Virus record (IMG/VR): IMGVR_UViG_3300042465_001472
Location: 1 to 31,270 of that record
Direction: 5' to 3' (one strand)
Length of the DNA: 31,270 nucleotides
Origin: a virus
The notes beneath the pieces were generated by a model. The model saw only the letters and a list, made by a program, of their open reading frames with translations, was not told the origin of the DNA and did no database searches. Shown here one piece after another: positions 1 through 31,270 of this stretch (within the stretch, counting starts at the first letter, position 1; every line of letters starts with the position of its first letter). Position numbers and translations under genes: made by a program.

Positions 1-2
1 AC

Positions 3-542
3 GCATACATTGAAGGCGGTCACGATCCTTCGACTGTGATTGCCAAAGTTCAAGAAGTGCTGAACGCAAAGCTGGTGTCAGGTGCTAAGACCTTGCCTGT
101 CACACTTGGCTTTACTAGCACTGCTAGTGCAGGTTCTGTGGAGTCGCTCCTGTTCATCAAGCAGGCAGACTCAGTGCGCAGAAAGTTGAACGAGTGCTAC
201 AGCCGAGCCTTGACAGTGGCTATCCGCTTGATGGGTGTTGAAGGTTACGTGGAGTTTGAGTACGACACTATCAATCTTCGTCCAGAGGAAGAACTTGAGG
301 CTTTCAAATCCATGCGTCAAAGTCGAGTGCTCCAGTTGCTGTCTCTGGGGTTTATGACTGATGCAGAAGCAGGGCTGAAGTTGACAGGGCACCTGCCACC
401 AGCAGGATTTAAGCCCTTGTCAGGTACAGGTTTCATGAATAGCACACAGACTACAGCAGACAACCCAACAAGCAATACCAGCAACGCAGTTGAAAAGAAC
501 CTGACGCCGGACACTCCGACTAAGCCAAAATCAGGCCGATAA
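3..542 (+). CDS. Portal protein, C-terminal part (5' end outside window)
   Basis: The frame is open from the first bases of the window, so this is the tail end of a larger gene and the GTG at position 36 is not its start. The visible 179 residues contain a helical stretch (KLNECYSRALTVAIRLMG), the segment RPEEELEAFKSMRQSRVLQL, and then GFMTDAEAGLKLTGHLPPAG, followed by a low-complexity Thr/Asn/Pro tail. This pattern is typical of the C-terminal wing/crown of siphovirus portal proteins, the dodecameric DNA channel at the capsid vertex. The position upstream of an S49 prohead protease and major capsid gene fits, although 6.7 kb of other genes lie between. The terminase genes should lie just upstream of the window. 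The family call is from sequence feel and synteny. Confidence 0.7.
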   Translation, partial: AYIEGGHDPSTVIAKVQEVLNAKLVSGAKTLPVTLGFTSTASAGSVESLLFIKQADSVRRKLNECYSRALTVAIRLMGVEGYVEFEYDTINLRPEEELEAFKSMRQSRVLQLLSLGFMTDAEAGLKLTGHLPPAGFKPLSGTGFMNSTQTTADNPTSNTSNAVEKNLTPDTPTKPKSGR

Positions 543-611
543 GTCAAAAATTGGCAGTTGTTTAAACCGGTTGGGTGTGTAAAATGCCCAAACCTAGCAC
601 AGGAACTCAAA

Positions 612-947
612 ATGGCAACGTGTCAACTTTACTCCCACAAGCGGGGAGCTACTTTAGACCTTTCTGGTCAGATCAAGCCTGCTGTAGTGGGCGAGACAGT
701 CCCAAACTTCACCAATTGGATAGGCTCTGCGCAGATCAGACGCCAAGATGACAGCCTTGCTGACACTTTAGTGTTTCAGTGGGTAAACGTTGCACAAGGG
801 TTGGTCAGGATTTACAAGACTGAGACGGCAACTTGGCCCTTAGGTCCAGCAGAAATTGACATTCGTTTTACCAACTCTAACGACTCTAGCAAGGTGTTTA
901 CTACAACTCAACAAATCATGATTGTGAAGGAAATCACCCGTGCTTGA
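612..947 (+). CDS. Small beta-rich phage protein, unknown role
   Basis: This encodes about 111 residues starting with MATCQLYSHKRGATLDL. I chose the ATG at 612 over the TTG at 558 because AGGAA lies at 600-604, seven bases upstream. The protein alternates short hydrophobic strands with polar turns (LVFQWVNVAQGLVRIYK, EIDIRFTNS, QQIMIVKEI). It resembles the small immunoglobulin-like or baseplate-upper-protein-type beta domains that many phages place beside fibre genes. No catalytic motif, signal peptide or membrane segment is visible. It overlaps the next gene by eight bases (GTGCTTGA), so the two are probably translationally coupled and may act together in an appendage. The function is not recognised. 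Confidence 0.7.
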   Translation: MATCQLYSHKRGATLDLSGQIKPAVVGETVPNFTNWIGSAQIRRQDDSLADTLVFQWVNVAQGLVRIYKTETATWPLGPAEIDIRFTNSNDSSKVFTTTQQIMIVKEITRA

Positions 948-1584
948 ACTCAAACTTACGCCAACGCAGCCAACGCTGACACTTGAGTTATCGCCTACAG
1001 ATACCTCGCTGGAGCGTGGCGTAGCTTTGAGCTTTAAGACAAGTTTTGGGCCTGAAGACTCAGGTTTAGTGCTTACTTTGGCACCTTTCTTTAAAGGTGA
1101 GCCGGGTGTAGGCATTGCTGGCGGTGTAGAGGGGGATGTTTTTGTAAAGCAGAGTGCAGCTGATAACGACGGAAATTGGGAAAAGCTTTCAGACCTTGCC
1201 AAAGAGCGCCTGAAACTTACAGACTTGAAGGATGTAAGCGGAACACCGACAGCAGGGCAACTATTTGTTTGGGACACTGTAACTCAAAAATTTGTACCAG
1301 AAGCCAGACAGGCGACTTTGGTATCTGGCACCAACATCAAGACAGTCTCAGGCTTCGACTTGCTTGGCAGTGGAGATATCAGAACTTGGACTGATTTTGT
1401 CACTCAGTGGAGTGTAGCGCCTACATTAGTTGAGACACAAACAGGTGGTCAAGTTTGGCGGTACACCAAAGGTAGTCAGGTTGTTTACCGCTTTGTACCT
1501 AGCCCTTACACTGCGACTGAAGACAAAATTTACGCTTCTTTCACCACGCCTACACTCTCTGGGCTGATAACTTCAAGAGGTTGA
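940..1584 (+). CDS. Short fibre-like structural protein
   Basis: This encodes 214 residues from a GTG start that overlaps the upstream stop; GAAGGA at 925-930 is a reasonable ribosome binding site. The N-terminal third is beta-like. A short glycine-proline stretch (KGEPGVGIAGGVEGD) follows near residues 50-65. Next comes the segment GTNIKTVSGFDLLGSGDI, which is very common in trimeric phage fibres and appendages. The C-terminus, ending TLSGLITSRG, resembles the closing strand of many phage fibre proteins, so the gene looks complete. A virion appendage role, possibly host binding, is inferred. It lies in the accessory block between portal and protease, unlike the other fibre genes at 20209-22467 and 29970-31013. 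Confidence 0.65.
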   Translation: MLELKLTPTQPTLTLELSPTDTSLERGVALSFKTSFGPEDSGLVLTLAPFFKGEPGVGIAGGVEGDVFVKQSAADNDGNWEKLSDLAKERLKLTDLKDVSGTPTAGQLFVWDTVTQKFVPEARQATLVSGTNIKTVSGFDLLGSGDIRTWTDFVTQWSVAPTLVETQTGGQVWRYTKGSQVVYRFVPSPYTATEDKIYASFTTPTLSGLITSRG

Positions 1585-1645
1585 AGTAGATTTTTCGCCA
1601 GAGAGATGGCTAGTCGTATGTTTTGCAGGGTTGCGGTTAAAGAAG

Positions 1646-1675
1646 TTGTCCTTGACGATTCAATCCTGTTACACT
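1646..1675 (+). promoter_or_regulatory. Candidate promoter for the membrane-protein cluster
   Basis: A -35-like TTGTCC (1646-1651) and a -10-like TACACT (1670-1675) are separated by 18 bases, with an extended -10 TG at 1667-1668. It lies in the 119-base gap after the short fibre gene and about 28 bases before the first membrane-protein gene. The same TTG plus extended -10 layout recurs at 7190, 13134 and 14544. It was judged by eye only. Confidence 0.45.
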
Positions 1676-1703
1676 GCCGACATAGTTTAACTAAGGAGCT
1701 CTG

Positions 1704-2078
1704 ATGCCAGAACCTCTATCCACAACTGCCAGCGGCGCAGCAAGCGTTGGATTTTTGGCCTTGCTAATCGGCGCATTTGGCCCTGTAGCTGCTGACGTAA
1801 TGCTTGTCGTAATCTCCGCCTTGGCTGGCTGCTTTATCGCATTGTCAAGTTCAAGAAACCAATCTGTTCTTCAGAGTGTTGGTTTCGTGCTTATCGGTGT
1901 TACTGTCTCGTTGGTCTTGAGTTGGGGCACAATGAACCTTGTGGTCAGTATCATCCCACAACTTAACACACCCTACACACCAAGCATTATCGCAATGGGT
2001 ATTGGATTTATGAGCAACCAACTTCCAAGCCTGTTCGGTGCTCTGTCCAGCAAAGTAAAAACAAAACTTGGAATCTGA
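1704..2078 (+). CDS. Holin-like small membrane protein
   Basis: This encodes 124 residues beginning MPEPLSTTASGAASVGF, with a clear AAGGAG ribosome binding site just upstream. Three hydrophobic segments are visible at roughly residues 14-46 (containing LALLIGAFGPVAADVML and a following helix), 58-80 and 92-110, with a short basic C-terminus (KVKTKLGI). An MPEP-STT start followed by hydrophobic helices is familiar from holin-type proteins of proteobacterial phages, which form inner-membrane lesions that release endolysin. It is the first of three consecutive small membrane-protein genes with gaps of only 3-4 bases. No endolysin or spanin gene is recognisable in the window, so the holin role is inferred from size and topology. 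Confidence 0.6.
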   Translation: MPEPLSTTASGAASVGFLALLIGAFGPVAADVMLVVISALAGCFIALSSSRNQSVLQSVGFVLIGVTVSLVLSWGTMNLVVSIIPQLNTPYTPSIIAMGIGFMSNQLPSLFGALSSKVKTKLGI

Positions 2079-2081
2079 CAC

Positions 2082-2381
2082 ATGCTAGAAATCAAAATCT
2101 GGCTTACGCTTGTCCTGTTCATTGAAGTGCCTGCTATTGCAATGCTAGTGCTGCATACGCCAATGCTCAAAAGGTTGCAGGCACTTGGTTTTGACTGGCT
2201 TATGGCTGTAGGTATGTACCTTGCAACCTTCGGCCTATTTGCTCAAGTGACTCGGACACATCACTACCTCAAATTCAACACCTATCCGGTTGACGAGTGG
2301 TTCCCGCTCTGGGTGACCAAAGACATTGGAATCTCGATAATGATTTTTTGCGTAACACGTTTGGCGTTTAAAAAGGGTTAA
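2082..2381 (+). CDS. Small three-helix membrane protein
   Basis: This encodes 99 residues. Hydrophobic segments lie near residues 5-25 (WLTLVLFIEVPAIAMLVLH), 37-54 (DWLMAVGMYLATFGLFAQV) and 78-95 (WVTKDIGISIMIFCVTRLA), and the protein ends in a basic FKKG. It starts three bases after the preceding membrane-protein gene and was probably co-transcribed with it. The family is not recognised. By position and size it could be a second holin, an antiholin or a superinfection-exclusion protein; the sequence does not distinguish these. The ribosome binding site is weak (GGAA about ten bases upstream), which suggests coupling to the upstream gene. Confidence 0.6.
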   Translation: MLEIKIWLTLVLFIEVPAIAMLVLHTPMLKRLQALGFDWLMAVGMYLATFGLFAQVTRTHHYLKFNTYPVDEWFPLWVTKDIGISIMIFCVTRLAFKKG

Positions 2382-2385
2382 TCAC

Positions 2386-2676
2386 ATGTTCACAAATCCT
2401 ATAGAAACCGTCTTCATTGCTGCGATGGTATCAATGGTTGCAATGGGCGCGTACTGCGCTCACAACCTTAACAACAGTCACCCACTTTGGGTACGGTTGA
2501 TTGTGATGGCCCCTGCAGTCATCGGGATGTTTGCGCCTGTGGTCATTATCATGGGCGTCTATGTCCCATACTTGCTGGATGTGATATTCGCAAGTTCGGT
2601 AGCCCTGCTCTACGCCTTGGTGTCTAGCAAGTTTTCTGACAAGCCTTGGCTTGATATTCGCCGTAACAAGGAGTGA
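2386..2676 (+). CDS. Small three-helix membrane protein
   Basis: This encodes 96 residues with hydrophobic segments near residues 9-27 (FIAAMVSMVAMGAYCAH), 36-57 (WVRLIVMAPAVIGMFAPVVI) and 60-82 (VYVPYLLDVIFASSVALLYA), and a charged tail ending WLDIRRNKE. It is the third in the run of small membrane proteins and follows the second after a four-base gap. Size and topology resemble the preceding gene, but no convincing residue-level similarity is visible between them. The role is unknown. Membership of a lysis or exclusion cluster is inferred from context only. Confidence 0.6.
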   Translation: MFTNPIETVFIAAMVSMVAMGAYCAHNLNNSHPLWVRLIVMAPAVIGMFAPVVIIMGVYVPYLLDVIFASSVALLYALVSSKFSDKPWLDIRRNKE

Positions 2677-2679
2677 TAC

Positions 2680-3024
2680 ATGAAAAAAGTAAACATTAAA
2701 CCTGTCACGGCTTATGCTAACGGACGCCGCTTCACTGCTACGGCTTTCAACGTAGACAGCCGGAATGATGACCTTTTCGGCTTAGTGATTTTCAAGCACA
2801 TTCTGTTTAATGCAGGCGGTGTGCAAGCTGGTGAAGCGCAAACACAGTACGAATATACACAAGCTGAAGCGGGTCAAAGCAAGATGGTGATCATCAATGA
2901 AGATCAGTCAGTGGGCACCTGTGAGTGGGATGCAAGCGCAGAGGGTGCTTACACCGTCGTGGCACAGTCACTGGGTCTGGAGATTGAAGCTTCTGAAGGC
3001 AAGGTTGCTTTCTTGGAGGCTTGA
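2680..3024 (+). CDS. Hypothetical phage protein
   Basis: This encodes 114 residues from an ATG preceded by AAGGAG with good spacing. The N-terminus is basic (MKKVNIKPVTAYANGRRFTA). The rest is mixed, with alternating strands and acidic turns (TQYEYTQAEAGQSKMVIINE, GLEIEASEGKVAFLEA). No signal peptide, membrane segment or known catalytic motif is apparent. It follows the membrane-protein cluster by three bases and precedes another unknown small gene. Its position in a virion-protein block upstream of the large structural protein at 3272 suggests an accessory structural or assembly role, but I do not recognise the family. Confidence 0.6.
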   Translation: MKKVNIKPVTAYANGRRFTATAFNVDSRNDDLFGLVIFKHILFNAGGVQAGEAQTQYEYTQAEAGQSKMVIINEDQSVGTCEWDASAEGAYTVVAQSLGLEIEASEGKVAFLEA

Positions 3025-3026
3025 TC

Positions 3027-3272
3027 ATGGCTATTGAACTCGCAGACGTTGACATTCAAGGCTTTAAAAGCGTTGATAAGCAAGAGTTTTACGCTTACGT
3101 CAATGGGTATGAAGGAGACATGCGGCGAGAAGTCATGCAGATGGTTGATCCACCTTGCTCAATCTATTACGACTTATCAAAAGGCAAGTTTCCAGAGCGT
3201 GTGATGGCTAAATGCTTTTACAACTACGAAACTAAATCTTTTGACGGCTTTAAAATTCGAGAGGTTGCGTAA
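3027..3272 (+). CDS. Hypothetical small phage protein
   Basis: This encodes 81 residues starting MAIELADVDIQGFKSVDKQ. The ATG at 3027 is preferred over the TTG at 3021 because GGAGG at 3015-3019 sits seven bases upstream. The protein is soluble-looking and mixed alpha/beta, with several aromatic residues (EFYAYVNGYEG, KCFYNYETKSFDGFKI). Its stop codon overlaps the ATG of the next gene (TAATG), which is strong evidence for translational coupling to the 1299-residue structural protein. A chaperone or adaptor role for that protein is plausible but not shown. The family is not recognised. Confidence 0.6.
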   Translation: MAIELADVDIQGFKSVDKQEFYAYVNGYEGDMRREVMQMVDPPCSIYYDLSKGKFPERVMAKCFYNYETKSFDGFKIREVA

Positions 3273-6200
3273 TGGCTTTTGCACGTACAGCAGCAGTAGC
3301 GGGGACTGGCACAGTATCCTGCACTGGAACAACCACCGTAACAGGTACAGGCACTGCCTTTGCCTTTGCTATTGGCGCAGCACCAGCAGCTAACGCGCCA
3401 CGAGTTGGTGGCACAATCACCGTGGGCGGCGTGACCAAAACCATCACGGCTATCACTTCGGCAACATCCTTGACCGTTGATTCGGCTTTTGGCACGTTTT
3501 CGGCTCAGGCTTTTACCTGCCAAACAGGCATCACGCAGACGAGCACTGACACAATGAACCTGAGTTTAGGTTCTGCAACTGGTTTCACCATTACAAACCG
3601 TGGTGACCTTTTCCGCACGTTTAATATTGGCGGTCAAGACTTGTTCGTTGAAGGTACGTTGACCGTGGAGTCGCGGGTTGCACAACTTTGCAACGATGGG
3701 TCTTGTGCTAACCGATTTGAGATTCGTGGTAGTGCATCGGGCGGAGAAGCCATCTTTAACGGACGCAAAGCAGCCGCAGCGAACGCTCCATTCCCTTATC
3801 CAGGTTTTGACTGGCTAGGCAACAACGGCAACAAAGTGGTTAAGCTGGTAAGCACCAATGCCAGTTTCCCTGCAAAGTTCACCCTCATTGATGCTTGTGT
3901 GCGCTTTGGCGCTGATTGGCTGACCACTGACTCAGGCAACTTCTCACGCATCTCCACGCAAGGAACTCAATGCTGGATTCTGTGCGCTCGGGGTACAGGT
4001 ACAAGTCAAGCCCGTATTCGCCAAGACAATACGACAGCAACGATAGATTTCCAAGCTTTGAAAACTTGGATTGGTGTGTGGCTGAACTTTGGTGTGCCTC
4101 AACTAAGCTTGAAGGGCTACACCCCAATTGACACAGACGGGCCTGAAATAAACTTGGCAAGTGTCCCGACGGCAACCCGCATCACACTGGAAGACTACAA
4201 CACCACCTATGTGGTGCCCAACTACTATGCCGGTGCTCAGATTGTGTTGCTGGGCGGCGCTTGGGCTCGAATCAAAAACAACTTGCTGGGCACAAACATT
4301 GTTTGGATGAGTTCTAGCGCATCGGGTCGAAATGTCCTTGAGTTTTCAAAGCAAATCACCATCAAGGCTCAGGACTCCGCTGGAAACTTGCTGAGTGACG
4401 GATACCTATATTACCAACCTGTAGGCTCAAACGTAGCTGGCGTCAGAGCCAAAGGCGGTACAGTTGACATCACGTTTGACCTGACACAGCAGGTAATTGC
4501 TACAGTGTCCGGTACGGCTACAAGTGAGTTTGTGTATGCTTGGGGGTATACAAACGCAAGCGGCAACCAGTCGGTTTACAACTATTTCTGCACAGGCACT
4601 ACGAAGGCAGCTGAAAGCCACCTGTTCTATTCAAGCCGTTATGGCTACGACACACAACCTCTGCTACTCAACTTGTCTGGTAATGGAATCGCAACAGTAG
4701 TTGGGACTGGCGCTTCGCCTACTTTTGTTCATGCAAGTCTGCCAACCACAAACAAAGATATTCCAACAGCAGCGGCAATCACTGGTTTTACCTTCAACTT
4801 CTCAACCAAAACTTGGACACATGCAGGAGGCTCCACCCGCACCGTACAGGAGATGTACGATGCCTACCAACTTGCCCGTAATCAACCTGCAAACCTTGGG
4901 CAACCAAACGACTGCGTGGTGACGGGAAACCTGAGAAATTGGGTAGGCTGGACTGGCATCAACAATGGCTCTATAACTGGTGGAACAGCTGGTCTGCAAC
5001 TTGGTTCAAACACGATTACCAACAACGGTAGCATTACAACTATTTATTTCTCGGGGGGTCAATCATCCTCCATCCTGCAACTCATAGGCGCTAGCCCCGC
5101 TGCTGCTGTTGCTGTGTGGCACCCAAGCACCACTGCCACAGAGCTTTTCCAGACAAACGTTTCTGGCAGCGCAGCGAATTACACTGTCTATTACCCACCC
5201 GGCAGTGTAGGACTTGTGAAAAACTATGCACGAGAACTCTTTGGTTCGCAGCGTGTTTCTGGCTCCATCACACTGGCTGCAGGTCTGAACACAGTCAATT
5301 TTGTGGACATTCCAGATATAAGTATTTCGAACACAAGCCAGAGTGTTGTGACAGCTTACACAACCGTTGAAGGCCCAAGCAAACGTTATGACCGTACAGC
5401 CATTTTCAGGTTGACAGAGCAAGGCATCAAGTTGGGGCAGATCGTAACACGCTCAGGCACAAACCTCGAAGGCACTTTCAGTGTGGTCGTGCGAGATGAC
5501 GCCCCTGCTGTGTACTCTGTGCTTGGCAATGTCATCACAATCAAAGCTGCAAGTTATGAAGCAGATAGCAAATATATCAAAGAGCTGGTGACTGGTGGCG
5601 GCACATTTACTGCCTTTGACACAGAATTGATCACCATCGACATTGAAGACGCCAATGGCGATTCAAGTGTCTTGGTACAGGGCACTACAGGCGGTTTGGT
5701 AGATGTTTGGAAGTGCGTTAATGGCACTATCAACTCTGACTACGCTACAGGCACTAAGATTGGCAGCAATATCAGCTCAGGTAAATTTCGATTTACAGGT
5801 ACAGACGGCTTCAAGTTGATTTTCTACGACAAAAACACCCTGCTTGCTCGTGACTGTTCTATGAGCAAAGGCAGCTACGTGCTTGGTTGGTACTTGTACG
5901 ATGCACCTACAGGTGGACTGACACAGGAGCAAAACGTCAACTTCAGTAACATGGTAACCAAAGTCAATGACATCTTTGCTGATGTCAACAGCGTGACAAC
6001 AGGCTTTGTCGAGGCTACTGACAACCTTCATGCCATTCGTGCTGCTGTGGATACCACCCCTAGTGAGACAGCAACCGCAGTGTGGACTGCTGCTACACGC
6101 ACACTGACAAGTGCAGGGGCCAGCGGAGCAACCTTGGCTGAGATTGAGGCATCGACTGTACTTGCAAAACAAGCTGCGGTTACTGCTTTGGGCACACCTT

Positions 6201-7171
6201 TGCAGGCGTCTGCTTACACAGCACCGGCTAACTCTGATATTGCAGCTATCAAATCGAAGACAGACACACTGGTAAATGCCCCAACAGTTGCACAGCTTGA
6301 GGCATCTGCGCTGGCAAAGCAGTCTGACGTGGCGTTCTTGGGTTCTCCATTGCAGGCGTCTGCTTATGTTGAACCTGCTAACTCTGATATTGCAGCTATC
6401 AAAGCGAAGACAGATACTTTGATCAATACGGATATCAGTGGACTTGCGACCGCTGTGCAGGTTGGAACACCTTTGCAGGCTTCTGCTTACACAGCACCTG
6501 CTAACTCTGACATTGCAGCGATTAAGGCTAAGACGGATACCCTTGTAAATGCACCTACGGTTGCACAGTTGGAAGCCTCAGCACTTGCAAAACAGTCTGC
6601 GGTTACTGCTTTGGGTTCTCCATTGCAGGCGTCTGCTTACGTAGCACCACCAACTGCAACAGCAATTGCGACAGCAGTGGAAGTTGCAATTATTACTGAA
6701 AACGACGGCAATGCAGTGCTTCAAGCTATTGCAGACAAGATAGGAAATGAGAACCTGTCTGCTGCGGCAGTAGCTTCTGCTGTTCGTACAGAGTTGGCAA
6801 CAGAACTGTCAAAACTTGACGCTACAGTAAGTTCAAGACTGGCAACTACTGGCTACACAGCACCTGCTAACTCTGATATTGCAGCTATAAAATCGAAGAC
6901 AGACACGTTGGTAAATGCACCTACAGTTGCAGAACTTGAGGCATCTGAACTTGCAAAACAAGCTTCTGTCGTCGCTTTGGGTTCTCCATTGCAGGCTTCT
7001 GCTTACACAGCACCTGCTAACTCTGATATTGCAGCAATCAAAGCGAAGACAGACACTTTGGTCAACACCGACACGACCGCCTTGGCTAAGAAGACGGATG
7101 TTGAAGTTGTTAATCAGGGTGTTAAAAACGCAAGCTTGCTAATTCCGCACACTACAAATCTGCCAACCTGA
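3272..7171 (+). CDS. Large repeat-bearing virion appendage protein
   Basis: This encodes 1299 residues and is the second longest gene in the window. The N-terminal ~85 residues are Gly/Thr/Ala-rich, like the VGGTITVGGVTKTIT modules found at the start of phage fibre proteins. Residues ~90-850 are beta-rich, with many GT, NG and SG turns and no catalytic motif I recognise. Around residues 900-950 a helical linker appears (NVNFSNMVTKVNDIFADVN, SETATAVWTAATRTLTSAG). Residues ~972-1268 hold six copies of a module containing PLQASAYTAPANSDIAAIKA, which resembles coiled-coil stalk repeats known from phage fibres. There is no membrane segment or signal peptide. A fibre or spike made in the head-gene region could be attached to the capsid or neck rather than the tail; that is inference. 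Confidence 0.65.
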   Translation: MAFARTAAVAGTGTVSCTGTTTVTGTGTAFAFAIGAAPAANAPRVGGTITVGGVTKTITAITSATSLTVDSAFGTFSAQAFTCQTGITQTSTDTMNLSLGSATGFTITNRGDLFRTFNIGGQDLFVEGTLTVESRVAQLCNDGSCANRFEIRGSASGGEAIFNGRKAAAANAPFPYPGFDWLGNNGNKVVKLVSTNASFPAKFTLIDACVRFGADWLTTDSGNFSRISTQGTQCWILCARGTGTSQARIRQDNTTATIDFQALKTWIGVWLNFGVPQLSLKGYTPIDTDGPEINLASVPTATRITLEDYNTTYVVPNYYAGAQIVLLGGAWARIKNNLLGTNIVWMSSSASGRNVLEFSKQITIKAQDSAGNLLSDGYLYYQPVGSNVAGVRAKGGTVDITFDLTQQVIATVSGTATSEFVYAWGYTNASGNQSVYNYFCTGTTKAAESHLFYSSRYGYDTQPLLLNLSGNGIATVVGTGASPTFVHASLPTTNKDIPTAAAITGFTFNFSTKTWTHAGGSTRTVQEMYDAYQLARNQPANLGQPNDCVVTGNLRNWVGWTGINNGSITGGTAGLQLGSNTITNNGSITTIYFSGGQSSSILQLIGASPAAAVAVWHPSTTATELFQTNVSGSAANYTVYYPPGSVGLVKNYARELFGSQRVSGSITLAAGLNTVNFVDIPDISISNTSQSVVTAYTTVEGPSKRYDRTAIFRLTEQGIKLGQIVTRSGTNLEGTFSVVVRDDAPAVYSVLGNVITIKAASYEADSKYIKELVTGGGTFTAFDTELITIDIEDANGDSSVLVQGTTGGLVDVWKCVNGTINSDYATGTKIGSNISSGKFRFTGTDGFKLIFYDKNTLLARDCSMSKGSYVLGWYLYDAPTGGLTQEQNVNFSNMVTKVNDIFADVNSVTTGFVEATDNLHAIRAAVDTTPSETATAVWTAATRTLTSAGASGATLAEIEASTVLAKQAAVTALGTPLQASAYTAPANSDIAAIKSKTDTLVNAPTVAQLEASALAKQSDVAFLGSPLQASAYVEPANSDIAAIKAKTDTLINTDISGLATAVQVGTPLQASAYTAPANSDIAAIKAKTDTLVNAPTVAQLEASALAKQSAVTALGSPLQASAYVAPPTATAIATAVEVAIITENDGNAVLQAIADKIGNENLSAAAVASAVRTELATELSKLDATVSSRLATTGYTAPANSDIAAIKSKTDTLVNAPTVAELEASELAKQASVVALGSPLQASAYTAPANSDIAAIKAKTDTLVNTDTTALAKKTDVEVVNQGVKNASLLIPHTTNLPT
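6187..7075 (+). repeat. Six imperfect in-frame repeats in the large appendage gene
   Basis: Copies begin near 6187, 6337, 6460, 6610, 6840 and 6977. The shared core encodes PLQASAYTAPANSDIAAIKA followed by KTDTLVNAP in the full copies. Copy 4 is diverged after its first ten residues, and copy 5 lacks the PLQASA start. Between copies 4 and 5 lies a different helical insert (EDGN-like region through LATELSKLDATVSSRLATTG). DNA identity is high between copies, suggesting recent expansion. Confidence 0.85.
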
Positions 7172-7178
7172 AAAAAGT

Positions 7179-7217
7179 CTATAGCAAGTTTGCCGAAGTT
7201 CGACAAACTTGCTATAG
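7179..7217. repeat. Perfect 14-base inverted repeat overlapping a promoter
   Basis: The left arm CTATAGCAAGTTTG (7179-7192) and right arm CAAACTTGCTATAG (7204-7217) are exact reverse complements with an 11-base spacer. On the + strand no T tract follows. On the - strand the hairpin is followed by a run of six T (the A run at 7171-7176), so as a terminator it would act leftward. The right arm contains the extended -10 of the candidate promoter at 7190-7218, so it could also be an operator. Confidence 0.75.
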
Positions 7218-7218
7218 T
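7190..7218 (+). promoter_or_regulatory. Candidate promoter for the capsid operon
   Basis: TTGCCG (7190-7195) and TATAGT (7213-7218) are 17 bases apart, with an extended -10 TG at 7210-7211. It lies in the only gap between the large appendage gene and the protease/scaffold gene, 27 bases before the protease ATG. Both elements sit largely inside the inverted repeat arms, so protein binding or DNA cruciform formation could affect it. It is the best-looking -10 of the window's promoter set. Confidence 0.55.
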
Positions 7219-7244
7219 AGCGAAAATACGCTAGGAATCAGACT

Positions 7245-8699
7245 ATGAACAAATTTTGGATGGGCAGCGAAGACTCTTACGAAGTCGCCATGATCGCACA
7301 CGCCAAGTGCGAAGACTATAAAGTCAACAACCCCAAGGCAGACTACAGCAACGACAACGACCCAGACTTTTCACCTTACCTATCGGTTGTTGATGAAGTT
7401 GGGATTGTGACTGTTCAAGGTTCTTTGCTTGACGGTGAGTACGGCGTCATGGGTACTTGGTTTGGCATCACAGGCTACGGCGACATTCAGAAAGCACTTG
7501 TGGCTGCTGTGCGTAACGCAGATGTTAAGTCAATTTTGATGGTCATTAAGTCTGGCGGCGGTGCTGTTTCAGGAGTTAGCGAGACAGCAAAACTTATTGA
7601 AAATGTGGACAAAGTTAAGCCGGTTACGGCTTACTCACCTTCCACCGTGGCTTCAGCTGCCCTGTGGCTTGGGCTTGCAGCCCGAGATACTTACATCTCA
7701 AATACCACAATTGCGGGTTCAATCGGCACAATTACAGTGATGGCAAGTCGGTATCGTCAGTTGCAGGCAGACGGCGTGGACACTCAAGTGGTTCGATCCG
7801 GGAAGTACAAGGCTCTCGGCGGTCCAGCAGAGCCGCTTTCAGAACTCGCAGTTGAAGAGACACAAAAAACGATTGACTACCTTGCTGACATCTTTTTGGG
7901 CTACGTGGCTGAACGACGAAAGGTGAGCAAGCTTGCAGCTGACACAAAGTTCGGCCAAGGCCGGACATTCATAGGTGAGCAAGCCTTGGCTGTCGGCCTT
8001 GTTGACGGTATCTCCAGCTACACACAAGCTTTCGTCAACTCAAAATCTAAAGTAGTTCCTGACAACTCACGAAGAGTCGTTGGTGCTACAATTGATGCTG
8101 TAGCAAACACAGCAGATAATGCAAACCAACTGGAAGGAAAACCCATGCACATCCCCACACCGGAAGAACTAGCAGCTATGGCTGCGGGTATCGACCTCAA
8201 AGCAGAAGTGACTACTGCTGCAACTACTTCTGCAAAACCTGAAACACAGGATGCAGCTCCTGATACAAGCCTTAATCTGGAGGCTTTGACAGCTCAGGTA
8301 GCCGCAGCAGAAGCTGAAAAGGCAGATAATTTGGCAGCACTTGCTGCTGCTACAGCTGAAGCTGAGACTTTTAAAGCCACAGCAGCCACATTGCAAGCAA
8401 CTCTGGACGCGCAGGCAGAAGCTACTGCTGGTTTGACAGGGATTGTTCGCTCTACGATCAAAACGATGTCTTTGCCATTTAATCTGGAAACAGGTACTTT
8501 GGCAGAGTTGGCAGGTACAGACCTTGTTGCCAAGCACAAGGAGATTTCTGAACTGTTTAAGTCGAAGGTAAAAGCGGGGGGTGTTGCCGCAGCCACACGA
8601 GAGACTAAAGAAGAAGCTGAAAAGCAGACTCAGACAGCTACCGTGAACCCGCTATTTCTTGCTGCGGCGCAACTCAACTCACGAACCAAAGGAAAGTAA
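7245..8699 (+). CDS. S49-family prohead protease fused to scaffold
   Basis: This encodes 484 residues. The N-terminal ~270 residues show the SppA/lambda C-type serine protease fold: SILMVIKSGGGAVSGV near residues 96-111 (oxyanion region), TVASAALWLGLAARDTYIS with Ser137 as likely nucleophile, IAGSIGTITV, and RSGKYKALGGP with Lys189 as likely general base. Residues ~301-484 are a different, Ala/Glu/Thr-rich helical domain, typical of internal scaffolds. By analogy with lambda C/Nu3 it would shape the procapsid and then cleave scaffold and capsid N-termini. It precedes the decoration and capsid genes. An internal ribosome binding site and ATG at 8145 would make the scaffold separately. Catalytic residue assignment is by pattern alignment only. 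Confidence 0.85.
   Translation: MNKFWMGSEDSYEVAMIAHAKCEDYKVNNPKADYSNDNDPDFSPYLSVVDEVGIVTVQGSLLDGEYGVMGTWFGITGYGDIQKALVAAVRNADVKSILMVIKSGGGAVSGVSETAKLIENVDKVKPVTAYSPSTVASAALWLGLAARDTYISNTTIAGSIGTITVMASRYRQLQADGVDTQVVRSGKYKALGGPAEPLSELAVEETQKTIDYLADIFLGYVAERRKVSKLAADTKFGQGRTFIGEQALAVGLVDGISSYTQAFVNSKSKVVPDNSRRVVGATIDAVANTADNANQLEGKPMHIPTPEELAAMAAGIDLKAEVTTAATTSAKPETQDAAPDTSLNLEALTAQVAAAEAEKADNLAALAAATAEAETFKATAATLQATLDAQAEATAGLTGIVRSTIKTMSLPFNLETGTLAELAGTDLVAKHKEISELFKSKVKAGGVAAATRETKEEAEKQTQTATVNPLFLAAAQLNSRTKGK
8145..8699 (+). CDS. Nested in-frame scaffold protein (lambda Nu3-like)
   Basis: An ATG at 8145 lies in the same frame as the protease, at its codon 301. It is preceded by AAGGA at 8134-8138 with a six-base gap, one of the better ribosome binding sites in the window. 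Translation from here gives 184 residues starting MHIPTPEELAAMAAGIDLKA, with a long Ala/Glu/Thr-rich helical stretch and a C-terminus ending NSRTKGK. The scaffold would outnumber the full-length protease, which is the arrangement of lambda Nu3 inside C. The site falls just after the Ser/Asn-rich linker that ends the protease domain, as expected for a domain boundary. Confidence 0.7.
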   Translation: MHIPTPEELAAMAAGIDLKAEVTTAATTSAKPETQDAAPDTSLNLEALTAQVAAAEAEKADNLAALAAATAEAETFKATAATLQATLDAQAEATAGLTGIVRSTIKTMSLPFNLETGTLAELAGTDLVAKHKEISELFKSKVKAGGVAAATRETKEEAEKQTQTATVNPLFLAAAQLNSRTKGK

Positions 8700-8701
8700 T
8701 C

Positions 8702-9178
8702 ATGGCTAAAGACCATTTCATTCTGCCCACCGTACCAGACCACGCAGCAGTCGCTGTGCGTCTGGGCGCAGGCAACACCGAAGCTCAACGCATGGACTAC
8801 CGAGATGTCGGCAAGCTCGTCAAACTCGCAGGCGAGTCTCGTTATGACCTGACTGCGGCGGGTAACGAAGTTGAGGGCTTCATTTACGCTGTGGAATTGG
8901 CCCCTCAAAACGGCTTCACCATTGGCTCTGTGTTGCAGTCTGGACGTGCTTATGTGACCTTTGACGGTCTGCAAGCAACTCCCGGTACTGGTGTTGTGGC
9001 AATTGGCGACATTGTTGTTGCTGGTACAGTCACCGCAAAGGGTACAGCCCTCACAGATTATCCCAAAGTCTGCAAAGCTACTACTGCCGCAAACGTGGTT
9101 CACAAATGGCGCGTTGTGTCCTTGGGCGCAGCAGGTACAGGTGCAGTCGGCACTACTGGCGTGGTCGAACGCGTTTAA
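8702..9178 (+). CDS. Capsid decoration (head-stabilising) protein
   Basis: This encodes 158 residues starting three bases after the protease/scaffold stop, with AAGGA upstream. The protein is rich in Gly, Ala, Val and Thr and has short beta strands (GEVEGFIYAVE-type, TIGSVLQSGRAYVTFDG, GDIVVAGTVTAKGTAL). Size, composition and the slot between prohead protease/scaffold and major capsid protein match decoration proteins of the lambda gpD type, which bind as trimers to the outside of the expanded capsid. Clear gpD sequence identity is not visible, so the assignment depends largely on synteny. Confidence 0.65.
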   Translation: MAKDHFILPTVPDHAAVAVRLGAGNTEAQRMDYRDVGKLVKLAGESRYDLTAAGNEVEGFIYAVELAPQNGFTIGSVLQSGRAYVTFDGLQATPGTGVVAIGDIVVAGTVTAKGTALTDYPKVCKATTAANVVHKWRVVSLGAAGTGAVGTTGVVERV

Positions 9179-9194
9179 TACGGAGAAAATCAAA

Positions 9195-10403
9195 ATGCAA
9201 GTTTCCTACATTGATAACACAGGCACCACTCAGGCAGTTACCCTGACTGATGCACAACTCATGGCGGCGGTTAAAGGTGGCGACCCTGTCGCTGCACTGA
9301 ACCGCCAATACGCAAACGCTGACACCCGTATCGGTTCGGCCTTTGACCAGTTCAAGCTGTCTGCTGGTCTGGTTCGTGCTGACAAGCCTAACCCTATGGG
9401 CATTCGCTCTGCCACCATTGGCGCAGTGTTGAACGGCACAGGCGGCATTTTCGCTAACGTGCAGCAGAACCAGACTCCGTTTGGTACGTCTAGCAAGGCT
9501 TTTACTGCAATCTCTTTGATTGAAGAGACTCTTTCTGAAGTTCAGAAAGACCGGGAAACTGATTCTGTTGTGTTTAGTGAGATGGTTGCTGTCAATCAGT
9601 CTGTGAGTACTGAACACGTAGAGCAACCTGTGGTTGACTACACCAACAAAGGTGGCCCGGAGTCCGCAAAGTCGAACCGTGTGGCGCAAGGTGCTGAACC
9701 TCCAAAGATGTTGTTCTTCAAGACCAGTGACCGTATTCGGAGATTGGGAAGCTGGACAATCGGAATGGAGTGGACTGACCAGGCTTTGGCGAACACCACT
9801 ATCGACTATGTTGCACGAACAACTGCGCACTACCTGCGAGTTGAGCAAGACGAGCGTGTGTACCGCTACCTGTCAAACTTGTTCCAAGGTGACGGTGACA
9901 TGGTAATCGGTGCAATTCCTTCTGTGACTTCTGTGTCTCTGGACGCAGCTTCCGCAGGTGGCGTGTTGACTCACAAAGCTTACGTGAAGTTCTTGGCCCG
10001 TAACCGCAAGTATCGCAAGATCACCCACTTGGTTATGGACATCGACACATACCTGAAGTTTGAGTCTCGTGCTGGTCGTCCCGGCAGCAATGCATACGAT
10101 CCGCGATTGACAGTCGTGGACCCACAGGCAGCGATGGTGAACAACACCTTTGGCGGTGATGTTCGCATCTTCTTGGTGGACAGTGCTGCAGAAGGTGGTC
10201 CAGTTCCTGCAAACACCATCTGGGCTTTGGATGCCAGCATCGCGATCACTAAGATCACGAATACCGCTGCAGCATACAACGCTATCGAGGAGTACGCTAT
10301 GCGCAGGACTACAGCCCTGCGTATGGACTGGTCGGAGGAGTGCTTCCGTACATTGGGTGACGCAGAACTGAAACCGTTTGACTCGCTGACTATCTCAGCC
10401 TAA
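9195..10403 (+). CDS. Major capsid protein, HK97 fold
   Basis: This encodes 402 residues from the ATG at 9195, with CGGAGA at 9181-9186. The frame is open upstream to 8961 but that part overlaps the decoration gene and has no ribosome binding site. Recognisable segments include TSSKAFTAISLIEETLSEVQ, the mid-part RIRRLGSWTIGMEWTDQALA, and the later RKYRKITHLVMDIDTYLKF with NTFGGDVRIFLVDS. These are typical of HK97-like capsid proteins of the phage E/E2 type, with the N-arm, E-loop and P/A domains in the usual order. It should assemble the icosahedral shell on the scaffold and be matured by the upstream protease. Codon use matches its neighbours. Confidence 0.85.
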   Translation: MQVSYIDNTGTTQAVTLTDAQLMAAVKGGDPVAALNRQYANADTRIGSAFDQFKLSAGLVRADKPNPMGIRSATIGAVLNGTGGIFANVQQNQTPFGTSSKAFTAISLIEETLSEVQKDRETDSVVFSEMVAVNQSVSTEHVEQPVVDYTNKGGPESAKSNRVAQGAEPPKMLFFKTSDRIRRLGSWTIGMEWTDQALANTTIDYVARTTAHYLRVEQDERVYRYLSNLFQGDGDMVIGAIPSVTSVSLDAASAGGVLTHKAYVKFLARNRKYRKITHLVMDIDTYLKFESRAGRPGSNAYDPRLTVVDPQAAMVNNTFGGDVRIFLVDSAAEGGPVPANTIWALDASIAITKITNTAAAYNAIEEYAMRRTTALRMDWSEECFRTLGDAELKPFDSLTISA

Positions 10404-10405
10404 GA

Positions 10406-10442
10406 AAGGAAAGCAGGGTGGCAACACCCTGCTTTGCAACAC
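10406..10442 (+). promoter_or_regulatory. Hairpin between Shine-Dalgarno and start codon
   Basis: AAGGA at 10406-10410 is too far from the ATG at 10443 to act in linear RNA. Between them lies a perfect 10-base-pair hairpin (arms 10411-10420 and 10425-10434) closed by a GCAA tetraloop, leaving eight bases before the ATG. With the hairpin folded the effective spacing becomes about eight bases. Only two or three T follow the stem, so it is a poor terminator, though mild attenuation after the capsid gene is possible. Confidence 0.6.
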
Positions 10443-10721
10443 ATGCAAACACGTATTGTTCACGACAGCAAAGGCCAATGGCTGGTAAACCTTGCAAAAT
10501 TTCCTTTTGTAGACCCTGACAGCGGTTGCCGGTTTGACCCTCATGTGCCTACACAGGCCAAAGTCACTGCTTGGGTGAAGTCTCAAGAAGCTGTGATTCA
10601 ACCTTGGGTTGACCCCGCAGAGACTGAGAAAGCTGCTGCTTTGGAAGCCGAGACCAAGAGACTTGCAGACGAAGCTGACAAACTTGCTGCTGAGAAAGAC
10701 GCAGCCAAGAAGGCGAAATAA
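10443..10721 (+). CDS. Small protein with C-terminal coiled coil
   Basis: This encodes 92 residues starting MQTRIVHDSKGQWLVNLAKF. A TTG at 10434 is in frame but lies inside the hairpin stem, so the ATG is preferred. Residues 1-60 form a compact domain with PFVDPDSGCRFDPHVPTQAK. Residues ~58-92 are an Ala/Glu/Lys-rich helix, probably a coiled coil (ALEAETKRLADEADKLAAEK). Small genes right after the major capsid gene often encode head-completion or capsid-associated proteins, but no family is recognised here. It ends 18 bases before a strong terminator, so it closes the capsid operon. Its level may depend on the upstream hairpin. Confidence 0.7.
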   Translation: MQTRIVHDSKGQWLVNLAKFPFVDPDSGCRFDPHVPTQAKVTAWVKSQEAVIQPWVDPAETEKAAALEAETKRLADEADKLAAEKDAAKKAK

Positions 10722-10739
10722 ACCTTCACGCTATGAGAG

Positions 10740-10771
10740 AAAAGCCCACGTATGTGGGCTTTTTGCTTTTT
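10740..10771 (+). terminator. Rho-independent terminator after the capsid operon
   Basis: A ten-base-pair stem AAAAGCCCAC / GTGGGCTTTT surrounds a GTAT loop (arms 10740-10749 and 10754-10763), followed by a T-rich tract interrupted by GC to 10771. It is strong by eye and correctly placed downstream of the coiled-coil gene. It separates the capsid group from the connector genes. Confidence 0.85.
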
Positions 10772-10821
10772 CGAAATCACAGACTTGTTCACTAATGGCA
10801 ATTTTACAACTTGACACCCTC

Positions 10822-10827
10822 TAAAAT
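10822..10827 (+). promoter_or_regulatory. -10-like element directly before a gene lacking a ribosome site
   Basis: TAAAAT (10822-10827) ends six bases before the ATG at 10834. A transcript from it would begin at or next to the start codon. No good -35 is seen at 16-18 bases upstream; the TTGACA at 10811-10816 is far too close. It is listed because the gene follows a terminator and needs a transcript. Confidence 0.25.
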
Positions 10828-10833
10828 ACCCCA

Positions 10834-11325
10834 ATGATTACAGACCTCACATCCTACGCAGAAATCCGAAGCCTTCTAGGTGTCAGTGACGAAGAGATTT
10901 CTGACGATGAACTTGCACTACCTATCTGGTCAATGTTGCTGACTGAAAAGTTGTCAGCAGTAAGTGATAGCGTGAGTACAAACTTTGCAAGTATCGGTCT
11001 GGTTCCAGAAGCCTCTAGGACTCCCGCACAGAAAAAGTTCTTGGCGACAACAAGCATGTACGCAGCCTATGCAGTAGCTCAAGAATTGCTAACAGCCCTT
11101 CCCATGTTTGGCTTTAAGAAACTCACAGACGGCAAAGCTGAAATCGAGCGATTTGACCGTTGGGAGGACCTGAAGGCTGGCATCGAAAAGGGCGCAAACG
11201 CAATGAGGGTCAAACTCAGACTTGCACTCGCGGCTATTGACCCGACTTATGCAATTCCCACAGCCATCACTTCCGTACTGATAGTAAGTACCGGTATTGC
11301 TACAGACCCAGTTACAGGAGTCTAA
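10834..11325 (+). CDS. Head-tail connector (adaptor) protein
   Basis: This encodes 163 residues starting MITDLTSYAEIRSLLGVSDEEISDDEL. The N-terminal YAEIRSLLGVSDEEI, the helix near residues 60-90 (AQKKFLATTSMYAAYAVAQE), and DRWEDLKAGIEKGANAMR are typical of the mostly helical adaptor that docks under the portal (HK97 gp6/lambda FII-neighbour position). The C-terminal part is more beta-like and probably flexible. There is no Shine-Dalgarno sequence in the 20 bases before the ATG, so translation may be leaderless or weak. It is the first gene after the capsid-operon terminator and begins a run of four closely packed neck genes. Confidence 0.7.
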   Translation: MITDLTSYAEIRSLLGVSDEEISDDELALPIWSMLLTEKLSAVSDSVSTNFASIGLVPEASRTPAQKKFLATTSMYAAYAVAQELLTALPMFGFKKLTDGKAEIERFDRWEDLKAGIEKGANAMRVKLRLALAAIDPTYAIPTAITSVLIVSTGIATDPVTGV

Positions 11326-11327
11326 GC

Positions 11328-12173
11328 ATGAAGCTTAAAAACGCAGCTAGGTACTTTGACACATGCCCTGTTTACGATGCCTACAGCGGAGCCTTGCTGT
11401 TCAAGATTCAAACTTCAACATTCCTTGAAAGTGCAGCAGAAGGCTCCACAGCGGCCCGTAGGGTCATATCACTTGATCCAAAGTTAGTGATCCCAGAGCA
11501 CTCCTGCATTCTTGCACTTGACCAGATTTGGATTGCAGGCGCAAACAACCCTGACGAGTGGAAAGGTTCAGCAATCAGGAAAGCCTACTGGACAAAACTT
11601 GCAACAGACAGCATGAGTTTGCTCAAACCCGGAGAAGCTGCTATGGGCTTGAGCGGCTGCAAAATTTTTGGAAGCAAGCAGTACCTAAGAGAGTCCCTTA
11701 ACGGGGCGACAGACTCTGAACTCGACCCTGTGTGGGAAATCTCATTGAGTGCGAATGCTGAAGCTTCTAGGGGTTATTTTCTCAAGAGTGCAAACACGCT
11801 GTACCGTGTGAGGGTAGAGTACAACGACTTGAACGGTTTCAAAACTTGCCAGTCAGATGAAGTAGATGAACCTGTCACACAGGTCAGCTTTACAACGTCT
11901 TCAGTCTACAACCCTGTGGCTGATACTTATGCGCCAAGCTATGTTTCAACTACTGCAATAACACTTGACTACGCTAAGGCATACACCAAGGTATCTGCAA
12001 CAGACATAAAGTCTGAACAAGGTGACCTGTGTATGGTAGTCTCAAAACTTTCAGTAGCGCCAAAAGTAGGTACGGAGCTTCAAATCAGTTCTGGAAAGTT
12101 TGAAGGCCGTTGGAGGATTTTGGCATTGCTTTCTGAGCACGATAGCTGGAAACTCCATATCAGGAGAATCTGA
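11328..12173 (+). CDS. Neck/head-closure region protein
   Basis: This encodes 281 residues from an ATG with AGGAG upstream. It is beta-rich and aromatic, with ARYFDTCPVYDAYSGALLFK at the start and DSWKLHIRRI at the end. No catalytic motif is visible. It lies between the adaptor and the gp10-like tail completion protein, the usual slot for a stopper or head-closure protein. It is however much longer than the ~110-residue stoppers of lambda or HK97, so it may carry an extra domain or be a different neck protein. Its stop codon overlaps the next ATG (TGATG). I do not recognise the sequence family; the role is inferred from order. Confidence 0.6.
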   Translation: MKLKNAARYFDTCPVYDAYSGALLFKIQTSTFLESAAEGSTAARRVISLDPKLVIPEHSCILALDQIWIAGANNPDEWKGSAIRKAYWTKLATDSMSLLKPGEAAMGLSGCKIFGSKQYLRESLNGATDSELDPVWEISLSANAEASRGYFLKSANTLYRVRVEYNDLNGFKTCQSDEVDEPVTQVSFTTSSVYNPVADTYAPSYVSTTAITLDYAKAYTKVSATDIKSEQGDLCMVVSKLSVAPKVGTELQISSGKFEGRWRILALLSEHDSWKLHIRRI

Positions 12174-12688
12174 TGCTCAAGATTGTAGGGCTTAATAAGT
12201 ATCTTACAAAGTCAAAAAAGCAACAAGCTCAAATTAAGAACGGTGCTGCTAACTTTGTCAGAGGGCAGACAAAAAAGATTCTCAAGGATTTGGTACTCAA
12301 CACGCCACAATGGAGCGGAAATACTGCGGCATCTTGGCAGATAGAAACTCCGAGTTCAGAGCTGAAATACTACGACACAAAACTTGCAGTGGAGGATTGG
12401 CAAGAACTGAATCCTGCGTTCTTTAAGGGGCATCTGGAGGCATGGAGAGTAGCACTTGCTAACGCACAACCTGCCCTCAAGTCGATTAGGTATAATAGCA
12501 GGATAAGTATTCAAAATACCGCACCTTACGCAGACGAACTGGCAACCCTTCCAGAGAGTGAGTTGAAGCTGCGAAAAGGAAACTACATCAAGGGAGATGT
12601 TATGGCAGTAGCCTTAGTCAGTACTAAGTACAGACTTAGCTCCAACATCGTAGGTATTCAATTGAAGGATGTAATGAATTATGGCTGA
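12173..12688 (+). CDS. Tail completion / HK97 gp10-like neck protein
   Basis: This encodes 171 residues. Characteristic features are a basic helical N-terminus (KQQAQIKNGAANFVRGQTKK), LNTPQWSGNTAASWQI near residues 43-58, and SIQNTAPYADELATLPES around residues 108-125. The TPxxSGxTxxxW pattern followed by NxAPYAxEL is the hallmark of the gp10-like/minor tail protein Z group that lies at the head-tail interface. It overlaps its upstream neighbour by one base and the downstream tail terminator gene by eight, indicating coupled translation. Confidence 0.75.
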   Translation: MLKIVGLNKYLTKSKKQQAQIKNGAANFVRGQTKKILKDLVLNTPQWSGNTAASWQIETPSSELKYYDTKLAVEDWQELNPAFFKGHLEAWRVALANAQPALKSIRYNSRISIQNTAPYADELATLPESELKLRKGNYIKGDVMAVALVSTKYRLSSNIVGIQLKDVMNYG

Positions 12689-13106
12689 CACAGGACTTGA
12701 ACTCTATAGGCAGCAGCTAATCACAGAGGTCGAAGCTCTGAGGCTGACTTACACAGGTTGTCCACTGGAAATCGAATACGACAACCGCGACAACATTGAT
12801 ATGCAAGCACAAAGAGACCCGTTTCTTTGTGTCGAGGTTATGTACATTGGCGGTCAACAAGCAGACCTCTCTAACAAACCTGTTCACAGAATTCCGGGAA
12901 TGTTGGTGCTTACAGCTAAGACACGAGAAGGTATGGGTTCCTCAGGAGGTTACAAACTTCTTGAGCATTTCTACCCAAGCCTGCAATGGCGAGTGATTGG
13001 AAATGTGCGACTGGAGATGGCAGAGTTTTCAAGGCCAAGGCTTGTAGGTGGTTGGTGGGGAGTTAGCGCCATGATTCCGTTTCACATCAACAAGTTTCCT
13101 AGCTGA
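12681..13106 (+). CDS. Tail terminator protein
   Basis: This encodes 141 residues starting MADTGLELYRQQLITEVEALR. It shows an alpha/beta layout with a late REGMGSSGGYKLLEHFYPSL segment, typical of phage tail terminator proteins (lambda gpU/DUF4128-like) that cap the tail tube when the tape measure length is reached. The final part (RPRLVGGWWGVSAMIPFHIN) is strand-rich. It overlaps the previous gene and is followed by a 170-base gap with a promoter and then the tail tube gene, the expected order. Confidence 0.75.
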   Translation: MADTGLELYRQQLITEVEALRLTYTGCPLEIEYDNRDNIDMQAQRDPFLCVEVMYIGGQQADLSNKPVHRIPGMLVLTAKTREGMGSSGGYKLLEHFYPSLQWRVIGNVRLEMAEFSRPRLVGGWWGVSAMIPFHINKFPS

Positions 13107-13133
13107 CAAGCCTCGAAAACTCTGTGCTCTGCT

Positions 13134-13163
13134 TTGACACGAACTCCAGCAGTCTGTTATTAG
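13134..13163 (+). promoter_or_regulatory. Candidate tail-tube promoter
   Basis: A consensus TTGACA (13134-13139) is followed after 18 bases by TATTAG (13158-13163) with an extended -10 TG at 13155-13156. It lies in the gap between tail terminator and tail tube. It would give a leader of about 107 bases containing small hairpins (for example GCCTG/CAGGC near 13235-13249). A dedicated promoter makes sense for a protein needed in hundreds of copies. Confidence 0.55.
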
Positions 13164-13276
13164 GTTAGCCTGAAGCCTGCCAAATAAGGCAAACTACAAA
13201 CACTTTGACTTCGGCAACTGCCAAAGACAACTATCAGCCTGCAAGTCAGGCGACAACTCTGAAAAGGAAAAATATC

Positions 13277-14497
13277 ATGGGCTTTGCATCTTCAAGCGTT
13301 GAGCAACTTGGCTATATTCAAGAAGCCGTATTTGGCGTTACTCCTGTCACGGGCAACTACAAAAAGTTGCGTATGACTGGCGAGTCTCTGACCTACGAAA
13401 TTTCAAAAGAGTCTAGTGAAGAAATTAACGACTCTCGCACGGTCTCTAGCATGATTCCAGTGAGTGCTACTGCTTCTGGCGGTATCGACACTGAAATCTC
13501 CTACGCAGAGTATGATCCTCTGCTTGAGGCAGTCCTGCAAAGTTCGTTTTCTGCCTTTGGCACTAACGGTGTTGGAGCCACATTTACAGGGGACTTTACG
13601 GCTACAAGCATTACTGCCAGCGCAGCGACGACGGGCACTTCAGCCTTCACTTTACTTAAGAAGGGTCAGTTCTTCCGCTTGTCGGCACCCGGCAACGCAA
13701 ACAACGGGAAAATCTTGCGAGTCTCTCTTACAGTTGCGCCTACCAGCACTGTAATCACACTGGCATCGTCAACCCCTCTGACTGCTGCAACTGGTGTTAC
13801 CCTTTGCGCAGTGGCAAGTGCTCGTTTGACCAACGGTGCAAATCAACATAGTTTCTCGATTGAGCGACAAAACAGCGATATTGGTGAATACTGGGTTTAC
13901 TCTGGCATGACTGCCAGCTCTATGGACTTGAGCATCTCTAGCGGTTCTCGCTCAACCATGAACTTCTCCTTCATGGGCAAAAAGGCTAAGCGAAATACAG
14001 TTACCAATCTTCCAGGCACTGCTGTCGAATCCCATGCTTACGACATTCACTCCGGGTCTACCGGACCTGCTTGCTATATCTGGGTAGACGGTGCTCCACT
14101 GGTAGGAACTTTTGTGCAGTCTGTGAGCCTGACTTATGACAACGCTTTGCGAGCACAAGAGGCCGTCTGTGAGTTGGGGTCTATTGGTATCGGTAGCGGC
14201 ACTGTTGCGCTTACCGGAACTCTGGAAGTGTACTTTGCTAACGGTGCGCTTTTTGACAAGTTTCAGGCTAACGAGAACATCTCGTTCACTGTGTCTACAC
14301 TTGATAATGCAGGTAACGGCTACATTATCACGATTCCAAAGGCGAACTTGAGCACTCTGTCAACCTCTGCTGGCGGAAAAGATCAAGACATGATGCTCTC
14401 AATTGAGATCACGGCTTTGCGCGACTTGGCAAACACTGATCCAACCTTGCGTCAGCTGGTGTTTATCGACCGTGTGGGTGTCGCCCACGCACTTTGA
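13277..14497 (+). CDS. Major tail tube protein
   Basis: This encodes 406 residues from the ATG at 13277, with AAAAGGA about ten bases upstream; the open frame reaches back to 13205 without a ribosome site. The start MGFASSSVEQLGYIQEAVFG, the element LRMTGESLTYEISKESSEEI, and IPVSATASGGIDTEISYAEY match tail tube proteins of siphoviruses that stack as hexamer rings around the tape measure. Around residues 105-185 there is a Thr/Ala-rich insert (LKKGQFFRLSAPGNANNGK), a probable surface beta domain; it makes this tube protein longer than lambda gpV (246 residues). The C-terminal half repeats the beta-barrel pattern. It is followed directly by a strong terminator. Confidence 0.85.
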   Translation: MGFASSSVEQLGYIQEAVFGVTPVTGNYKKLRMTGESLTYEISKESSEEINDSRTVSSMIPVSATASGGIDTEISYAEYDPLLEAVLQSSFSAFGTNGVGATFTGDFTATSITASAATTGTSAFTLLKKGQFFRLSAPGNANNGKILRVSLTVAPTSTVITLASSTPLTAATGVTLCAVASARLTNGANQHSFSIERQNSDIGEYWVYSGMTASSMDLSISSGSRSTMNFSFMGKKAKRNTVTNLPGTAVESHAYDIHSGSTGPACYIWVDGAPLVGTFVQSVSLTYDNALRAQEAVCELGSIGIGSGTVALTGTLEVYFANGALFDKFQANENISFTVSTLDNAGNGYIITIPKANLSTLSTSAGGKDQDMMLSIEITALRDLANTDPTLRQLVFIDRVGVAHAL

Positions 14498-14531
14498 GTT
14501 CTCTCCGAGGGTGCTACTGTGGTGGTAGCTT

Positions 14532-14562
14532 GGCCGGGATAGATTGCTATCCCGGCCTTTTT
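14532..14562 (+). terminator. Rho-independent terminator after tail tube
   Basis: A perfect 11-base-pair stem GGCCGGGATAG / CTATCCCGGCC (14532-14542, 14547-14557) has an ATTG loop and is followed by TTTTT. It is GC-rich and very convincing. It isolates the tail tube transcript. Confidence 0.92.
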
Positions 14563-14573
14563 ACTGCTACAAT
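14544..14573 (+). promoter_or_regulatory. Candidate promoter overlapping the tail-tube terminator
   Basis: TTGCTA (14544-14549) lies in the loop and right arm of the terminator. After 18 bases comes TACAAT (14568-14573) with an extended -10 TG at 14565-14566. It is placed 42 bases before the tail chaperone G start. Termination and re-initiation therefore share the same DNA. Confidence 0.5.
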
Positions 14574-14614
14574 CTGTTTGCGGATTTGCCGCTACACCAC
14601 CATTCGGAGAAAAC

Positions 14615-15016
14615 ATGGACCTCTTTAAACAATTTGCAACTGACGAAAAACTTGAGATTGAAGGTCGTTGGGTGCCCCTCAACTCAAAGACGAGTTTCAA
14701 GATCGCTCGGGCCTTCAACAAGCAGTTCTCACGCATGTTTCAGCGTGAGTACAAAGCAAACCGCCTTGCACTGGAAGCCAAAGGCGAGTTGGCTGAGAAC
14801 TTGGCAGACGACATCATGTGCAATGTGATGGCAAAGACTATTTTGGTTGACTGGAAAGGCCCAGTGAGCATCAACGGTGAAGACCTTGGAAAATATAGCC
14901 AAGAAGGTGCTGTGAAGGCTTTGAAGCTTAAAGAGTTCCGTGCGTGGGTTAACGAACGTGCAGAAGACGCAGCCGCCTTTAAAGTTCACCAAGACGAAGA
15001 AGACGAAAAAAACTGA
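14615..15016 (+). CDS. Tail assembly chaperone G
   Basis: This encodes 133 residues from an ATG with CGGAGA upstream. The protein is alpha-helical and charged (RAFNKQFSRMFQREYKANRL, AVKALKLKEFRAWVNERAED) and ends with an acidic tail. Size and position between tail tube and tape measure match the lambda gpG-type chaperone that holds the tape measure soluble during tail assembly. The last codons GAA AAA AAC TGA form an A_AAA_AAC slippery heptamer immediately before the stop, so a minority of ribosomes should continue in the -1 frame as G-T. Confidence 0.8.
   Translation: MDLFKQFATDEKLEIEGRWVPLNSKTSFKIARAFNKQFSRMFQREYKANRLALEAKGELAENLADDIMCNVMAKTILVDWKGPVSINGEDLGKYSQEGAVKALKLKEFRAWVNERAEDAAAFKVHQDEEDEKN
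15007..15013 (+). promoter_or_regulatory. -1 ribosomal frameshift site A_AAA_AAC
   Basis: The heptamer A AAA AAC is in the correct zero-frame register (codons AAA 15008-15010, AAC 15011-15013) and is followed at once by the TGA stop of G. A -1 slip makes the next codon CTG at 15013, and that frame is open to 15375. A_AAA_AAC is among the most efficient bacterial slippery sequences; lambda uses G_GGA_AAG at the same place. I see no clear downstream stem or pseudoknot. Confidence 0.85.
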
Positions 15017-15375
15017 TTGAGGTTCTGGCTTGGCAGTTTGAATGGGGATCAAAATTGGATATGCTCAGGCGTATCCAAGAGTCTACTGGAGAGACACCAA
15101 GAGCATTGGCTATTCAACCTGAACTGCCAGAACACTTAAAGTACTACTTAGAGCTATTTCAAGAACTGTCAGATTCTAGGCACTACAGTGGGATGGGTGA
15201 ACCCAGACCCTTGGTGCTTAAAGACTTTCTTGAGTACGCCGGACTCTGGCAGTTTACGAGGATCGAAGCTCAAGAGATGTGGGAAGTTGTCAGGCGAATA
15301 GATACCGCTTGGCTACGACTCTACGTGAAACGGCGGGAAACCGAACCGAAAAAGCCTGTGAAAAAACCCTCGTAG
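15013..15375 (+). CDS. T domain of the G-T frameshift product
   Basis: After the slip the -1 frame reads 120 residues beginning LIEVLAWQFEWGSKLDMLRR, giving a G-T protein of about 253 residues. The conserved-looking tryptophans upstream of the first ATG (15061) indicate that the frame is coding before any independent start, supporting frameshift rather than separate initiation. The middle (HLKYYLELFQELSDSRHYSG) and the end (RLYVKRRETEPKKPVKKPS) are helical and basic. In lambda, GT bridges tape measure and tail tube; the same role is expected here. Its stop lies inside the terminator stem-loop. Confidence 0.8.
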   Translation: MIEVLAWQFEWGSKLDMLRRIQESTGETPRALAIQPELPEHLKYYLELFQELSDSRHYSGMGEPRPLVLKDFLEYAGLWQFTRIEAQEMWEVVRRIDTAWLRLYVKRRETEPKKPVKKPS

Positions 15376-15394
15376 CCACCACTGCGAGGGTTTT
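15363..15394 (+). terminator. Probable rho-independent terminator after G-T
   Basis: AAAACCCTCG (15363-15372) pairs with CGAGGGTTTT (15385-15394) across a 12-base loop; GTCTTG follows. The stem has six strong pairs plus A-T pairs, and the T tract is short. The T-domain stop (15373-15375) is in the loop, so translating ribosomes would disrupt it. That could link termination to frameshift frequency. Confidence 0.6.
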
Positions 15395-15397
15395 GTC

Positions 15398-15426
15398 TTG
15401 TGGGGCTCGGACTGTGAAGGTAAAAT
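15398..15426 (+). promoter_or_regulatory. Candidate tape-measure promoter
   Basis: TTGTGG (15398-15403) and TAAAAT (15421-15426) are 17 bases apart and lie between the terminator and the tape measure ATG at 15451. There is no extended -10 TG. It is the weakest of the five two-box candidates. Confidence 0.35.
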
Positions 15427-15450
15427 GGTTTAAATTTCTTGAGCCTAAAC

Positions 15451-18400
15451 ATGACAGACCTCTTAAAAATTCTGGTTGACACTGGTGACAGTTCTCGTCA
15501 AGTTGACAGGCTTACTCAGTCATATGAGAGGCTGGATAATGCTACAGCAAGCTTTGCCGCAAAAGCACCTTCAGCATTGAAGCAAGTCCAAGAGGCTATG
15601 AAGCGGACAGGGGAGTCCGATCAATTTAGTGCTTCTCTAGATAACGCATTAACAAGCTTGAGCAACGGAACAGCTAAGGCTGTAAAACTTGTTAAGGACC
15701 AGAATGCAGCCTTGCAGGGGTTGTACGAGGCTAGGTTGGCTACGGCTGGCAGGCTTTCAAACGCTGAACTAAACTTGTGGAAGAACCACGGGGCAAACCT
15801 TGGAAAGTTGCAGTCGGCTCAGTTAAAAGGCTTTGAGGTTGGCCTGTTGCTAGACAAGGTTTCGGCCTTGTCTAGAGTGGAGGCAGGGGTTTATAGCTCT
15901 GCTGAGAAGCTAAAGAAGGCTGTTTCTGCATATGACGCAGCTTACGCAGGTCTGTACAGCGGTTCAGCTAAAGAGTCACCCCTGCGCAGCATCCGAGTAG
16001 CTACAGCAGAAGATGCAGCAGTCATTGCAGCAGAGATGCGTAAGTTCTATACGCAGATGTCTGCTAACGCTGATGTAATGTCAAGACTCGGAGTCCTGGC
16101 TAAAGACAAGTCACCCCTGCGCAGCATCCGAGTAGCTACAGCAGAAGATGCAGCAGTCATTGCAGCAGAGATGCGTAAGTTCTATACGCAGATGCAGAGT
16201 TCTGCGGAAGTCTGGGCTAAATCTGGGATGCTGGCAAAAGACAACTCCCCTCTGCGCAGTATTCGGGTAGCCACAGAAGCAGACTCCGCTGCGATTTTGC
16301 AGACAATGCAGAAGTTTTATGCAGATCAACAACGCATACTCAACAATATAGCCATTACAAAAGCAACTACGTCACCGCTTGCTTCCATTAGAAAGCCTAC
16401 AGAGTCAGACAGTAAAGATGTACTAGCGGGTATGCGTGAGTACTACCTTGGGCAAGGAGCAAAGTCAAAGTACGGGCAAACGTCTTTTGATGCTACAGAA
16501 AAAGAGACAACAAAACTCACCACCGCCAACAAAGCCCTCAGCGGAAGCTTTAAGCAACTCGCCGTTGACGGCAATGATGTTCACTCAATGGCGCGAGGCT
16601 TGGCGTCTGGTTTTGGTGCTTTGTGGTTGACTTGGGGTAACCTTGTTCCTTTGTTTATCGGTGCTGGAATTTCAAACGGTTTTATGCAGACGGCAAAGTC
16701 AGGTATGGCTGTTGCTCACACAATGGAGATTATTGCTCAGGTTGGTGGAAACACCAAACAAGAGATGGTTGGCCTTAATGCTGAACTGGATAGGTTGTCA
16801 AAGTCAGGTCCGTTTGGGCCTCAGCAGATTGCGGATGCAATGAAAACACTGTCTTTAGCAGGTCTGAAGGCTAACGAGATTTTGTCAGTTACTAATGATG
16901 TACTTAACTTTTCTATTGCTGGCACTACTAGCATCGAAACTGCGGCAGCAACCTTGATGACTGTTTCTACAGCCTTTGGCATGGGTTCAGCCGGTTTTGC
17001 TAGAGTTGGCGATGTCATTTCTAAAGCTGCTGCTGAGTCTATGACAAGTGTTGAAAACTTCAGCAGCGCCATGAAAACTGCATCGGTTATCAACGCACAG
17101 TACGGTGTGTCTTTGGAGGATACAGCTACGGCTATTGCTGCAATGTCTCAGTTGGGTATCGAAGGTACAGCAGCAGGTACAGCCTTGCGCAACATGTACG
17201 CCGACCTCTCTGGCAGGTCAACACAGGTTGCAAAGGTTTTGCGTAGTCAAGGTATTGAGATGCGAGACGCCGTTACCGGAGGCTTTAAGCCTATGGTTGA
17301 GGTTGTAGCAGAACTTAACACGAAGTTTCAGTCCTTAAGTGGTATAGGTCAGAAAAACCTGATGCAAGCTCTGCTGTCTGAGAGGGGTGCTAAAGGTATT
17401 ATCGAGATGTTGCGCCTTATTAACAGTGAGGCTAAAGACGCAGGCTCTGGAATGGCTAACGCACTTGTAGAGATGCGTTCAAAGATCGCTGATTCTGCTG
17501 GTTTTGCAGCTATCACTTCTGCAAAACTTGGACAGACGGTAGAGTCTCAGTTTAAAGCTGTGCAGGCTACGCTACAGTCAAGTATGAACGCAGCATACAG
17601 GGAGATGGAACCGACTCTTGCTCTTATAGCAAGAGACCTCAGAGCTGCTTTTGCTTCTGAAGAGTTTAAGTCCGGCCTTAGCTCGATGGTGTCACTTACT
17701 GCTGAGTTTGTGAGAGTGCTAGTAGAAAACTCTAGAGTACTTGCAACTTTGGCTATTGGGTATGCAGGTTTGAAACTTGCTCAGATGGGTGTACTCGCTG
17801 TAACAGGAACAGTCGCAGCGCTTACTCGTGCAAAAACTGCCGCAGTAGTGAGTGACACTGTGGCTCTAGAAGCAAACAGCGCTGCTCAGACTAGAAACAA
17901 CGCTACTAAAGCAGGAGCTTTAGTAGGGGTTGCTGGACTTGCAAGAGCCTTGCCGTATGTGGGTCAGGCTTTAGCGGTAGGCACTACCGCTTGGTTGCTG
18001 TGGGATACCTACATGGGTAACGCTAACAGGACTGCACAACAAGCAGACGACTTTTACAACAACAGTGTCGCTAAAAGCCTTAAGGACGAAGCAGACAAGC
18101 TTGAGGCTATAAACAAGCTTATGCGAGAAGGTTTGACTTTGAAAGAAGCTCAGGCTCGTCAACGTGGTCAGGAGATAAATGTAGACACGGCAAGGTCCAT
18201 AAAAGACGCTAAAGAAGTATATGCTGCAGCCCAAAAGGTTACAGCAAGCTTGCAACCAGCAGAGGGAGCTTCAAGGTTACTTGATCCAGTAGGTGAAGGT
18301 AGAAAAGCTGCTGCAAGAGTTGTGGCCATACAAAAAGAAGAAGAAGCTCGAAGGAAGTTGACTGAAGCTTCAAGAAAACACGCAGACGCTCAAATTGACA

Positions 18401-19680
18401 TTGAGGAGCAGGCTCTCAGGGTTTCGGAAAAGCGTAGAGAGCAGGACTCTATGGTTGATTTGGAGCTGAAGAGAGCCAGAGACAAGAACAAGTTTGGTAC
18501 TTTGAATTTTGAATTGGGTGAGCAAGGCTCTTCACGTACAGGCGCCCGTGCAACCCTAGACTCAATACTGAAACGCGAACAGGAGCAAGAGGCGGCTTTG
18601 GGGGCAACCGGCATCGCCACGACTGAGTTCGATAAGATCAACGTAGAGCTTGTGAAAAACCTGAAAGGTTTGGACGCAGAATACAAAAGTATTCTGAAAA
18701 ACTACCCTGAACTTGAATCTGGTAAGAAGGAACAGTTAGAGAAACAGAAAGAAGAGATTAAGAACTTAATCGAGAAGAACTCGAAGACTCAAATTGAACA
18801 GGCGCTAGCCAAGCAAGAGTACGAGTACACCATCAAGCGTATTGAAGCCAGCTACGCAGAAATCCAAGCGACTGACGAGCTTGCAAACGCTAGATTTAAG
18901 GCAGCTAAAGAGTCTGAACGCCAGATAGGTTTGGCTGATCGTAGGTTTGAGTTTGAGCAGTCAATCAAATACGAGCTACCGATGGTTCAGGCGGCGGAAA
19001 AGGCTAAGTATGATGTTCGTGCTAGTTACGCTGAGAAACTCAGACAACTTGAGCAAGAGTCAAATAAGCGTCTTGGAGAGATGCTTGAGGCCAACCCAAA
19101 TGCAAATATTCAACCGGAACTTGACTCCTTTAACCGAGCCAAAGAAGCTATGAACCAAGAGGCGATTGCTCAGGTTGCTAAAGCCTCTGCCAACACCTAC
19201 AAAACAGAGTGGGACAAGGTGACAGGCACCATTGCCAGTAACTTTGCCAGCAAACTCATGAGCGGAACCTTAGACTTGAAGGAGTTCATGCTTGAAACTT
19301 TTGCAAATATGGTATTGCAACCGCAGATAGCTATGGCAGCACAGCAGGGCATGGACTGGCTTATCAAAGCCGGGATAAGTGCTATGACAGGCATGCCGTC
19401 GTTTGAAGGTGGCGGCAGTACAGGTACTGGCCCTCGTTCCGGTGGATTAGACGGTAAGGGCGGTTACATGGCTATGGTTCACCCTAATGAGACTGTGATT
19501 GACCACACCAAGGGCGGCGGTTCACAAGGATCAAGTGCGCCTGTTTATATCACTATCAACAACACAGTCGGAGATGTGGCTACGAAGTCTATGCTTGATC
19601 AGGCTAATGCGGCTACAGTCAAGCAAATTCAGGCTGGTATGGCACGTTCTGCACGCTATAATGGCGCGATGGCGAGGTAA
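15451..19680 (+). CDS. Tail tape measure protein
   Basis: This encodes 1409 residues from the ATG at 15451; an in-frame TTG at 15439 is less likely, though neither start has a strong ribosome site. Residues 1-170 are coiled-coil helical. Residues ~175-345 contain four 42-45-residue repeats starting SPLRSIRVAT. Hydrophobic segments occur near residues 385-415 (ALWLTWGNLVPLFIGAGIS) and ~765-795. Residues ~420-660 hold the conserved tape-measure core (GPQQIADAMKTLSLAGLKAN, AMSQLGIEGTAAGTALRNMY, LMQALLSERGAKGIIEML). Long charged helices follow, then a Gly-rich C-terminus with MPSFEGGGSTG and YMAMVHPNETVIDH. At about 0.15 nm per residue the tail would be roughly 210 nm. Confidence 0.92.
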   Translation: MTDLLKILVDTGDSSRQVDRLTQSYERLDNATASFAAKAPSALKQVQEAMKRTGESDQFSASLDNALTSLSNGTAKAVKLVKDQNAALQGLYEARLATAGRLSNAELNLWKNHGANLGKLQSAQLKGFEVGLLLDKVSALSRVEAGVYSSAEKLKKAVSAYDAAYAGLYSGSAKESPLRSIRVATAEDAAVIAAEMRKFYTQMSANADVMSRLGVLAKDKSPLRSIRVATAEDAAVIAAEMRKFYTQMQSSAEVWAKSGMLAKDNSPLRSIRVATEADSAAILQTMQKFYADQQRILNNIAITKATTSPLASIRKPTESDSKDVLAGMREYYLGQGAKSKYGQTSFDATEKETTKLTTANKALSGSFKQLAVDGNDVHSMARGLASGFGALWLTWGNLVPLFIGAGISNGFMQTAKSGMAVAHTMEIIAQVGGNTKQEMVGLNAELDRLSKSGPFGPQQIADAMKTLSLAGLKANEILSVTNDVLNFSIAGTTSIETAAATLMTVSTAFGMGSAGFARVGDVISKAAAESMTSVENFSSAMKTASVINAQYGVSLEDTATAIAAMSQLGIEGTAAGTALRNMYADLSGRSTQVAKVLRSQGIEMRDAVTGGFKPMVEVVAELNTKFQSLSGIGQKNLMQALLSERGAKGIIEMLRLINSEAKDAGSGMANALVEMRSKIADSAGFAAITSAKLGQTVESQFKAVQATLQSSMNAAYREMEPTLALIARDLRAAFASEEFKSGLSSMVSLTAEFVRVLVENSRVLATLAIGYAGLKLAQMGVLAVTGTVAALTRAKTAAVVSDTVALEANSAAQTRNNATKAGALVGVAGLARALPYVGQALAVGTTAWLLWDTYMGNANRTAQQADDFYNNSVAKSLKDEADKLEAINKLMREGLTLKEAQARQRGQEINVDTARSIKDAKEVYAAAQKVTASLQPAEGASRLLDPVGEGRKAAARVVAIQKEEEARRKLTEASRKHADAQIDIEEQALRVSEKRREQDSMVDLELKRARDKNKFGTLNFELGEQGSSRTGARATLDSILKREQEQEAALGATGIATTEFDKINVELVKNLKGLDAEYKSILKNYPELESGKKEQLEKQKEEIKNLIEKNSKTQIEQALAKQEYEYTIKRIEASYAEIQATDELANARFKAAKESERQIGLADRRFEFEQSIKYELPMVQAAEKAKYDVRASYAEKLRQLEQESNKRLGEMLEANPNANIQPELDSFNRAKEAMNQEAIAQVAKASANTYKTEWDKVTGTIASNFASKLMSGTLDLKEFMLETFANMVLQPQIAMAAQQGMDWLIKAGISAMTGMPSFEGGGSTGTGPRSGGLDGKGGYMAMVHPNETVIDHTKGGGSQGSSAPVYITINNTVGDVATKSMLDQANAATVKQIQAGMARSARYNGAMAR
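15974..16500 (+). repeat. Tandem 135-base repeats in the tape measure gene
   Basis: An 86-base segment is identical at 15974-16059 and 16109-16194, a period of 135 bases (45 codons). A third, diverged copy begins at 16246 (135 bases on) and a fourth at 16372 (126 bases on). All are in frame. The exact identity of the first two copies indicates very recent duplication. Confidence 0.95.
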
Positions 19681-19683
19681 AAA

Positions 19684-20199
19684 ATGGCGAACATTGTGTG
19701 GCCTGACAGTCTATGTCCTCGGACGTTCTCTCTGCAACTTGTTGCAGATACGAGAACGTCCGTTTCTGTCTACGGTGGTAGCGAGATTGTTAACGACCTT
19801 GCAGACGATTTTTGGCGTGTTTCTATGGAAGTAGACAGCCGAAGTGGAGACACAGCAGCAGCATTGGAAGCGCTGGTCAACTACATCCAAGGTGGAATCC
19901 ACACAGTCGAATTCGGTCACTTTGTTAGACCGACACCAAGAGGCAATGCTGGAACACTGACTAGAGCTAGTACAGCAACTTACATTGATGCTGGTCTGCT
20001 GAAGTACGCAGTTGTTAACGAGCCTCGCTATCAAGATGGTGCACTCCTTGTGGAAAGCGCATCGACAAATTCGATGTTGTGGAGTACACAACTTGAAAAC
20101 TCAACTTGGTCTAAGACCTCAACGCCTCGTGGAATCGGAACTTTAACTACCTACGGGCTAGTGTGGGCATTGGACAACTTGACTATTACATATGAATAA
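19684..20199 (+). CDS. Distal tail protein, N-terminal part (apparently split gene)
   Basis: This encodes 171 residues starting four bases after the tape measure stop. Residues 1-90 align by eye with the intact neighbour at 24759 (MA-x-hydrophobic-x-WP, LEALVNYIQGG against LEAFVNSLRSG, FVRPTPRG against FKRPVIRG). Residues ~95-145 are the opening of a concanavalin-like virion module (TLTRASTATYIDAGLLKYAV, ALLVESASTN, NSTWSKTS). Such modules normally continue with ...VAPDG.TA, but here the sequence changes to an unrelated ~24-residue tail ending WALDNLTITYE. The missing continuation is found at 24034. The piece could be a stable truncated subunit, a pseudogene fragment, or one half of a split protein. 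Confidence 0.65.
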   Translation: MANIVWPDSLCPRTFSLQLVADTRTSVSVYGGSEIVNDLADDFWRVSMEVDSRSGDTAAALEALVNYIQGGIHTVEFGHFVRPTPRGNAGTLTRASTATYIDAGLLKYAVVNEPRYQDGALLVESASTNSMLWSTQLENSTWSKTSTPRGIGTLTTYGLVWALDNLTITYE

Positions 20200-20208
20200 G
20201 GATTAACT

Positions 20209-22467
20209 ATGCCTCTAAAATTTGGCGGTACAACACCGACAGCACAGCAAAAAGCGGATGTAGTCACAGAGTTGGGGTTAGATGTAAAGTTGGAGCTAGG
20301 TCAGGCTCAACCAGCAGCAACAGCTAACAGCTTGTTGTTTTTTAACAGCAGCAAAGTGGTGACCTCAGGGTCTGCGCTGACATTTGATGGGACAACGCTT
20401 ACCGCAAACGCCCTGACGGTTACAAACGCCACCATAATCAACTCTGGCACAGCCAATGGCGTGGCCTACCTCAACGGCTCCAAAGTGGTGACCTCAGGGT
20501 CTGCGCTGACATTTGATGGGACAACGCTTGAAGTTCCGACTGGTAATGTCGCCGTTGGACGCGCAGTATCAGGTCAGTATTTAGTCGTGTATAACGGCGA
20601 CAGCACAAACCAACAACAAATTCAGCTAAAGATGGATGGAACGAATGGCGTTATTGATGCCCTTCGTTTTTCTGGTACGCAGCCAAATATGCTGTTCAGA
20701 ATTGACAGCTCCGAACAAATGCGCCTGACCAGCACAGGTCTGGGTATTGGGACGAGTTCGCCAGCAACAAAGCTGCATGTCTACGCTGGCAATAGCAGCT
20801 CCGCTGATTTCACCGCCATAAGAATGGCCAATGGCGGGGAGAACGGCACAAACCTTGATTTTTACAATGCCTTTGGCCCATTAGCGCAAATCAAGGGAAC
20901 CAAACTTGCCGGAGGATCAAGCTCGGACGAGGGCGTCCTAACTTTTTCGACAGCAACAGGCTCGGTGTTGTCGGAAAAAATGCGTATTACCGATACCGGC
21001 AGCGTGGGGATTGGGACGAGTTCGCCAGCAACAAAGTTGCATGTCTACGGTACTTCAAACATTCCAGTTCGTATTGAAACAAACACCGCCGATACAAAGA
21101 TTGAGATTCTGACAACTTCAGGCACTCAATTTATTCAGGGTAGTGCCAACAACTTGCTATTTGGCACTAACAACACCGAACGCGCCCGTATCGACACCAG
21201 CGGCAACTTCGGCATCGGAACAAGCTCCCCATTCGCAAAGCTGCACGTTGTTGGCGAGGCAGCTCTACCCACACTCGGCACAGCGTCTGGGGGGCTTTTT
21301 CTTTCATCTGCAAGCGGTACTTACGGTCTGTTTGGTGGCGTTTCTGGAGCCACTGGAGCCACTTGGCTGCAAGCTATGCGCAGGGATTCGGCAGCTGCCT
21401 ACGACATAGTTTTGAACCCTGTTGGTGGCAACCTCGGTATTGGGACGAGTTCGCCTGACTACAAACTTGATGTAGACGCTGGTGGTAGCGCTGGAGCAAT
21501 CGTTGATCTTGCTCGATTCTTTGGTAACGCAAGTGAAACTGCCGAAGCGCGATTTGTCTTTGGTACAACCGCAAACGAAATCAATGCAGCAATTGGGGCG
21601 CAAACCTCAACCGCAACGGACGGTGTGTTGAAGTTCTACACCAAAGGCTCGGGAACATTAGCCGTACGCATGCGCCTCGACTCCTCCGGCAACCTAGGCT
21701 TGGGGGTTACCCCTAGTGCTTGGGCACGCCCTGCATTTCAGCTGGTGAATGGCTCACTGAGTTCTTTGCAGGGCCCCTACGGACAAGTTAACCTCACAAG
21801 CAATGCTTATGCGTCTGGTAGTGCTGATATTGGTTATACAACATGGCGATACGTTTGGGGCGCTACTGGAGATTTAGGCGCTGCTGCGCGGTACTCAATG
21901 ACTGGGGCTAACCATTTATGGTACACAGCTGCTAATGGACTTGCAGGTAACGCCATCAGCTTTACTCAGGCAATGACGCTGGATGCTAGTGGGAATTTGT
22001 TGGTGGGGACTACAAATTTATTTGGAGCGAATACAAACGGTTTTGTGTATCAACCAGCTAACGGCTATGCGTGGTTTCACCATTCAACATCAATGAGTTC
22101 TGGGCAAGGTTATGCAGTATTTACTTATAACGGCACAAGCATTGGCTCCATTACCCAAGCAGGTACGACAGGCGTTCTTTACGGCGTTACCTCCGACCAA
22201 CGCCTGAAAGAGAATATTGTTGATGCTCCTGAGTTTGGTAGTGTCATTGATTCCATTAAAGTTAGAAGCTACGATTGGATAGCAGATCAGACACACCAAC
22301 GTGCTGGCTTTATTGCTCAAGAACTGTTGACAGCAGCTCCTGAAGCTGTGCATCAACCCGCTGACCCTGATGACATGATGGCAGTGGACTACTCCAAACT
22401 TGTGCCTATGCTGGTCAAGGAAATCCAAGCCCTCCGTCAACGCCTTGCAGCATTGGAGGCTGCATGA
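20209..22467 (+). CDS. Tail fibre with C-terminal S74 intramolecular chaperone
   Basis: This encodes 752 residues from an ATG with AAGGA upstream. The N-terminus (MPLKFGGTTPTAQQKADVV) probably attaches to the tail. The shaft contains repeats of SKVVTSGSALTFDGTTL and of GIGTSSPATKLHVY, common in fibres of this class. The C-terminal ~95 residues are a peptidase_S74 domain: TSDQRLKENIVDAPEFG, then YDWIADQTHQRAGFIAQEL and a coiled-coil end LVKEIQALRQRLAALEAA. In this family the chaperone trimerises the shaft and then cuts itself off at the Ser of the SDxRLK motif, here Ser662. It should be a host-receptor-binding fibre. Its last bases overlap the next start (ATGA). Confidence 0.9.
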   Translation: MPLKFGGTTPTAQQKADVVTELGLDVKLELGQAQPAATANSLLFFNSSKVVTSGSALTFDGTTLTANALTVTNATIINSGTANGVAYLNGSKVVTSGSALTFDGTTLEVPTGNVAVGRAVSGQYLVVYNGDSTNQQQIQLKMDGTNGVIDALRFSGTQPNMLFRIDSSEQMRLTSTGLGIGTSSPATKLHVYAGNSSSADFTAIRMANGGENGTNLDFYNAFGPLAQIKGTKLAGGSSSDEGVLTFSTATGSVLSEKMRITDTGSVGIGTSSPATKLHVYGTSNIPVRIETNTADTKIEILTTSGTQFIQGSANNLLFGTNNTERARIDTSGNFGIGTSSPFAKLHVVGEAALPTLGTASGGLFLSSASGTYGLFGGVSGATGATWLQAMRRDSAAAYDIVLNPVGGNLGIGTSSPDYKLDVDAGGSAGAIVDLARFFGNASETAEARFVFGTTANEINAAIGAQTSTATDGVLKFYTKGSGTLAVRMRLDSSGNLGLGVTPSAWARPAFQLVNGSLSSLQGPYGQVNLTSNAYASGSADIGYTTWRYVWGATGDLGAAARYSMTGANHLWYTAANGLAGNAISFTQAMTLDASGNLLVGTTNLFGANTNGFVYQPANGYAWFHHSTSMSSGQGYAVFTYNGTSIGSITQAGTTGVLYGVTSDQRLKENIVDAPEFGSVIDSIKVRSYDWIADQTHQRAGFIAQELLTAAPEAVHQPADPDDMMAVDYSKLVPMLVKEIQALRQRLAALEAA
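20352..20529 (+). repeat. 49-base exact direct repeat in the fibre gene
   Basis: Positions 20352-20400 and 20481-20529 are identical (CAAAGTGGTGACC... to ...ACAACGCTT), 129 bases or 43 codons apart. Shorter near-identical stretches coding GIGTSSPATKLHVY occur near 20740 and 21005, with relatives near 21215 and 21435. All keep frame. Confidence 0.9.
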
Positions 22468-22718
22468 TCGAGCCCATCCTCACCCGCCTGAACAGCATTC
22501 CCGCTGGCGAGGTTGCACATTTCGCCGTTGGAACCCTCCTGTTTGCGGTGTTGTTGCCGTGGGCAGGGCCGCGCTACGCCGTGGCTGCTGTGGTGGTCAC
22601 TGGGTTTGCCAAAGAACTCTATGACGCCGCGAACAAACCCAAACACACCCCTGACGTTTGGGACGCTCTGGTCACTTCAGCCGGTGGCGCTTTGGGGTAT
22701 TTCTGCACGACTTACTAA
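22464..22718 (+). CDS. Small membrane protein, VanZ/DUF2279-like appearance
   Basis: This encodes 84 residues whose ATG overlaps the fibre stop (ATGA). Hydrophobic segments lie at about residues 18-33 (AHFAVGTLLFAVLLPW), 37-49 (YAVAAVVVTGF) and 68-80. The ordered residues His19, LL, Lys50-Glu51-x-x-Asp, Asp64 and Gly74-Gly75 recall the HF...KE..D...D....GG pattern of small VanZ/DUF2279-type membrane proteins. The function in phages is unknown; a role in lysis or exclusion is possible. Three lines of sequence here (22501-22680) count 36, 39 and 34 G+C per 60 bases by hand, about 60%, higher than sampled lines in the surrounding phage genes, which suggests recent transfer. Confidence 0.6.
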   Translation: MIEPILTRLNSIPAGEVAHFAVGTLLFAVLLPWAGPRYAVAAVVVTGFAKELYDAANKPKHTPDVWDALVTSAGGALGYFCTTY

Positions 22719-22727
22719 GGACTCAAT

Positions 22728-23426
22728 ATGCAATGGAACATCTCTCAAATAGATCAAGCTTACAAAGATGGTAAGTTTATGCCGTCCACCGTGCATTGGC
22801 TTTGCACCCACACTGAGGGCGAGTTCTCAGGGTCGGTTTACTCCACTGCGCAAGTTTCGGGATTGGCCGACCTGTCTCTGGATGCCGTGCTGGCGCACCT
22901 GTGGGCCAATGGCGTTGACAAAGATGCTACCGAGGCCGCTTGCAAAGCTCAGATTGCGAATCAGCGTATCAACTCCGGGGCAGTTCGCTTGAGTGGTGTT
23001 TTGTCTGTACCTGTTGCAACTGTACCTCTGGAACAGTCAAAACTTGCAGCCTTGACTCAGATAGACGAGCATCACGCCACAGTGGTCACAAAACTTGTAG
23101 GTAACCCTACACAAGCGGAAAAAGACACTTGGACCTTGAAGTTGGAAACTGCCACAGCTGTTAGCGCTGGAACTCCTATCAGTTTAGCAGGTCAAAGTTT
23201 TCTGTCTGCGGCAGGTATTGAGGGTACAGAGGCTCAGAAAACTTGGTCGAAATCTGTGATAGGCAAAGCAGCAGCTTATGCAGCTATCGTTGGTGTAGGT
23301 GAAAAGCTTCGAGCACATGCACGACAGACGATCAAAGCAGCCACCACGACTGAAGAGATTAGCGGGGCGCTGGAAGATTCAATTCTACAAACAGAAGCCG
23401 CTGTAAAAGCGTTTTTGCTACCATGA
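22728..23426 (+). CDS. Two-domain protein, fibre-assembly-like C-terminus
   Basis: This encodes 232 residues from an ATG with AAGGA upstream. Residues 1-~85 form one module (MQWNISQIDQAYKDGKF, FSGSVYSTAQVSGLADL, NGVDKDATEAACKAQIANQR) that resembles small phage proteins usually found alone. Residues ~100-232 are helical and contain QAEKDTWTLKLETATAV and EKLRAHARQTIKAA, reminiscent of DUF4376/tail-fibre-assembly proteins. The first part is GC-richer, while the second uses the CTTGCA/ACTTG style of the flanking genes, so the join near 22985 may be a recombination point. It lies directly after the fibre operon pair, where fibre chaperones are normally encoded. Confidence 0.6.
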   Translation: MQWNISQIDQAYKDGKFMPSTVHWLCTHTEGEFSGSVYSTAQVSGLADLSLDAVLAHLWANGVDKDATEAACKAQIANQRINSGAVRLSGVLSVPVATVPLEQSKLAALTQIDEHHATVVTKLVGNPTQAEKDTWTLKLETATAVSAGTPISLAGQSFLSAAGIEGTEAQKTWSKSVIGKAAAYAAIVGVGEKLRAHARQTIKAATTTEEISGALEDSILQTEAAVKAFLLP

Positions 23427-23782
23427 GCAGCTTTACTACTCCGGCAGACCTAAGAATGCTTGACAACTACCGGTTTGAGTTGTTGTCGCAGTTTGAGTAT
23501 CACATTGGTGATTACCCAAGCTCAAATGTGATACTTGTTCCTTCAGGGACAGTCACAGACTTGGCTAGCATCCCAAGATTACTTTGGACGATCTTTCCTC
23601 CACACGGGCGATGGGCTAAAGCCGCGATTATTCACGACTATCTGTATGCCAACGGCATAGGTACGAAAGAGTTTGCCGATAAGACATTCTTGGAGGCAAT
23701 GGAAGTGCTAGAAGTACCTAAGGTAAGTCGAATACTGATGTTTTGGGCTGTACGACTTTTCGGTCAGGGTGCTTACCCCTAA
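23423..23782 (+). CDS. DUF1353 family phage protein
   Basis: This encodes 119 residues; its ATG overlaps the upstream TGA (ATGA). The core TVTDLASIPRLLWTIFPPHG followed by WAKAAIIHDYLYANG is the DUF1353 signature, with conserved Asp, Pro, Arg, His and the HDYLY motif. Members are common beside phage tail fibre and lysis genes, but their biochemical role is not established. The C-terminus has a hydrophobic helix (SRILMFWAVRLFGQGAY). It belongs to the same co-directional group as the two preceding genes. Confidence 0.85.
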   Translation: MSSFTTPADLRMLDNYRFELLSQFEYHIGDYPSSNVILVPSGTVTDLASIPRLLWTIFPPHGRWAKAAIIHDYLYANGIGTKEFADKTFLEAMEVLEVPKVSRILMFWAVRLFGQGAYP

Positions 23783-23857
23783 AATTCAAAGCTGCCGCTG
23801 GCCTGCCTTGGGCAGTTAAGGCATAATAGCAGCACCACCAAACCTCCGGAGAAAATC

Positions 23858-24022
23858 ATGAATGAAAAAACCGTCAACCTCCCTTTGAGCCTGCTGAATA
23901 ACCTGCTTCAGTACTTAGGTACAAAACCTTACGCTGAAGTTTACCAACTTGTAGCCGCGATGCAGCAAGCTGTGACCCCTCAACTTCAAGAGCCAGAAGT
24001 TGAGGCCAGTAAAGAAGATTGA
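23858..24022 (+). CDS. 54-residue hypothetical protein
   Basis: A short ATG-initiated gene has CGGAGA at 23847-23852, five bases upstream. It encodes MNEKTVNLPLSLLNNLLQYL, then a helix with KPYAEVYQLVAAMQQAV, and an acidic end (EVEASKED). The amphipathic helices suggest a small helical, probably oligomeric protein. Many phages carry a similar tiny gene near fibre or lysis genes, with no known function. Upstream (23803-23815) is a small hairpin CTGCC/GGCAG, and CATAAT at 23822 could be a weak -10. Confidence 0.6.
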   Translation: MNEKTVNLPLSLLNNLLQYLGTKPYAEVYQLVAAMQQAVTPQLQEPEVEASKED

Positions 24023-24033
24023 AGAGTTTCTAA

Positions 24034-24759
24034 ATGCAGTTAGTAGCAAATAATAAAGTCGCACCTGACGGCGCACTGACTGCTGAAACTTTTTCAGGTT
24101 TGGCAGGAGAGTCTGCTGTTCTACAGCAGACTGTCACTATGCCAAGTTCTTCACAGGTCACGTTCAGTCTTTTTCTACGTAGCGATACGCCACAAAATGT
24201 AAGACTTAAGCTGGGTGTTCCCGGCGTTACTGAACGCTATGTTGATGTTACGACTCCAGCTACCTGGACCCGCTACAGTCTGACAACTTCAGATACTGCA
24301 ACTCAAAGAGTTGCAGGTATTACTGGTACAGCTGACACTAACACCTTCAGCGTAGACATTTGGGGTGCCCAACTTGAGTCTGGGAACTCTATGACGAGTT
24401 TTATACCTACTCAGGCCAGCATTGGAAACAGGGCCGCTGATATTGTGACTATGCTTACTACAGACTCTCCTAAAGGTTCTGCGACTATAAACGTTAGCAC
24501 AGTCTTAGGGCAAACTGTTAAGGCCGGTGACATGTTTGTAATCTCTGGACTTCTGCTGCAAGTTGCAGAAAGCGTGACAGCTACCGGAACTTCCACGACG
24601 GTGAAACTCGTCAACAGACTGAGAAAAGCCTTGACTGCTGGACTGCCGATTAACTCACACAGAACTAAGATCAAGTGGAGGCTGGAGTCAAGCAGTGCAG
24701 TCTCAAACCTTGTTGGGTATACTGGCCCTGTAAGTCTTAGCTTTACGGAGGATGTGTAA
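24034..24759 (+). CDS. Distal tail protein, C-terminal part (apparently split gene)
   Basis: This encodes 241 residues from an ATG preceded by GAAGAG; a stop codon lies directly upstream in frame. It opens in mid-module with LVANNKVAPDGALTAETFSG, the usual second part of a concanavalin-like virion module, and continues through DIWGAQLESGNSMTSFIPTQ, a typical module end. Residues ~140-241 (QTVKAGDMFVISGLLLQVAE, KALTAGLPINSHRTKIKWRL) align with the C-terminal half of the intact paralogue at 24759 (YLKAGDMLGVGDLLFQVALD, KAIASGLSVVVSEPTAKFRL). It therefore looks like the missing part of the gene at 19684-20199. It overlaps the next gene by one base (TAATG). Confidence 0.65.
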   Translation: MQLVANNKVAPDGALTAETFSGLAGESAVLQQTVTMPSSSQVTFSLFLRSDTPQNVRLKLGVPGVTERYVDVTTPATWTRYSLTTSDTATQRVAGITGTADTNTFSVDIWGAQLESGNSMTSFIPTQASIGNRAADIVTMLTTDSPKGSATINVSTVLGQTVKAGDMFVISGLLLQVAESVTATGTSTTVKLVNRLRKALTAGLPINSHRTKIKWRLESSSAVSNLVGYTGPVSLSFTEDV

Positions 24760-25346
24760 TGGCTGAACTAACTTGGCCCTCTGTAGCTGTACCTTCTAAG
24801 TTTACTTTGTCAAGGTACACAAAAGTTTTTCGCTCTATTTCAGCTTTTGGCAAGTCTGGTCAGAACATTGACATGCTTAATGATCGTTGGCAAATCTCGT
24901 GCGAGATTGGAATACGCAGTAAAGATGACAGTGCTGAACTTGAAGCATTTGTGAACAGTCTTCGGTCAGGAGTTGGCATTGTACGTTGCCATCACTTCAA
25001 GAGGCCGGTTATTCGAGGGGTGTTGACTAATCCGACTACAGCAGCAATTGCCAAAGGTGCTCAGGCTTTGACGATTAACTGCACAGCAGGCAACTACCTC
25101 AAAGCCGGTGACATGCTTGGAGTAGGAGACCTGCTGTTTCAGGTAGCCTTAGACTGCAGTACGACTACAAGTACCCTTTCAGTGCCTGTCACGATGCGAA
25201 GCCGAAAGGCCATTGCCTCAGGCTTGTCCGTAGTGGTAAGCGAGCCTACCGCAAAGTTTCGCCTTCGCAGCGAAGCTTCAACATCTTTTGGACCCGGTGG
25301 AGTTATAATGGGCACCACCTTAGAGTTTGTCGAGGTCATAAATTGA
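24759..25346 (+). CDS. Distal tail protein (intact paralogue)
   Basis: This encodes 195 residues. The N-terminal ~90 residues (MAELTWPSVAVPSKFTLSRY, SAELEAFVNSLRSGVGIVRC) match the start of the gene at 19684, and the rest (NYLKAGDMLGVGDLLFQVAL to the end) matches the gene at 24034. It lacks the concanavalin-like insert. The two-part beta architecture and position between tape measure and DUF2163/J-type genes suggest a distal tail or baseplate ring component. The exact Pfam family is uncertain. It ends overlapping the TTG start of the next gene. Confidence 0.7.
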   Translation: MAELTWPSVAVPSKFTLSRYTKVFRSISAFGKSGQNIDMLNDRWQISCEIGIRSKDDSAELEAFVNSLRSGVGIVRCHHFKRPVIRGVLTNPTTAAIAKGAQALTINCTAGNYLKAGDMLGVGDLLFQVALDCSTTTSTLSVPVTMRSRKAIASGLSVVVSEPTAKFRLRSEASTSFGPGGVIMGTTLEFVEVIN

Positions 25347-25915
25347 TACCACTGTCTACCGCAGCCACACAAGCTCTAGCAGCAAGTACTGTGAACGTCA
25401 CACAGTTGCTCTTGCTTGAGTTCCCTAGCGAAACCGTAGCACTGAACTCCAGTAACTTGGACTTGGAGTATGGGGGTATCACCTACAAGGGTGCTTACGG
25501 TATGGGTGGCATCAGTGAGATTCAAGACGCTCCGGGGGAGATTAAGGGAGTTCAGTTTGTGCTTAACGGAGGCTCTGCCGACTTGATAGCCTTAGCACTT
25601 GACGAATCCAAGCAGTGGCAGGGCACTCCTGTCACCATACGCACTGCTATTCTCAATGAGAATTACGAAATTGTTGACGCCCCGACTATCTGGATTGGTA
25701 AGGGTGATGTCATGTCTATCTCGGAAGATGAGGGTGCCACCACGATTCAGGCTACTGCGGAGAGCAGTGCAGTGGATTTCATGCGTGGAGACCCGCTTGT
25801 CTATAACGATGCTGATCAGCAAGTTCTTTATCCCGGAGATTTGGGGTTTAATCTAATTCTTTCACAAGTTGATAAGCAAGTTGTGTGGCCTGCAAGATCG
25901 TGGTATTACAAATGA
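25343..25915 (+). CDS. DUF2163-like tail hub-associated protein
   Basis: This encodes 190 residues with a TTG start in a TTGA overlap with the upstream stop; GAGGT at 25332-25336 supports it. Features are TVNVTQLLLLEFPSETVALN, the glycine turn YGGITYKGAYGMGGIS, APGEIKGVQFVLNGGSADLI, and GDPLVYNDADQQVLYPGDLG at the end. This fits the DUF2163/BR0599-type proteins found in the lambda L/gene-transfer-agent tail-tip position, where they link the distal tail ring to the hub. It overlaps the next gene (ATGA). Confidence 0.7.
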   Translation: MIPLSTAATQALAASTVNVTQLLLLEFPSETVALNSSNLDLEYGGITYKGAYGMGGISEIQDAPGEIKGVQFVLNGGSADLIALALDESKQWQGTPVTIRTAILNENYEIVDAPTIWIGKGDVMSISEDEGATTIQATAESSAVDFMRGDPLVYNDADQQVLYPGDLGFNLILSQVDKQVVWPARSWYYK

Positions 25916-26319
25916 CAACTAGAAAAATTGACTGGCAAATCGAATTTGCAAACTGTGTTAGCGCCAATATGAACAAAAAGTTTGTTTGGGGTGAGCATGA
26001 CTGCGTGTTGTGGGCATCAAACGCTGTTAAGGCTTTGACAGGTCACGACCCTGCCGAAAGTTTCAGGGGTTCCTATAACTCTGCTCTGGGTGCCGCACGG
26101 GTTCTGAAAGAGCATGGCGGTATGGAAGCAATTGTCACCAAGCAGCTAGAACGGGAGGCCGTATCTCCAGCATTTGCCAATGTTGGAGACGTAATGCTTG
26201 TTATGCAGGAAGGACAACCTATGCTTGCGGTCTGTAACGGAGAAACAGTGCTTGCACCCGGACTCAACTGTCTGGTTTCTTTACCCACGCTGTCTGCTGT
26301 TAAAGCTTGGAAGGTATGA
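25912..26319 (+). CDS. DUF6950/NlpC-P60-like tail-tip protein
   Basis: This encodes 135 residues from the ATG at 25912, which overlaps the previous stop; the in-frame GTG at 25885 is less likely. The segment WGEHDCVLWASNAVKALTGH with DPAESFRGSYNSALGAARVL is the signature of the DUF6950 family, which occupies the NlpC/P60 peptidase slot of lambda K. The Cys of HDC could be a papain-like nucleophile, and a later His/Asp partner is not obvious. Family members are thought to help the tail tip cross or process the cell wall, but activity is unproven. Confidence 0.75.
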   Translation: MTTRKIDWQIEFANCVSANMNKKFVWGEHDCVLWASNAVKALTGHDPAESFRGSYNSALGAARVLKEHGGMEAIVTKQLEREAVSPAFANVGDVMLVMQEGQPMLAVCNGETVLAPGLNCLVSLPTLSAVKAWKV

Positions 26320-26320
26320 T

Positions 26321-29300
26321 ATGCCACCAGTAATTGCCTATGCAGGCGCGTATCTGTTGATGTCTACGACAGCGGTAGCACTTGGGGCATTCCTACTCAC
26401 ATACGCTGCTGTTATTGGTTACGGCCTTCTGCTTGTTGCAACAAATGCTTACATGCAACGCGCTAAAAGAGCAGCGCGTGACAAGTATAACGCCTCTCAA
26501 GTTGACCGCTTGCAAAGCGTAGCCACAACGACTGGACCCAGAGAACTTGTTCTTGGTAAAGTACGTAAAGGTGGAACTGTAATCTTTAGGGATTCTTGCG
26601 GTACGCACAACGAAAAGTTTGTGATGGTTATTGCACTTGCCAGTCACAAGATTTCTGGTGTTGAGAAGTACTACTTAAACGAGAAAGAAGTCACGTTAGA
26701 TAGTAGTGGCTATGTTAAAGAAGCTCCATATGCGATACGGAGTACTACCAGTACTGAAACTTCTGAGGTTGTTCCGGGTTCCTGCTATAGCTACAGCACA
26801 GACGAGTCTGGAGCTAACCAGATAACAACCTGCCAGTACTATACATATACTAAAACTGCAAACATTCGCATTATTGACGGATCGCAGACCACGGCTGACG
26901 CTAGACTACAAGCTCTGTTTCCCGGCGTATGGACTGCCAACCATAAACTGTTGGGCGTGGCTTACGCTATTCTCGAACTTGACTATAACGAGTCTGCTTT
27001 CCCTAGCGGCATACCGACTTTTACGGCGTTGATCCGTGGGGCTGAAGTCTATGACCCTAGAACTAACACGACGGTGTTTTCAGAGAACCCTGCGCTACAT
27101 GCAAGGCATATCGTCACACACCCTCGGTTCGGAAAGCGTACAAGCTTGACCGCTAGAGAAACTGCCAGAATCGTTGCAGCGGCCAACGCCTGCGAGACTA
27201 GCTACACACCCTCTGGAGGCACAGCAACTCAGCTTTACAAGAGTGGCGTTGTTCTGCCTTACGGTGGACAGGCCGCAGACGCACTTGACGATATCTGCCA
27301 AGGTATGTGCGGGAAGTGGGCTTATGCCGGTGGCGAATTTTTTATAAAGGTTGGAGTCTACACGGCACCAGTTAAGACTCTTCAAGCGTCGGACTTGATG
27401 ACTTCGCAAAGGGATAGTCAAGGCGGATCAAACGGCAAGGCTATTTCTATCGCTACCCACAAGGCAAGGGCAGAGAAGTTTAATTCCGTCACTGCTAAAA
27501 TTTACGATGAAGCTGCACAGTACAAAGAGACAGCAATAGCACCTGTAAAAAATACAACGGCAATAACTAAAGACGGTCAAGAACTGCCACTTGAGATTAC
27601 TCTGCCTACGGTGTTCAGTGCTTCGCAGGCTCAAGTTGTTTGCAACTATATGCTGAAGGATGTGTTTGACCCTCTGTCGCTGACAGCAGGCTTCAAGCTT
27701 TCAGCTTACGAACTTGAACTTTTTGACAACGTTGCGCTGAACATTCCTCGCTACGGCTGGTCAAACAAGGTTTTTGAGGTGCTCTCTCGGAACTTCAGTC
27801 CCACAGGGGCTATTGAGTTGATCCTAAGAGAGACATCTGCGGAGTTGTTTAACCCCAACATCTACTCCAACTCTAACGGCTTTGCCAGTAACACCAACTT
27901 AGTAGAGCCTTGGGATATTGACCCTCCCGGAACGCTTACCATGAGCAGCGGTACGTCAGACTTGCTGATTCAGGGTGACGGTTCACTGATTACCCGAGTG
28001 CGTGTCCAGTGGACACCAATCCTTGACGAAAGAATCCGTCAAGGTGGTTACGTTGAACTTCGCTGGAAGGCTGTGACTGCCGAAACATGGTCTACGGTTA
28101 CTGTACCCGGTGTTGAAAGTTCTGCTTATCTGTTAGGCGCTACTGACGGCAGCACTATCGTTGTTATGGCTAGAACCCGTACCCAACTTGCAGTGTCCGA
28201 CTGGAATGTACAAAAGACACACCTCGTACTTGGTAAGAGTGAGCCTCCGGCAGCTGTGCAGAATTTGACTGTCACTGTCGAGTCAGAAAACTTGGTTCTT
28301 TCTTGGTCCAAAGTTTTTGACTTTGACTTGGCGGGTTATGAAGTTAGAACCTCAAACACCGGTTGGGGAACCCCCGGAGAGGTCTACAGGGGTCCAGCAA
28401 CGACTATTGGAGTAAGCCCCGTTGCGACTACTACAACTTGGTATGTAAAGTCGTTTGACCGTAGCAACAACTACTCAACATCCGCTGCTCAGGTAAGCTA
28501 CACTGTGGTTGCACCTGCTGCAGTCTCTAATGTTACTCACATATTTGCAGACACAAGTTTGACTGCAGCTACTGTAACACTTAGTTGGAAAGATGCCGTC
28601 ACGACTTTTGGCTACGACTATTACGAGGTTGCTTTTAACGGCACTGTTGTCACAGTGAAGGCTAACACTGTGACAGTTCCTGCTAACTGGATTGGAAACA
28701 GAAACTTCACCATTACCACTGTGGATCGCTTTGGTTTTAAATCCTCACCAATCGGCTACTCAATTACAAAACTTGTTCCTGCTTCTGCTATCAATTTTCG
28801 GTCTCAGGTGATCGATAACAACGTCCTGCTGTATTGGACACTACCTGCAAAAACTTCACTGCCTATTTCACACAGCCGACTTCGCAAGGGAGACACCTGG
28901 GCGTCAGCAGAAGAGATTGGAACAAAAGATGGAGAATTCACAACGGTTTTTGAACTATCTGGTGGTGAGTTTAAATACTGGATTGCTATTGTCGATACAG
29001 ACGGCTATGAGTCAGAACCTGTAAGCTTGACAGCATCTGTGTCACAGCCTCCTGACTTCTTGTTCTTGGCTGAGCAAAGCTCTACGTTTAGCGCGACAAA
29101 GGTGAATGCTAAGCAGGACTTGACTTCTCTCGTGCTGCCAGTAAACCTCACCGAAACTTTTGAAGGCCACTTCAACTCTAATGCTTGGGCAAGTCCTTCT
29201 GCACAGGTGTCTGCTGGATACCCTATCTACATTCAACCGGGTGTGACTTTGGGTTACTATGAGGAAATTTTTGACTTTGGTACAGTTGTTGCTAGTAGCA

Positions 29301-29968
29301 ATGTAACTATCACAACTGCTGGTACGGCAATTTCTGGCAATCCGTCTAAGGCTTTAACTGTTAGTCTGTCTGACGATCAAGTGGATTGGGCAACTTATAC
29401 TGAGTACACTTCAGTCTTTGCAACTAATTTTAGGTATGTGAAAGTTCGTTTTGCTGTTACTCAAGTTGCAGTTGGTGACCTCTACAAACTTGACCAACTC
29501 ACAGTAAAACTTGACACAAGAACTTTTACAGACAGTGGAACAGTTAACGCCTTAGCTTCAGATGTTAACGGTACACCTGTGAGCTTTAACTTTGAGTTCA
29601 TTGATGTCATGTCCATAAATACCACAGTCAACTCTATTGTACCTCGCACAGTGGTTTACGACTTCAGAGACGAAACTAAGACTGGAACTTACAGCATAGT
29701 CAGCAATGTGGCTACTCTGAGTTACACCACCCCGCATGGTTTACGGGTAGGGCAGGCCGTGCGGGTTACTCCAACTTCTGGTACACTGCCTTCAGGGGTT
29801 TACACGATTGCGTCTGTCGTAAGTGCTAACAGCTTTACTGTAAACGTAACGAATGCAAACACTTCTGGTGGTTGTGTTACATACCCAAACAGCTTTACTG
29901 TTTATGTCTACGATAGCACAGGAGCTAGGCAGACAAACACAGTTTCATGGAACGTAAGAGGCAGCTAA
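26321..29968 (+). CDS. Central tail-tip host-specificity protein, lambda J-like
   Basis: This encodes 1215 residues from the ATG at 26321, with GGAAGG about eight bases upstream; the frame open back to 26198 overlaps the previous gene. Two hydrophobic segments lie at about residues 5-45 (YLLMSTTAVALGAFLLTYAA, IGYGLLLVATN). The tail_3-like hub region follows (KISGVEKYYLNEKEVTLDSS, HKLLGVAYAILELDYNE, RIVAAANACETSYTPSGG). Fibronectin III-like domains occupy ~residues 640-905 (PPAAVQNLTVTVESENLVLS, WYVKSFDRSNNYS). A beta-rich C-terminus ends in Ig-like strands. J-type proteins form the tail tip trimer, contact the receptor and open the path for DNA. The fibre gene follows two bases later. Confidence 0.85.
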   Translation: MPPVIAYAGAYLLMSTTAVALGAFLLTYAAVIGYGLLLVATNAYMQRAKRAARDKYNASQVDRLQSVATTTGPRELVLGKVRKGGTVIFRDSCGTHNEKFVMVIALASHKISGVEKYYLNEKEVTLDSSGYVKEAPYAIRSTTSTETSEVVPGSCYSYSTDESGANQITTCQYYTYTKTANIRIIDGSQTTADARLQALFPGVWTANHKLLGVAYAILELDYNESAFPSGIPTFTALIRGAEVYDPRTNTTVFSENPALHARHIVTHPRFGKRTSLTARETARIVAAANACETSYTPSGGTATQLYKSGVVLPYGGQAADALDDICQGMCGKWAYAGGEFFIKVGVYTAPVKTLQASDLMTSQRDSQGGSNGKAISIATHKARAEKFNSVTAKIYDEAAQYKETAIAPVKNTTAITKDGQELPLEITLPTVFSASQAQVVCNYMLKDVFDPLSLTAGFKLSAYELELFDNVALNIPRYGWSNKVFEVLSRNFSPTGAIELILRETSAELFNPNIYSNSNGFASNTNLVEPWDIDPPGTLTMSSGTSDLLIQGDGSLITRVRVQWTPILDERIRQGGYVELRWKAVTAETWSTVTVPGVESSAYLLGATDGSTIVVMARTRTQLAVSDWNVQKTHLVLGKSEPPAAVQNLTVTVESENLVLSWSKVFDFDLAGYEVRTSNTGWGTPGEVYRGPATTIGVSPVATTTTWYVKSFDRSNNYSTSAAQVSYTVVAPAAVSNVTHIFADTSLTAATVTLSWKDAVTTFGYDYYEVAFNGTVVTVKANTVTVPANWIGNRNFTITTVDRFGFKSSPIGYSITKLVPASAINFRSQVIDNNVLLYWTLPAKTSLPISHSRLRKGDTWASAEEIGTKDGEFTTVFELSGGEFKYWIAIVDTDGYESEPVSLTASVSQPPDFLFLAEQSSTFSATKVNAKQDLTSLVLPVNLTETFEGHFNSNAWASPSAQVSAGYPIYIQPGVTLGYYEEIFDFGTVVASSNVTITTAGTAISGNPSKALTVSLSDDQVDWATYTEYTSVFATNFRYVKVRFAVTQVAVGDLYKLDQLTVKLDTRTFTDSGTVNALASDVNGTPVSFNFEFIDVMSINTTVNSIVPRTVVYDFRDETKTGTYSIVSNVATLSYTTPHGLRVGQAVRVTPTSGTLPSGVYTIASVVSANSFTVNVTNANTSGGCVTYPNSFTVYVYDSTGARQTNTVSWNVRGS

Positions 29969-29969
29969 T

Positions 29970-31013
29970 ATGGCTAATCACAATTTACCTGTAGTCACAA
30001 GTCTGTACGCAGACTACACGGCAGAGCTGAAAGCAAGGCATGACGATGCTTTGAAGATGCTCGACCCCGCAACGACATCACCTACAAACGTACCTACAAA
30101 CGCTATGCGTTTTAGCTCTGCTGCTGCTAAATGGCAAAAGTGGAACGGTACTGCTTGGGTTGACCCCGTGGTCAGCTATGCTATTAATATTACTGGTAAC
30201 GTGACTGGTAACGTGACTGGGAACGTGACAGGGAACTCCAGTACGGCTACTGCACTAGCGACTGCTAGAGGCATTGGTGGCGTTTCTTTTGATGGAACTA
30301 CAAACATAGACCTGCCGGGAGTGAATGTACTGGGTACTCAGCCCACAAGTGGGAATGCTGCTACTGCCACTAAGCTAAATTCACAAGGCGCTTACGCAGC
30401 CTCAGCTCCGGGCAATACACGAGGCGTTTCTGGCGTTAACTTTTATGAGGCTTACAACAATGGTTACCCCACACCTTATGGTAATGTATTGCACCTACGA
30501 GGTGGTGGGGCAACACAGTTGCTGCTTGGTTGGTCTAGTGGGGATGGCGCTAGCGCTGCCAACTACATCCGATCTAAGAGAGACAATGACTCAGGTTTGT
30601 GGTCGCCTTGGCAAAAACTGATTACTGATCAGGATATTGGTACTGCCAGTGTTGGCTATGCGAGCAGCGCAGGAAGCGCAAACACCGCAAACAGCGCAAG
30701 CTATGCGAGCAGCGCAGGAAGCGCAAACACCGCAAACAGCGCAAGCTATGCCACCAGCGCAGGCAGTGCGGTGACTGCGAATACTGTGAATTCCATCACA
30801 ACCGAACAAGTTCGATTCGCCACAGTGGATGTGTACTCGCAGGATATCGGGTCATACATCATGGCTTACCGGCCCCCCTCGGGCACAAGCATCGGTGAAC
30901 TGGTTGCAGGTAGTTCATTGCTGATCAAAGAGTACAGCTCTTTTTATGCATCTGGAACTTGGCGATGTTTATCCGCCATTAATTACGGTGGTCTCTATAT
31001 AAGAATTTCATAA
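29970..31013 (+). CDS. Tail fibre with short tandem repeats
   Basis: This encodes 347 residues. The N-terminal ~65 residues (SLYADYTAELKARHDDALKM, KWQKWNGTAWVDP) are a typical tail-attachment start for fibres encoded after J. A GNVTGNVTGNVTGN stretch is near residues 74-88, followed by the shaft phrase GGVSFDGTTNIDLPGVN and a knob-like domain with LRGGGATQLLLGWSSGDG and SPWQKLITDQD. Residues ~229-273 hold three 15-residue repeats (YASSAGSANTANSAS). The last ~70 residues form another small beta domain ending YGGLYIRIS. There is no S74 chaperone, so folding may need the product of the next gene. This is the probable side or central fibre. Confidence 0.8.
   Translation: MANHNLPVVTSLYADYTAELKARHDDALKMLDPATTSPTNVPTNAMRFSSAAAKWQKWNGTAWVDPVVSYAINITGNVTGNVTGNVTGNSSTATALATARGIGGVSFDGTTNIDLPGVNVLGTQPTSGNAATATKLNSQGAYAASAPGNTRGVSGVNFYEAYNNGYPTPYGNVLHLRGGGATQLLLGWSSGDGASAANYIRSKRDNDSGLWSPWQKLITDQDIGTASVGYASSAGSANTANSASYASSAGSANTANSASYATSAGSAVTANTVNSITTEQVRFATVDVYSQDIGSYIMAYRPPSGTSIGELVAGSSLLIKEYSSFYASGTWRCLSAINYGGLYIRIS
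30655..30789 (+). repeat. 45-base tandem repeats in the terminal fibre gene
   Basis: Units at 30655-30699 and 30700-30744 are identical, and the unit at 30745-30789 is diverged. Each encodes 15 residues rich in Ala, Ser and Asn. GC content is higher than in the surrounding gene. Confidence 0.9.
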
Positions 31014-31022
31014 GCGAAAATC

Positions 31023-31270
31023 ATGAACAACAATTCAGTCTCCAACAACGAAGCAGTCATTGCTGAGCCGTTATTTGAAGCAGTCAGATCGACTCAATTT
31101 GCAAACGCAGAACACACCCTGATCAACTGCGAAATCGAACATCTAGTCTACGGATGGATTCCTTTCACCGCATCAGCCGGTGACTCCGAAAAACACGGCC
31201 GGGACCTCCACGCATCCCTGCTGGCCGGTGACCACGGCCCCATCGCAGACTACGTGCCGCCACCCCCACC
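31023..31270 (+). CDS. Start of a fibre-associated gene (cut by window end)
   Basis: An ATG at 31023 opens a frame running to the end of the window, 82 complete codons. It reads MNNNSVSNNEAVIAEPLFEA, then EIEHLVYGWIPFTASAGDSE and LLAGDHGPIADYVPPPPP. The YGWIPFTAS...GP-IA-YVPPP layout is familiar from small phage proteins encoded right after fibre genes, often thought to be fibre-assembly factors. No strong ribosome binding site is seen (GCGAAAATC). The last line of sequence is markedly GC-rich (43 of 60 bases at 31201-31260 by hand count), unlike most of the window. Confidence 0.6.
   Translation, partial: MNNNSVSNNEAVIAEPLFEAVRSTQFANAEHTLINCEIEHLVYGWIPFTASAGDSEKHGRDLHASLLAGDHGPIADYVPPPP

Follow-up and report, generated by a model that had tools for sequence, protein, structure and literature searches.

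Sequence comparison confirms that the ORFs at 19684–20199 and 24034–24759 of the window (the whole 31,270-nucleotide stretch analyzed here, from an uncultured bacterial virus, a siphovirus) are two parts of one distal tail protein gene, Dit1. The gene is opened at about 20121/24034 (Table 1), very probably by insertion of a fibre cassette into a Dit1 that already carried a sugar-binding module.

The left ORF (171 aa) resembles at its N-terminus the Dit paralogue encoded from 24759 (38% across residues 1–98) and then enters a module that breaks off after NSTWSKTS, at base 20121, as the initial annotation had described. The right ORF (241 aa; first residues MQLVANNKVAPDG) completes the module and continues as a Dit C-terminus (33% to the same paralogue); this too had been described, but its start was placed in the middle of the module and in fact falls at the N-terminal edge. 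The two ORFs match successive parts of PHROG phrog_5939 (left 80–147 to 361–444, right 5–223 to 439–673), and in the distal tail protein family phrog_1302, to which both halves and Dit2 belong by sequence, the left ORF matches at 4–95 (family 3–93, E 9e-9) and the right ORF at 109–240 (family 62–199, E 6e-11). A homologue spanning both halves, whose lack the initial annotation had named as evidence against a single gene, was found. The left ORF ends at a stop codon at 20197–20199 and the right ORF restarts at 24034; each half is open throughout, with no internal frameshift or stop. The last 25 residues of the left ORF have no counterpart in the module family or the orthologues, and searches for their source gave nothing convincing.

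The ORFs split between them the NCBIfam profile NF048003 (GTA spike-fibre carbohydrate-binding module), with left residues 122–149 corresponding to profile positions 1–31 (E 4e-4) and right residues 3–135 to positions 28–182 (E 1e-17). When the cassette is removed in silico, 13 residues separate the conserved W of the module from APDG, which is the modal spacing (49 of the 75 distinct modules in the fetched loci), and gp58 of Rhodobacter phage RcapMu aligns over the joint free of gaps. Modules of this kind are normally uninterrupted, as had been stated, and the cut lies near the N-terminal edge, with no module residues lost. In AlphaFold the right-hand module alone (pLDDT 75, pTM 0.73) is predicted to form a complete, self-contained CBM-like jelly roll, and the PDB matches of the model are CBM61/CBM4/CBM16 and one phage tail fibre. 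Folding used alignment A6; alignment A5, which covered the module together with the Dit C parts and misaligned the WGAQLE motif, was dropped. Viral and genomic loci were searched with a two-sequence alignment, a deep module alignment being too divergent for scanning. Of the module loci recovered, 73 viral and 36 genomic, none has Dit flanks around the module. Weak Dit-like C-terminal matches in L045, L154, L155, and L119 were rejected, as they belong to longer proteins (~400 aa where complete) without a Dit N-terminus.

Intact counterparts of Dit1 occur in two IMG/VR relatives, L212 and L213, which share the head–tail gene order of the window. In each, Dit1 is one intact ORF of ~197 aa directly after the tape measure gene (L212, 16439–17032; L213, 12029–12625), followed by Dit2 (the equivalent of the gene at 24759), phrog_2048, DUF6950, and J; the module, the cassette fibre, and DUF1353 occur nowhere in either record. 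With natural modules spanning the joint, these orthologues bear out the earlier proposal that a fibre cassette entered and interrupted a previously intact gene. That proposal missed that the module, being absent from the orthologues, is itself an insertion, which makes two nested insertions. Because L212 and L213 have an intact Dit1 with neither module nor cassette, Dit1 would have gained the module first and been split by the cassette later. The N part of window Dit1 shares 67% identity with L212 Dit1 over 1–87, and the module insertion starts at about residue 88, in the poorly predicted linker (78–102) between the Dit N and C regions of the L212 Dit1 model. For this model (low confidence, pLDDT 57.6) of a putative two-domain Dit that would form hexameric rings, T5 pb9 is the second PDB match (probability 0.99, E 0.01, TM-score 0.37); a PDB search by sequence gave no credible match for Dit1. 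Dit1 and Dit2 form separate clades (99 and 90% support) that are joined with 96% support. Five further relatives (L223–L227) have a single Dit, and in the window, L212, L213, and L225–L227 a Dit gene immediately follows that of the tape measure.

Table 1. Features of the split Dit1 gene, the inserted cassette, and the neighboring genes in the window.
Feature	Coordinates	Strand	Evidence or comment
Tape measure protein	15439..19680	+	PHROG tape-measure families; directly upstream of Dit1; same place in L212/L213
Dit1 left half, native part	19684..20121	+	Ring-type N-terminal region of Dit (residues 1–~91), followed by ~55 residues from the start of the inserted module region
Left ORF tail, 25 residues (TPRG...ITYE) and stop	20122..20199	+	Non-native; already cassette DNA
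Second tail fibre, Peptidase_S74 intramolecular chaperone	20209..22467	+	PF13884, E 5e-11; PHROG tail fibre families
Small VanZ-like membrane protein	22464..22718	+	PF04892, 21.4 bits, weak (cut-off 30.1)
DUF7936 and fibre-assembly-like protein	22728..23426	+	PF25590, 26.4 bits, slightly under cut-off 27
DUF1353 protein	23423..23782	+	PF07087, 95.5 bits; 73% identity to L012 DUF1353
54-aa ORF (MNEKTVNLP...)	23858..24022	+	Strong Shine-Dalgarno (−6.6 kcal/mol)
Dit1 right half, module part	24034..24441	+	Carbohydrate-binding jelly roll (predicted); NF048003 28–182, 65 bits
Dit1 right half, Dit C-terminal domain	24442..24756	+	44% to L212 Dit1 and 47% to L213 Dit1, over 97 residues
Dit2, intact tandem paralogue	24759..25346	+	phrog_1302 full length, E 1e-22; 47% to L212 Dit2; separate clade
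phrog_2048 tail protein	25343..25915	+	63% to L212, 58% to L213
DUF6950 protein	25912..26319	+	PF22262, 131 bits
Tail tip/host specificity protein J	26198..29968	+	Phage-tail_3 and PHROG tail families; listed ORF, true start probably downstream

In an evolved Dit, by definition, the N and C regions align to a classical Dit on either side of a CBM; the papers on such proteins describe them chiefly from phages of Gram-positive hosts, including lactococcal skunaviruses (PMC10688798; PMC7291167). Window Dit1 would belong with them, as its N and C regions align to the intact, classical Dit of its relatives and its insert is a predicted carbohydrate-binding jelly roll. It differs in that the module belongs to the GTA spike-fibre family and would sit between the two regions of a pb9-like Dit, not in a loop of a peripheral C-terminal (galectin) domain (there was no galectin match), and in that the gene is additionally split by 3.9 kb of cassette. 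As there is no single continuous frame, Dit1 is best described as derived from an evolved Dit by splitting and not as a standard member. Dit2 lacks a module of this kind.

The cassette (~20122–24033, 3.91 kb) encodes the S74 fibre, the VanZ-like, DUF7936/chaperone-like, and DUF1353 proteins, and a small ORF. The initial annotation had recognized a fibre, a membrane protein, an assembly-like protein, and a DUF1353 protein; its list omitted the 54-aa ORF, which had no match when searched against phages. Most fetched viral loci, unrelated contigs included, have fibre and DUF7936 genes as neighbors, and the order fibre–chaperone–DUF1353 recurs in a P2-like contig (L012), where the gene between fibre and DUF1353 matches the C-terminal part of the DUF7936 gene (48%). 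With a fibre that elsewhere lies beside an assembly/chaperone gene, and absent from this site in the relatives, the block has the sequence features of a tail fibre–chaperone cassette. Fibre-plus-chaperone modules have been documented to pass between unrelated phages, as for Alteromonas phages A5/V22 (PMC10579305). As in those phages and L012, a fibre and an assembly-like gene recur as a block in unrelated phages; here, however, the block is inside a Dit gene between the tape measure gene and J, in addition to a fibre-like gene at 29970. No donor carrying the whole cassette was found. Its composition is only mildly atypical (12 of 140 blocks reach its codon distance, its tetranucleotide rank is 16 of 137, and its GC is slightly higher), and the VanZ-like gene differs from its neighbors in GC (59.5%); as composition is not decisive, the case for a foreign origin rests on the absence of the cassette from the relatives. 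No homing endonuclease or recombinase was recognized in the cassette among Pfam and PHROG matches, nor was a fibre-adaptor element. At the left joint, bases 20119–20127 (TCAACGCCT) equal the 3′ end of the cassette's fibre gene at 22437; by our estimate this 9-mer match has a chance probability of a few percent, and is taken as a lead only. As part of the same lead, another frame just past the left joint reads QRLVESEL followed by a stop, like the C-termini of S74 fibres.

Comparison with the relatives indicates that Dit was duplicated before the window phage separated from the two closest relatives known. In the window lineage, Dit1 then gained the GTA-spike-fibre module between its N- and C-terminal regions, becoming an evolved Dit, after which the 3.9-kb fibre–chaperone cassette very probably entered the N-terminal edge of the module, splitting the gene with module residues kept. 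Illegitimate recombination may have brought the cassette from the fibre region of another phage, and the cassette would have supplied the stop codon of the left half and the ATG of the right half.

After such an insertion, the intact Dit2 would keep the tail tip functional, and what is gained overall would be a second S74 fibre together with the helper genes that accompany it. The left half, with the whole N-terminal ring-type region, may serve as a ring-only Dit, and the right half, a self-contained sugar-binding module plus C-terminal domain, would be made weakly if at all. Use of the left half alone, or of left and right separately, is plausible if somewhat short of probable. Each half has its own ATG, as had been noted, but Shine-Dalgarno pairing at that of the right half is only at background level (−2.4 kcal/mol vs. 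a background median of −2.3); pairing is −7.7 for the left half, −6.0 for the fibre, and −9.5 for Dit2, with that of the 54-aa ORF given in Table 1.

Slightly more tentative, with the same history, is that Dit1 is a duplicate that broke recently and is dispensable, its halves being remnants while Dit2 does the work. This would suit a tandem copy beside an intact Dit2, a weakly initiated right half, and relatives (L223–L227) that manage on one Dit; however, both two-Dit relatives keep Dit1 intact, and neither half shows a stop, a frameshift, or faster divergence. Changes unique to the window and to L212 number 8 and 5 in the N part and 12 and 15 in the C part, so the split copy is not diverging faster, in a comparison of low power by which retained function and recent insertion are indistinguishable.

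A working split evolved Dit, again with the same history, is more doubtful: both halves would be made and come together as a single subunit of the Dit1 ring, and this subunit may also serve as an anchor for the new fibre. The weak start of the right half, the presence of the intact Dit2, the existence of single-Dit relatives, and a cassette without a recognized fibre-adaptor element all weigh against an assembly for which the fully open halves, the conservation of the N and C parts as the intact orthologue predicts, and the putatively self-contained right module would argue. Unlikely, and a little more so, is a functional split in which ring and sugar-binding/C-terminal proteins assemble in the tail tip with the inserted fibre mounted on the ring; if true, a fibre cassette would have been domesticated via a tolerant site in a duplicated Dit. 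Functional halves would constitute a natural split Dit, useful for mapping where Dit rings tolerate breaks; otherwise the case would be an ordinary one of illegitimate recombination within a structural gene that is redundant.

The insertion history itself has to be weighed against an assembly chimera, which the initial annotation considered the main alternative and in which a cassette from another phage was wrongly joined into the contig. The arrangement is known from a single metagenomic contig (viral-contig scans with the left half, the right half, and J singly gave no second contig with the same split), and the absence of the block from relatives and its slightly higher GC would fit a chimera as well. 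Yet a chimera would require two wrong joins that both hit one codon of a single gene, the genes on each side are naturally oriented and spaced, and there are no Ns and no exact repeat >11 bp between either junction and the rest of the window; a chimera is accordingly disfavored as quite improbable. Two separate truncated Dit paralogues that were never one gene are more improbable still: the clade does have tandem Dits, but a single module is partitioned between the two ORFs with no overlap and nothing lost, and between them they also divide one orthologous Dit1 of L212/L213. A self-splicing intron or similar element restoring a full-length product, although the insertion site is residue-perfect, is scarcely credible for a cassette packed with structural genes and without a recognized homing endonuclease or recombinase, in a region (19500–24500) with 0 Rfam matches up to E = 1.

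Insertion of the cassette into a module-bearing Dit1 remains the preferred history, and on sequence grounds the locus would clearly exemplify the rebuilding of phage tail genes by insertion. The intact orthologues provide before-pictures of a stepwise route by which a siphovirus tail tip may gain host-binding parts: a Dit is duplicated, a sugar-binding module is added, and a whole fibre–chaperone block is accepted inside the gene. A pb9-like Dit that bears a GTA-spike-fibre module and has a fibre cassette inside would extend the known range of evolved Dits. The likeness to T5 pb9 (PDB 5mf2) lies in the low-confidence model of intact Dit1 and in the position after the tape measure gene; unlike pb9, which has no sequence-level match here, the window clade has two tandem Dits. 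The RcGTA spike fibre binds capsule (PMC10218006), and the RcGTA head-spike-fibre module (NF048003) and RcapMu gp58 are of the same module family as the window insert and continuous over the joint; there the module forms a domain of a head spike or of a tail fibre, whereas here it is inserted in a Dit and binding is putative. A tail part encoded by two ORFs instead of one is also found in LtfA/LtfB of phages DT57C and DT571/2, a tail adhesin forming a two-protein fibre of tested function (PMC4728585); in the window, by contrast, a Dit is divided by a cassette, and any function of its halves is putative. The fibre-like gene that the window also has after J (29970) is in the same position as in P26059A, CRP-831, and L213.

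Profile matches identify the halves of a distal tail gene (Dit1), carried on separate left and right open reading frames (ORFs), as parts of one gene. In the distal-tail family phrog_1302, family positions 3–93 correspond to the left ORF and 62–199 to the right ORF; in the module-bearing family phrog_5939, the corresponding positions are 361–444 and 439–673, respectively. The carbohydrate-binding module, represented by the curated NCBI domain NF048003 (GTA_spike_fiber), is shared out between left residues 122–149 (profile 1–31) and right residues 3–135 (profile 28–182), bearing out the divided module described in the initial annotation.

Features of the tail region and other genes discussed
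Feature	Coordinates	Position
1299-aa protein	3272–7171	upstream of head protease
Tape measure	15439–19680	first tail gene listed
Left ORF (Dit1 left half)	19684–20199	next after tape measure
S74 fibre	20209–22467	cassette gene
VanZ-like protein	22464–22718	after S74 fibre
DUF7936/assembly-like protein		after VanZ-like gene
DUF1353 protein		after DUF7936/assembly-like gene
54-aa ORF		between DUF1353 gene and right ORF
Right ORF (Dit1 right half)	24034–24759	after 54-aa ORF
Dit2 (intact Dit)	24759–25346	then phrog_2048, DUF6950, J
J (tail tip/host specificity)	26198–29968	after DUF6950
Fibre-like gene	29970–31013	after J

Scanning with the window's 430-aa tail protein (encoded at 13205) brought up two related IMG/VR records, L212 (76% identity) and L213 (67%). 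From the head protease or the capsid gene as far as J, their genes are arranged as in the window. Both encode a single intact Dit1 (197–198 aa) immediately 3′ of the tape measure, followed by Dit2, phrog_2048, DUF6950, and J. The L212 Dit1 is 67% identical to the window left half over residues 1–87, and the C-terminal part of Dit1 in both relatives is 44–47% identical to the right half over 97 residues. The module, the S74 fibre, and the DUF1353 gene are all absent from both records. By sequence comparison, these intact Dit1 genes indicate that the module is an insertion at approximately residue 88 and that the fibre–chaperone cassette is a second insertion, nested within the module. In a tree, Dit1 of the three phages groups at 99%, their Dit2 at 90%, and both groups join at 96%, a topology that places the Dit duplication before their divergence; five more distant relatives (L223–L227) have a single Dit. 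The tandem pairs of this small clade lie at 16439–17615 (L212) and 12029–13211 (L213).

When the ORFs are rejoined at S146|M1, the conserved W and [AS]PDG lie 13 residues apart, as in 49 of 75 distinct natural modules from the fetched loci. The rejoined protein aligns with RcapMu gp58 over ~220 residues with no gap at the joint; the continuous homologue that the initial annotation proposed to look for thus exists. No counterpart was found for the final 25 residues of the left ORF. Together, these results place the cassette at about 20122–24033, with all module residues retained at the joint, to an accuracy of one codon. The sequence immediately right of the left junction has TCAACGCCT in common with the fibre gene 3′ end (20119–20139 and 22437–22457); in this frame it reads QRLVESEL-stop, resembling an S74 fibre C-terminus, and may mark the donor breakpoint.

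An assembly chimera, previously considered the main alternative, is unlikely: it would have to exit and rejoin one gene at an identical codon, the window (an entire IMG/VR record, linear, 31,270 bases) is free of N, and exact matches between either junction region and the remainder of the window reach at most 11 bp. No self-splicing intron was recognised in the region, because no Rfam RNA matched there. Cassette composition falls inside the range of other blocks, toward the upper part. For the nested insertion, the well-supported order is that tandem Dit duplication came first, Dit1 next acquired the sugar-binding module to become an "evolved Dit," and the cassette entered inside that module last. 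Evolved Dits and mobile fibre–chaperone modules are already known; the nested arrangement is new as far as these searches show.

The cassette fibre carries an S74 auto-chaperone domain and is followed by the DUF7936 protein, an adjacency widespread in the fetched viral loci. The C-terminal half of the latter resembles (48%) the product of a gene flanked by fibre and DUF1353 genes in P2-like contig L012, and the DUF1353 proteins of window and contig are 73% identical. Fibre-plus-chaperone modules are exchanged among unrelated phages (PMC10579305). The VanZ-like gene (GC 59.5%, GC3 0.68) is well above its cassette neighbours, so the cassette may itself be composite. A fibre-like gene already follows J, the position seen in relatives, and its N-terminus matches (57% over 72 aa) the post-J fibre of Curvibacter phage P26059A; the window therefore encodes two different fibre-like proteins, the cassette fibre being additional. 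A fibre-like gene also follows J in L213; in L212, J is long and no post-J fibre gene was recognised. The window J is mosaic: residues ~619–1255 are 43–45% identical to P26059A and two IMG/VR contigs (L003/L004), the N-terminal halves of which do not match it, and its own N-terminal half instead goes with L212/L213 and with Roseobacter/Pelagibacter phages.

In favour of a working split gene, both Dit1 halves are open over their full length, and changes unique to the window vs. L212 (outgroup L213) number 8 vs. 5 in the N part and 12 vs. 15 in the C part, giving no sign of relaxed constraint. The left half retains the complete N-terminal region of Dit1; in known Dits the ring is built by N-terminal domains, and lambda gpM is described as a ring domain only (PMC7291167). 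The module is cut at its N-terminal edge, and the right-hand module alone is predicted by AlphaFold to form a ten-stranded jelly roll (pLDDT 75, pTM 0.73), with PDB matches including CBM61, CBM4, and CBM16. The AlphaFold model of intact Dit1 is weak (57.6) and gives hints only: T5 pb9 ranks second among its PDB matches (prob 0.99), and the module would be inserted in its poorly predicted linker (78–102). If the Dit1 C-terminal strand completes the ring domain, the halves would have to associate. The right-half ATG has no Shine–Dalgarno sequence stronger than background, so its translation would rely on coupling to the 54-aa ORF, which ends 11 bases upstream. Against a working split gene count this background-level Shine–Dalgarno pairing, the intact Dit2, and the existence of single-Dit relatives.

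The 1299-aa protein has no PHROG match and no match in L212/L213; with SAYTAPANSDIAAIKxKTDTL units repeated near its C-terminus, it is possibly a head-associated fibre or spike.
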